The notes under the pieces: model-generated
What the model was told of the DNA's origin: nothing
Seen by the model: only the letters and a program-made list of their open reading frames with translations
Databases searched by the model: none
Program-made: the position numbers and the translations under genes
Source of the DNA: Methylacidimicrobium sp. B4
GTDB lineage: Bacteria; Verrucomicrobiota; Verrucomicrobiia; Methylacidiphilales; Methylacidiphilaceae
Length of the DNA: 64,000 bases
Assembly: GCF_017310545.1 (NCBI RefSeq)
Contig: NZ_CP066203.1
Span: 2,108,001 to 2,172,000, forward strand
Direction: 5' to 3'
Shown: piece after piece, positions 1 to 64,000 of the stretch
Position numbering within the stretch: the first letter of the stretch is position 1
Layout of the letters: every line of letters begins with the position of its first letter

Positions 1-981
1 GCGAGCGGGCTCGGCTGCTTCGGCGGCCGCGATCTTGCTTGGCGGATGGTGGGGCAGGAAAATCAGAGGCTCGAAGCGCTGCTCAAGGACTGTTCCCGCT
101 TGTTGATCGTGACCGGGCTTGCCGGAGCAACCGGCGCCACGGTCACGGAAGCCCTCGCCCTGAAAGCCGTGGAGCGGGAGATCTCGACTACGGTTTTTGC
201 GATCCTCCCCTTTCCTTTCGAGACGGAGGAGCGACAGGCAGCGGCGCAGGCGACCCGTGACGCGCTCCCGGCCGAGGCTTCCCTCTTCCTTTTTCCACCA
301 CCGACGCCCTCAGAAGAGCCCACCCCGGACGTCACCGCGGTGCGGCGAAGGTTGCGCGAATTCCAGAGTGCGCTCGCCCAATGGGTCGATGTCTGGTCGG
401 GGATGGCTCGCGGGGTCGTTTCCCCTGCCCATTGGGGAGGCAGGGCGGAGACTTCTCCATTTACCGTCGCCGGGGCGATCGAGGATTGCCAGCTTTTCGC
501 CGGAGCCGGACCGCGGCTCGACCTCTCCCTGCTGGGATTCCTGGAGGCGAGCGGATTCCGGCAAGCGGCCGAGAAGGCCGATCGTTGCCTGGCTTCCATT
601 GAGGCACACGACGAGGTTTCTGGCGGGGAGGAGGAGCTCGCCAACCGCCTGCAAAAATTTCTCCCGAAGCGAGCACACCTCGACGTTCTCCGTCGAACCG
701 CGGCTCGCTCGACAGAAAGCCGGATCTTGCTTCTCGTGGGACGAGACGCTTCCCGGCATCCGAAGGCGGTGTACCCGGAGCGGGATGAGCGGGAGCCGGC
801 CCCGGAGCCGGAGCGAGCTCCGATCCGGCGCGTCTTGGCGGAACCGGAGGGGCGGCTTGTCCCTGCCTCCCAGGACGGCACCCCCTTTGCGAAAACCGCA
901 GCTACCCTGCACAAAGGCGAAAATCTCGATATTCCTGCGTTCCGGCGGAGGAAGAGGGAGCCGGGCCTGGCGAGGGAATGA
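1..981 (+). CDS. ftsZ: Divergent FtsZ-like cell division GTPase (3' part, 5' end outside window)
   Basis: The frame is open to the left edge and encodes 326 residues. The order of blocks follows FtsZ: a GLG-containing segment, a helix with EDRE-like spacing, the strand before the tubulin signature, then an FTFEG-like stretch (LPFPFETEER). FtsZ polymerises on GTP at the division site. The nucleotide and catalytic motifs are degraded: the signature loop GGGTGTG reads AGATGAT at 121-141, and the T7 loop region normally holding NxDxxD reads RLDLSL near 514-531. The tail is long, basic and low in complexity, and ends in RRRKREPGLARE. In the classical order ftsA would lie upstream. The identification rests on alignment by eye; an FtsZ-like paralogue without GTPase activity is an alternative. 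Confidence 0.72.
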   Translation, partial: ASGLGCFGGRDLAWRMVGQENQRLEALLKDCSRLLIVTGLAGATGATVTEALALKAVEREISTTVFAILPFPFETEERQAAAQATRDALPAEASLFLFPPPTPSEEPTPDVTAVRRRLREFQSALAQWVDVWSGMARGVVSPAHWGGRAETSPFTVAGAIEDCQLFAGAGPRLDLSLLGFLEASGFRQAAEKADRCLASIEAHDEVSGGEEELANRLQKFLPKRAHLDVLRRTAARSTESRILLLVGRDASRHPKAVYPERDEREPAPEPERAPIRRVLAEPEGRLVPASQDGTPFAKTAATLHKGENLDIPAFRRRKREPGLARE

Positions 982-2237
982 TTTTCGAAGGACGGAAAGC
1001 CGGTTTGGACCTTGCTTGCAGAGATGGGGGATCGTGCCAGAGAGGGGAGCGCGGCGGATTGAGTATGGGAAGCAATCGGTGGCGAGACGCAGGGAGGGAA
1101 GGGGGGCTGCCGTCTTTCGAGAAGCCGGTCCGCCAAAAACGACTCGAAAAAGGTCTTTCGCAAAAAGAAGTGGCCGGCCGGGTCGGGATCACTCGGCAGG
1201 CTCTTCATTCGATCGAAACGGGCCGCTACGTGCCGAATACCTTGGTTGCGATCCGGCTTGCCCGGACGCTCGGAAGCCGGGTGGAGGAACTCTTTCCCTG
1301 CTGGGAGGGGATCGATCTTCCTTTTTCGCCGGGTCCGTTTCCCCAGGTGGAAGGCGGCAGGCGCGTGGTCTTGGCGGATGTGCGTGGCCGTCTGATCCCT
1401 TACCCGGTGGAGCGGCTCGAAGAGGGCTCCGGCACCTTCGTGGCAGCGGACGCGCTCCTCCCAGGGGGAGATCGGGGGGGCCAGTGGACTCTTCTCTCCT
1501 CCTCCACCGCCATTCAGAGAAGCGCCCTGTTCCTTGGCTGCGACCCGGGCATCGGCCTTCTCGTCGAGAAAATCGCCACCGTGAGCCGGGATCGACTCCG
1601 CTGGATCTCCTGCGCCAGCGAAACGGCGGCGGCCGCGCTTGGCGCCGGGCAGGCGCATCTGGCGGGCTGCCATCTTCCCGGAGGGGAGCTGCGCAACAAC
1701 CGGGTGCTCGCCCGGGAAGCCTTGCAGGGATTCGGCGGAATCTTGATTCGCTTCGCGCAGTGGGAGGAAGGACTGGCTGTGGCGCGAGGGAACCCGCTGG
1801 GCATTCGCTCGGTGGAGGACCTGGCTCATCCCGGCTTGCGGTTCCTCAATCGGGACGCCGGATCCGGGAGCCGGGCTCTTCTGGACGACCTGCTCCGCAA
1901 GCGGGGGATTCCCGGAAGTGCGATTCCGGGATATGAGAAATCGGCCCGCAACCCGGTGGCGGCCGCGCGCGCCGTGGCTTTCGGGGTGGCGGATGCCTCC
2001 TGGACCAACCGCGCTTGCGCGCAGGCGGAGAACGTGGAGTTCATTCCCCTGGGAGCCAGTGAGTTTGATTGGATCGTTCCCATGGATCAAGTCGATCATC
2101 CCATGGTCGCCCTGTTGCTCGATCTCCTCTGCGAGGCGCGCATGCAGGCCGAGTTCGCCGCGCTTCCCGGATATGACGTGAGCCGGATGGGCACGGTTGC
2201 GGCGAGGTTCGCGAAGGAACGGCAGGCGGCAAGTTAG
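978..2237 (+). CDS. XRE-family regulator with periplasmic-binding-protein-like sensor domain
   Basis: The 419-residue frame has an XRE helix-turn-helix at about residues 50-105 (KGLSQKEVAGRVGITRQALH, then IETGRYVPN), followed by a domain of the COG1910/PBP-like type found in molybdate-responsive one-component regulators (NRDAGSGSRALLDDLL, then GVADASWTNRACA). It probably binds a small anion or cofactor precursor in the cytoplasm and controls transcription; the ligand cannot be read from sequence. The ATG at 978 overlaps the ftsZ stop (ATGA), suggesting coupling. An ATG at 1065 would start closer to the helix-turn-helix and give 390 residues. The 3' end overlaps the convergent ABC exporter by 4 bp. 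Confidence 0.82.
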   Translation: MIFEGRKAGLDLACRDGGSCQRGERGGLSMGSNRWRDAGREGGLPSFEKPVRQKRLEKGLSQKEVAGRVGITRQALHSIETGRYVPNTLVAIRLARTLGSRVEELFPCWEGIDLPFSPGPFPQVEGGRRVVLADVRGRLIPYPVERLEEGSGTFVAADALLPGGDRGGQWTLLSSSTAIQRSALFLGCDPGIGLLVEKIATVSRDRLRWISCASETAAAALGAGQAHLAGCHLPGGELRNNRVLAREALQGFGGILIRFAQWEEGLAVARGNPLGIRSVEDLAHPGLRFLNRDAGSGSRALLDDLLRKRGIPGSAIPGYEKSARNPVAAARAVAFGVADASWTNRACAQAENVEFIPLGASEFDWIVPMDQVDHPMVALLLDLLCEARMQAEFAALPGYDVSRMGTVAARFAKERQAAS

Positions 2238-4102
2238 GCAGAAGCGATTGTGCCTGCTTCCCCGCTCGTGTCTTGCGCTTCCCAGAGCTGGCAGTAGAGA
2301 CCTCCTCGAGCCAGGAGGTCGTCATGCCGGCCCGACTCGGAAAATCGCCCTTCGTCCAGCACGTAGATCCAATCCATCTCCCTGGCTAGGCGAAGCCGGT
2401 GGGTGACCAGCAAGGTTGTCCGGTGGGCGGAGAGCAGATGCAGGCTCTTGAGGATTTCCGCCTCGACCGCGGGGTCGAGGGAGCCGGTCGGTTCGTCAAG
2501 CAGGAGAATCGGGGCCTGCCGCAAGAAGGCGCGGGCGATCCCGATCCGTTGTCGTTGCCCGCCACTCAAGGTCTGTCCATGCTCGCCGACCAGCGTCTGG
2601 TACTTCTGCGGCAGCTGCTCGATGAACTCATCGGCTTGCGCGCCTTGCGCCGCCTTCTTGATTTCCTCGAACGAAGCGGCGGGCCGCCCCAAGGCGATGT
2701 TTTCCAGGATGGTCCCGGGGAAGAGTACCGTATCCTGGAGGACGATCCCCAGATTCGCGCGCAGGGATCGCTTCTTCACCATCCGGATGTCTGTTCCATC
2801 GATCCGGATCGTTCCAGCGGAAGGCTCGAAGAAGCGCGGAATCAGAGCCAGAAGCGTGCTCTTTCCGCTGCCGGTCGGACCCACGATGGCAACGCGCTGG
2901 CCCGGTGCGAGGTGGAAGGAGAGGTCCTGGAGAACCGGCCGGCGCCCTTCATAGGAAAATTGGACATGATCGAAGGCGATTTCTCCGCGAGGGCGCGGCA
3001 GATCGGTCGCCCCAGCCAGGTCGGGGATCGTGTCGTCTGTTTGCAGGACCTCGAAGACGCGGGACAGGCGCGCTGCGGCATCCTCGAGAGCCCATGCGGT
3101 GTACGACAACTGCTCGAGCGGTTGGTAGAGCAGGGCGAGGTAGCTGAAAAAGACCCACAGTTCGCCCACGGTCAGGCGCCCCTGGGCGACTTGCAGCGCG
3201 CCCACGAAGAGTACCAGGGCGGCTCCGAAGGCGGTGATCCCGGTGGCTGCCAAGGAGGAGAGGCTGTTGGTCCAGAGGAATCGGAGGTTGGTCTGGCGGC
3301 TCTCCTCCACATGACGGCGGAAGGTCGAGAGGGTGCTCTCCTCGCTGCCGTAGGCTTGAAGCAGCTGAATGTTCGCCAGACCCTCGACTGCCTGGGCAAG
3401 CACCCGGCTCTCCCTGTCTTGGAGCTCTCCGCTTTGCCGGCGGATCCTCTCCGCAAAATGGCCAATCACAAACCAGAGGAACGGAAGGATGCCGAGAGCG
3501 CACGCTGCCAAGAGAGGATTCATCCGAAAAAGGACGATGGCGGCGCCGATCAGCGTGGCACTCGACCCCAGGACCGTACCAAGACCCCTTTGGAAGAGCG
3601 TCTGAATCGCCTGCGCGTCATAGGCAACCCGGTACGCCAAGTCGGCTTGGATGCGGCTCCGGTGATAGGGGAGGGGAAGGTTCTGCAAATACCCGAAAAG
3701 GTCGGTGCGCAGGAGGGCCAAAGCCCGCAATCCACAGTGATACAGGAGCGAGTTGGCCCAGAGGTTGAGGCCTCCGTGCAACAGGGAAAACCCGACGAGA
3801 GCCACGGCGGCACCGAGTGCGGTTTCCGGCAACGAAAGCGTCCAGCCCAGGAAGTGGCTTGTCCCGGGGTGCGAAAGGAGGGCGTGGTCGATGAGCCACT
3901 GCACGGGCCAAGGGCGTAGCAGGCTTGCCGCCACGGTGAGGAGAAGCAGGAAGGAAGCGAGCAGGGAGGCGGCGGCGACTCCGGAAAAGTAGGGGAGGCA
4001 GCCGCGGTAGCTCAAGAAGCCTCCTTTCCGTTCGTCTTGCGGCATGCCGCGTGTTGCAGGTCCTGATGGAACCGAGCCTCGGACGGTCGAATTCGGAGTC
4101 AT
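2234..4102 (-). CDS. ABC exporter, fused membrane and ATPase domains (MsbA/NdvA type)
   Basis: The protein has 622 residues: an N-terminal six-helix ABC exporter membrane domain and a C-terminal ATPase. Walker A (GPTGSGKST), the Q-loop, the signature LSGGQ, Walker B (ILLLDEPT) and the H-loop (LVTHRL) are all intact, so it should be an active half-transporter that works as a homodimer in the inner membrane. Its start overlaps the stop of the upstream glycoside hydrolase-glycosyltransferase gene by 4 bp (ATGA), so the two are almost certainly co-translated. The natural inference is export of the glycan or glycolipid made by that neighbour. Lipid A or drug export is possible on family grounds alone. 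Confidence 0.9.
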   Translation of the reverse strand: MTPNSTVRGSVPSGPATRGMPQDERKGGFLSYRGCLPYFSGVAAASLLASFLLLLTVAASLLRPWPVQWLIDHALLSHPGTSHFLGWTLSLPETALGAAVALVGFSLLHGGLNLWANSLLYHCGLRALALLRTDLFGYLQNLPLPYHRSRIQADLAYRVAYDAQAIQTLFQRGLGTVLGSSATLIGAAIVLFRMNPLLAACALGILPFLWFVIGHFAERIRRQSGELQDRESRVLAQAVEGLANIQLLQAYGSEESTLSTFRRHVEESRQTNLRFLWTNSLSSLAATGITAFGAALVLFVGALQVAQGRLTVGELWVFFSYLALLYQPLEQLSYTAWALEDAAARLSRVFEVLQTDDTIPDLAGATDLPRPRGEIAFDHVQFSYEGRRPVLQDLSFHLAPGQRVAIVGPTGSGKSTLLALIPRFFEPSAGTIRIDGTDIRMVKKRSLRANLGIVLQDTVLFPGTILENIALGRPAASFEEIKKAAQGAQADEFIEQLPQKYQTLVGEHGQTLSGGQRQRIGIARAFLRQAPILLLDEPTGSLDPAVEAEILKSLHLLSAHRTTLLVTHRLRLAREMDWIYVLDEGRFSESGRHDDLLARGGLYCQLWEAQDTSGEAGTIASA

Positions 4103-6681
4103 GCGTTACCGTCCCTGGGCCGGGGGGGGATGAAGGAGGAGTCGGACCGTGAGCCGAAGGGCCGCCAGGGGACCGGGTGCAGGTCCAGGAGCTGGCCCGC
4201 GATGGCCACGATCTCCGCGAGCCCGCGCCGAAGCCGGAGCCCTTCCCGAGCCCAGAGGATGAACACCGGGGCCGCCCCCGCAAGCAAAAGCAGGGCGGAC
4301 CGGCCGAAGGCGGCAACGGCGGCAGCCAGGACGAGGCTGCCACCCATCCCACTCAGCACGGCGAGAGGGCTCGGGCGCAGCAGGGTGGCCACCCGAATCA
4401 CTCTTCTCCGTTGCGGGTAGATCTCGGTCAGCGTCCGCAGTTGCACGTGCCACCACGGCCCCGCGAAGACGTGGAGATCCCAGCTGCTCCAGCCGGCGTC
4501 GAGGGCGTAGGCATAGCCCTTCTCCGTCAGGACGGACTGGATCTGAGTCAGCAGGTCCATGCGCTCGATGCCGGTTTCGCTCCAGAGGGCGACTCCCTCT
4601 CCGGAGAAGGTCGTACGGATCGGGGGTGGCGGTCCCGAGGATGGCGAGGCCGGCGGAACCGGCTTCCCGCGAAGCCAGGCCAGTTGTCGGGAAATGCCGC
4701 GGGCGAGCGGCTGCAAGTAAGCCAAGGCGAAAAGAAGGAGCCGATTGGCGCGCGTGGCGAAGGGACGGGCAATCTCTCCCCGGAGCCCGTAGATCGCTGC
4801 CGGGATCAGGCTGGCCGAAAGCAGGAGCATCGGAGCGAGGAGGGCGGGCCAGCCAAGGCAGAACGGGAGCGCGAAAAGTCCGAGGATCAGCCATTCGACG
4901 CTGGAGAAAACGGCGGCCCAAGAAACCTCCGCGCGGGAGTAGAGGCACTGGAAGAGGCCGCTGGCGAAGGGGCCATGGAAGACCCGCGGGGGAACAAGGG
5001 AGGGGTGCGGAGCCCCCGGCGAATAGATCTGCCCTTTCCAGAACGCGGCCCCGTCCGCGCGGAAGCGACCAAGATGGCGGAAGCGCAGGAGGGCTTCGGC
5101 CTTCCCGTAGCCGGCCTGCTGCCGCAGGTAGGCCCAGACGGTCGATCGCCGGTGGTGCCAGACGAGCGCGCCGGGGGCAAAGCCGAGACGCTCCCCGCGA
5201 TCGAGGAGCCTCCAGCAGAGGTCGACATCATCTCCGGCGACGCGAAATTCGGGAAGGAATCCTCCCACCGCTTCCAGAGCCGATCGCCGAAAGGCCATGT
5301 TGCAGCCGGGGAGATGCTCCGCCAGTCGATCGGTCAGCAGGACATGGGTCGGGGCACCGGGTGCCGCCGCGAGGGAGGCTTGGAGCGCCGTGGTCGGCGG
5401 AGGAGCGAGGTTTGGTCCCCCCACACCCGCCAGATCGTCCGATTGGACGGCGCGGGCCAGAAAATAGAGCCAATCCTGGTCGGCGATGCAGTCGGCATCG
5501 GTGAAGGCGATGATCTCTCCTTCCGCCGCTTCGATGCCTCGATTTCGCGCGATCGCCAAGCCGAGATTCTCCTGGCAGAGGACCCGGATTCCCTCGAAGC
5601 TCGCGAGCAGCTCCCGGGAGCCGTCGGTCGAGCCGTCGTCGACGACGATGATCTCGAAATCGGGGTAGTGCAGCCGGTGCAGGGAACGAAGGCAGTCGCC
5701 GAGGAATTTCTCGCCGTTGAAGTTGCAGACCACGACGGAAACCTTCGGAGCGTGCGGGAGGGGGAAGCGCCGAAAGAGGGGCTCTTTCCAGGAGCGAAAG
5801 AGAGCCTGCACCCGATGGAAGCTTGGCTTCGGGCTTCGATCCTTCCGCACCAATCCGAACGCCCAATCCGTGATTTCCAAGCCTCCCGTGAACCATTCAT
5901 CGGTCCAGGAGAAGAGGACGGTTCCGGCCAAGCCCGAGTGGAAAACCATTTCGACGTGGGCGGCGAGGAGCTCGGCCTGCTCGGATTCTGTATGGCGCAG
6001 GGTGTCCATGCCGAACTCGGTGACCAGCAGAGGCTTCTCACCCGAAAGATTCTGGAGGCGGGCCAAATAGGCGCTCAGGTCCGCAGGCCGGTGAAGATAC
6101 AGGTTGAAGGCGACGAAATCGACCGAGGGGGGGCGGAGGTATTCGGTCGGGGGATAATTCGCATAGCTGACGAGAGCTCCGGGATCCTCTTCCCGTACGA
6201 TCTCCGTCAAGAAATCGAGATGGCGCTCGATCCGCCCGGCTCCGGCCCACCGGACCAGATCGGGAGGCATCTCGTTGTCGACCAGGTAGGCGAAGATTGC
6301 CGGGTGTCCCGCTCTCTCTCGCACCGATCTTCGGACATGCTCGCGGATTCTGCGCAGAATGCGCCAATCCTTCCAAAAAAGGGTGCGCTCAACCCAGGGG
6401 ATCGTGATCAAGACGCGCAACTCGTGGTCGAGCGCGGAATCGAGCAGGTCGAGCGGAGGAAGGTGGTAGACCCGGAGCAGGTTGCAGCCGCATTCCCGGA
6501 TGCGCGAGAAATCGTCCCGAATCGCCACCTCCTCGGGAAAAGGGGTTCCGTCGCTCGAACGAGAAGCGAACGGCCCATAGGTCACCCCCTGGACGGGAAA
6601 CTTCTTCCCCTCTTCGAAGAAAAACTTCCCACGAATCTGGATGCGGGTGAGCTCCATACGCGGCAAGGAACGGCGCACCAC
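4099..6681 (-). CDS. Glycoside hydrolase (TIM barrel) - family 2 glycosyltransferase fusion, membrane-bound
   Basis: This 860-residue protein joins two catalytic domains. Residues 10-300 resemble a clan GH-A barrel, with an Asn-Glu pair at 136-137 (VDNEMPP) and a second Glu at 222 (VTEFGMD), the usual acid/base and nucleophile positions. Residues 313-560 are a GT2 domain with VVDDGSTD near 346-353, a DAD metal motif at 395-397 and a GDDVD motif. Hydrophobic segments follow (about 590-680) and again near the C-terminus. The start shown is GTG; an ATG at 6657 (residue 9) is an alternative. The gene overlaps the ABC exporter by 4 bp. By analogy with NdvB-type enzymes, which pair GT2 with a glycosidase or transglycosylase domain, it may make and remodel an exported glucan; the product is unknown. 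Confidence 0.8.
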   Translation of the reverse strand: MVRRSLPRMELTRIQIRGKFFFEEGKKFPVQGVTYGPFASRSSDGTPFPEEVAIRDDFSRIRECGCNLLRVYHLPPLDLLDSALDHELRVLITIPWVERTLFWKDWRILRRIREHVRRSVRERAGHPAIFAYLVDNEMPPDLVRWAGAGRIERHLDFLTEIVREEDPGALVSYANYPPTEYLRPPSVDFVAFNLYLHRPADLSAYLARLQNLSGEKPLLVTEFGMDTLRHTESEQAELLAAHVEMVFHSGLAGTVLFSWTDEWFTGGLEITDWAFGLVRKDRSPKPSFHRVQALFRSWKEPLFRRFPLPHAPKVSVVVCNFNGEKFLGDCLRSLHRLHYPDFEIIVVDDGSTDGSRELLASFEGIRVLCQENLGLAIARNRGIEAAEGEIIAFTDADCIADQDWLYFLARAVQSDDLAGVGGPNLAPPPTTALQASLAAAPGAPTHVLLTDRLAEHLPGCNMAFRRSALEAVGGFLPEFRVAGDDVDLCWRLLDRGERLGFAPGALVWHHRRSTVWAYLRQQAGYGKAEALLRFRHLGRFRADGAAFWKGQIYSPGAPHPSLVPPRVFHGPFASGLFQCLYSRAEVSWAAVFSSVEWLILGLFALPFCLGWPALLAPMLLLSASLIPAAIYGLRGEIARPFATRANRLLLFALAYLQPLARGISRQLAWLRGKPVPPASPSSGPPPPIRTTFSGEGVALWSETGIERMDLLTQIQSVLTEKGYAYALDAGWSSWDLHVFAGPWWHVQLRTLTEIYPQRRRVIRVATLLRPSPLAVLSGMGGSLVLAAAVAAFGRSALLLLAGAAPVFILWAREGLRLRRGLAEIVAIAGQLLDLHPVPWRPFGSRSDSSFIPPRPRDGNA

Positions 6682-6815
6682 GGAGTTGTGGGACCGCTAA
6701 CCGGCTCTTGCGCAGGATCCTAGCGGGTTGCCGGGAAGGTTGGCAAGGCTGCGCGCCTTCTTCTCTGCGACGCCTGCTCTTTACGGAAGGGAAGCGGCGG
6801 GAGTAAACAGGGACC

Positions 6816-7718
6816 GTGCGGAACGAAAGCGAGCTTGCCCGGTCGGGGCTCCGGCTCATCCACCGAGGCAAGGTCCGGGATCTCTATTCCTGGCGGGACG
6901 AGCTTTGGCTCGTGGCCTCGGACCGGATCTCGGCATTCGACTGCATCCTGCCCACGCCGATTCCCGGCAAGGGGAAGATTCTCACGCAGGTGAGCCGTGG
7001 CTGGTTTGCTCTCTTGGCGCCGCTCTGTCCCCATCACGTCTTGGGCTACGACCTCCCGCCGGAGGTTCCTTTTCCGGAATGGACGGGACGGCTTACCCGA
7101 GCCAAGCCCTGCCGCCCGCTCCCTATCGAGTGCGTGGTGCGCGGCTACCTGGCGGGCTCCGCCTGGAAGGAGTATCGGAGCACGGGAAGGGTGGCGGGTC
7201 AGCCGCTTCCTCCGGGACTGCGCGAGGGGGATCCGCTTCCGGAGGCGCTCTTCACCCCGACGACCAAGGCGGAGGTCGGTCATGACCTGCCGCTGACGCC
7301 ATCCGAAGCGGAAAGGCGGATCGGAGCGGAGCTCTATGCCCGGGTCTCCTCGCTCTCCTTGGGGCTCTACGGCGCAGGAAGGGACTACGCGGCGGAGCGG
7401 GGGATCCTCGTGGCGGACACGAAATTCGAGTTCGGGATATGGGGAGAGGAGCTTCTCCTGATCGACGAGGTGCTGACCCCTGACAGCTCGCGGTTCTGGC
7501 CTCGGTCGGACTATCGACCTGGCGGGGCGCAGCCCAGCTTCGACAAGCAGTTCGTTCGAGACTACCTCGACTCCCTTGCCTGGGACAAACGGCCGCCCGC
7601 TCCCGAGTTGCCGGAGCCGATCGTGACGCAGACGCAAGCCAAGTACCGGGAGGCGTTGCAGCGGCTCTTCCCAGACCTGGCAAAGGAGCTCTCCCCTCAG
7701 GGCGAAGCGATCGGATAG
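6816..7718 (+). CDS. purC: Phosphoribosylaminoimidazole-succinocarboxamide synthase
   Basis: PurC ligates aspartate to CAIR in an ATP-dependent step of purine synthesis in the cytoplasm. The 300 residues match the longer, single-domain form of the family. Conserved blocks are in order: GKVRDLY, SDRISAFD, PIPGKGKILTQ, ECVVRGYLAGSAW, FTPTTKAE, VADTKFEFG and DEVLTPDSSRFWP. The start is GTG with a weak AGGGA-type site. It is divergent from the GH-GT fusion and about 190 bp upstream of the TolC pair, with no functional link to either neighbour apparent. Confidence 0.97.
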   Translation: MRNESELARSGLRLIHRGKVRDLYSWRDELWLVASDRISAFDCILPTPIPGKGKILTQVSRGWFALLAPLCPHHVLGYDLPPEVPFPEWTGRLTRAKPCRPLPIECVVRGYLAGSAWKEYRSTGRVAGQPLPPGLREGDPLPEALFTPTTKAEVGHDLPLTPSEAERRIGAELYARVSSLSLGLYGAGRDYAAERGILVADTKFEFGIWGEELLLIDEVLTPDSSRFWPRSDYRPGGAQPSFDKQFVRDYLDSLAWDKRPPAPELPEPIVTQTQAKYREALQRLFPDLAKELSPQGEAIG

Positions 7719-7912
7719 GATGGCTCGTGTGGCGCGGTGCCCGGATGCGCCGCGGCACACTCTCCGCGTCCGATCCCTCGGTGGAACGATTCCGCTTGCA
7801 TTGACCGATCTGGCGCATCGAGAGAATAGTGCCGCCGGGGCGAGACAATTTGGAGGCGCCCCGGTTCAATCCGTTGGCCGCCTTGCTTTGGGAAGCGAGT
7901 GTAGCGAGGGAA

Positions 7913-9502
7913 ATGCCTCCCGGCAGCCTATACAGCGTGAAGAGGAAGAGGACGCATTGCTCAGGGTCGCACCGTGGCATTGCGGCGCTTGCCGGGATGC
8001 TCCTTGGCCCGATTCTCGCTGCTGGACCCGCCTTCGCGCAGACGGAACCTGGTATGGAAAAGGCGCGGTTGGCTCACCCGGCTCAAGCGCTCCCGCCCTA
8101 TCAGCAGCCCGTCCAAGGGCGTCCCGCGCCCGGCAACGCCCCTCCGCTCGAGACGCTGCTGGAGGCGGTTTCTCCGATCGCCGCCAAACGGTCGGATCCG
8201 AAGGCGCTCGACCTGGCCGCCTGCTACCAGATGGCGGCGGTCCGCTGGGACCAGCTCAAGATCGACTACCAGACCCTGCGCGCGCAGCAGGCGGTAGTGA
8301 CGCAAACCCTATCGGCGTTCTTCCCGCAGTTTTCCTGGGAAAATTTTCAAAGCTTCCAGAACACGACGGGGGTCATTCCCACGGTCAGCGGAGTGGCCGT
8401 GGGAACCTCCCAGGGCTACTTCTCCTTCAACGGGATCAACACGACCTGGCTTCTCTTCGATAGCCTGAGGCAGCAGAACCGGGTGGCCGCGGCTCGGGCG
8501 GATGCGGCCGCCCAATCCTACACGCTGCAGCGGGACTACCAGATGCTCTACCTCAATGTCGCCCAGGCGTTCTATCAGGAGCTCAACTATGAGGGGAGCG
8601 TCTCTATCCTCGAAGATCAGATCGCCGCTCTGCAGGGCCTCGTGACCGAGCTCGAATATCGGCTCAAGATCGGAAGGTCCCGACCCGCCGATGTCTTCCA
8701 GGCCCAAGCGAATCTCGCCGCGGCGGTCGCCCAGCGGGAGGGATATATCGGCTTGATGAATCAGTACAAGGCGACCCTCAACTACTACCTGGGCATTGGC
8801 CTGGAGAAGATCGACCTCAAGGAGACGCAGCCCTTTCCCGGGTCGCAGGCCTTGGAAGACTACCTGGTCCACGTGGGAAGCCGTCCGGACGTTCTCGCGC
8901 AGCTTCAGCTCCTGCGGGCGCAGAAGGCGGCGCTCGCGGTTGCCATTGGGAACTTTGGCCCACGGGCGGGGCTATCGGGGAGCTACTTCTTGAGCCATCA
9001 GCCGGATTCACCGGTGCTCTGGACGGTCAACATCGTGGCGACGATGCCGCTTTTTACCGGGGGACTCCTCACGTCCACCGTCCGGGAGGAGCGGGCGCTC
9101 GTCCATGTCGCCGAGCTCCAGGTGGAGAATTTGAAGCGGACCGCCGACCAGAACCTTCGGATCGCCTTTGCTCTGTTCAACGCAGCGGTGGAGCAGGTCC
9201 TCCAGTATCGCGAGCAGGTCGAGGTCTCGGCACTCTACTATGCGGCGCAGCGAGACGACTTCCAGCGCGGGGTCGCCCAGCTCCTCGATGTCCTCGTGGC
9301 CCTGAACACCTATCAGCAGTCGCGCCTCTCCCTGCATCAGAACGAGATGAACGCCCGGTATCAATTGGTGAACCTCTTCGTCCAGGCGGGCCTGACCCCG
9401 ACCAACATCGAGGCCACGGGCCTTCCCGTGCAGAACATCCTTCGCACCGGCCCGCCCGTGGGTCCAGGCAACCCGCCGGCGCTCAAGGCTTCCCTACCGT
9501 AG
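7913..9502 (+). CDS. TolC-family outer membrane efflux protein (copy 1)
   Basis: A signal peptide (hydrophobic core after KRKRTHCSGSHRG, cleavage after AFA) is followed by a proline-rich linker and a TolC-type alpha-helical barrel with the usual internal repeat. Conserved features include LLFDSLRQQNRVAAARA and, near the C-terminus, AQLLDVLVALNTYQQSR. It should form the trimeric outer-membrane duct of a tripartite exporter. The ATG at 7913 follows GAGGGA; a GTG at 7829 or 7937 cannot be excluded. The next gene, 6 bp downstream, is a close paralogue. Two RND pumps lie 3 kb further on the same strand. Confidence 0.9.
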   Translation: MPPGSLYSVKRKRTHCSGSHRGIAALAGMLLGPILAAGPAFAQTEPGMEKARLAHPAQALPPYQQPVQGRPAPGNAPPLETLLEAVSPIAAKRSDPKALDLAACYQMAAVRWDQLKIDYQTLRAQQAVVTQTLSAFFPQFSWENFQSFQNTTGVIPTVSGVAVGTSQGYFSFNGINTTWLLFDSLRQQNRVAAARADAAAQSYTLQRDYQMLYLNVAQAFYQELNYEGSVSILEDQIAALQGLVTELEYRLKIGRSRPADVFQAQANLAAAVAQREGYIGLMNQYKATLNYYLGIGLEKIDLKETQPFPGSQALEDYLVHVGSRPDVLAQLQLLRAQKAALAVAIGNFGPRAGLSGSYFLSHQPDSPVLWTVNIVATMPLFTGGLLTSTVREERALVHVAELQVENLKRTADQNLRIAFALFNAAVEQVLQYREQVEVSALYYAAQRDDFQRGVAQLLDVLVALNTYQQSRLSLHQNEMNARYQLVNLFVQAGLTPTNIEATGLPVQNILRTGPPVGPGNPPALKASLP

Positions 9503-9508
9503 TGGATC

Positions 9509-11098
9509 ATGAACGCAAGCGGGGGAGGAAGCATCGGCCTCTGGAGAGGGGCGAAACAGAAGCGCGAGAAGCAGGCGCTTGGCGTCGGAGCCCTCTGCCT
9601 GCTCAGCCTGCTTCCCTGGCCGGTCTTGGCGCAATCGCAGGAGAAGGCGGAACACGAGCGACCGGGCTGGCCCCTTCGTGCGCTCCCGGCTCAGGCGCAG
9701 CCGGAGCCCGGCCGCCCCGCCGTTTCGAACATGCCTTCCTTTGACATGCTGCTGCAAGCCGTCTCTCCCATTGCCGCAAAACGGGAGGATCCCAAGGCGA
9801 TCGACCTGTCAGAATGCTACCGGCTGGCGGCGATCCGCTGGGATCAGCTGAAGATCGATGATCAGACCGTCCGCGCCCAGCAGGCGGTGGTGGCCCAGGC
9901 CCAGTCGGCCTTCGCACCACAATTTTCCTGGCAGAACGAGCAGAGCTTTCAGAACACCACGGGGGTCATTCCGGTCGTTGGTGGGGTTGCCGTGGGACAA
10001 TCGGGCGGCTACTTCTCCTTCAACTCGATCAACTCGACCTGGCTCCTCTTCGATAGCATGCGTCAGCAGAACCGGGTGGCCGCGGCCCGGGCGACCGCTT
10101 CGGCGCAGACCTACACGATGGCGTGGGACTACCAGAACCTCTACTTGAACGTCGCGCAGGGGTTTTATCAGGAGCTCAATTACGAAGGCAGCGTCAGGAT
10201 CCTCGAAGATCAGATCGCCATTTTGCGCGACCTCGTCAACGAGCTCCAGTATCGATTCAAGGTGGGCCGGTCTCGTCCCGCTGACGTCTTTCAAGGGCAG
10301 GCGAACCTGGCGGCTGCGGTCGCTGCGCGCGAAGGTTACGTCGGGTTGATGAACCAGTACAAGGCGGTGCTCAACTACTACCTGGGGATCGGTCCGGAGA
10401 GGATCGACCTCAAGGAGAGCCAAGCGTTTCCCGGACCGCAAACCCTGGAAGACTACCTGGCGCATGTGGGGAGCCGACCGGACATCCTGGCCCAGGTGCA
10501 GCTCCTGCGCTCCCAGAAAGCGACGCTGGCGGTCGCCATCGGCGAGTTCGGCCCTCGCACGGCCCTCACCGGCACCTACTTCTTGAGCCACCAGCCCGAT
10601 TCGCCGGTCGTCTGGAACACCAATATCGTGACGACGATGCCGCTCTTTACGGGCGGGCTCTATACCGGGTATGTCCGCCAGGAGCGGGCGCTCGTTCACT
10701 CGGCCGAGCTCCAGGTAGAGAATTTGAAGCGCACGGCCGATCAGAGCCTCCGGATCGCCTTCGCCCTGTTCAACGCGGCGGTAGGGCAGGTGCTCCAGTA
10801 CCGGGAGCAGGTCGAGGTTGCGGCGCTCTACTTCGCCGCCCAGCGGCACGACTTTCAGCGGGGGGTGGCGCAGCTCCTCGATGTGCTGGTGGCCCTCAAT
10901 ACCTACCAGCAGGCCAGGCTGTCGCTTCATCAGAACGAGATGAACGCCCGGTATCAACTGGTGAATCTCTTCGTTCAGGCGGGACTGGCCGAAGGAAACT
11001 GGAATCGCACGGGACTTCCGCTTCATGATATGCTCCAGACAAGCTCACCCTCCGGCCCTGGCGTACCGCCGGTAATGCCGGTGTCGGCTCCGCAATAG
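9509..11098 (+). CDS. TolC-family outer membrane efflux protein (copy 2)
   Basis: This 529-residue protein is a tandem paralogue of the preceding gene: the two can be aligned along nearly their whole length with long identical blocks (for example VENLKRTADQ and AQLLDVLVALNTYQQ). They differ mainly in the signal peptide and proline-rich N-terminus. The signal peptide ends near VLAQ. Only 6 bp separate it from copy 1, so the two are probably one transcript. The pair could serve the two RND pumps downstream one to one, or form mixed trimers. An ECF sigma factor gene begins within about 30 bp downstream. Confidence 0.9.
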   Translation: MNASGGGSIGLWRGAKQKREKQALGVGALCLLSLLPWPVLAQSQEKAEHERPGWPLRALPAQAQPEPGRPAVSNMPSFDMLLQAVSPIAAKREDPKAIDLSECYRLAAIRWDQLKIDDQTVRAQQAVVAQAQSAFAPQFSWQNEQSFQNTTGVIPVVGGVAVGQSGGYFSFNSINSTWLLFDSMRQQNRVAAARATASAQTYTMAWDYQNLYLNVAQGFYQELNYEGSVRILEDQIAILRDLVNELQYRFKVGRSRPADVFQGQANLAAAVAAREGYVGLMNQYKAVLNYYLGIGPERIDLKESQAFPGPQTLEDYLAHVGSRPDILAQVQLLRSQKATLAVAIGEFGPRTALTGTYFLSHQPDSPVVWNTNIVTTMPLFTGGLYTGYVRQERALVHSAELQVENLKRTADQSLRIAFALFNAAVGQVLQYREQVEVAALYFAAQRHDFQRGVAQLLDVLVALNTYQQARLSLHQNEMNARYQLVNLFVQAGLAEGNWNRTGLPLHDMLQTSSPSGPGVPPVMPVSAPQ

Positions 11099-11125
11099 GC
11101 GATCTTTCCCTTCTTGCGACAGGGA

Positions 11126-11776
11126 ATGATCGGGAGGAATCACGACGCCCGGAACATGGGCGTGATATCTGCCTCCCGCGGAGCAAAAAAGGCCGGAAGC
11201 AAAAACGTGGTGGAGGAAGAATCCGAAGACATTGCGCTCATGGCGAAGATCGCCAAGGGCGACGATGAGGCCTTCCGAAGGCTCATCGAGCGCCATGAGC
11301 TTGCCGTTTTCGGCGCCGCGGTCAAGATGCTGCAAGACCGCTTCGTCGCAGAAGAGATCACGCAAAAGGTCTTCCTGCGCGTCTATTGGGCGGCCACGCG
11401 GTATCGACCGACCGCGAAGTTCCGCACCTGGCTCTTCACGATCTTGCGGCGGCTTGTCCTGAACGAGCTGCGCCGTTGCTCCTCCTCCGCACTCGTTTTT
11501 ACCGGCGAGGATCCATGGGAGGGGGCTCCCTCCGCCTCTCCCCGCTCTCCCGCGGATCTGCTCGAGGACAAGGAGCGGCTTGAGCTGGTCGAGCGCGCCA
11601 TCGCCTCCCTGCCTCCGAAGCAGCGGCTCGCGGTGGTCTTAAAGAGCTACGACGATCTCTCCTACGAGGAGATCGGACGGGTCCTCGGGCTCTCGCTGAG
11701 CGCGACCCGCGCCCTGCTCTTTCGCGCTCGGGAAAGCTTGCGCAAGACCTTGTCGTTCCTCAGGGAAAGCCGTTGA
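11126..11776 (+). CDS. ECF-type RNA polymerase sigma factor
   Basis: Region 2 is recognisable (DEAFRRLIERHE, then EEITQKVFLRVYWAA, then KFRTWLFTILRRLVLNELRR), followed by a linker and region 4 (LPPKQRLAVVLKSYDDLSYE, then a helix-turn-helix with SLSATRALLFRARESLRK). This is a group IV sigma-70 factor. Starts at 11114 (TTG), 11126 (ATG) and 11156 (ATG) are all possible; 11126 follows AGGGA. It sits between the TolC pair and the RND pumps. No anti-sigma factor is recognisable beside it; the following gene encodes a short secreted protein rather than a zinc-finger or membrane anti-sigma protein. Confidence 0.92.
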   Translation: MIGRNHDARNMGVISASRGAKKAGSKNVVEEESEDIALMAKIAKGDDEAFRRLIERHELAVFGAAVKMLQDRFVAEEITQKVFLRVYWAATRYRPTAKFRTWLFTILRRLVLNELRRCSSSALVFTGEDPWEGAPSASPRSPADLLEDKERLELVERAIASLPPKQRLAVVLKSYDDLSYEEIGRVLGLSLSATRALLFRARESLRKTLSFLRESR

Positions 11777-11850
11777 GCGAAGCCATCCGGGTGGCGGGTG
11801 CCTCGTTTTCCCTCCTTTCCCTCGGGGAAGGAACGGGTTAGACTGGTTTC

Positions 11851-12198
11851 ATGCCGGCCAAACGATGCTTCCTTCCCCTTTCGATCCTCTTTGCCGTCTT
11901 CTGCTCATGCCTCGCTTTGTCCTCCCCAGGCGTGCGGGCGGCAAGCCGGGCCCCTGTCTCCTCCGAAGGCGCTCCGGCGGGGATGGCCCTATGGAAGACC
12001 TACCCGGAGGGAGGAGGGTATTTCCAGCAGCGCCAGGACGCGCCGATCATCGTCATTCCGGGCCCTCCTCGACTGCCGGTTCCGGCGGCTCCCGAAGGAG
12101 CGGTGGGTCAACATGGGAGAATACCGCGACAGAAGGTCGTGCCTTCTTTCATTCCGAACGAGGCGATGGAGACCGGAGCCTTTTCCGGCGGCCTGTAG
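11851..12198 (+). CDS. Small secreted protein of unknown function
   Basis: The 115-residue product has a clear signal peptide (KR, then a hydrophobic stretch, with cleavage near VRA-AS) and a mature part of about 85 residues rich in Pro and Gly (YPEGGGYFQQRQDAP, then IIVIPGPPRLPVP). No cysteine remains after cleavage and no family was recognised. It lies 74 bp after the sigma factor and 165 bp before the first RND pump on the same strand, so it may belong to an envelope-stress or efflux unit. No strong ribosome binding site is visible, which lowers confidence. Confidence 0.5.
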   Translation: MPAKRCFLPLSILFAVFCSCLALSSPGVRAASRAPVSSEGAPAGMALWKTYPEGGGYFQQRQDAPIIVIPGPPRLPVPAAPEGAVGQHGRIPRQKVVPSFIPNEAMETGAFSGGL

Positions 12199-12363
12199 CG
12201 GGCATCCGTCGGTCGTAGGCAGGCGCCCCGATCCTCCGCGACATCCGCTCGCTTGGGCGGTTCCATCCTTTGAGATCCACAGGCACGCGGCTGTGGCATC
12301 GCGAGACAGATCCTCCCCGGGAAGAGGCATCGGGCCACTGACTGCAAGGGATGGGATATCCAG

Positions 12364-15300
12364 ATGACTCTCTCCGATCTCTCCATTCGTCGGCCTGTCT
12401 TCGCGTGGATGCTCATGGCCGGACTCCTCATCTTCGGGGCGATCTCCCTCGGCCGGCTCGGAGTGAGCGATCTCCCGGAGATCGACTTCCCCGTATTGAC
12501 GATCAACCTCCAGTGGGCGGGCGCAGCACCCGAAATCATGGAGACGGCGATCGTCGATCCCATCGAGGAAGCCGTGATCTCCGCCCAGGGGCTGCGGAAC
12601 ATCACTTCCTTCATCGAGCAGGGACAGGCGTCGATCATCCTCGAGTTCGACCTCGGGCGACCGATCGACGCGGCCCTGACCGAGGTCCAATCGAAGGTCA
12701 GCTCGGTCAAGCTCCCCTACGATACGACGACGCAGGCGGCGACGCAGACCGTCCAGCCCGTCGCGCAGCCGATCCTCACCAAGGACAATCCGGAAGAGCA
12801 GCCGATCCTGATCCTTTCGGTATCGGGGAAGGACAAGACGCTGCATGACCTGGTGACCTACGTCGATCTGGTCCTGCACGATGAGTTCCAGATCGTCCCC
12901 GGGGTCGGGGAGATCGTGCTGGCCGGCTACAACGTCCGCAACCTGCGGGTCTGGGTCGACAACGAGAAGCTCAAGCCGCTCCAGCTCACCCTGCTCGACG
13001 TGCAGACGGCACTGCAGCAGGAGCAGGTGGAGGTTGCGGCCGGCTACCTCGAAAACTCCCGGCGGGAGATGAACGTCCGGGCGATGGGGGAAGGGCTGAC
13101 CCCGGAAGCGGTAGGCGACATCCAGATCAAGAGACGAGGAACCGAGCTCGTCTATCGGTCCCCCATTCACATCAAGGATATCGGGCGGGTGGAGGATGGG
13201 CTCGATGATATTCGGCGGATCGCCGTCACTGGCGGCCATCCGGTCGTGGGACTCGGCATCAAGAAGCAACCGGGGGCTAATTCGGTGGCGGTCGCGCGGG
13301 CGGTCAAGCAGAAGCTCGAGGAAGTCAAGCGTCATCTGCCGCCGGGATTCGAGGTCAGGGTCGCCTATGACCGGACGCACCATATCGAGGAGGCGATCCA
13401 GGAGACCCTCTTTACCCTGCTCCTGTCGGCCCTGGTGACGGCCTTCGTCTGCTATCTTTTCTTGGGGACATGGAGCTCTACCCTCAATGTCCTCCTCTCG
13501 ATTCCCACCTCGGTGCTCGGGACCTTCATCATCCTCTACTTTCTGGGCTTCACCCTCAACTTCTTCACCCTTCTCGGCCTCTCCCTGGCGATCGGCATCA
13601 TCGTCGACGACGCGATCATGGTCCTGGAGAACATCGTCCGCCACAGGGAAATGGGCCAGGGCAGGGTGCGCGCCGCCCAGATCGGTGCCCGGGAAATTAC
13701 CTTCGCGGCCGTCGCCGCCACGGTGGCGATCGTGGCCATCTTCCTGCCGGTCGCCTTCATGCGCGGGATCGTCGGGAAATACTTCTATCAATTCGGGGTC
13801 ACCATCACCGCCGCCGTCGCGCTCTCCCTCCTCGAGGCGATTACCCTGACTCCGATGCGCTGCTCGCAGCTGCTCGAGGATCCGAGCCATCGCCGGAGGC
13901 TTGCGTGGCTCATGGACCAGATCTTTCACGGGCTTTCGCGGATCTACCGGTTCTTCCTGCGCATCTGCGTCGATCACTCCTGGCTCATCCTGCTGGCGGC
14001 GGCGGCCCTCTTCGCCCTCTCCCTGCGCTTCCTTGCGCTGCTTCCCAAGGAGCTGATCCCCGCGCAAGACGAATCCTCGTTCCTCGTGCGCATCCAGACG
14101 CCGGTCGGCTCCTCGATCCATTACACGCAAAAGAAGCTAGAAGAGTGCGAGGCGATCATCGCGACCCACCCGGAGGTGGAGCGGGCCTTTGGAGAGGTCG
14201 GCGGATTCATTCAACGCACGGGGGCGAGCGATGGCAACCTGATCGATGCCCAGGTCAACGTGGGCACAGTCTATGTGACGCTCAAGCCCAAGGGAGAGCG
14301 AAAGCTGACCCAGCAAGAGATCGGGGATCGGCTGCGGACGGAGCTCACCAAGCTCGGGGGCCTCAAGGTGGCCCTCCAGGATCTCTCGATCCGGGGATTC
14401 ACCACGGGGCGCGGGTTCCCGATCGAGTTCTCGGTGCGCGGGCGCGACTACAAGGTGCTCCGGGAGCAGGTCGCCAAGATCACCGACCAGATGCGAAAAT
14501 CGGGCGACTTCGTCGATCTTGATTCCGATTTCCGGGACGGAATGCCGGAGGTGCGCGTCTTCCCCGACCGCTTCGCCGCCAACGCCTGTGCCATGCCGAT
14601 TCAAAACATCGCCAACACAGTGGCCGTCGCGATCGGAGGCGTGGCCCAGAGCCAGTTCACCAACGGAGATCGGCGCTACGACATCCGGGTCCGCCTGGAG
14701 GGGGGAGAGCGCGTGAAGCCCGAGGATATCCAGAAGCTCTTTGTCCGGACCAACTCGAACGAGTATATGCCGATCACCTCGGTGGCTCATTTCGAGACCG
14801 TCCCGACCTATCAGACGCTCGGACGACGGATGCGGGAGAGGGCGATCACGGTCTTTGCCAACGTCGCTCCCGGGAAGTCGCAGGCAGCGGCTCTGGCCGA
14901 AGCGCGGAAGATCGCCAACAAGGAGGTCCTCCGCGGCTACCGGGTCTACTGGAGCGGCGGGGCCGCCGCCTTCGAGGAGACCTTCGGCAGCCTCGAGTTC
15001 GCTCTCTGGGTGGGGATCGTGATCGCCTACATGGTGCTCGCTTCTCAGTTCAACAGCTTCATCCATCCCTTGACCGTCTTGCTGGCACTCCCCTTTAGCT
15101 TGAGCGGGGCGCTGCTCGCGCTCTCTCTCACGCACCAGTCGATCAATCTCTACAGCATGATCGGCCTGGTCCTGCTGATGGGCATCGCAAAGAAGAACTC
15201 GATCCTGCTCGTCGAATTTGCGAACCAGAAGCGGCAGCGTGACGGCCTTCCGGTTCGGGAAGCGCTCCTGGAAGCGGGGCCGATCCGCCTCCGTCCGATT

Positions 15301-15573
15301 CTGATGACCTCCGTCGCGACGCTGGCGGCAGCCCTCCCACCGGCTCTGGCGATCGGACCGGGCTCCGAGAGCCGGATCCCCATGGCGATCACGATCCTGG
15401 GAGGGGTGAGCGTTTCCACCTTCTTTACGCTCTTCGTGGTCCCGGCGGCCTATCGCGTGCTGGCCCGCCTGGAACGACCACCGCGGCGGCCTCCTTCTCC
15501 GGACCGGGAGAGGCCGGCTCGGGTGGTCTGGGAGCCTGCGGAGGCCCCGCAGAGCCCGGACGGCATTCCATGA
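12364..15573 (+). CDS. RND-family efflux permease (copy 1)
   Basis: The 1069 residues fit the AcrB/MdtB length and architecture: 12 membrane helices with two large periplasmic loops. The proton-relay residues are present: Asp415-Asp416 in GIIVDDAIMVLEN and Lys944-Asn945 in AKKNSILLVEF, equivalent to AcrB D407/D408 and K940. It should be a proton-driven inner-membrane pump for hydrophobic compounds rather than a metal-specific CusA type. The stop overlaps the start of the second RND gene by 4 bp. No periplasmic adaptor gene is adjacent. The 165 bp upstream show no recognisable element. Confidence 0.93.
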   Translation: MTLSDLSIRRPVFAWMLMAGLLIFGAISLGRLGVSDLPEIDFPVLTINLQWAGAAPEIMETAIVDPIEEAVISAQGLRNITSFIEQGQASIILEFDLGRPIDAALTEVQSKVSSVKLPYDTTTQAATQTVQPVAQPILTKDNPEEQPILILSVSGKDKTLHDLVTYVDLVLHDEFQIVPGVGEIVLAGYNVRNLRVWVDNEKLKPLQLTLLDVQTALQQEQVEVAAGYLENSRREMNVRAMGEGLTPEAVGDIQIKRRGTELVYRSPIHIKDIGRVEDGLDDIRRIAVTGGHPVVGLGIKKQPGANSVAVARAVKQKLEEVKRHLPPGFEVRVAYDRTHHIEEAIQETLFTLLLSALVTAFVCYLFLGTWSSTLNVLLSIPTSVLGTFIILYFLGFTLNFFTLLGLSLAIGIIVDDAIMVLENIVRHREMGQGRVRAAQIGAREITFAAVAATVAIVAIFLPVAFMRGIVGKYFYQFGVTITAAVALSLLEAITLTPMRCSQLLEDPSHRRRLAWLMDQIFHGLSRIYRFFLRICVDHSWLILLAAAALFALSLRFLALLPKELIPAQDESSFLVRIQTPVGSSIHYTQKKLEECEAIIATHPEVERAFGEVGGFIQRTGASDGNLIDAQVNVGTVYVTLKPKGERKLTQQEIGDRLRTELTKLGGLKVALQDLSIRGFTTGRGFPIEFSVRGRDYKVLREQVAKITDQMRKSGDFVDLDSDFRDGMPEVRVFPDRFAANACAMPIQNIANTVAVAIGGVAQSQFTNGDRRYDIRVRLEGGERVKPEDIQKLFVRTNSNEYMPITSVAHFETVPTYQTLGRRMRERAITVFANVAPGKSQAAALAEARKIANKEVLRGYRVYWSGGAAAFEETFGSLEFALWVGIVIAYMVLASQFNSFIHPLTVLLALPFSLSGALLALSLTHQSINLYSMIGLVLLMGIAKKNSILLVEFANQKRQRDGLPVREALLEAGPIRLRPILMTSVATLAAALPPALAIGPGSESRIPMAITILGGVSVSTFFTLFVVPAAYRVLARLERPPRRPPSPDRERPARVVWEPAEAPQSPDGIP

Positions 15574-18500
15574 ACGTGCCCGAGCTTGCGATCCGTCGAC
15601 CGGTTGCCGCATGGATGCTCATGGCATCCCTGGTCTTTTTCGGCATTCTCTGCCTCTTTTCCCTCGGGATCAGCCGGCTTCCGGATGTGACCTACCCGGT
15701 CTTGACCGTCGTCGCCCAGTGGCCCGGCGCCTCTCCCGAGGTCATGGAAGCCGAGGTCGTCGACCCGTTGGAAGAGGTGCTCATGTCGGTGCAGGGGATC
15801 CGGGACGTCACGAGCACGATCATGCAGGGTGTCGCGCGGATTCAGCTCGATTTTCGCTTGGACCGGGATATCGACGCGGCCCTGCAGGAGACCAATTCCA
15901 GGATCCGGTCGGTGCAGCTCCCCTACAACGTGGATCCCCCCGTGATCTTCAAGGTCAATCAGAACGACTCCCCGATCCTCTGGCTTGCGGTCACCTGGGA
16001 TCGGCCGTTGAAGGACATCATCCGCTATGTGGATACGCGCGTTCGCGACAAGTTTTCCTTGGTACAGGGGGTCGGCGACATCCAGCTCGGCGGGTGGACG
16101 GATCGGAGCTTTCGCGTCTGGCTTGATCGGAACAAGCTGGCGCAATATCAGGTCGCTCCCAACGACGTCCTCAACCTCTTCCGGGCCGAATACCAGGAGA
16201 CCGCTTCCGGCTACCTGGAAGGTGCGAACAACGAGATCAACGTCCGGGTGATGGGCGAGGTGCGGTCGCCGGAGGAGATGGGGGGGTTAGCACTCAACCA
16301 TCGAGGAGGGTCGGGGGGGGCGAACCTTCCGCCCTTGACCGGCATTGCCTCCGCCCAGGGCGGAATGGCGGGGGCTGCGGGGACGACCAGCTATGCGACG
16401 AACACGCTCAGCAATGTGCGGGGCCCGGCCGACTCGTTCACCCCGCTGGCGCAGGTTGCGCGGCCTGAGGACGGTCTCATGGATCCGCGCCGCTTCGCGC
16501 GGAGCGACGGAGTTCCCTCCGTCGGCTTGGGTCTGCAAAAGCTGCGCGGGTACAACGAGATCGAAGTGGCCAACTCGGCCAAGCGGATCATGGCGGAGAT
16601 CAAGCCCGACCTGCCGTCCGGAATGACGATCGGTACCCGTTACGACTCTGCGGTCTTCACGGCCGAGGCGATCCGGGAGACCGCCTTCACCCTTCTCTTT
16701 TCCATTGGCGTGACCACCCTCGTCTGCCTCGCCTTTCTGGGCTCCTTTCGGACCACGGTGAACGTGCTCTTCTCGATCCCGATCTCGATTCTCGGGAGCT
16801 TCATCTTCTGCCGGGCGATGGGCTTTACCCTCAATTTCTTTACGCTTCTAGCACTCTCGATGGCGGTCGGCATCGTGATCGACGATTCGATCATGGTCCT
16901 GGAGAATATCACCCGCCACCACCGGCTCGGTAAGAGCCCGGAGCGCTCCGCCCTCGACGGAACCCGCGAGATCTTCTTCGCAGCCTCCGCTGCCACCTTG
17001 ACGATCGTTTCGGTCTTTGCCCCGATCGCCTTCCTGGGAGGAGTCGTGGGCAAGTTCCTCTTCCAGTTCGGTGCGGTGATCTCCTGCGCGGTGCTCATCT
17101 CCCTCCTGGAGGCGCTCACGCTCGCTCCGATGCGCTGTGCCGAGTTCGTGAGCGGGGCACGTGGGCCCGGACCGGTCGAAAACTGGCTCGAAGGTGTCTA
17201 TCAGAAGATGGGGAGGGTCTATCGAGGCTTTCTTGGCTTCGCCCTCCGTCGCCGGTGGCTCGTCGTCCTCGCCTCCTTCGCGCTCTTCTTTCTCTCCCTT
17301 CGCGTCTTCCCCCTGCTGCACCGCGAGCTCGCTCCGTCGGAGGATCTCGGCATGGCCCTGCTCCGGATCGAAACGCCGGTGGGGAGCTCGCTGGAGTATA
17401 CGAGCAATCGGGTCCAGAAGCTGGAAGCCTATCTCAAGAGCCAGCCGCCGGTCGCTCACTTCTTCACGACGGTGGGCGGCTATTCCGGGGGCGAGGTGAA
17501 CCGCGGAGCGATCTTCGTGACGCTCCAGCCGCGGAAGGAGAGGAAAGAGCGACTTCAGGAGATCATCCGCACATGGAGAAAGGAGTTCAAGAAGCCCGTA
17601 TACGGCGATCTCCACATCAAGGTGATCGATATCAGTCAGAGCGCCTTCAGCAGCAAGCGCGGGACCAATATCGAGCTCTCGCTGCGCGGCTCGGACTACG
17701 CCGTGCTTCAGGCACGGGCGGAGACCATCCTCCATCAGATGGAGGCGACGGGCTATTACACCGACCTGGATACCGACTACCGGACGGGAATGCCCGAGCT
17801 CGAGGTGATCCCCGATCGGCAAAAAGCCGCGGAATCGAACATCAGCATGCAGACGCTCGCCGATGTGATCGGGACTGCAATCGGAGGGATGCGCCAAGGG
17901 CAATATACCAACCGGGAAGACAACCGCCGCTACGACGTGCGCATTCGGCTCGAGCCCGGCCAGTGGCGGGAGCCGGAGGATGTGGCCAACCTTCCCCTCT
18001 GGTCGGGCTACGGTGGGGAGATGATCCGGCTCAAGGACATTGCGGAATTGCGCGTGGTGCCGAAGCTGCTCGACATCACTCGGGAAAACCGGAGGCGGGC
18101 GATTACCCTCTTCGCGAACGTGAAGCCCGAGGTTTCCCAGGCGAAGGCGCTGGATACCGCCTTGGCAATCTGCCAGAAGGAGCTTCCTCCGGGCTACAGC
18201 GTCGAGCCGACCGGGAGCAGCCAGACCGCGAAAGAGACCTTTGCTTCCTTCCCGGTGACCTTCGCCCTGGGAATCCTCCTGGCGTACATGCTCCTGGGCG
18301 CTCAGTTCAACAGCTTCCTCTATCCGCTGGTGGTGCTGGTGGCGATTCCCTTTTCCCTGGTCGGTGCCTTTCAGGGCCTCTACCTCACCGGGATGTCGCT
18401 CAACATCTACAGCGGGATCGGCATCATTCTCCTCGTAGGTCTCGCCATGAAGAACTCGATCCTCCTGGTTGAGTTTTTCAACAAGAAGCGCTTCGAGGAG

Positions 18501-18785
18501 CGGCTCCCGCTTCCCGAGGCCCTTCTCGATGCGGCGGCCATCCGGCTCCGGCCCATCTTGATGACCTCCTTCGCGACCATCGCGGCGGCATTGCCTGCCG
18601 CATTGGGCGTCGGCCCCGGAGCCGAGGTGCGGAAGCCACTGGCGATCGTCGTGATCAGCGGGATCGTCGTGTCGACCTTCTTCACCCTCTTCGTCGTCCC
18701 CTGCGTCTATTCGCTCCTCGATCCGCTAAGCCGTCGCCAGGGCTTGGACGAGGTTGAAGCCGAGCTGGCGGAGTGCATCGAGTAA
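15570..18785 (+). CDS. RND-family efflux permease (copy 2)
   Basis: This is a 1071-residue AcrB-like pump overlapping the first by ATGA, so translation is probably coupled. The relay residues are intact: Asp438-Asp439 in GIVIDDSIMVLEN and Lys961-Asn962 in AMKNSILLVEF. It carries an extra Gly/Ala/Ser-rich insertion at about residues 245-290 in the first periplasmic domain, absent from copy 1. Paired RND genes such as mdtB/mdtC form heterotrimers, and the pair here may do the same. The tail is short and acidic, ending at 18785. Confidence 0.93.
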   Translation: MNVPELAIRRPVAAWMLMASLVFFGILCLFSLGISRLPDVTYPVLTVVAQWPGASPEVMEAEVVDPLEEVLMSVQGIRDVTSTIMQGVARIQLDFRLDRDIDAALQETNSRIRSVQLPYNVDPPVIFKVNQNDSPILWLAVTWDRPLKDIIRYVDTRVRDKFSLVQGVGDIQLGGWTDRSFRVWLDRNKLAQYQVAPNDVLNLFRAEYQETASGYLEGANNEINVRVMGEVRSPEEMGGLALNHRGGSGGANLPPLTGIASAQGGMAGAAGTTSYATNTLSNVRGPADSFTPLAQVARPEDGLMDPRRFARSDGVPSVGLGLQKLRGYNEIEVANSAKRIMAEIKPDLPSGMTIGTRYDSAVFTAEAIRETAFTLLFSIGVTTLVCLAFLGSFRTTVNVLFSIPISILGSFIFCRAMGFTLNFFTLLALSMAVGIVIDDSIMVLENITRHHRLGKSPERSALDGTREIFFAASAATLTIVSVFAPIAFLGGVVGKFLFQFGAVISCAVLISLLEALTLAPMRCAEFVSGARGPGPVENWLEGVYQKMGRVYRGFLGFALRRRWLVVLASFALFFLSLRVFPLLHRELAPSEDLGMALLRIETPVGSSLEYTSNRVQKLEAYLKSQPPVAHFFTTVGGYSGGEVNRGAIFVTLQPRKERKERLQEIIRTWRKEFKKPVYGDLHIKVIDISQSAFSSKRGTNIELSLRGSDYAVLQARAETILHQMEATGYYTDLDTDYRTGMPELEVIPDRQKAAESNISMQTLADVIGTAIGGMRQGQYTNREDNRRYDVRIRLEPGQWREPEDVANLPLWSGYGGEMIRLKDIAELRVVPKLLDITRENRRRAITLFANVKPEVSQAKALDTALAICQKELPPGYSVEPTGSSQTAKETFASFPVTFALGILLAYMLLGAQFNSFLYPLVVLVAIPFSLVGAFQGLYLTGMSLNIYSGIGIILLVGLAMKNSILLVEFFNKKRFEERLPLPEALLDAAAIRLRPILMTSFATIAAALPAALGVGPGAEVRKPLAIVVISGIVVSTFFTLFVVPCVYSLLDPLSRRQGLDEVEAELAECIE

Positions 18786-18818
18786 CTCTTGGCAACCGTT
18801 TTTTCAACGGCTCAAACC

Positions 18819-18932
18819 CTCTGCCCGTTGCACAATCGCATTGCTTACGGGACGAGGAGGGATCTGGCGAAGGCGGAGCGCTTTCAAGCCGATGCGCGCA
18901 AGCCGGATCCTTCCCTGCTGCAAGTGCAGTAG
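18819..18932 (+). pseudogene. Fragment of a TPR-protein gene (3' end only)
   Basis: Reading from 18819 gives LCPLHNRIAY, then RRDLAKAERFQADARKPDPS, ending with TAG at 18930-18932. This aligns with the C-terminus of the intact TPR gene at 26228-26833 (LCLFNNGVAY, then EGDLAKAERFQVDARRLDPS). Nucleotide similarity continues beyond the stop codon for about 35 bp. No start or upstream part is left. It lies upstream of receptor gene 1, as the intact copy lies downstream of receptor gene 2. Confidence 0.72.
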
Positions 18933-19315
18933 GCCGCAGGAGCGGGCAATGGCGGATCCCTCGGTCAAGCAGCGGATGACCAAGAGGTGGAGATTCAGCG
19001 CCGGAGGCGTTCAGAAGACGACCGAGGAGATCCAGGGCTTTCGGCCGCTCCCCTTGGGACCGACCTTCCGGTCAGCGACAGGGTAGGGATTGGAGTTCCC
19101 TGGCCGCCCTCCGCCGCAGGGGCGAGCGGCCATGGCTCTTTCCCGCCCACGGCTCATGGGCAGGACCCCCTGCATCCCATCCTGAAGCAGAGAGGGGTCT
19201 TCGAAGCTCCTCGCCTTTGTGGCGGAACGATCCGTTCCGCCATGAGAAGGCGGGAGGACGATGGCAGAGGCCTGTTCTTCTCATTGGCTGATCCTGCGTT
19301 GCGCAGCCATCACTC

Positions 19316-19354
19316 TGACATCGTTCTGTTACAGAAATGTAACAGCATTGTCAC
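19316..19354 (+). promoter_or_regulatory. Pho-box array in repeat unit 1 (upstream copy, receptor gene 1)
   Basis: Four hexamers spaced exactly 11 bp apart: TGACAT, TGTTAC, TGTAAC, TGTCAC. PhoB-type response regulators bind 11-bp direct repeats with a TGTCA-type core, two per dimer, so this could hold two dimers. It is 200 bp upstream of the promoter-proximal copy. Confidence 0.7.
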
Positions 19355-19515
19355 AATGAAGGGCAATGCTGCACCCAACGGGTGGATTCTGTACGGAGTC
19401 TCACATCTCCTCGCCTTTGTGCCGGGACGACCACGTCTGCCGTGAGAAGGCGGGAGGACGATGGCAGAGGCCTGTTCTTCTCATTGGCTGATCCTGCGTT
19501 GCGCAGCCATCACTC

Positions 19516-19554
19516 TGACATCGTTCTGTTACAGAAATGTAACAGCATTGTCAC
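19516..19554 (+). promoter_or_regulatory. Pho-box array, promoter-proximal (receptor gene 1)
   Basis: The same four 11-bp-spaced hexamers as in unit 1 (TGACAT, TGTTAC, TGTAAC, TGTCAC). The array ends 123 bp before the ATG. A conserved GGCATAGA element follows, with its CATAGA starting 24 bp after the array, at the same distance in all three receptor promoters; it is a candidate -10 region. Confidence 0.75.
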
Positions 19555-19677
19555 AACCGTTCTCCCCGCATTTGTGGCATAGAACCTTCGGCAGCCTTTG
19601 GAGATGCCGACAGATGAGGCGTTCCTCAATCCGAAGCGGCATGGCGACATCAGGAGATCTTTTGAGGAGGGGGAGGA

Positions 19678-22422
19678 ATGAAAGCCGGGGTATGGAGGCG
19701 GAAGGGACGAGATTTTCAGCTGGCTGGGCTTTTGATGGCATCGGCGCTCCTGATCGGAACCGTCCGCGCGGACGAGAGCAATTCCATCCCGGCCCCGACG
19801 GCGAGCGGGTCGACGACGGGCGAAACGACGGATAATGGCCAGGGGAGTGACCAGACGCCTGTCAGTGGGAGTGGAAAGGCGAAGCAATCAGGATGGACGG
19901 GGATCGTCCAGCAGACCGAGCCCGAAACGAAGAAAAAGAGTCAGAGTAGCGGCGGTGCGGTCAAGATGGAGGAGGTGACCGTCTCGGGAGAGACCGAGTG
20001 GATCTCTCCAGAACTGACCTCGGGGGAGCCCGACGCCCCCATCCTTCCCACGGCGGCTCCGGTGGTGTCCACGTTCGGGACGCCAATCAACGTGATGGAT
20101 GCGCCACGGCAGATCACGCCGGTCAACCAGACGCTGCTCAGGGCGTCGGGAGCCGTCTACCAGGGATATATGGATCCGCTCTCGATTTCCTCCATCCTTC
20201 CCACGGCCTACTCGGAGATGGACGGAGGCATGGGCAGCGCCGTGTCGATCCGCGGTCGCCAGGCCCTTCCCTACATCAATGGCATCGAGATGACCCTGCA
20301 GAACGATGGCATGCAGAGGATGCCCTGGAGTTGGAACATGGTAGAGAACATGGACATCCAGGAGGGCCCGGCCAACGCGGTTTTCGGCGCGACCCAGGCA
20401 TCAACTGGAAGTGTGAACTACATTACCAAGCAGCCCTACTTCGACAAGTTCCGGGGCCGGGTCTGGGACACGACCGGCATGTATCAGCAATACCTCTGGG
20501 GAGCGGATATGGGCGGTCCGGTCGACAAGGAGGGCAAGCTCGCCTGGCGCTTCTCGTACATGGGTCAGGACCAGGGCAGCTACTACCAGTACATGTACAA
20601 CCAGCAGCAGAACTTCTACTTCACGGTGGGATGGAAGCCCACCGACAACTACTCGGCCAACTTCTACGGCGACTACGGCATGTATGACTTCTATCCATTG
20701 CAAGCCGACTTGATGAACCGGCCGACCGACAACCTGATTCAAAACGGACTCTACAGCACCGGCGTGGTGCCCGGATTTCCCTACACCATCGCGAACGGAG
20801 GGCCGGCAACCGGCTCGAAAACAAACCCTTCCTACAACACCTATGCGGGACCTCTCACGCCGGTGAATCGGCGCGCGACAATCTGGACTCCATACGGAGG
20901 CGCCCATGCCAACAATGGGTTTGCCCAACTCGTGCAGACGGTACAAGTCAACGACGATCTGCAGATCGTGAATAACTCGCTTCTCTGGTATGCCAAGACC
21001 GAGTACCTGGAACCGCAGATCTACGAGGCAGTATACACTCCGGGCGACTATGAGTTCGACAACCGGACGGAGGTCCGGTGGACCTTCGATCCTCTCGCCA
21101 GCGAGCCCGATAAGCCAAAGTCCAAGGAGGAAAAAGGGCTCGAGAATGTCTTCGGCAAGCTCCTGCTGAAGAGCTCGGTTGACACCGGCGTAGAGTGGCA
21201 TTACGAATACCACGACGACTATGTCTCGGAGACCATCCCGGACTATGGCAACGCCTTCAGCGTGGTTAACCCAACGAATCCGGCGCTTGCCAACCCGGCG
21301 CTCTTCTACCTCCCGGGAACCAAGCAGTTCGACAGCCACATCAACAATCCACATGCCCCTAATGGAGGGCTCTGGCATATTCCCGGCGCTCCGGCGAACT
21401 GGTACTACGAACCACTGATTGGAAGCGCGGGAACGACCTTCGGCCACTATTGGGCCGTTGCGCCCTTTTGGCAGCACAACCTGCAGATCACCGAAAAATT
21501 CGCCCTCTATGTCGGCGCTCGCGCTACAGCATACTTCTGGCATTTCACAACCCCTCAGGGGCCTCCGGGAATGCCACAGATCGTGGGCCTGACGACGGCG
21601 TCGCTCGACCAGGACTCTTTGGCGCCCTTGATCAACATCAGCCCGACCTATAAGCCCTTCGATTGGATGATGACCTACTTCAACTACAACTGGTCCTACG
21701 TGAACAACGTGGCTGTGATGGGTGCGGCGGCTCCAACGTTCCAGTCCGCCTCGTTTCGCCTGTTAAACCAGTTGATCGAAGGCGGTATGAAGTTCAACCT
21801 GCTCAATGACAAGCTCTTCATCACCGCTGCCGGCTTCAGCCAGGATCAGGCACTCACCAACCTGGGCCAACCGCCGACCGCCGCGGCAATCAACGGATGG
21901 GAGGTGAACCTCGCCTACCAGCCGGATAAGCATTGGTGGCTGCGTGCCGGATACATAGACATGCACGGCGTCGAAAACTGGTCGTTCCTCCCGCACGGCC
22001 CCAAAATGCGCCAGGACTATTCGACGGCGATGGCCTTGCAGCAGATGTATGCGCTCAACACGAATGTCGGGCTCCCGTCCGGAATCTACAACATGATCGG
22101 CTTCCCGGATCAGTATGCGAGTGCGACGATCACCTACACCTCGGATATTGGTCTGGGGGGAACGTTGCAGGGGATCGTGATGAGCGATCAATACCTCGAT
22201 TATTTCGGCAGTGCCAAGATACCGACGCAGTATATTGTGAACGCCCAGATCTTTTACGCCCAGCCGAAGTGGGAAGCAAGGGTCTATATCTACAACGTTA
22301 CCAATAACAACTACTGGCTGCCGTTCGGCCTCGGGTCGGCGGGCGGCCGCACGTTCAACGAGACTTCGATCGTCGCGGGCTGGCCCTTCTGGATCGAAGG
22401 GAATGTCGTTTTCAAGTTTTAG
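19678..22422 (+). CDS. TonB-dependent outer membrane receptor 1
   Basis: The 914-residue precursor has a signal peptide (MKAGVWRRKGRD, then a hydrophobic core ending TVRA), a low-complexity Ser/Thr/Gly region, a TonB-box-like MEEVTVSG, a plug domain at about 125-260 (TPINVMDAPRQITPVNQ, SIRGRQALPYINGIEM, IQEGPANAVFGATQAS) and a beta-barrel ending in a terminal Phe (VVFKF). It should import a ligand across the outer membrane using TonB energy. Translation starts after GAGGGGGAGGA. The body is very close to receptor 3, whereas the signal peptide and upstream DNA match receptor 2. Pho-box arrays upstream suggest induction by phosphate limitation; the ligand is unknown. Confidence 0.93.
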   Translation: MKAGVWRRKGRDFQLAGLLMASALLIGTVRADESNSIPAPTASGSTTGETTDNGQGSDQTPVSGSGKAKQSGWTGIVQQTEPETKKKSQSSGGAVKMEEVTVSGETEWISPELTSGEPDAPILPTAAPVVSTFGTPINVMDAPRQITPVNQTLLRASGAVYQGYMDPLSISSILPTAYSEMDGGMGSAVSIRGRQALPYINGIEMTLQNDGMQRMPWSWNMVENMDIQEGPANAVFGATQASTGSVNYITKQPYFDKFRGRVWDTTGMYQQYLWGADMGGPVDKEGKLAWRFSYMGQDQGSYYQYMYNQQQNFYFTVGWKPTDNYSANFYGDYGMYDFYPLQADLMNRPTDNLIQNGLYSTGVVPGFPYTIANGGPATGSKTNPSYNTYAGPLTPVNRRATIWTPYGGAHANNGFAQLVQTVQVNDDLQIVNNSLLWYAKTEYLEPQIYEAVYTPGDYEFDNRTEVRWTFDPLASEPDKPKSKEEKGLENVFGKLLLKSSVDTGVEWHYEYHDDYVSETIPDYGNAFSVVNPTNPALANPALFYLPGTKQFDSHINNPHAPNGGLWHIPGAPANWYYEPLIGSAGTTFGHYWAVAPFWQHNLQITEKFALYVGARATAYFWHFTTPQGPPGMPQIVGLTTASLDQDSLAPLINISPTYKPFDWMMTYFNYNWSYVNNVAVMGAAAPTFQSASFRLLNQLIEGGMKFNLLNDKLFITAAGFSQDQALTNLGQPPTAAAINGWEVNLAYQPDKHWWLRAGYIDMHGVENWSFLPHGPKMRQDYSTAMALQQMYALNTNVGLPSGIYNMIGFPDQYASATITYTSDIGLGGTLQGIVMSDQYLDYFGSAKIPTQYIVNAQIFYAQPKWEARVYIYNVTNNNYWLPFGLGSAGGRTFNETSIVAGWPFWIEGNVVFKF

Positions 22423-22464
22423 TGGGTAGGGCTTGCCTTCGTCCGCAGCTTCCCGCCGTTCCTT

Positions 22465-22620
22465 GGGAAGTGGGGAGCGATGGTGCTTCAGAAACCCAAG
22501 TGCCCTTGCCCCGAATACCGCCCGAAGGGTCGGTCGGTGCTTCTGCTCCTCGGAGAGGCCGAAGGGGCTCGGGGCAGCCACGGTCCCGCCATCGGCGCCC
22601 CTTTTTGGAGGGAGAGACGG
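22465..22620 (+). pseudogene. Decayed TPR-gene fragment downstream of receptor gene 1
   Basis: In one frame the sequence reads VLLLLGEAEGARGSHGPAIG (about 22534-22593), aligning with LLLLGEAEALRGRYGPAID in the intact TPR gene at 33038-34843; DNA identity is high over about 22532-22618. The preceding 60 bp resemble the fragment downstream of receptor gene 3 (GAAGTGGGGAGCGA at 22467). There is no open frame with a start and no full repeat. The remaining 22423-22693 holds nothing else recognisable. Confidence 0.6.
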
Positions 22621-22802
22621 GGTGGTTCGCCAGTGTCTCGTGGGAAAGGTAGCGCTGCGCCCCTTCGAACGGAGGAGAGCGGGATCCTCGAAGCTCCTCG
22701 CCTTTGTGCCGGAACGATCCGTTCCGCCGCGAGAAGGCCGGAGGACGATGGCGGAGGCCTGCTCTTCTCATTGGCTGATCCTGCGTTGCGCAGCCATCAC
22801 CC

Positions 22803-22841
22803 TGACACCGTTTTGTCACAGAAATGTAACAGCATTGTCAC
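22803..22841 (+). promoter_or_regulatory. Pho-box array, distal copy (receptor gene 2)
   Basis: Hexamers at 11-bp spacing: TGACAC, TGTCAC, TGTAAC, TGTCAC. This is the closest match to the PhoB half-site among the upstream copies. It is 400 bp from the proximal array. Confidence 0.7.
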
Positions 22842-23002
22842 AATGAAGGGCAATGCTGCACCCAACGGGTGGATTCTGTACGGAGTCTCACATCTCCTCG
22901 CCTTTGTGCCGGGACGACCACGTCTGCCGTGAGAAGGCGGGAGGACGATGGCAGAGGCCTGTTCTTCTCATTGGCTGATCCTGCGTTGCGCAGCCATCAC
23001 CG

Positions 23003-23041
23003 TGACACCGTTTTGTCACAGAAATGTAACAGCATTGTCAC
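23003..23041 (+). promoter_or_regulatory. Pho-box array, middle copy (receptor gene 2)
   Basis: The same four hexamers (TGACAC, TGTCAC, TGTAAC, TGTCAC) at 11-bp spacing, exactly 200 bp downstream of the distal array. Confidence 0.7.
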
Positions 23042-23202
23042 AATGAAGAGCAATGGCGTACCGCACGGCGGGGGTCTGTACAGGGTCTCACATCTCCTCG
23101 CCTTTGTGCCGGGACGACCACTTCCTCCGTGAGAAGGCCGGAGGACTATGGCGGAGGCCTGCTCTTCTCATTGGCTGATCATGCGTTGCGCATCCATCAC
23201 TC

Positions 23203-23241
23203 TGACATCATTCTGTCACCGAAATGTAACAGCATTGTCAC
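23203..23241 (+). promoter_or_regulatory. Pho-box array, promoter-proximal (receptor gene 2)
   Basis: TGACAT, TGTCAC, TGTAAC, TGTCAC at 11-bp spacing. The array ends 123 bp before the ATG, as for receptor gene 1. The conserved GGCATAGA follows, with CATAGA starting 24 bp after the array at 23265. Confidence 0.75.
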
Positions 23242-23364
23242 ACCCGTTCTCCCCGCATTTGTGGCATAGAACCTTCGGCAGCCTTTGGAGACGCCGACAG
23301 ATGAGGCGTTCCTCAATCCGAAGCGGCATGCCGACATCAGGAGATCTTTTGTTGAGGGGGAGGA

Positions 23365-26214
23365 ATGAAAGCCAGGGAATGGAGCCGGAAGGGACGAGAT
23401 TCTCAGATGGCTGGGCTTTTGATGGCATCGGCGCTCCTGATCGGAACCGTCCGCGCGCAAGATCCCTCGGTGGGTCCGGCCCCTCTCGTGAGCGGAGACG
23501 AGAGCTCGCCAGCCGCCGGAAGCCTGTCGGGTGGCCCTGGATCCTGGGACCAGAGCGGGGCTGAGGCAGAAGCGTTGGGAAAGGGTGGCGTATTCGGCGG
23601 AGGTGCCTCGCAGCAGCCCTTAGAGGATCTCCTGCGCACTCAGCCTCTCCTGGCGGATGCTTCGAGCGCTTCCGGGACCAAAGGCGGAGCTGACCCTGCG
23701 GCGTCTTCTTCCTCTTCTCCGTCCTCGGCCGCTCTGGCCAATCCTGGAACTGGTAAGGTCGTGATGCCGGAAACGCTCGTGACTGCCACGAGCGAATCGG
23801 TTCTTCCCGGAGACTACGACGTTGGCTCGGTCTACGGGACGCCGCTCAACGTCGTCGACACCCCGCGGAGCGTCCAGGTCATTACCCAGCAGGAGATCCA
23901 GTCATCGGCCTTCATTTCCCAAAACGTCATGTCCCTGATGTACATGGCTCCCGGGCTCTTCATGGGTACGACCTTTGGCGAATTCTCCGTTCCCAACATC
24001 CGGGGCATGCCAGCGAACAAGTACATCAACGGGATGCTCTCCTTTTTGCCCGGTACCGGCTACGAGGGCGGACCGATGAACATGAATGACTTTGACCAGA
24101 TCAACATCGTTCAGGGGCCAACGATGCCGAGCTTGCTCTCGATCCGCGCGGCGGGCGGCTATCTCGACGTCCAGACCAAGCGGCCCTACTGGGACGGGTT
24201 CCATGGAACGGCGACCGTCATGGAAGGCATGTACGATCAGAACCTCTGGCAGGTGGACGTGGGGGGGCCGATCAACGACAAGCTCGCCTTTCGGTTCAGC
24301 TACCTGGGGGACTATTCCGGAAGCTATTACGAAAACGACTACCTGCACAACCAGGCCTTTTACGGGGCGCTCTCCTTCAAGCCGTACGACAACTACGAGA
24401 TCTTCTTCAACAATTCCTTCTACACGGAAGGCTACAACGAGATTGGCGGCATCAACCGGCCGACCCAGGCGTTGATCTCGGATCACCAGTATCTCTCCGG
24501 ATATCTGCCGAATACCTATCTTGGCCCGCCGGTTTATATCGATCATCACAAGGTGAACTACAATATCGGTCCGGAGTTGTACGACTACGGAGTATCGGTC
24601 CTGCCGCAGAATTACAATACGCTCCACTACGTTCCGCTCTCGGCGATCGGTGGGTATCGCGCCAACATGCTTAACCCGGGATCAGGCGGTTTCGTCGAAA
24701 GCGAGCGGGCGCAGATCATCCAAAGGATCAATGTGGATGATGGATTTCAAATCGTAAATAATAGCAACTTTGAATGGTTCACATACAACTACCAGAATCT
24801 AACGCCATATAACATCTATACTCCCGGATCCTGGGTCGCGCAGAACAACACCTCGTTCATCCTGAATTTTGACACCCCGATCGGCGGGAGCGGCGAAAAA
24901 GGAGAGAAGGAAAGCCTGGTCGACCAGAAGAATCCTCCGCTGAAGGGAGAGGGGTTCCGCATCCATCACACGGTCAACGCGGGATTCGAGGCCGACTATG
25001 CCAACATGATCGTCTACGAGGGCGATTTCGAGCAGGTGTTCAACGTCTGGAACATGGGACCATTGGCGAATGCCGTCTATCCATCCTATTTTCAATACAA
25101 CGTCCCGGGTACACCGCAGTTCAGCAAGTACCTGTATCAAGACGTGCCGATTCCCGGAAGATCCGGCCAGGTCTTCAACCCGGGTAACTTCAGCTCGACC
25201 GATTCGGAAACCTGGTACTTGCGGCCCTACTGGCAGCATCAGATCGACTTTGGCGAGCACTTCTCGATCTTTATGGGAGCGAGCGCGTTGGCCTTGCTCT
25301 CCACGGCGCAGAACCCGGTGGGGACCCCCGGCACCTACTACGACTTCGGTGAAGCTCTCCACCCAGGAGGACAATACTTTTCCACCGTCATTCCCAACTT
25401 CGACTTCAGCCCGCGCTGGAAGCCCAACGAGTGGACAACCGTCTACTTCGATTTCCAGCAGGCCTTCCTGGCCGAAACAGGGGCCTTCTACGGAGTCTCT
25501 CCCTTGACCTCCAACTACGACCTTCACCTCCATCAGCGGCTCTACAGCGGGGGGGTCAACTTCAGCCTGCTCAATGGGAAGCTCAACATCTTGACCGCTG
25601 CCTTTGACCAGGAGTTCCAGGAATTGGAGTCCTTCAACAAGGTGCTCCTGGTGCCGGTTCCGATCGATGTCGTGGGCGGAACCCTGCAGGTGGCCTATCA
25701 GCCGGACCGCCATCTCTGGCTCGTCGCCAATGCGTCGTATATCCTGGGGAGCTTCGACTATGGTTCCCCGCTCACCACGGGCCCGAGCATGGACCAGCCC
25801 TATCCGAGCAACTACGTGTTGAACAATCCGGCGAAGTATCCCTTCGACAACTTCGGCTATTTCCCACAGGGGTCATATCCCTATGTGGGCTGGCCCAACT
25901 TCCAGACTTCTTTCATGGCAACCTATACGCTCGATTGCGGCCTGGGTTTTTTTGCCTCCTTCAACGCAACCAGCCCTCAGTATCTCGCCTACGACTATCT
26001 CACCCGCATTCCCTGGCAGTACACGCTCAATTTGGGCCTGAGCTATACGAGCCCCGATAAGCATTGGGTAGGGAGGCTCTGGATCTGGAACGTCACCGAT
26101 CAGCACAACTGGATGACCAGCGGGAGCGGCTACGCGACCTCGTTCAACAATTACGATCAACTCATGGTCTCGATGCCGTTCTGGATCCAAGGGCAGCTGA
26201 GCTATCAATTTTAG
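23365..26214 (+). CDS. TonB-dependent outer membrane receptor 2
   Basis: The 949-residue precursor has the same signal peptide as receptor 1 (GLLMASALLIGTVRA), then a long Ser/Ala/Gly-rich region of about 90 residues, a TonB-box-like ETLVTAT, a plug domain (TPLNVVDTPRSVQVITQQEI, VPNIRGMPANKYINGM, INIVQGPTMPSLLS) and a barrel ending in Phe (QLSYQF). Beyond the signal peptide it is only distantly related to receptors 1 and 3, so it probably takes a different ligand. The TPR gene starts 13 bp after its stop and a secreted phosphoesterase follows, suggesting an operon under the three Pho-box arrays. Start: ATG after GAGGGGGAGGA. Confidence 0.92.
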   Translation: MKAREWSRKGRDSQMAGLLMASALLIGTVRAQDPSVGPAPLVSGDESSPAAGSLSGGPGSWDQSGAEAEALGKGGVFGGGASQQPLEDLLRTQPLLADASSASGTKGGADPAASSSSSPSSAALANPGTGKVVMPETLVTATSESVLPGDYDVGSVYGTPLNVVDTPRSVQVITQQEIQSSAFISQNVMSLMYMAPGLFMGTTFGEFSVPNIRGMPANKYINGMLSFLPGTGYEGGPMNMNDFDQINIVQGPTMPSLLSIRAAGGYLDVQTKRPYWDGFHGTATVMEGMYDQNLWQVDVGGPINDKLAFRFSYLGDYSGSYYENDYLHNQAFYGALSFKPYDNYEIFFNNSFYTEGYNEIGGINRPTQALISDHQYLSGYLPNTYLGPPVYIDHHKVNYNIGPELYDYGVSVLPQNYNTLHYVPLSAIGGYRANMLNPGSGGFVESERAQIIQRINVDDGFQIVNNSNFEWFTYNYQNLTPYNIYTPGSWVAQNNTSFILNFDTPIGGSGEKGEKESLVDQKNPPLKGEGFRIHHTVNAGFEADYANMIVYEGDFEQVFNVWNMGPLANAVYPSYFQYNVPGTPQFSKYLYQDVPIPGRSGQVFNPGNFSSTDSETWYLRPYWQHQIDFGEHFSIFMGASALALLSTAQNPVGTPGTYYDFGEALHPGGQYFSTVIPNFDFSPRWKPNEWTTVYFDFQQAFLAETGAFYGVSPLTSNYDLHLHQRLYSGGVNFSLLNGKLNILTAAFDQEFQELESFNKVLLVPVPIDVVGGTLQVAYQPDRHLWLVANASYILGSFDYGSPLTTGPSMDQPYPSNYVLNNPAKYPFDNFGYFPQGSYPYVGWPNFQTSFMATYTLDCGLGFFASFNATSPQYLAYDYLTRIPWQYTLNLGLSYTSPDKHWVGRLWIWNVTDQHNWMTSGSGYATSFNNYDQLMVSMPFWIQGQLSYQF

Positions 26215-26227
26215 CAAGGGAGGTCTC

Positions 26228-26833
26228 ATGAACTGGACAATTCGAACGGCGGTTCGCGCCACGCGGGTCGCTCTAGGGCTTAGCGTGCTCGTTCTCGGGG
26301 GAGTCTTCTCGGAGGCGTTCGGGGCTCCCGCTCCCAAGGCGGCCGGGATACGGAACGTTGCCGTCGCTCCGCAAATGATCCTCGGCGCGAACGGGGAGGG
26401 CAAGCGAGCGCAAGAGCTGCTGCAGTCGGGCCATTCGGCCGAGGCGCAGGTGGCAGCGGAAGGCGACCTCCACACCTCGATCGCTCGCTCGGGCTTTAGC
26501 TCCTTCGGGCTCATGGTGCCCTACAACAACTTGGGCGTCGTCTATACAGCGGAAGGAAAGTTTGCCGATGCGCACAAGATGTTTTCCCGGGCGATTGGGC
26601 TTGGGAAGGCAGCGGTGAGCCAAGGACAGATGGCGTCCGGTTACAGCGGGGGATCGACCTATACGCAGGCAGGAGCGGGCGGGGGAAGAGGGGTCGCGGT
26701 GCAGAAGAAGCTTCTCGCCCTCTGCCTCTTCAATAATGGGGTCGCCTACAGGAAAGAAGGGGATCTGGCAAAGGCGGAGCGCTTTCAAGTTGATGCGCGC
26801 AGGCTGGATCCCTCCCTGCCGGAGTTGAAATAG
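26228..26833 (+). CDS. Secreted TPR-repeat protein
   Basis: The 201-residue product has a signal peptide cleaved near AFGAP. Two TPR-like helical pairs are visible: NNLGVVYTAEGKFADAHKMF and, near the end, NNGVAYRKEGDLAKAERF. A Gly/Ser-rich stretch lies between them. A strong ribosome binding site (GGGAGGT) precedes the ATG by 4 bases. It is 13 bp downstream of receptor gene 2 and 45 bp upstream of the phosphoesterase. It may be a periplasmic scaffold for either partner. A decayed copy of its 3' end lies at 18819-18932. Confidence 0.82.
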   Translation: MNWTIRTAVRATRVALGLSVLVLGGVFSEAFGAPAPKAAGIRNVAVAPQMILGANGEGKRAQELLQSGHSAEAQVAAEGDLHTSIARSGFSSFGLMVPYNNLGVVYTAEGKFADAHKMFSRAIGLGKAAVSQGQMASGYSGGSTYTQAGAGGGRGVAVQKKLLALCLFNNGVAYRKEGDLAKAERFQVDARRLDPSLPELK

Positions 26834-26878
26834 GCTGTCGGCACGGGTAATAGTGGGACCCGGGGACCCTTCCGAATC

Positions 26879-29770
26879 GTGCGTCGCCCCAATTCAGCCG
26901 CTGCCAGGTGGATGGTTCCACGGCCGCCCGGAAAAAGCCTCCGGCGGCTCGTGATGCTGATGGCTGCTCTGGTCGGTTGCTTGCCCTGGCCACCCTCTGG
27001 TTGGGCCGATGAGCCCAAGGAGAGTCGAGAGACCCTGAGGAAGGCTCTGCTTCCTACCGGCGTGCGGATCGATCTCTCCCCGATCCGGGATCTCCGCCTC
27101 GACCCTCTCTCGGTGGGTTCCGGAGAGACCAGGCTGCCGGTCTCCGGCTCCTTTGCGATGGCGAGGAGCCCTGCGGGCGATACGTTGCTCGTCCTCAGCT
27201 CAGGGTACAACAAGCGATTCGGGCCCGATGGGAAGGCGATTCCCGAGCTCTCGCACGAATACGTCTTCGTCTTCGACATCTCCCAAGGCCCTCCAGAGCA
27301 AAGGGCCGCCATTCCTCTCCCGAGCTCCTTTTGCGGCATCGATTGGAATCCAGACGGGAAGGAGTTCTACGTCTCAGGCGGGGGAGAGGATCAGGTCTAC
27401 GTTTTTGCAAAAACTGGAGACGGCTGGGCATCGCCCCGTCCCCCGCTTCCCTTGGGGCACGAGAGGGGGAATGGGATCGAAACCCGGCCGCTGGCCGCCG
27501 GGCTGCGGGTCGATCCGGAGGGGCAGCTCCTGCTCGTCGCCAACTACGCCAACGACTCGGTCACCCTGATCCAAATCGCCGATGGGAAGAAGGTTGCCGA
27601 GCTCGACTTGCGACCGGGGAAGATCGATCCCAAGGAGCGGGGAATCCCCGGCGGGGAGTATCCGATCGATGTCGCTTGGGTGGGAAGGGAGAAGGCGTAT
27701 GTCGCCAGCCTTCGGGATCGGGAGATCGTGGTCGTCGGGATCAAAGCGGGGAAGATGCGCGTTTTGGGCCGAATTGCCCTCCCGGGCCAGCCGAACCGGA
27801 TCGTGGTCAACCGCGATCGGAGCCGAGCCTACGCGACCGAGGACAACTCGGACCAGGTTGCCGTGATCGACACGGAGGCCGATCGGCTCATCGAATCGAT
27901 CCCCTGCGTTTCCGAGCCGCGCGCCGCCCATTCCGAAGAACCGCGCAAGGGAGCCTCTCCCAACAACCTCTGCCTCGATCCATCGGAGAAGCTTCTCTAC
28001 GTCACCAATGGCGGGATGAACGGCCTCTCGGTGATCGAGCTTGGTTCCGAGGCGCGGGGAATCGCAGGCCGGGCGGAGGAGGGGCGCAAGGAGTCGAGGA
28101 GCAGGGTGGTCGCCCTGATCCCGACCGGATGGTACCCGACGGCGGTTGCGAGCAACCCGAGCGGGAGCTGGCTCTACGTGGCGACGGGAAAGAGCGTGGC
28201 GGGGCCAAACGACCAGGGTTGCCCCCGCCCTCTTCCCGAGCCTCGCGACTTCTTCCAGAGTTGGAGGTCAAAAAACGAGTATATCCTCCAGAAGGCGCTG
28301 GGGCAGCTGCAGAGCTTCCCGCGACCCGATCCGGCGCTCTATCGGGAGCTCTCCGAGCGGGTTTGGCGGAATAACCAGAGGCTCGACCCGGCCCGAGGCG
28401 ACGAAGCCGTTCTACGAACGCTGCGCCGGCGCATCCGCCATATTCTCTATGTCGTCAAGGAAAACCGCGGCTATGACCAGCTCTTCGGCGACTTGAAGAA
28501 GGGAGATGGGGATCCGAGCCTCGCCATCTTGGCTCCCTACTGCCCGAATGAGCGCCGGCTGGCCGAACAATTCGTGCTCTTGGACAACTTCCTCGATAGC
28601 GGAGAGGTGAGCGGAGATGGCTGGAACTGGAGCACGGAGGCCCGGGCCACCGACATTACCGAGAAGACGGTTCCCCTCCACTACGCCGGCCGAGGGCCGA
28701 CCTACGATTTCGAGGGGGAGAACCGGAACATCGCCGTCGGCCTGGCGAGCCAGGAGGAGAGGAAGAGAGCGGATCCCGCACTTCCCGAGGATCCCGATCT
28801 CCTCCCCGGAACCCGGAGTGTCGCCGCTCCGGATGGTCCCGAGGGAGAGGTGGGGTTGGGCTACCTCTGGGATGCGGCCTTGCGTCAGGGAATCAGCGTC
28901 CGCAACTATGGCTTCTTCGGCGATCTGACCCGATACCATCTCCCCAAGGAGAATCCTTTCTTCGTTCCCCTTTCGCGGCACCCCTTTGCCGAGAAGACGA
29001 TTCAGTTCATCCCGGACAATCCTACGCTGGCCAAGGTGAGTGACCTCTACTACCGGGGCTTCGACATGAAGTATGCCGACTACTGGCGGTACAAGGAGTG
29101 GGAGCGCGAGTTCGATGAGTATGCGAGGAAGGGAAATCTCCCCGCCCTGGAGCTGATCCGGCTTCCCCACGACCATTTCGGCTCCTTCCGGGAGGCGGCG
29201 GACAAGGTGGACACGGTCGAGGCGCAGATGGCGGATAACGACTTTGCGGTCGGCCTTCTCGTGGAGAAGATCGCTCGAAGCCGCTACAAGGATGACACGC
29301 TCATCTTTGTCGTCGAGGATGATGCGCAGAACGCCGCGGATCATGTCGATGCCCATCGGAGCATCGCCCTTGTGGCGGGCCCCTACGTCAAGCGGGGGGT
29401 GACCATCCGCCGGAGGTATACCACCGTGAGCGTTCTGAAGACGATCGAGGAGATTCTCGGCTTTGGCCCGCTCTCCTTTTACGACCAGGGTGCCGAGCCC
29501 ATGACCGACCTCTTTGATCTGGCGGAGCGAAGTTGGACCTACCAGGCGGTCGTGCCCGACGCCCTGCTCGGGACTAACCTTCCCGTCGACGGCCGGGAAC
29601 GGATCGGAGCCCCTGGCCGACACGACGCCGCTTTTTGGGAGCGGCTCCTGGGTGATCAGGATTTCTCGGACGCAGACCGGCTCGATCCGGAGCGATTCAA
29701 TCGCGCCTTGTGGACAGGCTTGAAAGGGAAGGACGCTCCCTGGCCGATTTCTTCCGTAAAGGGCCAGTAG
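26879..29770 (+). CDS. Secreted YncE-like beta-propeller / alkaline-phosphatase-superfamily phosphoesterase
   Basis: The 963-residue protein has a signal peptide (LRRLVMLMAALVGC, cleavage near GWADE). An N-terminal propeller follows with repeated blades (ANYANDSVTLIQIADG; NRIVVNRDRSRAYATEDNSD; KLLYVTNGGMNGLSVI), then a phosphoesterase domain from about residue 510 (VVKENRGYDQLFGDL, later FVVEDDAQNAADHVDAHRS with the metal-ligand Asp/His cluster). Proteins of this two-domain type are annotated as YncE/alkaline phosphatase family. It would hydrolyse phosphate esters outside the inner membrane. GTG 26879 is shown; ATG 26912 also gives a good signal peptide. Its place behind a Pho-box-controlled receptor supports phosphorus scavenging. 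Confidence 0.88.
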   Translation: MRRPNSAAARWMVPRPPGKSLRRLVMLMAALVGCLPWPPSGWADEPKESRETLRKALLPTGVRIDLSPIRDLRLDPLSVGSGETRLPVSGSFAMARSPAGDTLLVLSSGYNKRFGPDGKAIPELSHEYVFVFDISQGPPEQRAAIPLPSSFCGIDWNPDGKEFYVSGGGEDQVYVFAKTGDGWASPRPPLPLGHERGNGIETRPLAAGLRVDPEGQLLLVANYANDSVTLIQIADGKKVAELDLRPGKIDPKERGIPGGEYPIDVAWVGREKAYVASLRDREIVVVGIKAGKMRVLGRIALPGQPNRIVVNRDRSRAYATEDNSDQVAVIDTEADRLIESIPCVSEPRAAHSEEPRKGASPNNLCLDPSEKLLYVTNGGMNGLSVIELGSEARGIAGRAEEGRKESRSRVVALIPTGWYPTAVASNPSGSWLYVATGKSVAGPNDQGCPRPLPEPRDFFQSWRSKNEYILQKALGQLQSFPRPDPALYRELSERVWRNNQRLDPARGDEAVLRTLRRRIRHILYVVKENRGYDQLFGDLKKGDGDPSLAILAPYCPNERRLAEQFVLLDNFLDSGEVSGDGWNWSTEARATDITEKTVPLHYAGRGPTYDFEGENRNIAVGLASQEERKRADPALPEDPDLLPGTRSVAAPDGPEGEVGLGYLWDAALRQGISVRNYGFFGDLTRYHLPKENPFFVPLSRHPFAEKTIQFIPDNPTLAKVSDLYYRGFDMKYADYWRYKEWEREFDEYARKGNLPALELIRLPHDHFGSFREAADKVDTVEAQMADNDFAVGLLVEKIARSRYKDDTLIFVVEDDAQNAADHVDAHRSIALVAGPYVKRGVTIRRRYTTVSVLKTIEEILGFGPLSFYDQGAEPMTDLFDLAERSWTYQAVVPDALLGTNLPVDGRERIGAPGRHDAAFWERLLGDQDFSDADRLDPERFNRALWTGLKGKDAPWPISSVKGQ

Positions 29771-30131
29771 GGCAAAAGCTCTCGCCTCCGAAGGCTCGCG
29801 GGAAGGGTAGCGCTGCGCCCCTACGAATGGACAAGAGCGGGATCCCGAAGCTCCTTGCCTTTACGTGCGGCCGACGATTTTTACAGTGAAAAGCCCGGCG
29901 AGCGACGGGACGAGTGCGCTCTACACATTGCTCACGAACGTGTTATAACTTAAGGAGAGTAACACCATTTCGTCACACAAATGTCACAGGATTTTCACAA
30001 CCTTTCCGCCCGGACTTATGGCATAGAGGTTCGGGCGATTTTTAGATCGGCTGGCGGATACCGCATTCCTAAATCCGCATCGGCAAGACGAGGTCGCGAC
30101 AGTATCTGGAGGCATCGGAGGAGGACGAGGA
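29771..30131 (+). other. Intergenic promoter region of receptor gene 3 with one diverged repeat unit
   Basis: The 361-bp gap starts with a diverged version of the repeat-unit leader: GGTAGCGCTGCGCCCCT and GAGCGGGATCC near 29805-29848 match the DNA just before unit 1 of receptor gene 2. A single Pho-box array follows, then a leader whose spacing and GGCATAGA element match the other two promoters. There is no tandem duplication here. The start codon is preceded by GAGGACGAGGA. Confidence 0.7.
29960..29998 (+). promoter_or_regulatory. Pho-box array (receptor gene 3)
   Basis: Four hexamers at 11-bp spacing: TAACAC, CGTCAC, TGTCAC, TTTCAC. The surrounding sequence has diverged from the other receptor promoters but the spacing is kept, which argues for function. 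The array ends 133 bp before the ATG; CATAGA begins 24 bp after it, at 30022. Confidence 0.75.
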
Positions 30132-32876
30132 ATGAAACGAGGTGAGTGGAAGAGGAAGAGACGAGGATTTCCGCTATCCGGGTTTTTGATTGCATCGGCG
30201 CTCTTGATCGGGACGGTCCACGCGGACGAGAGCGATTCCACCCCGGTCCCGACGGCGAGCGGCTCGGCGACGGGCCAAACCACCGAGAACGGCCAGGGGA
30301 ATGACCAGACCCCCGTCAGTGGGAGTGGAAAGGCGAAGCAATCGGGATGGACGGGGATCGTCCAGCAGACCGAGCCCGAAACGAAGAAAAAGAGCCAGAG
30401 TAGCGGAGGTGCGGTCGAGATGCAGGAGGTGACCGTCTCGGGTGAGTCGGAGTGGACCTCGCCCGACCTGACCTCGGGGGAGCCCAACGCCCCCATCCTG
30501 CCCACGACGGCTCCGGTGGTCTCCACATTCGGGACGCCAATCAACGTGATGGATGCGCCGCGGCAGATCACGCCGGTCAACCAGACGCTGCTCCGGGCGT
30601 CGGGAGCCCCCTATCAGGGATTTATGGATCCGCTTTCGATCTCCTCCATCCTCCCCACCGCCTACACGCAGTTCAATTGGGGGATGGGTAATGCCGTGAC
30701 GATCCGCGGTCGGCAGGCCAATCCCTACATCAACGGCATCGAGATGACCATGCAGGACGATGCCGTTCAAATGTTTCCCTTTAGTTGGAACATGGTGGAG
30801 AACATGGACATCCAGGAGGGCCCGGCCAACGCGGTCTTTGGGGCGACCCAGGCGTCGAGCGGAAGTGTGAACTACATCACGAAGCAGCCCTACTTCGATC
30901 AGTTCCGGGGCCGGGTCTGGGACACGACCGGCATGTATCAGCAATACCTCTGGGGAGCGGATCTGGGCGGTCCGGTCGACAAGGAGGGAAAGCTCGCCTG
31001 GCGCTTCTCCTACATGGGTCAGGACCAGGGCAGCTACTACCAGTACATGTACAACCAGCAGCAAAACTTCTACTTCACAGCCGGATGGAAGCCCACCGAC
31101 AACTACTCGGTCAACTTCTACGGCGACTACGGCATGTATAACTGGTATCCGCAGGCCTTCGACCTCATGAACCGGCCGACCAACAACCTGATTCAAAACG
31201 GACTCTATAGCACCGGGGTGGCGCCGGGATTTCCCTACAGTGTCGCGCAGGGAGGACCGGTAACTGGCTCAGCAATCAATCCCCCCTACAATACGTACGC
31301 GGGACCGCTGGCGGGGGTGAACCGGCGCGCGACGATCTACAGCCCCTACGGGGGCGGGAACGCCAACAGTGGGATGGCTCAGCTCGTGCAGACGGTGCAA
31401 GTCAACGACGATCTCCAGATCGTGAACAATTCGTTGCTCTTGTATACCAAGACCGAGTGGTTGGAGCCGCAGCTCTACTCGGAAATGTATACTCCGGGCG
31501 ACTATGAGTTTGACAACCGGACGGAGGTCCGGTGGACTTTCGATCCTCTCGCCAGCGAGCCCGAGAAGCCGAAGACCAAGGAGGAAAAAGGGCTCGAGAA
31601 TGTCTTTGGCAAGCTCCTGCTGAAGAGCTCGGTCGATACCGGCATCGAATGGCACTACCAATACAACGACGACTATTTCTCGACCACCGCCTGGGCCGCT
31701 GGGAACTCCTGGAGCATCGTGAACCCGACGAATCCCGCGCTCGCCAACCCGGCGCTCTTCTACCTTCCGGGAACCACGCAGTTCAATAGCTTCGTCAACA
31801 ATCCGAAAGCCGGCGCGGGCGGCCTCTGGCATGTTCCCGGCGCTCCGGCGAACTACTACTACAGCCCGCTCAGCGGCTCCGGGGGAAGCACTTTTGGCCA
31901 CTATTGGGAGATTTCGCCATTCTGGCAGCACAATCTGCAGATCACGGACAAATTCGCGCTCTATTTCGGCGTGCGAGCTTCGGCCTACTTTTGGGATTAT
32001 ACGACGCCGCAGGGGCCGGCTGGAATGCCGCAGATCCCAGGGCTGACGACGGCATCGGTCAATGAGGACTCGATCGCGCCCTTGATCAACATCAGCCCGA
32101 CCTATAAGCCGTTTGACTGGATGACCGCCTACTTCAACTACAACTGGTCTTATGTGAACAATGTGGGCGTGCTCGGCGGTGCGGCACCTAACTTCAACGC
32201 CGCTTCGTTTCGGCTCCTGAACCAGTTGATCGAAGGAGGCATCAAGTTCAACCTGCTCAGTGACAAGCTCTTTATTACCGCTGCCGGGTTTACCCAGGAG
32301 CAGCAGCTCAACAACATTGCCCTGCCGGCAACCCCCGCGATCATCACCGGATATGAGGTGAACATCGCCTACCAGCCGGATAAGCACTGGTGGGTGCGTG
32401 CCGGATACATCGACATGCACGGGGTCGAAGATTGGTCGTCGATCTCGACTGGACCCAGCATGCGGCAGGACTATTCGACGGCATACGCCTTGCAGCAGAT
32501 GTACGCCCTCAACACGAATGTCGGCCTTCCGTCCGGAGTCTACAACATGATTGGGTTCCCGGAGCAGTATGCGAGTGCGACGATCACCTACACCTCCGAC
32601 ATGGGGTTGGGCGGTACAGTGCAGGGGATCGTGATGAGCGATCAATATCTGGACTACCTGGGAACGGCCAAAATTCCGACGCAGTATATTTTGAATGCTC
32701 AGATCTTCTATGCGCGGCCGAAGTGGGAGGCGAGGATCTATATCTACAACTTTACGAATCAGAACTACTGGCTGCCGGCGGGCTTGGGATCGGCGGGAAG
32801 CCGCGCCTTCAACGAGAGCGAGATCGTTGCAGGCTGGCCCTTCTGGATCGAAGGGAATGTCGTCTTCAAGTTTTAG
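30132..32876 (+). CDS. TonB-dependent outer membrane receptor 3
   Basis: The 914-residue precursor is the same length as receptor 1 and nearly identical along the mature part (for example VTVSGE, TPINVMDAPRQITPVNQ, IQEGPANAVFGATQAS, terminal VVFKF). Differences cluster in segments that should be extracellular loops, such as residues around 195-215 and 345-400. The signal peptide differs (MKRGEWKRKRRG, ending TVHA). It should be an outer-membrane active-transport channel. Its single Pho-box array suggests phosphate control. Downstream are a decayed TPR fragment and an intact TPR gene. Confidence 0.93.
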   Translation: MKRGEWKRKRRGFPLSGFLIASALLIGTVHADESDSTPVPTASGSATGQTTENGQGNDQTPVSGSGKAKQSGWTGIVQQTEPETKKKSQSSGGAVEMQEVTVSGESEWTSPDLTSGEPNAPILPTTAPVVSTFGTPINVMDAPRQITPVNQTLLRASGAPYQGFMDPLSISSILPTAYTQFNWGMGNAVTIRGRQANPYINGIEMTMQDDAVQMFPFSWNMVENMDIQEGPANAVFGATQASSGSVNYITKQPYFDQFRGRVWDTTGMYQQYLWGADLGGPVDKEGKLAWRFSYMGQDQGSYYQYMYNQQQNFYFTAGWKPTDNYSVNFYGDYGMYNWYPQAFDLMNRPTNNLIQNGLYSTGVAPGFPYSVAQGGPVTGSAINPPYNTYAGPLAGVNRRATIYSPYGGGNANSGMAQLVQTVQVNDDLQIVNNSLLLYTKTEWLEPQLYSEMYTPGDYEFDNRTEVRWTFDPLASEPEKPKTKEEKGLENVFGKLLLKSSVDTGIEWHYQYNDDYFSTTAWAAGNSWSIVNPTNPALANPALFYLPGTTQFNSFVNNPKAGAGGLWHVPGAPANYYYSPLSGSGGSTFGHYWEISPFWQHNLQITDKFALYFGVRASAYFWDYTTPQGPAGMPQIPGLTTASVNEDSIAPLINISPTYKPFDWMTAYFNYNWSYVNNVGVLGGAAPNFNAASFRLLNQLIEGGIKFNLLSDKLFITAAGFTQEQQLNNIALPATPAIITGYEVNIAYQPDKHWWVRAGYIDMHGVEDWSSISTGPSMRQDYSTAYALQQMYALNTNVGLPSGVYNMIGFPEQYASATITYTSDMGLGGTVQGIVMSDQYLDYLGTAKIPTQYILNAQIFYARPKWEARIYIYNFTNQNYWLPAGLGSAGSRAFNESEIVAGWPFWIEGNVVFKF

Positions 32877-32916
32877 TGCCTAGGTTTCCGTTCGGTCGTT
32901 GCTCCAAAGGGGAAGG

Positions 32917-32933
32917 CGGGGCCACCGGCCCCG
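32917..32933 (+). terminator. Possible terminator after receptor gene 3
   Basis: A 7-bp GC stem (CGGGGCC / GGCCCCG) with a 3-base loop lies 40 bp after the stop codon, followed by GCCGTTTCTC. The T-run is poor, so an attenuator or chance hairpin is possible. Confidence 0.35.
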
Positions 32934-32954
32934 GCCGTTTCTCGTGAAGTGGGG

Positions 32955-33041
32955 GAGCGAGCGGTTCGAAAATCCAAACGCGCGCTTGCCCTGAATCCGC
33001 AGGCGCGCAATATCAGCTTAAACGCGAGGGGGACGGGGTGA
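32955..33041 (+). pseudogene. Decayed TPR-gene fragment downstream of receptor gene 3
   Basis: The frame reads ERAVRKSKRALALNPQARNI and ends with TGA at 33039-33041, a typical last half of a TPR motif. The stop overlaps the GTG of the next gene. The DNA aligns with 22465-22530 downstream of receptor gene 1. No start codon or complete repeat remains. Confidence 0.5.
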
Positions 33042-34843
33042 CCAATGGGAGATGGGGTGGCTGCGGGCGGAACGTGTGCCGAATCGCCATCGCCCTGCTT
33101 GCCGCTGGAATCGTCGGATGGTGCGTGCCGACCGAGGTCTCTGCCGGCTCGGAATCCTGGGAAAGTCGCCTGGTCGACCTGAGGGTCGTAACGAAGAGTG
33201 GGAGCGAGCGGGCCCTTCGTGGGATCGTCGTTTCGGCGGATGGCCGGCTGCTTACGGTTTCAGCGGGTCTGGAGGATGCCTCTCGCATTACGGCCAAGCG
33301 CTGGAACCTTCGGCCCATCCGCTGCACGGGGTGGCTTGCCGCGGACCCGGGAACGGGTTTGGTGCTCTTGCAGGTGGAAGGGGTCGATCTCTCCGCCGTC
33401 CGCATCCTAGCGCCGGACAATTTGCCACCGGAAGGTGGAGAGACCTTTACGGTCCCTCGACCGAGCACGGAGGACCCCAAGGGGGAAGCGGCCTTCCTTC
33501 GGATCCCGGCGCCGGAGCTCCCGGCCGGCAGCGGAGAGCTGCTCTGGCTGGGGGGCAAGGTAGAAGAGATCCTGCCGGGGAGCCCGGTCTTCAACGAACG
33601 GGATCAGTTCGTCGGCTTGGTACGGATCGTGGATGCCGACAATCACCGCCTGGGAGTGGTGCGTGTGAGCGCGCCGCTGGAGATGCTCGATCGGGCCGAC
33701 TTGGCGGCGGAGGCGGCGGCCGTGCGGCAGAGCATGGAAAAGCTGGCGGCGCGGGGGCAGGACCCCGCGGTAACCAATAGCCCGGCGTGGCGGGATCTGC
33801 AGGGTGCGGTTGGCCCGAAGGAAGCGGAAGCGGCGGCCGATCGGCTCGTCGCGGCCGCTCCCCGGTCCGCGTCGGCCTGGACCGTCGCGGCGTTCGCCTA
33901 CTTGCAGGGGAGGGCGCTTGAAAAGGCCGAGTTTGCCGCCAAGAAGGTGGTCGCCTTCTTCCCGCAGGATCCGTCGGCGCTGCTGCTCCTCGGGGAGGCC
34001 GAAGCGCTCCGGGGCCGCTATGGTCCCGCCATCGACGCCTTTCTGGAGGCCAAGGAGCGGGGAGCTTCGGCAGCGGAGGTTTCGCTGCTCCTTGGGAAGT
34101 GCTTTTTCGCGGAGCGGCAGTGGGAGAAGGCGTGCGATGAGTTTCGCGCCTATCTCCGCTTCCGGCCCAGGCATACTTCTGCCTGGCTAGCCCTCGGAGA
34201 GGCGCTGCTCAAATCGCAGAGCTGCGAGGAAGCGGCCAAAGCCTATACGCGGGCGGCACGCCTCAATCCCCAGTCGGTTCGCGCCTGGGCGGGGATGGCG
34301 GAGAGCTATCGGGTTGCGAAGCGTTGGGAAGACGCGGCTTCCGCCTACACCGAGCTGACCCTGCTCGAGCCGAAGAACAGTGGAGCCTGGTTTAACCTGG
34401 GGCTCGCCCTCCTGCACAGCGAGCAGCTCCCTTTTGCCCGCGCGTCCTTCCTTCGGGTCGTTCAGCTCAATCCCAAAGACCGGGAAGGTTGGTTTAACCT
34501 TGCGGTGCTGAGCCAGAGGGCCCGGGATGCGCGAACGGCCATTCAAGCCTACCGGAAGGCGCTCGAGATCGATCCGAGCTTCGGCGCGGCCTGGTTTAAC
34601 CTGGGCGTAGTGCTTCGGGAGATCCGCCGCTACGAAGCGGCGTCCTTGGCCTGGAAGAAGGCCGAGGCCTTTCTTCCCGGCGATGTCCGTCCGGTCGCCA
34701 ACCTCGCCCTGCTCGAGGAGGCGCTCCACCGTCCTTCGGAGCGGGACCTCGAGCTGCAAAAGCTCGACACCATGGATGCGGGACTCGCCCAGCAGATCCG
34801 GTCTCAGATTGCGCTCGGCGCGCGGCAGGCTCAGCAGCAGTAA
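33038..34843 (+). CDS. Secreted protein with degenerate trypsin-like domain and C-terminal TPR array
   Basis: The 601 residues comprise a signal peptide (IAIALLAAGIVGW, cleavage near VSAGS), a domain of about 190 residues with the layout of a DegP-type protease (GIVVSADGRLLTVSAG, DPGTGLVLLQVEG, PGSPVFNERDQFVGLV), and at least seven TPR units (for example AWFNLGLALLHSEQLPFARA). In DegP-type enzymes the His of TNxHVV, the Asp of TDLAVL and the Ser of GNSGGP are catalytic; here the first two positions read TVSAG and TGLVLL and the Gly-rich Ser motif is PGSPV. The domain is probably a non-catalytic binding module. The start is GTG. Confidence 0.8.
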   Translation: MTNGRWGGCGRNVCRIAIALLAAGIVGWCVPTEVSAGSESWESRLVDLRVVTKSGSERALRGIVVSADGRLLTVSAGLEDASRITAKRWNLRPIRCTGWLAADPGTGLVLLQVEGVDLSAVRILAPDNLPPEGGETFTVPRPSTEDPKGEAAFLRIPAPELPAGSGELLWLGGKVEEILPGSPVFNERDQFVGLVRIVDADNHRLGVVRVSAPLEMLDRADLAAEAAAVRQSMEKLAARGQDPAVTNSPAWRDLQGAVGPKEAEAAADRLVAAAPRSASAWTVAAFAYLQGRALEKAEFAAKKVVAFFPQDPSALLLLGEAEALRGRYGPAIDAFLEAKERGASAAEVSLLLGKCFFAERQWEKACDEFRAYLRFRPRHTSAWLALGEALLKSQSCEEAAKAYTRAARLNPQSVRAWAGMAESYRVAKRWEDAASAYTELTLLEPKNSGAWFNLGLALLHSEQLPFARASFLRVVQLNPKDREGWFNLAVLSQRARDARTAIQAYRKALEIDPSFGAAWFNLGVVLREIRRYEAASLAWKKAEAFLPGDVRPVANLALLEEALHRPSERDLELQKLDTMDAGLAQQIRSQIALGARQAQQQ

Positions 34844-34912
34844 GGAGAGGGAAGGAGGCGACCGTCTTTTCGCTTGTCGGACCTCTGGAAAAGAAGGCAG
34901 GATGCCGGAGCG

Positions 34913-35368
34913 ATGAGATCTTTTCGGCTCGCCCTCGTTCTCGCCTCTTTTCTTGGAATCGAGACTATGCACGCACAGGATCAGCCTCTGCCCCCATCCG
35001 GGGCGGGAGAAAGCGCAGGAGAAGAGAAGGTTGTGACGACCCCGTCGGGCCTCAAGTACGTCGACCTCGTGGTAGGCACCGGAAATCCGGTGCAACCGGG
35101 GAAGCGGGTGACGGTCGACTACGTGGGGAAGCTGGAAGACGGAAAAGTCTTCGACAGCTCCCACTCTCACGGGAAGCCCTTTACCTTCGTGATGGGCCAG
35201 CGAGGAGTGATTGCGGGCTGGACCGAAGGAATCGCCACCATGCGCGAGGGAGGGAAGCGCAACCTGACCATTCCTCCCCAGCTCGGGTATGGGGCGGACG
35301 GAGCGGGGGATGTCATTCCTCCCAATGCCGTCCTTCTCTTCGAGATCGAAGTGCTCAAGGTGGAATAG
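34913..35368 (+). CDS. FKBP-type peptidyl-prolyl isomerase, exported
   Basis: The 151-residue protein has a signal peptide (SFRLALVLASFLGIETMHAQ) and one FKBP domain with the usual motifs: VTVDYVGKLEDGKVFDSS, VIAGWTEGIATMREGGKR and IPPNAVLLFEIEVL. It catalyses cis-trans isomerisation of prolyl bonds, presumably in the periplasm. The ATG at 34913 follows GGAG; an upstream ATG at 34874 would add residues that spoil the signal peptide. It lies 69 bp after the TPR gene. Confidence 0.93.
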   Translation: MRSFRLALVLASFLGIETMHAQDQPLPPSGAGESAGEEKVVTTPSGLKYVDLVVGTGNPVQPGKRVTVDYVGKLEDGKVFDSSHSHGKPFTFVMGQRGVIAGWTEGIATMREGGKRNLTIPPQLGYGADGAGDVIPPNAVLLFEIEVLKVE

Positions 35369-35456
35369 GGAAGAGCAGGTCCTCGTGGCCGGAAAATCAA
35401 CCCTTTTGTCTTGCGAGCGAGGCTTTCTGCTTGCAGCCTAGGATAGGAATACGGGC

Positions 35457-35990
35457 ATGAAAACCACTCTCATCAGCGCCAAGATCGTACCGGAGCTCCA
35501 CCGGCAGATCGGCAGCGAGCTCGAGGCTTTCCTGCAATACCTGGCGATCGCGGCCTATTTCGAAAAAGCGGCCTTGCCTCGGCTGGCGGCTCACTTTGCC
35601 CAGCAAGCCGAGGAGGAGCGGGGGCATGCAATGCGCTTCCTCCAGTTCCTGGTCGACAATGATACCGATGTAGCGATCCCCGCGGTCCCAGCACCCGAGG
35701 CGCACTTCCGCGATGCCGAGCACGCCGTAGCGCTCTCCCTGGAGCGGGAGCTGCGCGTCACGGAGGAGATCCATTCGCTTTTGCGGCTGGCGCGGGAGGA
35801 AAACGACTTCACCTCGGAAACCTTTCTTCACTGGTTTGTAAAGGAGCAGCTCGAAGAGGTCTCGACGGTCGATCAACTGCTCAAGATGATCCAGAGGGCC
35901 GGCGGGCAACGCCTCTTGCTGATCGAGGATTTTTTGGCTCGCTCCGACCAGCCGAAGTTGGCTAAGGAGACGGGGAGAGAAGGCGGATAG
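35457..35990 (+). CDS. Non-haem ferritin
   Basis: The 177-residue four-helix protein has the ferritin diiron ligands in order: Glu in GSELEAFLQYLAIAAY, EEERGHA with Glu and His, a second Glu in SLERELRVTEEI and HWFVKEQLEE. It stores iron in a 24-mer shell in the cytoplasm. No Met haem ligand pattern of bacterioferritin was recognised. The start is preceded by AGGATAGGA. No Fur-type box is obvious in the 88 bp upstream. Confidence 0.93.
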   Translation: MKTTLISAKIVPELHRQIGSELEAFLQYLAIAAYFEKAALPRLAAHFAQQAEEERGHAMRFLQFLVDNDTDVAIPAVPAPEAHFRDAEHAVALSLERELRVTEEIHSLLRLAREENDFTSETFLHWFVKEQLEEVSTVDQLLKMIQRAGGQRLLLIEDFLARSDQPKLAKETGREGG

Positions 35991-36092
35991 AAAGGATCGC
36001 CTGGCGGACACCAGGGTGGGGCTGACGCGCTTGCGCCGGTGTCCGGAGGCGAGTCTTTCCTGGTGCCCGGTCCCTGAGAAGCAACCCCTTGT

Positions 36093-36169
<77 letters not shown>

Positions 36170-36346
36170 AGACCGAAACCATCCCCGCCGTTCTCCCGGT
36201 TGGAGAGGGTGCCACAACTCCCGAGCCGATCGGGCAATCTGTTTCTTGACAGGATCGGGCGAATTCCGTTCCCTCGCGGGGGGCTGGCGAGCAGTCGGGT
36301 AATCTGCTTGCTCCTCCGGAAATCGGATAAAGGAAGGAGGCAAAGA

Positions 36347-36820
36347 ATGAGCTGGGAACAGGTGGGCGCCTTGATCGGGGCCGTCGTCGGCATCGTGTTG
36401 ATCGGGATCGGCTGGATTGCGCTTCGATTGAAGGCTCTCTATCGCCGCCTGGAGGAGGTAGCGCAGGATCTCCACGAGACGCGGTCCGACCTCGGCGCTT
36501 GGGAAAAGGAGCTCCGCACCGTCCGGTCGGAAGCGCAGACCATGCGAGGGGAGCTGCAGAGCACGCGCGGGGAGTTGCAGAACCTCCGATCGGAAATGCA
36601 CGATCATTGGTCGACGATGGCGAGTGTCAAGCAGGTGCTCCACCGGGAGCTTCCCGATCAGGCGAGCTCCGGCGGGGTGCTGCCCGCGGTCGCCGCCATG
36701 GCGGAGCCTGCACCCGCACCCGAGCCCACCCGCGCACCGTCTGTGGCTTCGGCGGGCCAGGGGAAGCCGACGGCGAGCGACTGGCTCTGGCAGGAGACGC
36801 TTCGGCGGCTAAGCGGATAG
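36347..36820 (+). CDS. Small single-pass membrane protein with coiled coil
   Basis: The 157 residues start with one transmembrane helix (IGAVVGIVLIGIGWIALRL), followed by a predicted coiled coil with imperfect heptads (about 30-95; repeats such as MRGELQSTRGELQNLRSEM), then an Ala/Pro-rich linker and a short C-terminus ending WLWQETLRRLSG. A strong ribosome binding site (AGGAAGGAGG) 6 bases before ATG 36347 decides the start, although the frame is open upstream. It overlaps the convergent parA-like gene by 12 bp. No family was recognised. Confidence 0.75.
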   Translation: MSWEQVGALIGAVVGIVLIGIGWIALRLKALYRRLEEVAQDLHETRSDLGAWEKELRTVRSEAQTMRGELQSTRGELQNLRSEMHDHWSTMASVKQVLHRELPDQASSGGVLPAVAAMAEPAPAPEPTRAPSVASAGQGKPTASDWLWQETLRRLSG

Positions 36821-37579
36821 CCGGGCAAGAAACTCCGCGCAGAAATGGCGATAGCTCACGGCACCCACGCTCGAGGGGTCGTAGGTGGTGATCGGCTTTC
36901 CGTGGCTCGGCGCTTCGGCGAGCCGGATGGAACGGGGAATGAGCGTCTGGAAGAGAAGATGCGGGACATGGCGGCGCACATCCTCGACGACCTGCTGGCT
37001 CAAGTTGGTTCGAACGTCAAACATGGTCATGAGGATGCCGAGCATGCGGACCCTGCTTCCCTCGCCGACGGTGCCGAGCTTGTCGAGAAGGTCGAGGATC
37101 TTGGAGAGCCCTTCCAGGGCGTAGTATTCGCACTGGAGCGGAACGAGGACGAGATCGGCGGCGGCAAGGGCATTGGCCATGAGCAGGCCGAGGGAAGGGG
37201 GGGTGTCGAGCAAGACGATCTCGTAGTCCTGCGCTTCGCGAAGCGGCTGCAAGGCGCTCCGCAGGTGGAAGAGCGGAGACTCGGAGCCGGCAAAGGCGCT
37301 TTCGATTGCGGCGAGCTCGATCTCGGAGGGGAGCAGCTCGAGATGCGGAACGATCGTGGAGACGATCTGCTCGCGAAGCCGCTTCTGGCCCAGGAGGACC
37401 GGACGAAGGCTCCCGCCCGGTGCGATCACGCCACCCAACCCGCTGGTGGCATTCGCCTGCGGATCGGTGTCGATCAAGAGGACCCGTTTCCCGAGCTCGG
37501 CCAAGCAGGCGGCGAGGTTAATGGCGGTCGTCGTCTTGCCGACTCCCCCTTTTTGGTTCGCGACCGCAATGACGTTCAT
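36809..37579 (-). CDS. ParA/Soj-family ATPase
   Basis: The 256-residue protein has the deviant Walker A KGGVGKTTT, Walker A' (LLIDTDPQANAT) and Walker B (IVLLDTPPSLG) of chromosome-partitioning ParA ATPases, with a C-terminal IPRSIRLAEAPSHGKPI typical of Soj. It should bind DNA non-specifically as an ATP dimer and take part in segregation or positioning. A parB gene normally lies just downstream; here the 3' side is occupied by a convergent membrane-protein gene and no ParB is present in the window. Confidence 0.9.
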   Translation of the reverse strand: MNVIAVANQKGGVGKTTTAINLAACLAELGKRVLLIDTDPQANATSGLGGVIAPGGSLRPVLLGQKRLREQIVSTIVPHLELLPSEIELAAIESAFAGSESPLFHLRSALQPLREAQDYEIVLLDTPPSLGLLMANALAAADLVLVPLQCEYYALEGLSKILDLLDKLGTVGEGSRVRMLGILMTMFDVRTNLSQQVVEDVRRHVPHLLFQTLIPRSIRLAEAPSHGKPITTYDPSSVGAVSYRHFCAEFLARLSA

Positions 37580-37604
37580 TGCAGGGGGGGACAGTGCGAC
37601 AAAC

Positions 37605-37634
37605 TTGACAAGTCGGCAAAATGTTTTTTATGTG
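37605..37634 (+). promoter_or_regulatory. Likely sigma-70 promoter of the Gld-like ABC operon
   Basis: A perfect TTGACA at 37605-37610 is followed by TATGTG at 37629-37634 (18-bp spacing) or TTATGT with 17 bp. It lies in the divergent gap between parA and the ABC ATPase. The predicted start of transcription is about 9 bases before ATG 37650, which has no ribosome binding site, so the mRNA may be nearly leaderless. Confidence 0.5.
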
Positions 37635-37649
37635 CCTGCACTCTTTCTC

Positions 37650-38588
37650 ATGATGATCTCGGTCGAAAACCTGACCAAAGAATATGCGGGATTCCGTGCC
37701 GTGCAAGGGATCTCCTTTGCCGTGCAACAAGGAGAGATCGTTGGATTTCTCGGGCCCAACGGCGCCGGCAAGACGACGACGATGCGCATCCTGGCCGGAT
37801 ACCTGCCCCCGACGGGCGGCACAGTAGCCGTCGCTGGCCACGATATCGTGGCGGAGTCCTTGGAAGCGCGGCGGCACGTCGGCTACATGCCGGAAAACGT
37901 TCCGCTCTACACCGATCTCCGCGTCAACGAGTATCTCGCCTACCGTGCTCGCCTCAAGGGGGTCAAGGGCAAGAAGGTGGGAGAAAGGGTGGAGGCGGTC
38001 AACCGCCTTTGCCATCTCGAGGATGTAAAGAACAAGATCATCGGGAACTTGTCGAAGGGCTACCGGCAGCGGGTCGGACTGGCCGACGCGCTGGTTCATG
38101 AGCCCGACCTGCTGATCCTGGATGAGCCGACGATCGGCTTGGATCCGCATCAGATTCGAGCGGTCCGGGATTTGATCCGGTCCTTGGGCGAGCGTCACAC
38201 GATCTTGCTTTCGAGCCACATCCTCAGCGAGGTGGAGGCGGTTTGTACCCGGGTATTGATCCTGCATCGCGGACGAATCGAGGCCTCGGACACGGCGGAA
38301 AATCTCGCTCGCCTGGTGCGGGGGGGCGGCCTGGGGGCGATTCGCGTAGAGGTATCTTGCCCTTCGGAGGAGGCGCGGCGGGAGTTCTCCCGATTGGCGG
38401 AGGTCGAAACGGTGCATTGCCGCGAGGAGCGAGAGGGATGGTCGATCCTCGAGATCGCGTCGAAGGGGGGCAAGGATCTTCGAGATGAGATCTTTTCGGT
38501 CGTGCAGAGGCAAAACTGGCGTCTTCGGGAAATGTCCCGTGTGCGGGCTTCCCTGGAGGATATTTTCGTGGAGCTGACGCAGGATTGA
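37650..38588 (+). CDS. ABC transporter ATPase (GldA/NatA type)
   Basis: The 312-residue protein has Walker A (GPNGAGKTT), an LSKGYRQRVGLA signature, Walker B (LLILDEPTIGLD) and H-loop (SSHIL). A C-terminal extension of about 90 residues is typical of ATPases pairing with ABC-2 permeases. Two in-frame ATGs at 37650 and 37653 start MMISVENLTKEY; the frame is open further upstream but that part overlaps parA and lacks similarity. It is the first gene of a four-gene unit (ATPase, permease, GldG-like, DUF4340), an arrangement widespread in several phyla and involved in gliding only in Bacteroidota. Confidence 0.93.
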   Translation: MMISVENLTKEYAGFRAVQGISFAVQQGEIVGFLGPNGAGKTTTMRILAGYLPPTGGTVAVAGHDIVAESLEARRHVGYMPENVPLYTDLRVNEYLAYRARLKGVKGKKVGERVEAVNRLCHLEDVKNKIIGNLSKGYRQRVGLADALVHEPDLLILDEPTIGLDPHQIRAVRDLIRSLGERHTILLSSHILSEVEAVCTRVLILHRGRIEASDTAENLARLVRGGGLGAIRVEVSCPSEEARREFSRLAEVETVHCREEREGWSILEIASKGGKDLRDEIFSVVQRQNWRLREMSRVRASLEDIFVELTQD

Positions 38589-38709
38589 GTGCGCCGCGCT
38601 GGCCCGCCGGCGGGTGGTGCTTCTCCTTCCAGGAAAAGACGGAGAAAAGAGGGATATTCCTTCGGAGCGGCGGTGTCGTCGTGAGCAAGGAAGAAAAGGG
38701 AAGCGAATC

Positions 38710-39459
38710 ATGGTGCTTTGGGTTCTGATCCAACGGGAGGTCCGGAGTTTCTTCCACTCTCCGACCGCCTACATCGTCCTCTTTGCCTGTGCGCTGATTC
38801 ATGGGCTCAACTTCGCCTTTTGGCTCGAGTACATGACGAGCAACAACATCAAGGATTTCACCCTGCTGCAGGCGACGGTGAACTCCTTCTTCTTCTGGTT
38901 CCTGCTGCTGATTCAGGCCCCGGTCTTGACCATGCGGAGCTTCGCGGAGGAAAATCGGTCCGGTACGATCGAGATGATCCTGACCGCCCCCGTCCGCGAG
39001 TGGGAGCTGGTTCTCGCCAAGTTCGTCGGGGCCATGAGCTTCTTTTGCGTCCTCTGGCTTCCGCTGGCCCTCGATTTCTTCGGGTTGCGGATTCTCTGGG
39101 GGCATCCTCTGGGAATGACGGGCAGCATGGATCTGCTCTCCCTGCTCATGCTGCTGCTCCTGGGCAGCCTCTTCCTGGCGATCGGGATTTTCGCCTCGTG
39201 CTTGACGCGGAGCCAGATGGTCGCCGCGATTCTCTCCTTCGGGGCGATCTTTGCGATCTTCTCGCTCTCTTTTGTGGTCTATCTCGGCTTGATTGGCCAG
39301 ACACGCGATCTGGTCACCTATTTTTCCTTCCTCGATCAGATGGACACATTCTCCCGGGGCATCTTCGATTCACGGCCTCTGGTCTTGACCCTTTCGGGCA
39401 CGGCCCTCTTTCTCTTCCTCACCGAACGCGTCCTCCAGTGGCGACGGCTGCGTTCTTGA
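38710..39459 (+). CDS. ABC-2 type permease (GldF-like)
   Basis: The 249 residues contain six hydrophobic segments, starting with SPTAYIVLFACALIHGLNFA, and the conserved RSFAEENRSGTIEMILTAPV motif of ABC-2 permeases that bundles the cytoplasmic loop. It is the membrane partner of the ATPase upstream and precedes the GldG-like gene by 10 bp. The start is ATG 38710; the frame is open to 38614, but that extension is not membrane-protein-like. The 121 bp before it show nothing else. Confidence 0.92.
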   Translation: MVLWVLIQREVRSFFHSPTAYIVLFACALIHGLNFAFWLEYMTSNNIKDFTLLQATVNSFFFWFLLLIQAPVLTMRSFAEENRSGTIEMILTAPVREWELVLAKFVGAMSFFCVLWLPLALDFFGLRILWGHPLGMTGSMDLLSLLMLLLLGSLFLAIGIFASCLTRSQMVAAILSFGAIFAIFSLSFVVYLGLIGQTRDLVTYFSFLDQMDTFSRGIFDSRPLVLTLSGTALFLFLTERVLQWRRLRS

Positions 39460-39469
39460 CGGTTCGTTC

Positions 39470-40951
39470 ATGAAGACTCCCTCCGCTCCTCATCCCCTTC
39501 GTCTCCGCCTTCGCCTCAACAACGCGCTGACGATCGTCTTGTCAGTCGCGATCCTCGTGATGGTGAATTACCTGGGCTACAAATACTATTACCGGCAGGA
39601 CCTCTCGAAGAGCGGGTACTACCAGCTTTCGGAAAAGACGGTGCACATCCTCCGTTCGCTCACCGAGCCCGTGCGGGTCACCGTTTGCCTGGTCAACAAT
39701 TCGCCGCTCCGGACGGAGATCGATAACCTCCTCCGGCAGTACAAGTATGTGGCGGGCGACAGGCTGCAGATCGAGTACGTCGATCCTGCATTGCACCTCG
39801 ACCGGGCGGAAGCGCTGGCAAAGCGGCTCAAGTTCGATCTGCGGGAGAATGTGGTGATCTTCGAATATCGTGATCGACATAAGTTTATCAATGATAAGGA
39901 CATCGTCGATTACGACATGAGCGGGGCCATGCTCGGGCAAGCCCCCCGCGTCAAGAGCTTCAAGGGGGAGCAGCAGTTCACCGCGGCCATTCTCTCCCTG
40001 ATCGAAGGAAAGCTCCTGAAAGTCTACGTGACCACGGGGCACGGAGAGCGGGAGTTCGGCAACATGAGCGTCCCCGGCGGATACGGGGAGATCGACCTTC
40101 GCATCCGGCGCGAGAATGTGGAAACGATCCCGCTCGATCTTGCAGAGTTCCCGTCGGTTCCTTCCGATGCCGATGCGGTCATCGTTGCCGGCCCTAAGGT
40201 TCCTTTCCGGGCCCCGGAAGCGGAAGCGATCGCGAAGTATGTCGAGGCGAAGGGGAAGCTCATCGTCCTGGAAGGGGCGGAGAGCGTTTCTGGCCTGGAG
40301 CCGTTGCTTGCCAAATACGGGATTCGAATGGATAACGATCAAGTAGTCGCGTTCGGGAAGGTGGGAGGCATGACGGGGGAGATTCTCATTACCACGGCAC
40401 TGGGTACCCATTATGCGGATCACCCGGCGGTGCGTGGATTGCAGGGGTTGAGCCTGCAGATGCCGGACGCCCGTTCGCTCAGCGTTCTGCCGGAGAAGGG
40501 AAATCCGAACGCCCCGAAGGTGATCTCCTTGCTGCAGACGCCCGAGGTCTTTTGGGGAGAGACCGATCCGAAGGAAGTCGCCGACCAGAATCCCAAGCGG
40601 GATGCTGGTGTCGATATCCCGGGACCACTGACCCTGGCGATGCTCTATGACGGAGGGGAGGTTCCCGGGCAGGGCATTCATGTGGCCGGAACGCGGATCG
40701 TGGCCATCGGGTCGTCCGCATTCCTGGTCAATCAGTATATCGATGGGGTCGGAGTCGACTTTTTCCTGAACATCCTCAACTGGATGCTGAAGAGGGAGAT
40801 GGCATTGGGAATCTCCCCCAAGGCGGCGCAGGAGTTTTCCCTTTCGATTCCGCAATTTCAGAGACAGTCGGCGAGCAGCTTTGCGCTGGGTGTTGTGCCC
40901 TTGGCTTGCGCCCTGCTTGGCGTCGCCGTCTACTTCGCGCGCAGGAAATAG
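39470..40951 (+). CDS. GldG-like ABC auxiliary protein
   Basis: The 493-residue protein has an N-terminal helix (ALTIVLSVAILVMVNYLGYK), a large extracytoplasmic domain (YQLSEKTVHILRSLTEPVRV onward, with the GHGERE motif seen in this family) and a C-terminal helix (FALGVVPLACALLGVAVYFA). This is the ABC_transp_aux/GldG layout. It probably acts with the permease in the inner membrane; substrate unknown. The DUF4340 gene follows after 9 bp. Confidence 0.88.
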   Translation: MKTPSAPHPLRLRLRLNNALTIVLSVAILVMVNYLGYKYYYRQDLSKSGYYQLSEKTVHILRSLTEPVRVTVCLVNNSPLRTEIDNLLRQYKYVAGDRLQIEYVDPALHLDRAEALAKRLKFDLRENVVIFEYRDRHKFINDKDIVDYDMSGAMLGQAPRVKSFKGEQQFTAAILSLIEGKLLKVYVTTGHGEREFGNMSVPGGYGEIDLRIRRENVETIPLDLAEFPSVPSDADAVIVAGPKVPFRAPEAEAIAKYVEAKGKLIVLEGAESVSGLEPLLAKYGIRMDNDQVVAFGKVGGMTGEILITTALGTHYADHPAVRGLQGLSLQMPDARSLSVLPEKGNPNAPKVISLLQTPEVFWGETDPKEVADQNPKRDAGVDIPGPLTLAMLYDGGEVPGQGIHVAGTRIVAIGSSAFLVNQYIDGVGVDFFLNILNWMLKREMALGISPKAAQEFSLSIPQFQRQSASSFALGVVPLACALLGVAVYFARRK

Positions 40952-40960
40952 GCCCGGCTT

Positions 40961-42760
40961 GTGAAACCGTTTCGTTCCGGTCTTGTGCTCTTGTTGGTCA
41001 CCTTGGCCTTGTTCGGTTACATCGCTCTGGTTGATCGAGGGAAGCAGTCCACCGAGGAGCATCTCCGCACCGAGAAGCAGATTTTCCGCTTCAAGAGCCA
41101 GGAGGTACAGTGGCTGCGCATCGTGGCTCCGGACCATTCCGTGACCCTCGAGAGGAAGGAGAACCACTGGTGGATTACGGCACCCATTCGCGCCGAGGCG
41201 GATGATTCCGCCGTGGACCGTGTCCTGACCGAGCTCGAGTTCCTGGAGTCGGAGCGGACGATCCCGGCCAAGGAGGTGGGGAGCGGCGACGCCCTCAAGC
41301 AGTGGGGGCTGGCGGCACCCAGCCTGACGATCGAGTTTCGATCCGGCAAGGAGTCGTACGGAATTTCGGTCGGGCGCAAGACCGCTGTTCGCGATCTCCT
41401 CTACGCGCGGGCCGTACAGGATCCGAATGCGCCGGTCTATCTCGTCAATGCTGCCGTGGTGGACCGGCTCAACAAGACGGCCGACGACCTACGGAACCGG
41501 GTGGTCTTTGGCTTCGATAGCCTTTTTGTGGAGCGCTGCGGCGTCGTGCAATCCGGGAGCGCGCCGCTGAGCGTCGAGGTCGTGCGTCAGGGGACCAAAT
41601 GGCAGCTTCTCAAGCCGCTGACGGCTCGGGCCGATGCGACCAAGGTCGACGAATGGCTTTCCGCCCTCACGACCCTTCGGGTTCGAAAGTTCGTGTCCGA
41701 CGATGGTGCGGCTCTGAATCCCTACGGTCTGGCGAGCCCGAGCGACCAGATCTGGGTCGAGGAGAAGGGAGAAAAGCCCAAGGAGGAGAGGTTGCTCATC
41801 GGCTCGCCTGTCCCCGGCGATTCCAACGAGGTCTATGCCAAGAAGCTCTCGGAGAATGCGGTCTTTACTCTTCCCGCGGCCATGGTCCAGCAGCTCGCCC
41901 GAGGCTTTTTTGGCAGCGTCCGGGACCGCCACGTGGTGCCGTCATTTTCCGTGGCCGAAGTGCGTCGCTTTGAGATCGACCAGAATGGGAGGAGCCTGGC
42001 CTTCGCCAAGAGGGGATCGGATTGGACGGTCGAGGGTGAGGGCTATAAAGGGGTGATCGATGGGGAACGGGCCGAGGCGTTCCTACGCTCGCTCCGGTCC
42101 CTGGAAACCAAGAGCTTCGTCCAGGATGTCCCGTCGGATTTCCGTTCCTTTGGCTTGGATCATCCGGAGGGGAAGGTGATCCTTCAGTCGGTGGAGGCGG
42201 GAGGTGCTTCGGCCGCACCCGTTCAGCTTCTTCTCGGGAGGAGCGACAAGGACGGCACCTACGTCAAGAATTCGGTGGAGCCCTTCGTCTACCGGATCGC
42301 TTCGCAATGGTTGCAAGAGCTGCCGAAGGATGCATGGCAGTGGAAGAGCTTGGAGGTCGTGCAGCTCCAACCCAAGGAGGTGCAGGAAGTGAGGCTTTCT
42401 CTCTCTTCTGGCTCGGTCTCGATCCGCAACACCCCCGATGGGAGAGTGCTGCTCAACGGAACGGAGGGAGGGGCCGCCCCGCAGGCCAAGGCCGTGATCC
42501 AGCAGCTCTGTCAACTTCGGGCGGTGCGTTGGCTCGGCCCGCTTCGGCCGGAATTCGGCCTCAGCAAGCCGGAAGCGACCTTGACGATCCAGGCCGCCCG
42601 GCTGACGGTCGTCCGTATTGGAGCGCTTCTGCCCGATGGGGGACGGGCGGCGCAGGTCGAGGGGGAAGCGCTGGCCTTCGAGCTTGGCGCGACCGAGTTC
42701 AAGGGGCTCGGCGAGCTCGTTCCGGTAGCGACGAAGCCGGCGGCTCCGGGTCACGGGTGA
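40961..42760 (+). CDS. DUF4340 membrane-anchored protein
   Basis: The 599 residues have one N-terminal anchor (SGLVLLLVTLALFGYIALV) and then repeated DUF4340-type beta-rich modules (ERKENHWWITAPIRAEADDS, QWGLAAPSLTIEF, and again VVRQGTKWQLLKPLTARAD and LNPYGLASPSDQIWV). It is the usual fourth member of the Gld-like ABC operon and should be a periplasm-facing partner. The start is GTG. Its last 62 bp overlap the convergent DUF2062 gene. Confidence 0.88.
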   Translation: MKPFRSGLVLLLVTLALFGYIALVDRGKQSTEEHLRTEKQIFRFKSQEVQWLRIVAPDHSVTLERKENHWWITAPIRAEADDSAVDRVLTELEFLESERTIPAKEVGSGDALKQWGLAAPSLTIEFRSGKESYGISVGRKTAVRDLLYARAVQDPNAPVYLVNAAVVDRLNKTADDLRNRVVFGFDSLFVERCGVVQSGSAPLSVEVVRQGTKWQLLKPLTARADATKVDEWLSALTTLRVRKFVSDDGAALNPYGLASPSDQIWVEEKGEKPKEERLLIGSPVPGDSNEVYAKKLSENAVFTLPAAMVQQLARGFFGSVRDRHVVPSFSVAEVRRFEIDQNGRSLAFAKRGSDWTVEGEGYKGVIDGERAEAFLRSLRSLETKSFVQDVPSDFRSFGLDHPEGKVILQSVEAGGASAAPVQLLLGRSDKDGTYVKNSVEPFVYRIASQWLQELPKDAWQWKSLEVVQLQPKEVQEVRLSLSSGSVSIRNTPDGRVLLNGTEGGAAPQAKAVIQQLCQLRAVRWLGPLRPEFGLSKPEATLTIQAARLTVVRIGALLPDGGRAAQVEGEALAFELGATEFKGLGELVPVATKPAAPGHG

Positions 42761-43313
42761 CCGAAGGAGCCCCGTCCTCGGGACCGGGGAGCGCCGCCGT
42801 TGGGCCTTCGGTTCCGGCATCGGACGGAGAGCCGTTTTCCCGATAGCGCCGCAAGGCCCGGTGAACGAGAAAGAAGGTCGCGCCGGCCGCCGGGAGTCCG
42901 AGGAGGATCGAGCCGAGCGTCATCGGCCATCCCCATCGCATCAGGCCTTCCCAGCTGACGACGTCACGGAAACCGAGGTGTCCGACGCGCAGGTTGGGCG
43001 CATGGCGGCTATAGCCCAGGAAGAAAGCTCCGATCTGGTATTCGATCCAGAGGAGCCCCGGTACGAAAGGCAAGGCGATGTCATGGGCGGCGACCCCCAG
43101 GGCGGCGGCGATCAGATTGGCCCGCAGGGGCCAGGCGGTGACGAGTGCCAGAACCGTCTTGAATCCAAAAAAAGGGGTGAACCCGTAGAAGATGCCGATG
43201 GCGAAGCCAAGGGCGATCGGGAAAGGATCGGCACGGAGGTGGAAGAGCTTTTTGTGGGGATGGCGAGCGTGCTCCTGGACAAGGGCTCGAAGCTGACGAA
43301 GGCGCAATTTCAT
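42699..43313 (-). CDS. DUF2062 membrane protein
   Basis: The 204-residue protein begins with a basic stretch and the DUF2062 motif (DPFPIALGFAIGIFYGFTPF), followed by three more hydrophobic segments and a Pro/Glu-rich cytoplasmic tail. Family function is unknown; members often lie near glycosyltransferase genes. The 3' end overlaps the DUF4340 gene by 62 bp in the opposite direction, so either tail could be shorter than predicted, although both frames are open and family-like to near their ends. Confidence 0.85.
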   Translation of the reverse strand: MKLRLRQLRALVQEHARHPHKKLFHLRADPFPIALGFAIGIFYGFTPFFGFKTVLALVTAWPLRANLIAAALGVAAHDIALPFVPGLLWIEYQIGAFFLGYSRHAPNLRVGHLGFRDVVSWEGLMRWGWPMTLGSILLGLPAAGATFFLVHRALRRYRENGSPSDAGTEGPTAALPGPEDGAPSVTRDPEPPASSLPERARRAP

Positions 43314-43372
43314 GATGCGCGGACACGACGGAGGAAGACCGCTTCCTCCTGGGCACTCTTCCTTCTACCCAA

Positions 43373-43396
43373 ATGCGAGCATCGAAATGCTCGCAT
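43373..43396 (-). terminator. Perfect 10-bp hairpin between tetR and DUF2062 genes
   Basis: Arms ATGCGAGCAT / ATGCTCGCAT close on a TTCG loop when read on the minus strand, followed by TTTGGG. UUCG tetraloops are unusually stable, so it could terminate the tetR transcript 46 bp after its stop. There is no long T-run. Confidence 0.5.
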
Positions 43397-43441
43397 CTAG
43401 CATCTTCGCTTACGCTGGAAAAGGCAAGCCCTGGGCTGCGG

Positions 43442-44077
43442 CTAAGCCCCAATGTCCAGGGAGCGCGGAAGGATCCCTTGCAGGAAGATATCGACAAAGG
43501 TATCGATCGCCTTCTCTCGGTCGCGCAGCCGCTCGGCTTCGGGAAAGATCGTCTGCACCACCAGGTAGTGGAGGACGATCCCGGCGAAGGCTCGGGCCGT
43601 CAGCATCGGGTCGAGCGGGCGAAAGACCCCTTCCCTGCTCCGCGAGAGAACGTAGCTGCCGAGGTATCGGTTGAACATTTCGATATAGGCTTCGAAGAAC
43701 ATTCGCGAAAGGCTGTGGCCCTCAAGCCCGCTGAAATAGAAGAGACGCAAGAATTGCGGATCGTCTTCGACCGAGGCGAACATCTCCCGGGCGATCTCTC
43801 GGAGGATGGTTTGCGGACTGTCGCTCGTATCCGCGGCGCGGCGGAGCCGTTCGAGGAGCGGGGCGAGCTTCTCGATCTTTTTTTCGATGATGGCCGCGTA
43901 GAGCCCCTCCTTGCTCGGGAAGTGGCGGTAGATGAGCGCTTCGTTGACCTGCGCCAGGTCGGCGATCATCCGGGTGGTGGTCCCCTTGAAGCCGTGCGCC
44001 GCGAAGAGAGAGGTCGCGGCAGCGATGATCTTGTCCCGGCTCCCCGAGGCACGGACCGGAGGAAGAGAGGTTGACAT
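43442..44077 (-). CDS. TetR/AcrR-family transcriptional repressor
   Basis: The product is about 211 residues from ATG 44077; a TTG at 44083 would add two. The helix-turn-helix is clear (RDKIIAAATSLFAAHGFKGT, TTRMIADLAQVNEALIYRHF, then PSKEGLY) and the rest is the ligand-binding helical domain. It is divergent from an EmrA-like adaptor gene with a 79-bp gap holding a palindrome, so it very probably represses that gene and itself until an effector binds. Confidence 0.93.
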   Translation of the reverse strand: MSTSLPPVRASGSRDKIIAAATSLFAAHGFKGTTTRMIADLAQVNEALIYRHFPSKEGLYAAIIEKKIEKLAPLLERLRRAADTSDSPQTILREIAREMFASVEDDPQFLRLFYFSGLEGHSLSRMFFEAYIEMFNRYLGSYVLSRSREGVFRPLDPMLTARAFAGIVLHYLVVQTIFPEAERLRDREKAIDTFVDIFLQGILPRSLDIGA

Positions 44078-44095
44078 GGACAAGCGGGGCTAGAT

Positions 44096-44111
44096 AAGTA
44101 ATCATTTACTT
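44096..44111. promoter_or_regulatory. Probable TetR operator
   Basis: A perfect inverted repeat AAGTAA-TCAT-TTACTT lies in the divergent gap, 18 bp from the tetR start and 44 bp from the adaptor start. The size and symmetry suit a TetR-family dimer. Confidence 0.7.
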
Positions 44112-44155
44112 TCACTCCACGTCAAGATCCGATCCCGCCGTCGAAGCTCTCCGAT

Positions 44156-45181
44156 ATGGCACTCTCTCGCAATGAAACCGAGCCGGCCGCTCCCGCGAAG
44201 AGCGGCACGTCTCCGGAGCGAGGGGATTCGGCAAGCGCACGTCCGTCTCGCGCTTCGGGCCTGCGCGGGTGGGCGGCATTTCTCCTATGGGCGCTGGTCG
44301 GCGGAGTCGGAGCGGTCCTGACACTTCGGTTTCTTGTCTCCTTCCTTGCGAGCGAGACGACCGACGACGCGTTTATCGCTGGCCACATGATCCGGGTCTC
44401 GCCCAAGGTCGCGGGACATGTCGTGGGCTACCACATCGATGACAACATGGAGGTGAAAAAGGGCCAGCTCCTCATCGAGATCGACCCGAGGGATTTCCAG
44501 GCGCGGGTAGCCTTGGCGCAGGCAAACCGGGATTGGGCTGACACCGAATGGAAAAGGATGGCGCAGCTGGTGCGCAGCGCCTCGGTCTCGCAATTGCAGC
44601 TCGATGGCGCCTGGGCCGCGAAGCTCTCGACCGAGGCCTACCTTCGCCTCACCGAGCTGCAGTTGGGCTACACGCGGGTCTTCGCCCCGGAAGACGGTCG
44701 GATTACGCAGAGAACCGTCGAAAAGGGGCAGTATGTTCAAGTGGGTGAGACGCTCTTCTCGATCGTACCTTCCCACGTCTGGGTGGTGGCCAACTACAAG
44801 GAGACGCAGCTGACGGAGATCCGTCCGGGCCAGCCCGTGCTCTTCCGGATCGATGCCTATCCGGACCATCGGTACAAAGGGCACGTGGATAGCCTCCAGC
44901 GCGGCAGCGGTGCCCAGTTCAGCCTGCTGCCTCCCGAAAACGCTACGGGGAACTATGTCAAGGTGGTGCAGCGGGTCCCGGTGAAGATCCTCTTCGATGA
45001 GCCGATTCTCCCGGGAGAGACCGTGGGTCCCGGAATGTCGGTCGTCCCTTCGGTTCAGATCCGCACGATTACGGCGACGCCCGTCTGGGAGGCCTTGGCG
45101 GCGATGGCAGGGGCTCTGACGGGGATTCTGCTCGCGTTCCTGCTTGCCCGCCGAGGAAAAAACGGTTCTCAAGGTGGCTGA
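44156..45181 (+). CDS. HlyD/EmrA-type membrane fusion protein
   Basis: The 341 residues have one N-terminal transmembrane helix (AAFLLWALVGGVGAVLTLRF), an EmrA-like TTDDAFIAGH segment, a lipoyl half-motif (VSPKVAGHVVGYHIDDNMEV), a very short hairpin and the second lipoyl half (RVFAPEDGRITQR, then KGQYVQVGETL). Such adaptors join an inner-membrane pump (usually MFS) to a TolC channel. No pump gene follows; the next gene is a glycosyltransferase. Expression is likely under the divergent TetR protein. Confidence 0.9.
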   Translation: MALSRNETEPAAPAKSGTSPERGDSASARPSRASGLRGWAAFLLWALVGGVGAVLTLRFLVSFLASETTDDAFIAGHMIRVSPKVAGHVVGYHIDDNMEVKKGQLLIEIDPRDFQARVALAQANRDWADTEWKRMAQLVRSASVSQLQLDGAWAAKLSTEAYLRLTELQLGYTRVFAPEDGRITQRTVEKGQYVQVGETLFSIVPSHVWVVANYKETQLTEIRPGQPVLFRIDAYPDHRYKGHVDSLQRGSGAQFSLLPPENATGNYVKVVQRVPVKILFDEPILPGETVGPGMSVVPSVQIRTITATPVWEALAAMAGALTGILLAFLLARRGKNGSQGG

Positions 45182-45201
45182 AACCTTCTACGCTCCCTTC
45201 G

Positions 45202-47082
45202 GTGCAAAGCCGATGCGGCTCGGCACTTGAGGTGAAGATCGAGTCGTTCAAGAGGCGCTTGTACCGATTTCAGCCCTTCCTGCATCGCCTTGTGCGCCCC
45301 TCTCCCTCGGGGAGGGGTGTGGGGCTCTTTGCTCTTGCTTCCCTGGGGGCTCTTTACCTGCTCGAGTGCGGGAGCCCGGTTATCTTTGATGACAACGAAG
45401 GGCTCTACGCCGGCGCGGCGCACGAGATGCGGGCGCGGGGAGATTGGATCGTTCCCACGCTCGACGGCATGCCCCGCTGCCAGAAGCCCCCGCTGGTCTA
45501 CTGGCTGATCCTGCTCAGCACGAGCCTCTTCGGGGAAAACGAGCTTGCCGTGCGGCTGCCCCAGGCGCTGGCCAGCCTCCTCTGGATGGCGGCGACCTAT
45601 CGCCTCGGGGCCGCTCTCGGGGGGCAGAGCCTGGGGCAGATGGCCGCCCTGATTCTGGGCACGGCATTCGGTTCCTTTGTCTTCGGCCATATCATCATGC
45701 CCGAGATCTTCCTCGCAGCCTCGATCGCCTGGAGCTTCTGGTTCCTCTGGAAGGCCCTGACCGGAAAAGAGAAGGATCGCTATGGGATCGGCCTCTGGGC
45801 ATCGATGGCCTTCGGGGCGATGGCCAAGGGCCTGCATGCCCTCATTTATCCTTTGTTGGTCGCTGGGCTCCTGGCGCTCTTCTCCCGGACCCTACGGAAG
45901 GAGGTTCGGCACCTCTTTCCGTGGCAGGGCATCGCTCTCTTCCTCCTCCTCGTTGCTCCATGGTATCTGGCCATGGAAGGAAGACTTCCCGGATTCCTCC
46001 AGGAACATTTCGGTAACGAGCAGCTCGGCCATGCGGTCAACCATCGAATCCCTCCGGATGCGGGAACGGTCCACCTGCCGATCTTCCTGGGCGAGCAGAT
46101 CATCTTCCTCCTCCCCTGGAGCCTCTTTGGGGGGGCTCTCCTCTTCTCGGTCCTCTTCCCCGTCCCAAGAGCGGCTCCCGCAGTTTTGGAGGAGCAGCCG
46201 GTCGGGCTCTTGCTCGGACTTTGGATCCTCCTCACCTTTCTTTCTCTGCTTCCGTCCTCGCTGCAGGACTACTACGCGCTAGGCTGCTTTCCCGCATTGG
46301 CCCTCCTTTTGGCTCGTCCGTTTTGCGAGGTCCGGGAAGGCCGCCCTCATTGGACGTTTTGGATCCCGTTTGCCGCAGTCGCCGGACTCGCGGTGGCTGC
46401 GGCGATTGCGGGCATCGCCTACGGGACGAACGAGGGTCTTGGCCGTCCTTCGATCGTTGCGTCTCCGGTCGATCAGCGGGACAACTTCCTCGCGGCGATC
46501 TTCGGATTTTCCTTCAACACTTGGCGGGCGTTCGTGCCGCTTTTGCTGTGGGCGAGCGCCAGCCTCTTCCTTGGAGGGACGGCCGGGCTCTGGCTCGCCT
46601 GGCACGGAAAGCGGCTCGCATCCGGGATCTGTCTCGCCCTCGCCATGCTTCTGCCCCTGAAAGAGGCCGGGGCAGGGTTTCGGCTGATGGGCGATTACTT
46701 CTCCTCCGAGAAGATCGCTCGCTATCTCAACAGGCTCGCGACGACGGATCGGAGGATCGTTGCGGACGGGGAACCCAATTTTTCCTCGAGCCTCTTTTTT
46801 TATCTCCAAGGCGACCGGGTATACTGGGTTCACTCCTCATCGGCCTCCTCCTTCTCGTTGCGGAGCTCGCCGGAAGGCCGGAAGCTCTACCTCTCGGAAG
46901 CGGAGTTTCTCGAGCTTTGGGCGGGAGAGCGGACGGTCTATTGGATCTGCGAAGAGTCGGCCATGAAGCATTGGAAGCGGATCTTGGATGAGAAAACTCC
47001 GAGCTGGAGCATCGTTCTCCGTTGCGGAACGCGGGTCTTGGCCGTAAATCGTCTGCAGGGAGGTCTTCCGGACCATGATTAG
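45202..47082 (+). CDS. Family 39 (ArnT-like) membrane glycosyltransferase
   Basis: The 626-residue frame encodes a polytopic protein with the GT39/ArnT signature after the first helix (DDNEGLYAGAAHEMRARGDW, then IVPTLDGMPRCQKPPLVYW). About ten further hydrophobic segments and a soluble C-terminal domain of about 110 residues follow. Such enzymes move a sugar from a polyprenyl phosphate to lipid A or protein on the periplasmic side. The first 39 codons are doubtful: they include a GC palindrome (CTCCC-TCG-GGGAG at 45303-45315) and the real start may be GTG 45319. It overlaps the next small gene by 8 bp. Confidence 0.85.
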   Translation: MQSRCGSALEVKIESFKRRLYRFQPFLHRLVRPSPSGRGVGLFALASLGALYLLECGSPVIFDDNEGLYAGAAHEMRARGDWIVPTLDGMPRCQKPPLVYWLILLSTSLFGENELAVRLPQALASLLWMAATYRLGAALGGQSLGQMAALILGTAFGSFVFGHIIMPEIFLAASIAWSFWFLWKALTGKEKDRYGIGLWASMAFGAMAKGLHALIYPLLVAGLLALFSRTLRKEVRHLFPWQGIALFLLLVAPWYLAMEGRLPGFLQEHFGNEQLGHAVNHRIPPDAGTVHLPIFLGEQIIFLLPWSLFGGALLFSVLFPVPRAAPAVLEEQPVGLLLGLWILLTFLSLLPSSLQDYYALGCFPALALLLARPFCEVREGRPHWTFWIPFAAVAGLAVAAAIAGIAYGTNEGLGRPSIVASPVDQRDNFLAAIFGFSFNTWRAFVPLLLWASASLFLGGTAGLWLAWHGKRLASGICLALAMLLPLKEAGAGFRLMGDYFSSEKIARYLNRLATTDRRIVADGEPNFSSSLFFYLQGDRVYWVHSSSASSFSLRSSPEGRKLYLSEAEFLELWAGERTVYWICEESAMKHWKRILDEKTPSWSIVLRCGTRVLAVNRLQGGLPDHD

Positions 47083-47257
47083 TCGAGAGCAGATGGAAGA
47101 GGCGATTCGCCTCTTCCAGGAAGAAGACGAACGGTGGAGGGGCATCGTCGATCAGATGTCCAAAGAGGAGCAGACCCAATTCTACCTTGCCGTCGAGGGG
47201 ACATCCGGGCGCTGGATTGGATCGGATTCTCTCCTCGAGGACGATCCGGAGGATTAG
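47075..47257 (+). CDS. Small acidic protein of unknown function
   Basis: Sixty residues, mostly helical and acidic (MISREQMEEAIRLFQEEDER at the start, SLLEDDPED at the end). A good ribosome binding site (GGGAGGT) lies 10 bases before ATG 47075, and the gene overlaps the glycosyltransferase stop by 8 bp, which supports translation. No family was recognised. It overlaps the convergent Nudix gene by 4 bp. Confidence 0.6.
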   Translation: MISREQMEEAIRLFQEEDERWRGIVDQMSKEEQTQFYLAVEGTSGRWIGSDSLLEDDPED

Positions 47258-47691
47258 ACGCTTCCGCCGGTGATTCGGTCGTGGGCCCACTCGAAGATCG
47301 GCGAAAGGCGCGGCGGCAGCAGCTGGCGGGCCTCTTCGGCGGCCACCCAGCGAAATTCCTGATGCTCCGGCTTCCCGAGCTCGGGGTTGATGCCCAGAGT
47401 GACGTTGCTGGTTGGAGTTTCGGCCAGGTAGTAGCGGGCGATCTTCCCTCGGCCATAGGGTGCGGTCTCTCGAAACTCTTCGTTCCAAGGAAAGCGGAGA
47501 GTCCGGATCCCGGTTTCCTCGAAAACTTCGCGACGCGCCGCGGCGAAGGGTTCCTCGCCCGGCTCCACGACCCCCTTCGGGAAGTCCCAGTGGCGAAAGG
47601 CGCGCAGGAGAAGGTAGCGGGGCTCCCTTCCTTTCCAATGATAGACGATGGCACCGGCGGAGAGACGGGGTGCGGAGAGGCTCGGGCTCAC
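47254..47691 (-). CDS. Nudix hydrolase
   Basis: The 145-residue protein has a complete Nudix box, from GVVEPGEEP to REVFEETGI (pattern GX5EX7REUXEEXGU). The fold context (HWDFPKGVVEPGE near the start, PEHQEFRWV near the end) resembles the diadenosine tetraphosphate hydrolase group of bacterial Nudix enzymes. It would cleave a nucleoside diphosphate derivative in the cytoplasm. Its start overlaps the stop of the upstream phosphoesterase gene by 4 bp, so the two are coupled. Confidence 0.9.
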   Translation of the reverse strand: MSPSLSAPRLSAGAIVYHWKGREPRYLLLRAFRHWDFPKGVVEPGEEPFAAARREVFEETGIRTLRFPWNEEFRETAPYGRGKIARYYLAETPTSNVTLGINPELGKPEHQEFRWVAAEEARQLLPPRLSPIFEWAHDRITGGSV

Positions 47692-49115
47692 CGCTGCCGC
47701 CCGGGGAGGTGGAGGGCTTCGAGCAGATTGGTTGCGGCCGCGTCACGGTCCGCCAGTGGAGGCAGCCCGAAGCGCCATTCCAGGAAGCGGAGGAAGGAGG
47801 TGGTGTCGTAGACGTGGTGATCGACCCCGCCCTTTTCGGAGTAGGGCGAGATCAGCACGGCCGGGATCCGGGTTCCGGGACCCCACCGGTCCCCCCGCGG
47901 CGGTGGAAGATGATCCCAGAAGCCTCCATATTCGTCGTAGGTCAGGAGGATGACGCAGCGGGGCCAGTAGCGGGAGGCCTGGATGGCCCGAATGAGGGAG
48001 ACGACATGCTTCTGCCCTTCCTCCACGTTGGAATAACCGGGGTGCTCGCTCTGGATGCCGAGCGGCTTGATGAAGCAGACCGAAGGCAAGCGATCGCTCT
48101 GAAGGTCAGCCAGGAAATCGCTTTCGTCCTTGAGGTGGAGCGTCCGCTCTCGGCTGCCGGGACCGTAGCGGGCGAAGTAGGCGAAGGGCTGGTGGTGAAA
48201 TTGGAAGGTGGGCGCCGGATGTCCGGCGAGCGCATCCCTCCATCCGCCGGAGTACCAGGCCCAGCTCACCCCCGCTTCGCTCAGTCGGTCGCCGATCGTC
48301 GGCATGGAAAGCGGAGGAAGGAGCTGTGCCACCGGAGTGGAGGGGCGGTGCGGGGCGCCAGCCCCTTCGACGGTGCCAACGACATAGCCGTCCGGGGTGA
48401 CCCTTCCATCGCGCCTCAGGCCGACGAGATGGCCATCCTCATCGAAGGCGGGTTCGGCCACCCATTCCGCCGGAGGATGCGCCCAGGAAGGAGTCTGGGC
48501 GGCCACGAGCCACATATGGTTGAGGAAGGAGCCTCCGAAGGCGGCCTGGAAGAAATGGTCGAGCACGGTGTATTCCCGGGCGATCGGATAGATCGGCAGC
48601 CGATCGGTCGCGTAATAGCCCATGGGCAGGGCGCCGGTCGTTCCCCAGGCGACGTAGCCGCTGCCGACGCCGCCGGCGATTTGAAGCTGGTTCCGGTAGA
48701 AGGAATGGATCGGGTCAGGAATCGCGTCGCGCAGGGAAACGTAGGAGAGGAGGGGAAAGGGATGGTTGGGAAGGTGCCTCGGAAATCGCCGATCCGCACT
48801 TTGACCCTCCCGGACCGGCGGAAGACGCTCGTAGGGGAGTCCGAAACGATCGATTTGCACCCCCGCCGCCGCAGCCTTGGGAATACCGTCGGCGCCGGGA
48901 AACTCTCCGAAAAGATTATCGAAGCTGTGATTTTCCTGGTAAAGGAGGACGACATGATCGATCGGGGGTGCGGGAGCGGGCGCTTCATTCGCCGCAAGGG
49001 CGATCCCCGCAAGCGGGAGGCCGGCAATTCCACGAAGGAGAAGACGGGAGGCCGGAGCGCACCACTCGCTCGTCCGCCTGGCGACCGCAGCGAAGAACCG
49101 CCTCAGCCGGAGCAT
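47688..49115 (-). CDS. Exported phosphoesterase (acid phosphatase / phospholipase C family)
   Basis: About 475 residues from ATG 49115; the frame reaches GTG 49190. The N-terminus has a basic segment then a hydrophobic core (GIAGLPLAGIALA). The phosphoesterase family motif DHVVLLYQENHSFDNLFGEF gives the metal and nucleophile region. Later blocks are VILLTYDEYGGFWDHLPPPR and GTRIPAVLISPYSEKGGVDHH, as in AcpA/PlcC-type enzymes (PF04185). It is not closely similar to the phosphoesterase at 26879. No Pho-box array is visible upstream. The divergent secreted-protein gene starts 12 bp away. Confidence 0.88.
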   Translation of the reverse strand: MLRLRRFFAAVARRTSEWCAPASRLLLRGIAGLPLAGIALAANEAPAPAPPIDHVVLLYQENHSFDNLFGEFPGADGIPKAAAAGVQIDRFGLPYERLPPVREGQSADRRFPRHLPNHPFPLLSYVSLRDAIPDPIHSFYRNQLQIAGGVGSGYVAWGTTGALPMGYYATDRLPIYPIAREYTVLDHFFQAAFGGSFLNHMWLVAAQTPSWAHPPAEWVAEPAFDEDGHLVGLRRDGRVTPDGYVVGTVEGAGAPHRPSTPVAQLLPPLSMPTIGDRLSEAGVSWAWYSGGWRDALAGHPAPTFQFHHQPFAYFARYGPGSRERTLHLKDESDFLADLQSDRLPSVCFIKPLGIQSEHPGYSNVEEGQKHVVSLIRAIQASRYWPRCVILLTYDEYGGFWDHLPPPRGDRWGPGTRIPAVLISPYSEKGGVDHHVYDTTSFLRFLEWRFGLPPLADRDAAATNLLEALHLPGRQR

Positions 49116-49126
49116 GGAAGGTGAGA

Positions 49127-49672
49127 ATGGAGAAAAGCTTTCGGGAACGCAAGCGCGCAGCGGCCGGCGCCTCTTCCCGGTGGATGTCACGCTGGGCTGC
49201 GGGGCTGATCGTACTCGGGGGGTTGGGACCGGTGCACAGCTGGGGCCAAGCGGCGCCGTCCCCGCAGGTGCGCGATCTTCCGCCGCTCCGCACGCATGGG
49301 GAGCCCAATGCGCAGGCGCCGATCCCCGAGCTTCGCGCGCTCGTCGAGCGGTTCTTCAAGGATCTCATCGCCGGAGAGATTCAGAAGGCGTTCCAGGACC
49401 TGCTCGTCACGAGCCGGCTGAGCAGCCGGCATGAGAATGTCTCGGTGCTGATGGACAAGACCGCGCAGGCGTTTACCTACTATGGGAAAGCGACCGGATT
49501 CGAACCATACGACACCCGGGCGGTCGGTGGCCGCCTCTACGTGGTGACCTATCTCCTGGATCTCGATCTCCAGCCGCTCCGCTGGCGATTTGTCTACTAT
49601 CGCCCCGAAGAGGCCTGGAAGCTGATCGACATTCGGGTAGATGACGCGCTGGAAGACCTGATCAGTCGGTGA
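49127..49672 (+). CDS. Exported protein of unknown function
   Basis: The 181-residue product starts at ATG 49127 after GGAAGGTGAGA. It has a signal peptide (WAAGLIVLGGLGPVHSWGQA) and a compact domain of about 110 residues (LVERFFKDLIAGEIQKAFQD near its start; WKLIDIRVDDALEDLISR at its end) that looks like the cystatin/NTF2-like folds of small lipid or stress proteins, without a firm family. It overlaps the convergent coaD by 11 bp and is divergent from the phosphoesterase. Confidence 0.75.
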   Translation: MEKSFRERKRAAAGASSRWMSRWAAGLIVLGGLGPVHSWGQAAPSPQVRDLPPLRTHGEPNAQAPIPELRALVERFFKDLIAGEIQKAFQDLLVTSRLSSRHENVSVLMDKTAQAFTYYGKATGFEPYDTRAVGGRLYVVTYLLDLDLQPLRWRFVYYRPEEAWKLIDIRVDDALEDLISR

Positions 49673-50162
49673 CCTTGGCCGTCAACGTCCCGCGCAGGGC
49701 CTCCTCGACCGGCTTCGGAACGAAGCAGGAGACGGGCCCTCCGAGCCGGGAGATTTCCTTGACGAGCGAGGAGCTCAGGTAGATGAACGAATCGCGCGGC
49801 ATCAGGAAGACCGTTTCGATCTCTGGCGCGATCTTCCGGTTCATGAGCGCGAGCTGAAACTCGAATTCAAAATCGGAAACCGCCCGGAGTCCCCGGATGA
49901 CGGCGTGAATCCCGAGCTCCTTGGCGAAGTCCACCGTCAGGGCATGAAACGGAAGGACGCGCACCGGGCGCGGAAAGGCGGCCACCGCCTGCTCGGCGAG
50001 CCGCACGCGCTGCGCGAGAGGAAAAAGGGGAGCTTTGGTCGATTGCGCCGCGACACCCACGACCACCTCATCGAAGAGAGCCTGCGCCCGTTCGATGATG
50101 TCGAGGTGGCCAAAGGTGATCGGGTCGAAGGTTCCCGGATAGAGCGCCTTGCGGGAGGGCAT
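49662..50162 (-). CDS. coaD: Phosphopantetheine adenylyltransferase
   Basis: CoaD transfers AMP from ATP to 4'-phosphopantetheine to give dephospho-CoA. The 166 residues carry the nucleotidyltransferase motif YPGTFDPITFGHLDII, then RGLRAVSDFEFEFQLALMNR and SSSLVKEISRLGG, all diagnostic. It is the last gene of the minus-strand housekeeping run, 6 bp after murA, and supplies the CoA from which acyl carrier protein (encoded upstream in the same run) receives its prosthetic group. Confidence 0.97.
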   Translation of the reverse strand: MPSRKALYPGTFDPITFGHLDIIERAQALFDEVVVGVAAQSTKAPLFPLAQRVRLAEQAVAAFPRPVRVLPFHALTVDFAKELGIHAVIRGLRAVSDFEFEFQLALMNRKIAPEIETVFLMPRDSFIYLSSSLVKEISRLGGPVSCFVPKPVEEALRGTLTAKVTD

Positions 50163-50168
50163 GGGGGG

Positions 50169-51440
50169 TCATGGTTGCCGTGCGATGTCGGCACCGACGG
50201 CGCGCAGCTTGGCATCGATCTGTTCATAGCCGCGGTCGATGTGGTAGACGCGGCTGACGGTCGTGGTGTTTTCGGCCTGAAGTCCCGCAAGAACGAGGGC
50301 GGCGGACGCTCGCAGGTCCGAGGCCATGACGGGGGCTCCGCTCAGCCGGGGGATTCCGTCGATGACGGCCACGTTGGCAAGGAGATCCGCATGGGCGCCC
50401 ATGCGCTTGAGCTCGCTGATGTGCATGAAACGAGTCGGGAAGATGTCGTCCGCGATCTGGCTGCGACCGGGAACCGTTACCGCGAGGGCGCAAAACTGAG
50501 CCTGCATGTCGGTCGGGAAACCCGGATAGGTGCTTGTCCGTAATTGGAACGGACGCAACGGATCGCAGGCTCGCACGCGCAGGCCGCCTTCCTCCTCTAC
50601 TACCGAGACGCCAGCCTCCCGCAACGCGGAGATCGTGCTGCCCATGTGCTCGGCCGGGGCCTTGGCGAGCAGTAGCTCGCCGCGGGTGATCGCCGCGGCA
50701 ACCGCAAAGGTTCCCGCCTCGATTCGATCCGAGATGACCGTGTGCTCCGCGCCATGCAGCGCATCGACTCCTTCGATTTCCAAGCGGCCCGTGCCCTCTC
50801 CCCGAATCCTCGCCCCCATCGAGCGGAGAAACCGGGCGAGATCGGCGACCTCGGGCTCCGAGGCGGCATCCTCGATGATCGTCGTTCCGCGGGCCAGGGA
50901 TGCGGCCATCATGACGTTGTCCGTTCCCAGCACCGTCGATCCATGAGGGCCACGAAGGGCAATCCGGGCTCCGACGAGCTCCGAGGCTTCGGCAATGACA
51001 TATCCTTTGGAGAGAACGATGCGGCTCCCGAGTGCTTCGAGGCCACGGAGGTGGAGATCGATCGGCCGGTCGCCGATCACGCAGCCTCCGGGAAGGGAGA
51101 CCTTGGTGCGGCCGCAGCGGGCGAGGAGGGGGCCTAGGACGCAAACCGAGGCGCGCATGCGGCGAACCAGGTCGTAGGGCGCTTCCCAGGCGACCTTCTT
51201 CGCCTCCACCGTTACCGTGCCGTCCGCAAATTCCACCTCCGCCCCGAGATAACGGAGCATGTCGAGCATGTAGCGGATGTCGCTCAGGTCGGGTACCCGG
51301 TGAAGGACGCACCGTTCTCGTGTCAGCAGAGTCGCGGCGAGGATGGGAAGGGATGAGTTCTTCGAGCCGCTGACCGAAACGGTACCCCGAAGGACGTTTC
51401 CTCCGTGAATGGCAAATTTATCCACGGGATTCTCCCACAA
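50169..51440 (-). CDS. murA: UDP-N-acetylglucosamine 1-carboxyvinyltransferase
   Basis: MurA performs the first committed step of peptidoglycan synthesis, adding enolpyruvate to UDP-GlcNAc. The 423 residues have the substrate-binding Lys-Asn pair in SGSKNSSLP and the catalytic loop LPGGCVIGDRPIDLH with the reactive Cys, so the enzyme should be fosfomycin-sensitive. Further conserved blocks include GTFAVAAAITRGE and YPGFPTDMQAQFCAL. It overlaps prmC by 23 bp; GTG 51425 is an alternative start. Confidence 0.97.
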   Translation of the reverse strand: MWENPVDKFAIHGGNVLRGTVSVSGSKNSSLPILAATLLTRERCVLHRVPDLSDIRYMLDMLRYLGAEVEFADGTVTVEAKKVAWEAPYDLVRRMRASVCVLGPLLARCGRTKVSLPGGCVIGDRPIDLHLRGLEALGSRIVLSKGYVIAEASELVGARIALRGPHGSTVLGTDNVMMAASLARGTTIIEDAASEPEVADLARFLRSMGARIRGEGTGRLEIEGVDALHGAEHTVISDRIEAGTFAVAAAITRGELLLAKAPAEHMGSTISALREAGVSVVEEEGGLRVRACDPLRPFQLRTSTYPGFPTDMQAQFCALAVTVPGRSQIADDIFPTRFMHISELKRMGAHADLLANVAVIDGIPRLSGAPVMASDLRASAALVLAGLQAENTTTVSRVYHIDRGYEQIDAKLRAVGADIARQP

Positions 51441-52245
51441 CGATGCGCGTCATCCCCGTGAGGTCTTTTAGCGATCTCGATCGGAAAAAGCCAGCGTGGT
51501 CGAGAAGTGGACCCACTTTCTCCGCCTGGCCGTCTCCCACTTCCAAGGCGAGTGCGCGGCTCCGCCCCGCGGCTTGGGCGATCAGCGAGCGGATGAGCCG
51601 CAATCCATCCGGGCCTCCGTCGAGCGCCTTGCGGGGCTCGTATCGGACGTTCCTCGGTAGCCGGGCGAGCTCACTCGTGGGAATGTAGGGAAGGTTGGCG
51701 ACGATCAAGGCAAAAGCCGCTTCCGGAGCCGGGTGCAGCAGGTCGGCCTGATAAAAAATGATCTTGGCTCGCCCGCGCGCATTTTCCTCGGCCACCGCGA
51801 GGGCCGAGGGATCGAGATCGGAGGCGTAGACGCGTCGGTCGGTTGCCCGGCAAGCCAGAGAGATGGCGAGGGCTCCCGACCCCGTTCCGACGTCGAGAAC
51901 CGGTCCTGGCGGCAGGGTTTCCAGGAGCTCGGTCGCAGCTTCGAGCAAGAGCTCGGTCTCGGGTCGTGGGATCAGCGTCGATGGGGTGACGCAGAAGCGC
52001 TGCCCGGCAAACTCAACGCTTCCCAAGACATAGGCCAGCGGCTCTCCCTCTACGCAGCGAGCGGTCCACGCTTCGACGCGGTGGAGGCAATCGGGGGAGA
52101 TCGTCCGTTCGGGCTCGAGGTAGAGCGAGAGCGGGGGAATGCCAAGCGCTTCGGCCAGGAGCCATTGCGCCGTGCTTCGAGGCGATTCCGCGGCGGCCCG
52201 GGTCAGCCGGTCGATCGTCCGCCGGAGTAAGCCGATCCGGGTCAC
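51418..52245 (-). CDS. prmC: Release factor glutamine methyltransferase
   Basis: PrmC methylates the Gln of the GGQ motif in peptide-chain release factors. The 275 residues contain an N-terminal helical domain and the methyltransferase core with VLDVGTGSGALAISLACRA (SAM-binding), and an N(L)PY motif (VANLPYIPTSEL) that holds the target amide. It overlaps its substrate gene prfA by 4 bp, the usual arrangement. Confidence 0.96.
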   Translation of the reverse strand: MTRIGLLRRTIDRLTRAAAESPRSTAQWLLAEALGIPPLSLYLEPERTISPDCLHRVEAWTARCVEGEPLAYVLGSVEFAGQRFCVTPSTLIPRPETELLLEAATELLETLPPGPVLDVGTGSGALAISLACRATDRRVYASDLDPSALAVAEENARGRAKIIFYQADLLHPAPEAAFALIVANLPYIPTSELARLPRNVRYEPRKALDGGPDGLRLIRSLIAQAAGRSRALALEVGDGQAEKVGPLLDHAGFFRSRSLKDLTGMTRIVVGESRG

Positions 52246-53348
52246 GGCGTCGTGCGTGGGGCAGCTGCCGCCGTCGTCTCCTCGGCAGCCAAGCGCTCTT
52301 CCATCTCTCTTTCCGCCAGGACCTCGAGCAGCGGCTCGATGTTTCCATCCAGAACGGAAGCCAGGCCATGGAAGGTAACCGGGATCCGGTGATCGGTGAC
52401 TCGGTCTTGCGGAAAGTTATAGGTGCGAATCTTCTCGTGCCGGTCCCCGCTGCCGATGAGGCTGCGTCGTTCGGAAGAGAGCCTGGCCCTTTCTTCCTGC
52501 TGCTTTTGCGCCAGAAGCCGGGTCCGCAGAATCGTGATCGCCTTTTCTCGATTCTTGATTTGGGACCGTCCCTCTTGGCAGCGGACGATGAGCCCGGTAG
52601 GGATGTGGAGGACTTGGACAGCCGAGTCGGTCGTGTTTACGCCCTGCCCTCCGGGCCCTCCCGCGCGACAGACCTCGATGCGAAGGTCTTCTGGCTTGAG
52701 GACGACGTCGACCTCCCCTGCCTCCGGCAGGACGGCCACCGTCGCCGTCGAGGTATGGACCCGTCCCTGCGACTCCGTCGCAGGCACCCGCTGCACCCGG
52801 TGGACTCCGCTCTCAAAGCGGAGCTGGCGGTAGACGCCTTCCCCCGCAATCTCCACGATGATCTCTTTTAATCCCCCCAGGTCGCTGGGGGCGAGGCTCA
52901 TGGGGTTGAGCCGCCACCCGCGCTTCTCCGCATAGCGGCTATACATACGGTAAAGGTCCGCCGCGAAAAGAGCGGCCTCCTCTCCGCCAGTACCCGCTCG
53001 AATTTCGAGCATGGTATTCCGGGACTCGTTCTCGTCTCCCGGCAAAAGGGCCAACAACAGCTGGCGATGCGCCGCCTGCGCCTCCAGGCGCGCCTGAGCG
53101 AGCTCCTCTTCGGCCAAGCGCTGCAGCTCGGGATCCTCCGCCTCTTGGAGCAAGGCTTCGAGCGATCCGACCTTTTCTTGCGCGGAGAGCCAAAGCCCGT
53201 GATGCCCGAACGCCTCCTTCAAGCGAGCATGCTCCCGGGTGAGCTCGGCGGCTCGCGCCGGCTGGGCATAGATCTCCCCGCGGGAGAGGATCTCCTCGAG
53301 CTCTTCATAGCGCTCGCGAAGACGAGAGACGTAGCCGCTCAGGTCCAT
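52242..53348 (-). CDS. prfA: Peptide chain release factor 1
   Basis: RF1 ends translation at UAA and UAG. The 368 residues include the codon-recognition tripeptide PAT (RVPATESQGRVHTST) and the catalytic GGQ (GGPGGQGVNTTDSAVQ), followed by the HIPTG and REKAITILR segments. PAT rather than SPF marks RF1 instead of RF2. It lies 85 bp after rpmE. Confidence 0.97.
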   Translation of the reverse strand: MDLSGYVSRLRERYEELEEILSRGEIYAQPARAAELTREHARLKEAFGHHGLWLSAQEKVGSLEALLQEAEDPELQRLAEEELAQARLEAQAAHRQLLLALLPGDENESRNTMLEIRAGTGGEEAALFAADLYRMYSRYAEKRGWRLNPMSLAPSDLGGLKEIIVEIAGEGVYRQLRFESGVHRVQRVPATESQGRVHTSTATVAVLPEAGEVDVVLKPEDLRIEVCRAGGPGGQGVNTTDSAVQVLHIPTGLIVRCQEGRSQIKNREKAITILRTRLLAQKQQEERARLSSERRSLIGSGDRHEKIRTYNFPQDRVTDHRIPVTFHGLASVLDGNIEPLLEVLAEREMEERLAAEETTAAAAPRTTP

Positions 53349-53433
53349 AGAGAGAAGGAAGCCCGATGAAACAGGAGCCCGAGCATCCGCAACCGGCCCG
53401 AAGCAAGGGCGGTCGTGCGAAGGCAGGCGATCG

Positions 53434-53685
53434 CTATTTCTTGGCCTTCTTCAGCGCCTTGGAACCGGCTGCAGCCAGATCCGGCATCTTGTTTCCAAAG
53501 CGGCGCATGAACTTTTCCACCCGTCCCGCCGTGTCGATCAGCTTCTGCTGCCCGGTAAAGAGGGGATGGCAAGACGAGCAGATTCCCAACCGAAGCCGAT
53601 TCTTGGTGGAGCGGGTGTGGTAGACCGCCCCGCAGGCGCAGGTGATCGTGGTCTCCGCATACTCGGGGTGAATGTTTGCCTTCAT
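53434..53685 (-). CDS. rpmE: 50S ribosomal protein L31
   Basis: The 83-residue protein begins MKANIHPEY and carries the zinc-binding form of L31: CACG and CSSCHPLFTGQQK provide the cysteines. A lysine/alanine-rich tail of about 20 residues extends past the usual end. Its place just before prfA is conserved in many bacteria. Confidence 0.97.
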   Translation of the reverse strand: MKANIHPEYAETTITCACGAVYHTRSTKNRLRLGICSSCHPLFTGQQKLIDTAGRVEKFMRRFGNKMPDLAAAGSKALKKAKK

Positions 53686-53703
53686 CGTAACGATCTCTTC
53701 TTT

Positions 53704-54945
53704 CTATGCGAACTTCGCCACTACCAGGGATGCATTGTGCCCGCCGAACCCGAAGGAGTTGCTCATGGCCACCCGCAACTTGCTTTCTCTCGCCTGATAG
53801 GGGACGTGGTGAAGATCGCACGCCGGGTCGGGATTGTCGAGGTTGATTGTGGGCGGAATGAGCTGGGCCTCCAACGCTTGCAGGCAGAGGATGAGCTCGA
53901 CGGCTCCCGCAGCTCCCAGGCAGTGGCCGGTCATCGACTTGGTGGCGCTGACGGGCACCTTCTTGGTGTGCGGGCCAAAGACGCTCTGGATGGCGAGGGC
54001 TTCGCAGACGTCGCCTTGCTGCGTCGAGGTCGCATGGGCGTTGATGTAGTCGATCTCCTCAGGGTTCTTTCCCGCCCGCTTGAGGGCCGAGACCATGGCG
54101 CGCGCCGCACATCGGCCGTTAGGATCCGGGGCGGTGATGTGGGAGGCGTCCGCGGAGAGGCCATAGCCGATGATCTCACCCAGGATGGGGGCTCCCCGCT
54201 TCTTGGCATGCTCGAGCTCCTCGAGCACCACGATTCCCGCTCCTTCGCTCAAGACGAAGCCGTCCCGATCCCGGTCGAAGGGTCGGGAGGCCCGGTGCGG
54301 CTCATCGTTGCGCAGGCTCAAAGCCTTCATATTGCCGAAGCCCGACAGTCCCAGAGGGACGACCGCGGCTTCGCTGCCCCCGGCGAGGATGACTTCGGCT
54401 TCGTGATCGCGGATCAGGCGCCAAGCCTCTCCGATGCAATGCGCCGCCGTCGCGCAGGCGGTCACCACGCAAAAATTGGGTCCCTGATAGCCAAATTCGA
54501 TCGCGATCATCCCCGAGGCAATGTTGGTGATCATCATCGGGATCATCAGCGGAGAAGTCCGCCTGGGTCCCTTGTGCAGGAGCACCGTATGCTGGTCCTC
54601 GAGGGTCTTCAGGCCCCCGATGCCCGAGCCGACGATCACCCCGATCCGGGAGGGATCCTCCTTCGCGGTGAGCAGGCCCGAATGGTGCACCGCCTCTTTC
54701 GCGGCGGTCATCGCCAGCTGGGAGAACCGGTCGGCCCGCCGAGCTTCCTTGGGGTTTCGGAAGGCCTCGCTGAGATCGATGCCCCGAACCTCACCCGCAA
54801 TGAGGCAATCGTACCCTGTCGTGTCAAAAGCAGTGACGCGGCCAATTCCGCTCCGTCCGTTGCGTACACTCTCCCAAAGAGCGCCTGCGTCATTGCCGTT
54901 CGGGGTGACTGCCCCGAACCCGGTTACCACGACCCGTCGTGTCAT
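53704..54945 (-). CDS. fabF: 3-oxoacyl-[acyl-carrier-protein] synthase II
   Basis: FabF condenses acyl-ACP with malonyl-ACP in fatty-acid elongation. The 413 residues have the catalytic Cys in VVTACATAAHCIGEA, the two His in INAHATSTQQGD and MTGHCLGAAG, and GFGGHNASLV near the end. It is encoded 63 bp after acpP in a fabD-fabG-acpP-fabF order. Confidence 0.97.
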   Translation of the reverse strand: MTRRVVVTGFGAVTPNGNDAGALWESVRNGRSGIGRVTAFDTTGYDCLIAGEVRGIDLSEAFRNPKEARRADRFSQLAMTAAKEAVHHSGLLTAKEDPSRIGVIVGSGIGGLKTLEDQHTVLLHKGPRRTSPLMIPMMITNIASGMIAIEFGYQGPNFCVVTACATAAHCIGEAWRLIRDHEAEVILAGGSEAAVVPLGLSGFGNMKALSLRNDEPHRASRPFDRDRDGFVLSEGAGIVVLEELEHAKKRGAPILGEIIGYGLSADASHITAPDPNGRCAARAMVSALKRAGKNPEEIDYINAHATSTQQGDVCEALAIQSVFGPHTKKVPVSATKSMTGHCLGAAGAVELILCLQALEAQLIPPTINLDNPDPACDLHHVPYQARESKLRVAMSNSFGFGGHNASLVVAKFA

Positions 54946-55008
54946 GCGAAAGGAGGGGATTGGAGCTCCCCCGAGAGAAAGGCAATCGAGCGAGGAAGAA
55001 TCACGGCC

Positions 55009-55263
55009 TTAGCTTTCTTCCTCTACGTGCTCTTCAATGTATCGAATGACGTCGCCGACCGTCTGCAGCTTTTCCGCCTCTTCGTCCGGAACTTCCACGT
55101 TGAACTCTTCTTCAAACGCCATGACCAGCTCGACCGTATCCAGGGAGTCGGCCCCGAGGTCCTCGATAAACTTGGCCTTGGGGGTCACTTGCTCCGGGTT
55201 GACCCCGAGCTGTTCCACGATCATTTCCTTTACGCGTTCTTCGATCGATTTTTTCTCTGCCAT
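55009..55263 (-). CDS. acpP: Acyl carrier protein
   Basis: Eighty-four acidic residues with the phosphopantetheine attachment Ser in [21 protein letters not shown] strong ribosome binding site (GAAGGAG, 10 bases) precedes the ATG. The 198-bp gap to fabG is the longest in this operon and probably contains an extra promoter to meet the high demand for ACP. Confidence 0.98.
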
Positions 55264-55461
55264 AAAATCCAGTCTCCTTCGAGTTCGAGGCTAGTTAGAA
55301 ACGGAATCCGGATTTGGCAACCAAAAAGTCACCGAAAGCCTGGAAAAGCCCCATTCTCTCATCCCACGTCCTCTCCCGAGGGCAATCGAGAGAAACGCTA
55401 GCCGTTACAATGTTTGCGGTCATGGCGTGCCCCTCTCTCGTCGCTATTTCCGGGAACCGGG

Positions 55462-56211
55462 TCAAGCCAGAAGGCCGCCATCCACGACGAAAATCTGGCC
55501 GGTGATGTAATTGGAGTCGGGCCCGCAGAGAAAGGCGACGAGCCCGGCCACCTCCTCGGGTTGACCAAAACGTCGAAGGGGAATCTCTTCGAGCAGCTGG
55601 GCGCGTACCTTCTCGGGCAGCTTCTTCGTCATGTCGGTCTCGATAAAGCCGGGGCAGACGGCGTTGGCGGTCACGCCGCGGGAAGCGAGCTCGCGCGCGA
55701 TCGACTTGGTCAAGCCGATCAGGCCCGCCTTGGAGGAAGAGTAGTTGGCTTGTCCCGGATTTCCCATCAGCCCCGATACGGATGATATATTTACGATTTT
55801 CCCAGAGCGCCGTTCGAGAAAGTGGCGGCTCAAGGCGCGGATCCACAAGAAGGCACCCTTGAGGTTCGTGTCGAGCACCAGATCCCAGTCTTCGTCGGAC
55901 ATGCGGACCGCAAGGCCATCCCGGGTAACTCCCGCATTGTTGATGAGGAGATCGACCCGACCGAAATCGCGAAGGATGCTTTCGCTCGCCTGGTCGACCT
56001 CCTGCTTGAGGCGGACATCGGTGGCATAACCCTTGGCCTTTCCTCCGAGACCGACGATCTCTGCCGCGGTGGCTTCGGCATCCGACGCCCTTCGACTGAC
56101 GCAGGCGACGTCCGCCCCCAATTGCGCCAGGCGAAGGGCGATCGCCCTGCCGATGCCCCGGCTGGCGCCGGTCACCACGGCGACCTTATCCCTCAACGAG
56201 TTCGTGCTCAT
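55462..56211 (-). CDS. fabG: 3-oxoacyl-[acyl-carrier-protein] reductase
   Basis: The 249-residue short-chain dehydrogenase has the NADPH motif [14 protein letters not shown], the NNAG motif ([12 protein letters not shown]) and the catalytic Ser-Tyr-Lys in [20 protein letters not shown]. It reduces 3-ketoacyl-ACP. It overlaps fabD by 26 bp. Confidence 0.97.
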
Positions 56212-57121
56212 GTGATTGGAGATCCTCGAGCGTAGCGAGGGCGATTCCGGCTGCCCGGGGCTCGATCCGGCGCAGCAAGCCGAGGAGGACCGGACGGGGG
56301 CCCAGCTCGACGAACTGCCGGACGCCGCAATCGAGCATCCCCCGCATGCAATCCTCCCACTGAACGGAGCCCTCTATTTGGGCGGCCAGGCTTCGGCGAA
56401 TCTCCGCCGGTTCCCGAACGGGTCGCCCCAGGAAATTCGAATAGACCGGGACGCGTGGGATTTCCAGGGGAAAATCTTCGAGAAAGGCTTGCAGCTCCTC
56501 GGCCGCCTTGCGCATGAGCCGCGAGTGAAAGGCTCCGGAAACCTCCAGCGGGATCACCTTGCGCACGCCCCGCCTGCTGGCCAATTCGGGAACGAGGGCG
56601 AGCCCCCGACGGGATCCAGAGAGAACGATCTGACCGGGCGCATTGTAGTTGGCGACGTCGACCTGGGCTTCACGGGCGATCGCGTCGGCAACCTTCCGGT
56701 CCGCGCCGACCAGCGCGACCATCGAGCCGGGAGATTCCTCAGCCGCCCTCTGGATGGCCAACGCTCGCTCTTTGACCAGGCGGAGCCCATCGGAATAGGA
56801 AAAGGTCCCGGCTGCGGCATGAGCCGTCAGCTCGCCCAGGGAGAGGCCAGCGACCGCGGAAAAGCGGAAGGCCGGAAGGCGGTTTTGCAGCAGGGTGAAG
56901 AGGGCAAACCCGTGCACGAAGAGGGCGGGCTGCGCGATAACCGTCTCCGTCAGCGCTTCGGCGGGACCGGAAAAGCTCACGGAACGAAGCGGGATCCCGA
57001 GGAGACGCTCCGCCTCCTCGTAGAGGTGGCGTACGTGGGGATCGGCCTCGTAGAGGTCTTTCCCCATGCCGACCTCCTGGGCTCCCTGACCGTCGAAGAG
57101 CAGTGCTTTCAGCGATTCCAC
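56186..57121 (-). CDS. fabD: Malonyl-CoA:ACP transacylase
   Basis: FabD loads malonyl groups on ACP. The 311 residues have the nucleophile elbow [11 protein letters not shown], the catalytic His in [10 protein letters not shown] and a modified N-terminal motif (LLFDGQGAQ for the usual FPGQGSQ). The start is GTG 57121. It is the first gene left in the fab run: fabH and plsX, often upstream, are absent, and an IS607-type element lies 114 bp upstream. Confidence 0.95.
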
Positions 57122-57235
57122 CGAAGGGTCATATTCCTGCCAAGAGGGTCAAGATTGCCGTCAGCGGTCCTTACGCCAAGCTTTTTCTTTTTCACCGGCT
57201 CCGCACCGTTCCTAAAACCATAGACAACCATTCCC

Positions 57236-58864
57236 CTACCAGGGAAGGTGGTCGATGACGTCGGCCGAACAGTTCTGCCGACGGTTCGCGTGCCGGGATT
57301 CCGCCGGCAATGCCCAGGTTGCGCTCAATGCCCGCGTTTCCGGGAGCAAAGGCGCGGGCGGCTCTCGCAAGCCTCCCGACCGGGCATGCGCTGCATGCGC
57401 CGCTTTGAGCCTCCTCCGAACCTCCGACCAGAACGACCACACATGCTTCGCCCGATTCCTCACGGGTAGGGCAAAGGTGAGGTGGCCGCCATTGCGGGCT
57501 GGCGCAATGGCCTCCCGCACGGTCGGACGCTCGGAGAGGCCCAAGCCTCTCCTGGCCACGGCATAGGCCGCGCCCTGGTGAGAACCGATGCCGTGACGAC
57601 GCGCGTGATTCACCGCGCCGATCACGGAAGTATAGGCCGGATCGACTTCGATCCCCTCGACTCCGGCTCGAAAACAGGCCGCCTTGAGCATGGCGATGGT
57701 CTTGGAGTAGCAAAACGACGAGATCTTCCTGGCGGCGGATGGACTCGCCACCTCAAGCTCAGCCCTCCTTTTCTTGAGATCCAGCCGCTCAAGGACCAGG
57801 GGAAGACCACGCTCCCGTGCCATCTCCACAATCATCCTCGCCGCGTCGCCGATGATCGCCTTGGCTTGATCTTCGGTCTTGCCGTAGAGGTTGAGATCCA
57901 CCCGAAGGGCCCGCCGCAGGTTGCCGAACCGGTCGGTCTCCGCCACGGCCAGATGGTCGTGGTTGATGTCGATCCCAAGCGCTCCCGCCAGACGGCTCGT
58001 CGCAATGGGAACCGGCCTGGCCTCGACGCTCGCGAAGACCCGCCAGCCCTTCCGATCCCTTAAAAAGCGGTAGCTTACCGCCACTCCCTCCCGCTTCCGG
58101 ACAGGCTTGCCGCCCTTGGTCTGCGAGAAGACAACCCGGCTCGCGGCAAGCGCCTGAAGGATCTCCTCCTGGCCATAGGCGAAGCGCACGCCGGGAATGA
58201 CCAGAAGCTTGCCATCCGAGGCCAGCGCATCGGGAAGACGCAGACGCAGGGTCAGGCTGCCGTCGTCCTCGACCGAAGCCCGGCAGGACTGGTTGCCCGC
58301 GGTCTCGTCCTTCGAGCCGATCACGAAGAACTGGCCGCTCCGCGCCGCCTGCCAATCCTTTTTCCACTCCGCATGGCTGGCATAACCGTTCTCCTCGAGG
58401 GCAAACTGCTTGCGGAAGAGGCGGCGGGAGCCGAAGCAGAGGCGGACGCGACCCGAGTCCCGGTCGGCGATCCGTGCCGCGAGCCTGGCGCGAAGGTTCC
58501 CAAGCCGCCGCTTCTTCTGATGAAGCTTCTCCGAGCCTGGCTCCCTCGCCGAGAGGATGCCGATGACCCTTTCGGCTCTCTGGATGCGGGACTCGGCCTC
58601 GGCGATCCACTCCGGAAGCCGCTCCCGGATCGAGGCGATCTTGCCCTTGAGGCCCACGCGAATCGCGTTGAACTGCCGGGCGGTGATCCCAAAGCGCCGC
58701 AGGAACTCGCACTTGAGATCGCCCATCGGAATCCCCACCCGCATCCTGGCAAAGAGTGTCCGCTCGGCTTGCCCGTAGAGATCCGCATAGCCGTCCAGAG
58801 CCGCGACCTGCTCTGGCGCCAGCCTCAAGCGCGTCTGGTAGGTGAAGACCGGACGATCACTCAT
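57236..58864 (-). CDS. tnpB: TnpB-related protein (RuvC-like RNA-guided nuclease family)
   Basis: The 542 residues belong to the long TnpB-related group. RuvC-type motifs are visible: LGIDINHDHLAVAETD (first Asp) and LVLERLDLKKRRAE (Glu). In the region where canonical TnpB has a CxxC zinc finger and the last Asp, the sequence runs VDPAYTSVIGAVNHARRHG and then HQGAAYAVARRGLG, without the cysteine pairs or an obvious Asp-x-x-Ala. The third catalytic residue is therefore missing or has moved. TnpB proteins use a guide RNA from the element's 3' end; that end would be near 57190-57260. Confidence 0.85.
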   Translation of the reverse strand: MSDRPVFTYQTRLRLAPEQVAALDGYADLYGQAERTLFARMRVGIPMGDLKCEFLRRFGITARQFNAIRVGLKGKIASIRERLPEWIAEAESRIQRAERVIGILSAREPGSEKLHQKKRRLGNLRARLAARIADRDSGRVRLCFGSRRLFRKQFALEENGYASHAEWKKDWQAARSGQFFVIGSKDETAGNQSCRASVEDDGSLTLRLRLPDALASDGKLLVIPGVRFAYGQEEILQALAASRVVFSQTKGGKPVRKREGVAVSYRFLRDRKGWRVFASVEARPVPIATSRLAGALGIDINHDHLAVAETDRFGNLRRALRVDLNLYGKTEDQAKAIIGDAARMIVEMARERGLPLVLERLDLKKRRAELEVASPSAARKISSFCYSKTIAMLKAACFRAGVEGIEVDPAYTSVIGAVNHARRHGIGSHQGAAYAVARRGLGLSERPTVREAIAPARNGGHLTFALPVRNRAKHVWSFWSEVRRRLKAAHAAHARSGGLREPPAPLLPETRALSATWALPAESRHANRRQNCSADVIDHLPW

Positions 58865-59258
58865 GGAGAGCCTCGAGCGCCTTTTTCGCCCGCATCAACC
58901 GGTCCCGATGCTCGACCGGAATGACGCCGACCTTCGGATCCCGCAAGAGCCGCAAGAGCCCCTTGCGATGGCCGTTCATCCCAGAGCCAACCTCCTTGAC
59001 CGCATCGACGATCGGCAACCGCTGGGCAAGCGCCCACTCCGTCAGCCGCGCCAGCTGCCGATCGAGATCGGCCTTCTGGTCGGCGCTGGAGACGCGCGCG
59101 TGGAGGGCAACTCCGCCGGGCTGCCTCTCCTCTGCATGCGCGATCACCGTCCCAATCGGCAGCTGCTCGACCGCCACCGGCATCTTCCCGTCCTTCCCCA
59201 TCCGCCAAGCCGTCTTGGAGCCAATCCCCTGCCGCCTTGCCCAGACGCTCAGCTTCAT
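58857..59258 (-). CDS. tnpA: IS607-family serine recombinase, apparently internally deleted
   Basis: The 133 residues show an N-terminal MerR-like helix-turn-helix (LSVWARRQGIGSKTAWRM) and the start of a serine-recombinase domain with the catalytic Ser (LHARVSSADQKADLDRQ), then EVGSGMNGHRKGLLRLL and VEHRDRLMR. Full-length family members are about 190-210 residues; here the chain passes straight from RDRLMR to AKKALEALHE, which resembles the usual extreme C-terminus. About 60 residues seem to be missing in frame, so it is probably inactive. It overlaps tnpB by 8 bp. Confidence 0.8.
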   Translation of the reverse strand: MKLSVWARRQGIGSKTAWRMGKDGKMPVAVEQLPIGTVIAHAEERQPGGVALHARVSSADQKADLDRQLARLTEWALAQRLPIVDAVKEVGSGMNGHRKGLLRLLRDPKVGVIPVEHRDRLMRAKKALEALHE

Positions 59259-59338
59259 GGGAAAAGAATGCCATGCAACGTGAGTTATGTCTATTGATTA
59301 GTCAACTGTTGGCAACCCCTTCATCCACCGTGGCTCGC

Positions 59339-59902
59339 TTACCGCCGACCCGGCTTCTCGCTGCTTTCCAGGAGCGCGAGGAGGCCCGCCAGAAGCTGCT
59401 GCGGCCGGGGTGGACAGCCGGGAATCGCCAAGTCGACGGGGACGACCGCCTCCGCCGGGCCGATGCAGGCATAGCCCCCTGAAAACAGACCGCCCGTGGC
59501 CGCACAATCCCCCACCGCCACCACCCACTTGGGATCCGGGATGGCGTTGCAGGTCCGCTCGAGCGCTTCCCGCATGTTGCGCGTCACCGGGCCGGTCACG
59601 AGCAGGACGTCGGCATGCCGGGGGGAGGCCACAAAGCGAAGCCCGAAGCGCTCGAGGTCATAAAAGGGATTTTGGAGCGCATGAAGCTCGAGCTCGCACC
59701 CATTGCACGAGCCCGCATCGACGAGACGAAGCGCGAGGCTCCGCCCGAGACGCCGCTTTGCCCCTTCTTCCACCTGGCGCGCGAGCTCTTGAAGAAGCTT
59801 GTCGTCCACGGGTGGAGGGGGCTCGGGGAGACCCGAGCGGATCAAGCCGAAAAGGGAAGGTCGGCGGGGGCGCGATGCAGGAGGGCGAGAGTCAGAGGTC
59901 AT
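59339..59902 (-). CDS. HyfI/NuoB-like iron-sulfur subunit of a hydrogenase-related complex
   Basis: The 187-residue protein has the four cysteines expected for the proximal [4Fe-4S] cluster: Cys66 and Cys69 (GSCNGCELE), Cys133 (VGDCAATGG) and Cys163 (PGCPPRP). It is the small soluble subunit that receives electrons next to the large subunit. ATG 59902 overlaps the end of the HyfG-like gene by 11 bp; a longer open frame to 60136 covers that gene's coding region and has no similarity. It is the last gene of the operon. Confidence 0.88.
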   Translation of the reverse strand: MTSDSRPPASRPRRPSLFGLIRSGLPEPPPPVDDKLLQELARQVEEGAKRRLGRSLALRLVDAGSCNGCELELHALQNPFYDLERFGLRFVASPRHADVLLVTGPVTRNMREALERTCNAIPDPKWVVAVGDCAATGGLFSGGYACIGPAEAVVPVDLAIPGCPPRPQQLLAGLLALLESSEKPGRR

Positions 59903-61472
59903 GGCCGGCGTAGGAGCAGTTAAAGGACTTATTGCAGAGCGGGAAGTCGGCGATGATGTTTCCGTAGATTGCCGCTTCGAGCAGAGGCCACTGAAACCAA
60001 GAGGGATCCCGAAGATGACAACGCTCGACCCGCCCCCGCTCGTCGAGGCGGACCCAGGCGAAGATCTCCCCGCGAAATCCTTCCACCAGAGCGACCCCTT
60101 CGCCGGGAGGGAGGTTCTTCTGGGGCAGGGGAGCAAAGGCGGGTCCTTCGGGGAGTCCGTCGACGATCTGCTGGATCAGGCCAAGGCTCTGCTCGATCTC
60201 GCGGATTCGAACCGAAACACGGGCATCGACATCTCCTTCTTCTCGGACGGGGATCGAAAAGCGGAGGCTCGGATAGGGAGAGTAGGGGAGATCTCGCCGC
60301 GCATCGAAGAGCCGCCCGGACGCGCGCCCGATCACTCCTCCGCACCCATACTGGCTTGCCAGCTCTCGGGAAAGCACCCCGGTGCCGACGACGCGATCCT
60401 GGAGCGAGGGGGTCGACTCATAGACCTCCTGGATCTCCGGAAGCGCGCGTGCGATCTCCCCGGAGAGATCACGCAGCCGCCGGAGAGCACCCAAGGGCGG
60501 CACGGTGCGCACCCCGCCGGGGACAATCTGATCCATCATCAACCGATGGCCGAAGCAGGCGTCGGCTGCGCGCAAGAGCCTCTCCCGGAGGATCGAGCAG
60601 AAAGCCTGCATGCGGGCAAAGGCGGCGTCATTGCAGATGGCTCCCACGTCCCCGAGGTGGTTCGCCACCCGCTCGGTCTCGACGCAGAGAGCGCGCAGCC
60701 AGTCGGCCGAAGGTGGGGCCTCCCTGCCAATCGCAGCTTCCACCGCCCGGGCGAACGCAGCGGAGTAGGCCGCCGTCGTATCCCCGGAGACGCGCGCAGC
60801 CAGCTTGGCCGCGTGCTCCAGCTCCGCTCCGACCAGCAACCCCTCGACTCCTCGATGGACATAGCCCAGACGCTCCTCAAGGCGGACGACGGTTTCTCCC
60901 GCCGCCGTGAACCGGAAGTGGCCCGGCTCGATGATCCCTGCGTGGACCGGCCCGACGGGAACCTGATGGAGTTCCTCGCCTTCCGCAGGAAGAAAGGCGT
61001 AGGGGGATGGCCCGATGGCGGGAACGGACTTGCCCAAGGGAAAGCGGAGCTTCCAGGCTCCGTGATCGAGCCAGGGCCTTGGATCGGCGCTCCCTTCCGG
61101 CCGGAGTCCGAAGAGATCCCGGATCGCTCTTTCCAAGCGCAGCGCGGGCGGGTGAAGGTGGCCGACGGAGGGGAAGGTCCCGTTCGGGCAGCGCAGGGTC
61201 ATGACCCCGGCTCGTCCTTCGGATGCTTCCCAAAAGGCGAGATGGACGCTGCCCGGCTCCCCCCAAAGGGCGAGGAGCGAGGAGCCGCCGCGACCGAGCC
61301 GTTCGCCTGCCCTCTGCCAGAGGAGAGGATCGACGATGGCCTGCGGCCAGGGTCGATGGCAGAGGACGGGAGTGCCTTGTGGCAGCAGCTCGGCGAGGGA
61401 AGGAGGGAGATCCCTTCCTGACGAAGAAGCTTGGGGAGCAGCGGGGAAGTCGGCCTGGGAGGAGTCGGGCAT
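59892..61472 (-). CDS. HyfG/NuoCD-like large subunit without NiFe ligands
   Basis: The 526 residues start at ATG 61472; an open frame continues far upstream to 63047 only because it shadows the HyfF gene. A NuoC-like part (LRLERAIRDLFGL at 111-123) is followed by the hydrogenase-like part (PVGPVHAGIIEPGHFRF, RLGYVHRGVE). In active enzymes the NiFe site uses RxCGxC and DPCxxC. Here the first reads RVSGDT (227-232) and the second DPSWFQ, so no NiFe centre can form. The C-terminus (NIIADFPLCNKSF, SYAGHDL) is typical of energy-converting hydrogenase-related (Ehr) complexes. Confidence 0.88.
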   Translation of the reverse strand: MPDSSQADFPAAPQASSSGRDLPPSLAELLPQGTPVLCHRPWPQAIVDPLLWQRAGERLGRGGSSLLALWGEPGSVHLAFWEASEGRAGVMTLRCPNGTFPSVGHLHPPALRLERAIRDLFGLRPEGSADPRPWLDHGAWKLRFPLGKSVPAIGPSPYAFLPAEGEELHQVPVGPVHAGIIEPGHFRFTAAGETVVRLEERLGYVHRGVEGLLVGAELEHAAKLAARVSGDTTAAYSAAFARAVEAAIGREAPPSADWLRALCVETERVANHLGDVGAICNDAAFARMQAFCSILRERLLRAADACFGHRLMMDQIVPGGVRTVPPLGALRRLRDLSGEIARALPEIQEVYESTPSLQDRVVGTGVLSRELASQYGCGGVIGRASGRLFDARRDLPYSPYPSLRFSIPVREEGDVDARVSVRIREIEQSLGLIQQIVDGLPEGPAFAPLPQKNLPPGEGVALVEGFRGEIFAWVRLDERGRVERCHLRDPSWFQWPLLEAAIYGNIIADFPLCNKSFNCSYAGHDL

Positions 61473-61486
61473 GGTCGGGGGAGGAG

Positions 61487-62938
61487 CTAGCGAAGAAGCT
61501 GGGCCGTTTGACGAAAGCAGGTGACGACGACCGCCGGGAGGAAGATCCCCGCGGCAAGCACGAGCAGCATGTGGATCCAGAACGGCAACGGGGTGACGTG
61601 GACGGGCTCGATGCGGCCGGTCGGACGGCCGAAGGCCATCCCGGAGATCCGGAGCAGGAGCCCGGCGAAGGCGACCAGAAGGCCAAGAAGGAAGAGGAGG
61701 ATCACCCACGGATGGGTGGAAAAGCCACTGCTCACGATGAGGAATTCGCTCAAGAAGATCCCGAACGGGGGCATGCCGACGATTGCCACCGTTCCGGCGA
61801 GCAGTCCCCACCCGAGAAAGGGATGGCTTTCGGTCAGGCCCCGGATGTCCGCGATCTTCTGGGTCCCCTTCGCCTGCGAGATGTAGCCCACCATGAAGAA
61901 GATCCCCGACTTGGTCAGGCTGTGGAGGGCCATGTGGAGCAATCCAGCGAAGTTGGCGAGCGGATTTCCGAGCCCAAAGGCAAAGGTGATGATGCCCATA
62001 TGCTCGATTGAAGAATAGCCGAAGAGCCTCTTGATGTCGCGGCGCCGGTAGAACATGAAGGCCGCGAAAAGGACGGAGGCCAGGCCCATGGCGATCAGGA
62101 GGGGTCCCGGAGAGAGGACATGGGCGTTGCCCGCGAGGAGGATCTTGAATCGGATCACGGTGTAAAGAGCGACGTTGAGCAGGAGGCCAGAAAGCACGGC
62201 CGAAATGGGGGTCGGCCCTTCGGCATGCGCGTCGGGAAGCCATGCGTGAAGCGGAACGAGCCCGACCTTCGTTCCATAGCCCAGGAGCACGAAAAGAAAG
62301 GCGAGATTGAGCAGCGAAGGGTCGAGCTCCGCCGCATGCTGGAAGAGCGAGCTCCAGCGCATCGCCTCGGTCCCTTCCCCAAGCGCCTGGCGGGCCGCCA
62401 CATAGGTGAGCGTCGTCCCGAAAAGTGCCAGTGCAATCGCCACGCTGCTGAGCATCATATACTTCCAAGAGGCTTCGATCGCCTCGGGCGTCCGGTAGAT
62501 CCCAACCATCAGCACGGTGGTAACGGTGGCCATCTCCACGGCGACCCAGAGAAGCCCGATATTGTTGGCAAAGAGGGCAAGCGTCATTCCGAAGAGGAGA
62601 ACCTGGTACATGGCATGGTAGAAGCGGAGGAGTCGCGGAGTGAGCCTGCCGGATTCGACCTCGTGCGAAATATATCCCGCGCTGAAGAGGCTCGTGGTAA
62701 AGCCGACGAAGGCGTTGAGGACGAGGAAGACCGTGTTGAGATCGTCGACCAGGAGATATCGGCCCGGCGCTTCCCGCGGGATGGTGAAAAGACCGAGCGC
62801 CAAGCCGAAGGAGAGGAAGCTCGCCGCGACGTTGATCTGCGCCGCGCGACGCCAGTCTCGCACGAACGCCAGAAGCAGGGCGGCTGCCGCGGGAACCAGA
62901 AGCGCCCAGATGGGCGGGCTGAAGGGAATGTGGCTCAT
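61487..62938 (-). CDS. HyfF/NuoN-like proton-translocating membrane subunit
   Basis: The 483 residues form about 14 hydrophobic segments of the NuoL/M/N-MrpA family. The conserved Glu (LLWVAVEMATVTTVLM) and Lys (LLGYGTKVGLVPLHAWLPDA) of the proton channel are present, with the broken-helix region HAEGPTPISAVLSG. It should pump or exchange ions in the inner membrane. It overlaps the HyfE-like gene by 4 bp and is 14 bp from the HyfG-like gene. Confidence 0.93.
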   Translation of the reverse strand: MSHIPFSPPIWALLVPAAAALLLAFVRDWRRAAQINVAASFLSFGLALGLFTIPREAPGRYLLVDDLNTVFLVLNAFVGFTTSLFSAGYISHEVESGRLTPRLLRFYHAMYQVLLFGMTLALFANNIGLLWVAVEMATVTTVLMVGIYRTPEAIEASWKYMMLSSVAIALALFGTTLTYVAARQALGEGTEAMRWSSLFQHAAELDPSLLNLAFLFVLLGYGTKVGLVPLHAWLPDAHAEGPTPISAVLSGLLLNVALYTVIRFKILLAGNAHVLSPGPLLIAMGLASVLFAAFMFYRRRDIKRLFGYSSIEHMGIITFAFGLGNPLANFAGLLHMALHSLTKSGIFFMVGYISQAKGTQKIADIRGLTESHPFLGWGLLAGTVAIVGMPPFGIFLSEFLIVSSGFSTHPWVILLFLLGLLVAFAGLLLRISGMAFGRPTGRIEPVHVTPLPFWIHMLLVLAAGIFLPAVVVTCFRQTAQLLR

Positions 62939-63597
62939 CGTCTCTCTCCACGGAATCGCTCGACCACCAGGGTGTCGACCGTGTCGAAGCGCTCTCGGAT
63001 ACGAAAAAGGAAAATGCCGATGACAATGAAGGCGATGAGCACCGCAAACGCCACGCTGATTTCCACGACGAGCGGCATCCCCTTGGCTCCCGCAGCGGCC
63101 AGGATCAGCCCGTTTTCCAAGGACATGAAGCCGATGATCTGACTGATGGCGTTGCGCCGGGTGACGATCATCAGCATGCCCAGAAGAATGACCGCCAGCG
63201 CGAAGGCGAGATCCTCCCGGGAGAGGCGGTCGCCCGCGTGGGTGGTGCGCAGGGTGACCACCAGGGAAAGAGCGACCAGAGCCATCCCGGCCAGCATGGT
63301 GGGGCCGATCCCGCCGACGGTTTCCAAGACCTGGTGAATCCGGAGCTGAACCACGATCCGCCGCAACACGATCGGGATCAGGAGCGCTTTGAAGATCAAG
63401 GCGATCGCCGCCGTGATATAGAGGTGGGGGGCATCCTGCACGAACGCCTGCCAGGCGACCGAAAGAGAAAGGACCAGGGCGTGAAAGGTGAACATGTGGA
63501 GGAGGGCAAACACGCGGTCTTGATAGAGGAGGATGAAGCTGACCAGGACGAGGCTCCCGGAGAGCAAATGAGCGACGTCGAAGCCGATCGTGTTCAT
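62935..63597 (-). CDS. HyfE-like membrane subunit
   Basis: The 220 residues carry about seven hydrophobic segments with a NuoK-like part (ISQIIGFMSLENGLILAAAG, containing the conserved Glu). HyfE proteins are membrane-arm subunits of group 4 hydrogenases and related complexes. It is 25 bp from the HyfC-like gene and overlaps the HyfF-like gene by 4 bp, so all five genes are surely one transcript. Confidence 0.9.
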   Translation of the reverse strand: MNTIGFDVAHLLSGSLVLVSFILLYQDRVFALLHMFTFHALVLSLSVAWQAFVQDAPHLYITAAIALIFKALLIPIVLRRIVVQLRIHQVLETVGGIGPTMLAGMALVALSLVVTLRTTHAGDRLSREDLAFALAVILLGMLMIVTRRNAISQIIGFMSLENGLILAAAGAKGMPLVVEISVAFAVLIAFIVIGIFLFRIRERFDTVDTLVVERFRGERR

Positions 63598-63622
63598 AAG
63601 AAGGAGTAGTGCGCCATGCCGC

Positions 63623-64000
63623 TTATAAGCTGCCGGATACGAAGCGGAGAAGGGTGGCGAGCAGCCCCAGCATGAGAGCCGCCCCGAGAAAATCGGGGAT
63701 GCGGAAGAGACGCATCTTGGCGAGCCCGGTCTCGAAGACCGCCAGCGCGATGGCTCCCGTCCCCATCTTGAGCAGGTAGAACGATCCGCCAGCCAGATAG
63801 GCGGTCAAGGATGCGCCCGGCTTGGCCAATCCCCACGGGACGAAGATCGTGCCGATCAGCGAAAAATAGAGCAGCAGCTTGAGCGAGGCGGCCCACTCGA
63901 GCAGAGCCAGGTGACGGCCCGAGTATTCGAGGATCATGGCTTCATGCACCATGGTGAGCTCGAGGTGCGTTGCCGGATTGTCGATCGGGAGCCGGCTGTT
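63623..64000 (-). CDS. HyfC/NuoH-like membrane subunit (3' part, continues past right edge)
   Basis: The minus-strand frame is open at the right edge and reads SRLPIDNPATHLELTMVHEA, the hallmark of HyfC/HycD, followed by MILEYSGRHLALLEWAASLK and three hydrophobic segments. This subunit anchors the soluble arm and lies at the quinone- or proton-coupling site. The 5' part, and perhaps a HyfB-like gene, lie outside the window. Confidence 0.92.
   Translation of the reverse strand, partial: NSRLPIDNPATHLELTMVHEAMILEYSGRHLALLEWAASLKLLLYFSLIGTIFVPWGLAKPGASLTAYLAGGSFYLLKMGTGAIALAVFETGLAKMRLFRIPDFLGAALMLGLLATLLRFVSGSL

Follow-up and report, generated by a model that had tools for sequence, protein, structure and literature searches.

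The window analysed here, a stretch of 64,000 nucleotides of the Methylacidimicrobium sp. B4 genome, raises the question of why a 200-bp module carrying an ordered array of short direct repeats occurs five times upstream of two genes for TonB-dependent receptors (TBDRs), which regulator would bind it, and what the repetition may contribute. Our reading, to which we give a probability of about 0.75 on the basis of sequence comparisons, is that the arrays would be Pho operators of an outer-membrane phosphorus-scavenging regulon, predicted to be switched on when phosphate is scarce. The genes concerned are as follows.

19678-22422, + strand: TBDR1, a TonB-dependent receptor-like outer-membrane protein of 914 aa with an FhuA/FoxA-like plug region
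23365-26214, + strand: TBDR2, a TonB-dependent receptor of 949 aa with plug domain PF07715
26228-26833, + strand: small TPR-repeat protein of 201 aa, at the same position in genome G005
26879-29770, + strand: 963-aa protein with an N-terminal YncE/YVTN-type beta-propeller and a C-terminal PF04185 phosphoesterase
30132-32876, + strand: TBDR3, 914 aa, 82% identical to TBDR1
33038-34843, + strand: TPR protein of 601 aa with a weak trypsin-like match, located after TBDR3 in relatives too

The PF04185 match of the 963-aa protein scores 26.8 bits against a cut-off of 23, and its AlphaFold model has a mean pLDDT of 42; the phosphoesterase-like gene adjoins TBDR3 also in G002, G005 and G006.

Repeat units and their arrays

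The units start at 19207, 19407, 22694, 22894 and 23094 with a period of exactly 200 bp, as the original prediction had it, two of them preceding TBDR1 and three TBDR2. Their identity is 88.7-96.7% over the 150 bp common to all five copies; in the last unit of each set the match is confined to the first ~150 bp, after which the receptor promoter starts.

19207-19406, + strand: distal 200-bp unit of TBDR1, with a four-site array and without a core promoter
19407-19556, + strand: TBDR1 proximal unit, of which 150 bp are present, continuing into the core promoter
22694-22893, + strand: distal 200-bp unit of TBDR2, array at 22803-22841, without a core promoter
22894-23093, + strand: middle 200-bp unit of TBDR2, array at 23003-23041, without a core promoter
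23094-23242, + strand: proximal unit of TBDR2, array at 23203-23241, joined to the core promoter
19316-19354, + strand: array TGACAT-TGTTAC-TGTAAC-TGTCAC at 11-bp spacing in the TBDR1 distal unit
19516-19554, + strand: promoter-proximal TBDR1 array TGACAT-TGTTAC-TGTAAC-TGTCAC at 11-bp spacing
29960-29998, + strand: diverged TBDR3 array TAACAC-CGTCAC-TGTCAC-TTTCAC, outside any 200-bp unit and with different flanks

Four hexamers at exact 11-bp spacing were recovered in all five units as predicted (array starts 19316, 19516, 22803, 23003 and 23203; expectation from shuffles 0.00), and the description of the hexamers as TGTCAC-type had to be amended: they are of the TGTMAC type, the first being TGACAC or TGACAT, the second TGTTAC at TBDR1 and the third TGTAAC. 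When the genome was scanned for the 200-bp unit, a check that the original prediction had asked for, these five copies and no other significant one were found, and a dispersed repeat is ruled out by the lack of a sixth copy genome-wide. Tandem units were found in none of the 12 other genomes of the family and are present only in B4. Tandem near-identical units commonly trouble assemblers; nevertheless, an assembly or repeat artefact is extremely improbable here, because the copies bear distinct substitutions (3-11% difference) and the 2.37-Mb B4 genome is assembled as a single contig; the junctions of the units also agree with ordinary duplication.

Core promoters and the copied block

A core promoter of the form TGTMAC-N23-YATARA follows all proximal arrays of the TBDR1-3 type and is fixed across the genus, while N23-YATARA occurs in no distal unit. 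The original prediction regarded every 200-bp unit as a promoter module, a view that is not supported: the core promoter at 23-nt spacing belongs to the proximal units only, and the repeats are not tandem promoters each with a core promoter of its own. The YATARA element would presumably serve as the -10; scanning the region for the sigma-70 consensus gave no match, and the N23 geometry is absent at the exbB, TBDR4 and outer-membrane-protein promoters.

19578-19583, + strand: -10-like CATAGA of TBDR1 (extended TGTGGCATAGAAC), 23 nt after the last hexamer
23265-23270, + strand: -10-like CATAGA of TBDR2, 23 nt after the last hexamer
30022-30027, + strand: -10-like CATAGA of TBDR3, 23 nt after the last hexamer
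19144-19775, + strand: copied block at TBDR1, reaching from the flank through two units, core promoter and leader into the signal-peptide codons
22628-23462, + strand: copied block at TBDR2, reaching from the flank through three units, core promoter and leader into the signal-peptide codons

The similarity of the two upstream regions extends well past the units and can be aligned in two overlapping registers, 19144-19556 with 22628-23043 (90.9% identity) and 19194-19775 with 22882-23462 (90.7%), and it stops shortly after the signal peptide. The mature parts of TBDR1 and TBDR2 are 34% identical and their signal peptides near-identical. Because receptors that are 34% identical share ~91% of their promoter and signal-peptide DNA, this block has evidently been copied between the two genes.

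The motif in the genome and its candidate regulator

A pattern search of the B4 genome for TGTCAC-N5-TGTMAC with at most one mismatch gave 22 matches at few loci and none for the reversed pattern, with the proviso that such scans allow limited mismatches and weak boxes can escape them. The motif is nearly confined to the TBDR1-3 cluster beside the phosphoesterase gene, TBDR4 with the acid phosphatase TIGR03397, exbB-exbD-tonB and a gene for a beta-barrel outer-membrane protein, plus one further site. Arrays stand at the same genes in orthologous loci of other Methylacidimicrobium genomes and of Methylacidiphilum, and none was found at 12 related TBDR loci. In G003, G004 and G006, operons without assigned function also have arrays of the same motif before them, and in Methylacidiphilum TGTAAC triplets lie between genes for ParB-like and for TrbC-like proteins; a conjugation link of the latter is not claimed, the TrbC match being single and below threshold. 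Two other sets of matches were set aside, those in G302 as an 11-bp minisatellite and a G191 array that adjoins a ComM-like gene, no phosphate gene being recognised in the stretch examined.

Upstream of TonB-dependent receptors stand PhoB-type arrays as originally proposed: they contain at least two direct repeats of 11 bp with a TGTCA-type core, the mark of a Pho box, and they lie before phosphorus-acquisition genes, namely those recognised by PF04185 and TIGR03397 in two TBDR clusters. The assignment to the Pho system gains support from these adjacent phosphoesterase and acid phosphatase genes, from exbBD-tonB in the motif set, from phoU and from a PhoB/PhoR-like gene pair. The PhoB-like regulator scores 235 bits to TIGR02154, the best of 12, under a curated NCBIfam cut-off of 296, and the PhoR/PnpS-like kinase gene after it 331 bits under a curated cut-off of 400; PstS, PstB and PhoU pass their curated cut-offs. 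The recognition helix of the regulator is RTVDTHVRRLR, similar to the helix of E. coli PhoB. Of 30 Verrucomicrobiota pstS loci, 5, all outside the genus, have the motif at 130-261 bp before the gene (reversed controls, 0 of 30), one of the five being G012 of the same family as B4, and this too favours the assignment. Counting against it are the sub-cut-off scores of the PhoB and PhoR candidates, the lack of a box at pst in all seven Methylacidimicrobium genomes and ahead of phoB, the greater distance to the -10-like element than in E. coli, the promoters without N23 geometry, and the arrays at genes of unassigned function in sister genomes.

The arrays might instead be read by a different OmpR/PhoB-family regulator, such as a metal or envelope-stress sensor, with the TBDRs importing a metal complex and the phosphatases being incidental. 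The genome encodes at least six OmpR-type regulators, family member ArcA also uses 11-bp direct repeats (PMC3798270), the pst operon is without such a box in all seven Methylacidimicrobium genomes, and TBDR1 and TBDR3, sisters in the tree, have weak matches to ferrichrome/ferrioxamine receptors. We consider this alternative quite unlikely, because PF04185 phosphoesterases are present in both separate TBDR clusters, the motif stands before pstS elsewhere in the Verrucomicrobiota, and its core agrees with CTGTCAT of the E. coli Pho box (PMC4415409). The E. coli box consists of 11-nt direct repeats with seven conserved and four loose positions (PMC4415409), and like the B4 arrays it precedes phosphorus-acquisition genes; B4 differs in its core (YGTMAC), in having at least four units at receptor genes and up to 15 contiguous ones, in a pst operon outside the motif-bearing genes, and in the distance to the -10, which from the last core hexamer is 23 nt at TBDR1-3 compared with ~10 bp in E. 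coli (PMC1906773).

Under the Pho reading, the tandem 11-bp half-sites (YGTMAC-N5) are most likely occupied head-to-tail at low phosphate by a response regulator of the PhoB type, probably cooperatively along the arrays. This binding would turn on the TBDRs with their phosphatases, one outer-membrane protein and the ExbB-ExbD-TonB motor. The promoter-proximal array, 23 nt upstream of the extended -10 (YATARA), is taken as the site from which activation comes. Duplication of the array together with ~110 bp upstream of it gave two 200-bp units at TBDR1 and three at TBDR2, and a block comprising units, promoter and signal-peptide codons was copied between the two genes. The distal units, ~200 and ~400 bp further upstream and without a promoter of their own, would supply at most auxiliary PhoB sites and may be passengers of the duplication.

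Long arrays and the role of the extra units

Outside the coordinates originally noted, other loci of the genome and the genus carry the largest arrays of this type. In six Methylacidimicrobium genomes the TBDR4/acid-phosphatase promoter has 11, 11, 12, 13, 14 and 15 half-sites in an unbroken 11-bp row, the length differences being whole 11-bp indels, and this operator is taken to have grown by whole 11-bp units. The logo of 65 TBDR4 units reads YGTMAC, with G2, A5 and C6 strongest; core identity is 0.72 against 0.40 for the spacer, a comparison that serves as support only, since detecting arrays by their cores biases it. Arrays of more than six half-sites were found in none of the operator literature compared. 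Streptomyces PhoP operators (pitH2, glpQ1, glpQ2) have graded 11-nt direct repeat units that reportedly fill cooperatively, with four core and two ancillary units at pitH2 (PMC7866108), but they have at most six units and the core GTTCACC, versus 11-15 units at TBDR4. E. coli ArcA, of the OmpR/PhoB family like the candidate B4 binder, uses 2-5 direct repeats, mostly 11 bp centre-to-centre, which set site length and occupancy (PMC3798270), but its sites have at most five units and another motif and physiology. Cyanobacterial SphR Pho boxes, at least three tandem 8-bp repeats with 3-bp linkers before phosphate genes, are shorter arrays with the core CTTAACCT, and no unit duplication is reported for them (PMC1906773). 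Streptomyces BldC, which oligomerises head-to-tail on varying numbers of direct repeats (PMC5859096), exemplifies the filament-like binding that the long arrays suggest, but it is an unrelated, MerR-like regulator with 9-bp repeats.

The sensitivity or gain control that the original prediction ascribed to the extra units remains unproven, because the distal units are without a core promoter, restricted to B4 and under no extra constraint: variable columns among the unit copies amount to 5 of 39 in the array and 16 of 107 outside it. There is about an even chance that the extra units are neutral, left behind when the regions upstream of TBDR1 and TBDR2 recently underwent segmental duplication and exchanged sequence by gene conversion; the whole block is highly identical, including non-regulatory flank and signal-peptide codons, which fits, as do the restriction to one species and the lack of extra constraint on the arrays. 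On the other hand all arrays are intact, with only 2 of 24 core hexamer columns varying, a divergence too small to tell. We regard it as fairly unlikely that the distal units work as remote PhoB sites, increasing the sensitivity or cooperativity of the proximal promoter, perhaps by looping at integral helical turns. Four half-sites are kept in all five arrays, the period equals 19.05 turns at 10.5 bp, with which the helical phasing suggested in the original prediction is compatible, and TBDR2 has more copies than TBDR1; more sites at TBDR2 may be favoured, because a sister species has 8 contiguous ones there. Against this stand the missing -10, the absence of the units from all 12 other genomes, the array columns varying like the others, and the situation in E. 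coli, where spacing between PhoB site and core promoter is strict and many promoter-distant PhoB sites are inert (PMC10294691).

No study of Pho boxes in acidophilic methanotrophs of this group was found in the literature searched. Response-regulator operators are usually modelled with one or two dimers. The 11-15 half-sites at orthologous promoters and the duplicated 200-bp operators form a natural copy-number series, by which half-site number can be related to threshold, cooperativity and output. A bolder proposal, which we hold tentatively and think possible rather than probable, is that PhoB polymerises along uninterrupted rows of as many as 15 half-sites (165 bp), that 11-bp gain and loss together with 200-bp duplication would act as an evolvable dial for the phosphate threshold of each receptor operon, and that pst has left the regulon. 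On the Pho reading, the arrays outline an outer-membrane phosphorus-scavenging regulon of TBDR, phosphatase and ExbB-ExbD-TonB in acidophilic methanotrophs whose pst is without a detectable Pho box.

Structure and origin of the 200-bp units

The five 200-bp units of the original prediction, two before TBDR1 (19207, 19407) and three before TBDR2 (22694, 22894, 23094), were confirmed in the window sequence together with their exact period and the four hexamers at 11-bp spacing in each, a pattern with a chance expectation of 0.00 in the window. The units are 88.7–96.7% identical to one another (over 150 bp), and the final unit of either set ends at about 150 bp, where it joins the promoter of the TonB-dependent receptor gene. 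A search of the genome, which is one contig of 2.37 Mb, found no sixth copy.

Features of the receptor region (window positions)
19678–22422: TBDR1, receptor gene downstream of arrays
23365–26214: TBDR2, receptor gene downstream of arrays
between TBDR2 and the next gene listed: TPR protein
26879–29770: YncE-propeller/phosphoesterase protein
29960–29998: diverged four-site array, TBDR3's own
30132–32876: TBDR3, receptor gene

The nearest named relatives of these receptors belong to Methylacidimicrobium tartarophylax, M. cyclopophantes and strain LP2A; together with GTDB kinship, this would place the genome in Methylacidimicrobium. In the receptor tree, TBDR1 pairs with TBDR3 (support 100/97), both near TBDR3 of other species, and TBDR2 is a distant receptor with 34% identity to TBDR1. 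TBDR1 and TBDR2 are nevertheless about 91% identical over 580 bp of DNA that covers the upstream region, the leader and the initial ~33 codons, the match ending just beyond the signal peptide, and the G005 orthologue of TBDR2 has a different start with a contiguous eight-site array instead. Such similarity upstream of distant receptors, together with the difference in G005, indicates from sequence comparison that operator units, promoter and signal-peptide codons were copied as a block between the two genes in this species, in either direction; the difference in unit number would have arisen afterwards by unequal exchange.

Elsewhere in the window, the intergenic stretches at 22640–22690 (upstream of TBDR2) and 29800–29850 (upstream of TBDR3) resemble each other (GGTAGCGCTGCGCCCCT), possibly as a short dispersed repeat. 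A second RND permease gene (15570–18785) has its AcrB-family match in two stretches and the adjoining RND permease gene in one, and a short 21-bp tandem repeat (2.2 copies) lies at 36535–36581.

Core promoter and the additional units

Every proximal TBDR1–3-type array, here and elsewhere in the genus, has exactly 23 nt between its last hexamer and a CATAGA, TATAGA or CATAAA, mostly inside TGTGGCATAGAAC. At the corresponding position, both distal units and the middle one have unrelated sequence; the additional units are therefore extra arrays upstream of one promoter, and the term promoter modules used in the prediction was not borne out. Phosphorylated PhoB would most likely fill the proximal array head-to-tail and recruit polymerase to this N23-YATARA promoter.

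That the extra units act as a gain control appears unlikely to us: variable columns are as frequent in the array (5/39) as in the rest of the unit (16/107), so that conservation gives no support to a function of the extra copies, which are absent from all 12 other genomes of the family. In E. coli, spacing between box and core promoter is strict and many PhoB sites within genes are inert (PMC10294691). We favour, at about even odds, the view that the units were duplicated recently and act weakly or hardly at all.

Genes carrying the motif and the probable Pho assignment

Allowing one mismatch, TGTCAC-N5-TGTMAC gave 22 matches genome-wide versus 0 for the reversed pattern. Outside the window cluster, it lies before TBDR4, which has an acid phosphatase (TIGR03397, 413.7 bits) behind it, before exbB-exbD-tonB and before the gene for a 353-aa outer-membrane beta-barrel protein. 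The remaining site is an isolated TGTCACGCAATTGTAAC at C1:164543 (L078:4044), about 2.4 kb away from where another TonB-dependent receptor gene ends; by eye, the ORF downstream resembles a TMEM175-type channel. Orthologues with an array upstream were those of TBDR2, TBDR3, TBDR4 and the outer-membrane protein in the other Methylacidimicrobium genomes and, in Methylacidiphilum, the same set without TBDR4; 12 other related receptor loci in these two genera (39–70% identity to TBDR1) carry none.

Same-motif arrays of three to four sites occur in stretches L158, L159, L162, L163 and L164 (G003, G004, G006), where a conserved AACCGCTTGYCCG-like element and then operons without Pfam matches come after them; G003 and G006 each hold two paralogous copies. 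In Methylacidiphilum (L170, L171, L174, L175), TGTAAC triplets in 11-bp register are flanked by sigma/ParB-like genes and others including a weak TrbC/VirB2 match.

We assign a probability of roughly three in four to the arrays being Pho operators. Their core agrees with the PHO-box definition of 11-nt units with seven conserved positions (PMC4415409), and PF04185 phosphoesterases occur in two separate array-bearing clusters. As an independent test, a matrix built for these arrays was run over the 800 bp preceding pstS at 30 Verrucomicrobiota loci, and 5/30 exceeded 15 bits versus 0/30 reversed controls (e.g., TGTCACACAAACGTAACAG at −148 and TGTTACAAGATTGTCACAA at −160). The genome encodes phoU and a PhoB-like regulator (C1:1302012, best of 12 matches) with a PhoR/PnpS-like kinase following it. 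Counting against the Pho reading, no Pho-type box precedes pstS in 7/7 Methylacidimicrobium genomes.

Loci outside the window
~C1:151521–151641 (L050 7642–7522), (−) strand: 11 contiguous 11-bp half-sites before TBDR4 and acid phosphatase
C1:1822814–1826682 (L051): pst operon, without Pho-type box before pstS

Long contiguous arrays of the genus

The TBDR4 promoter carries 11 units here and in G002, 12 in G005, 13 in G003, 14 in G006 and 15 in G004, spanning 121–165 bp across the six genomes, and alignment gaps are whole multiples of 11 bp. Mean pairwise identity is 0.72 for cores and 0.40 for spacers, a comparison biased towards cores, by which the arrays were found. A reversed-sequence control gave 0 arrays in 1 Mb. 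In a phylum-wide sample of 388 genomes, arrays of six units of the motif are confined to Methylacidimicrobium with two exceptions, one minisatellite and one other array. The minisatellite, at G302:C32:23898–23969, has an 11-bp repeat, TGTAATTGGGG, that mimics a half-site array.

In the openly searchable literature, ArcA has 2–5 repeat units (PMC3798270) and Streptomyces PhoP up to six (PMC7866108), in contrast to the 11–15 of TBDR4, which we do not call the longest known. The main interest of the finding lies in these 11–15-unit arrays and their unit-wise variation.
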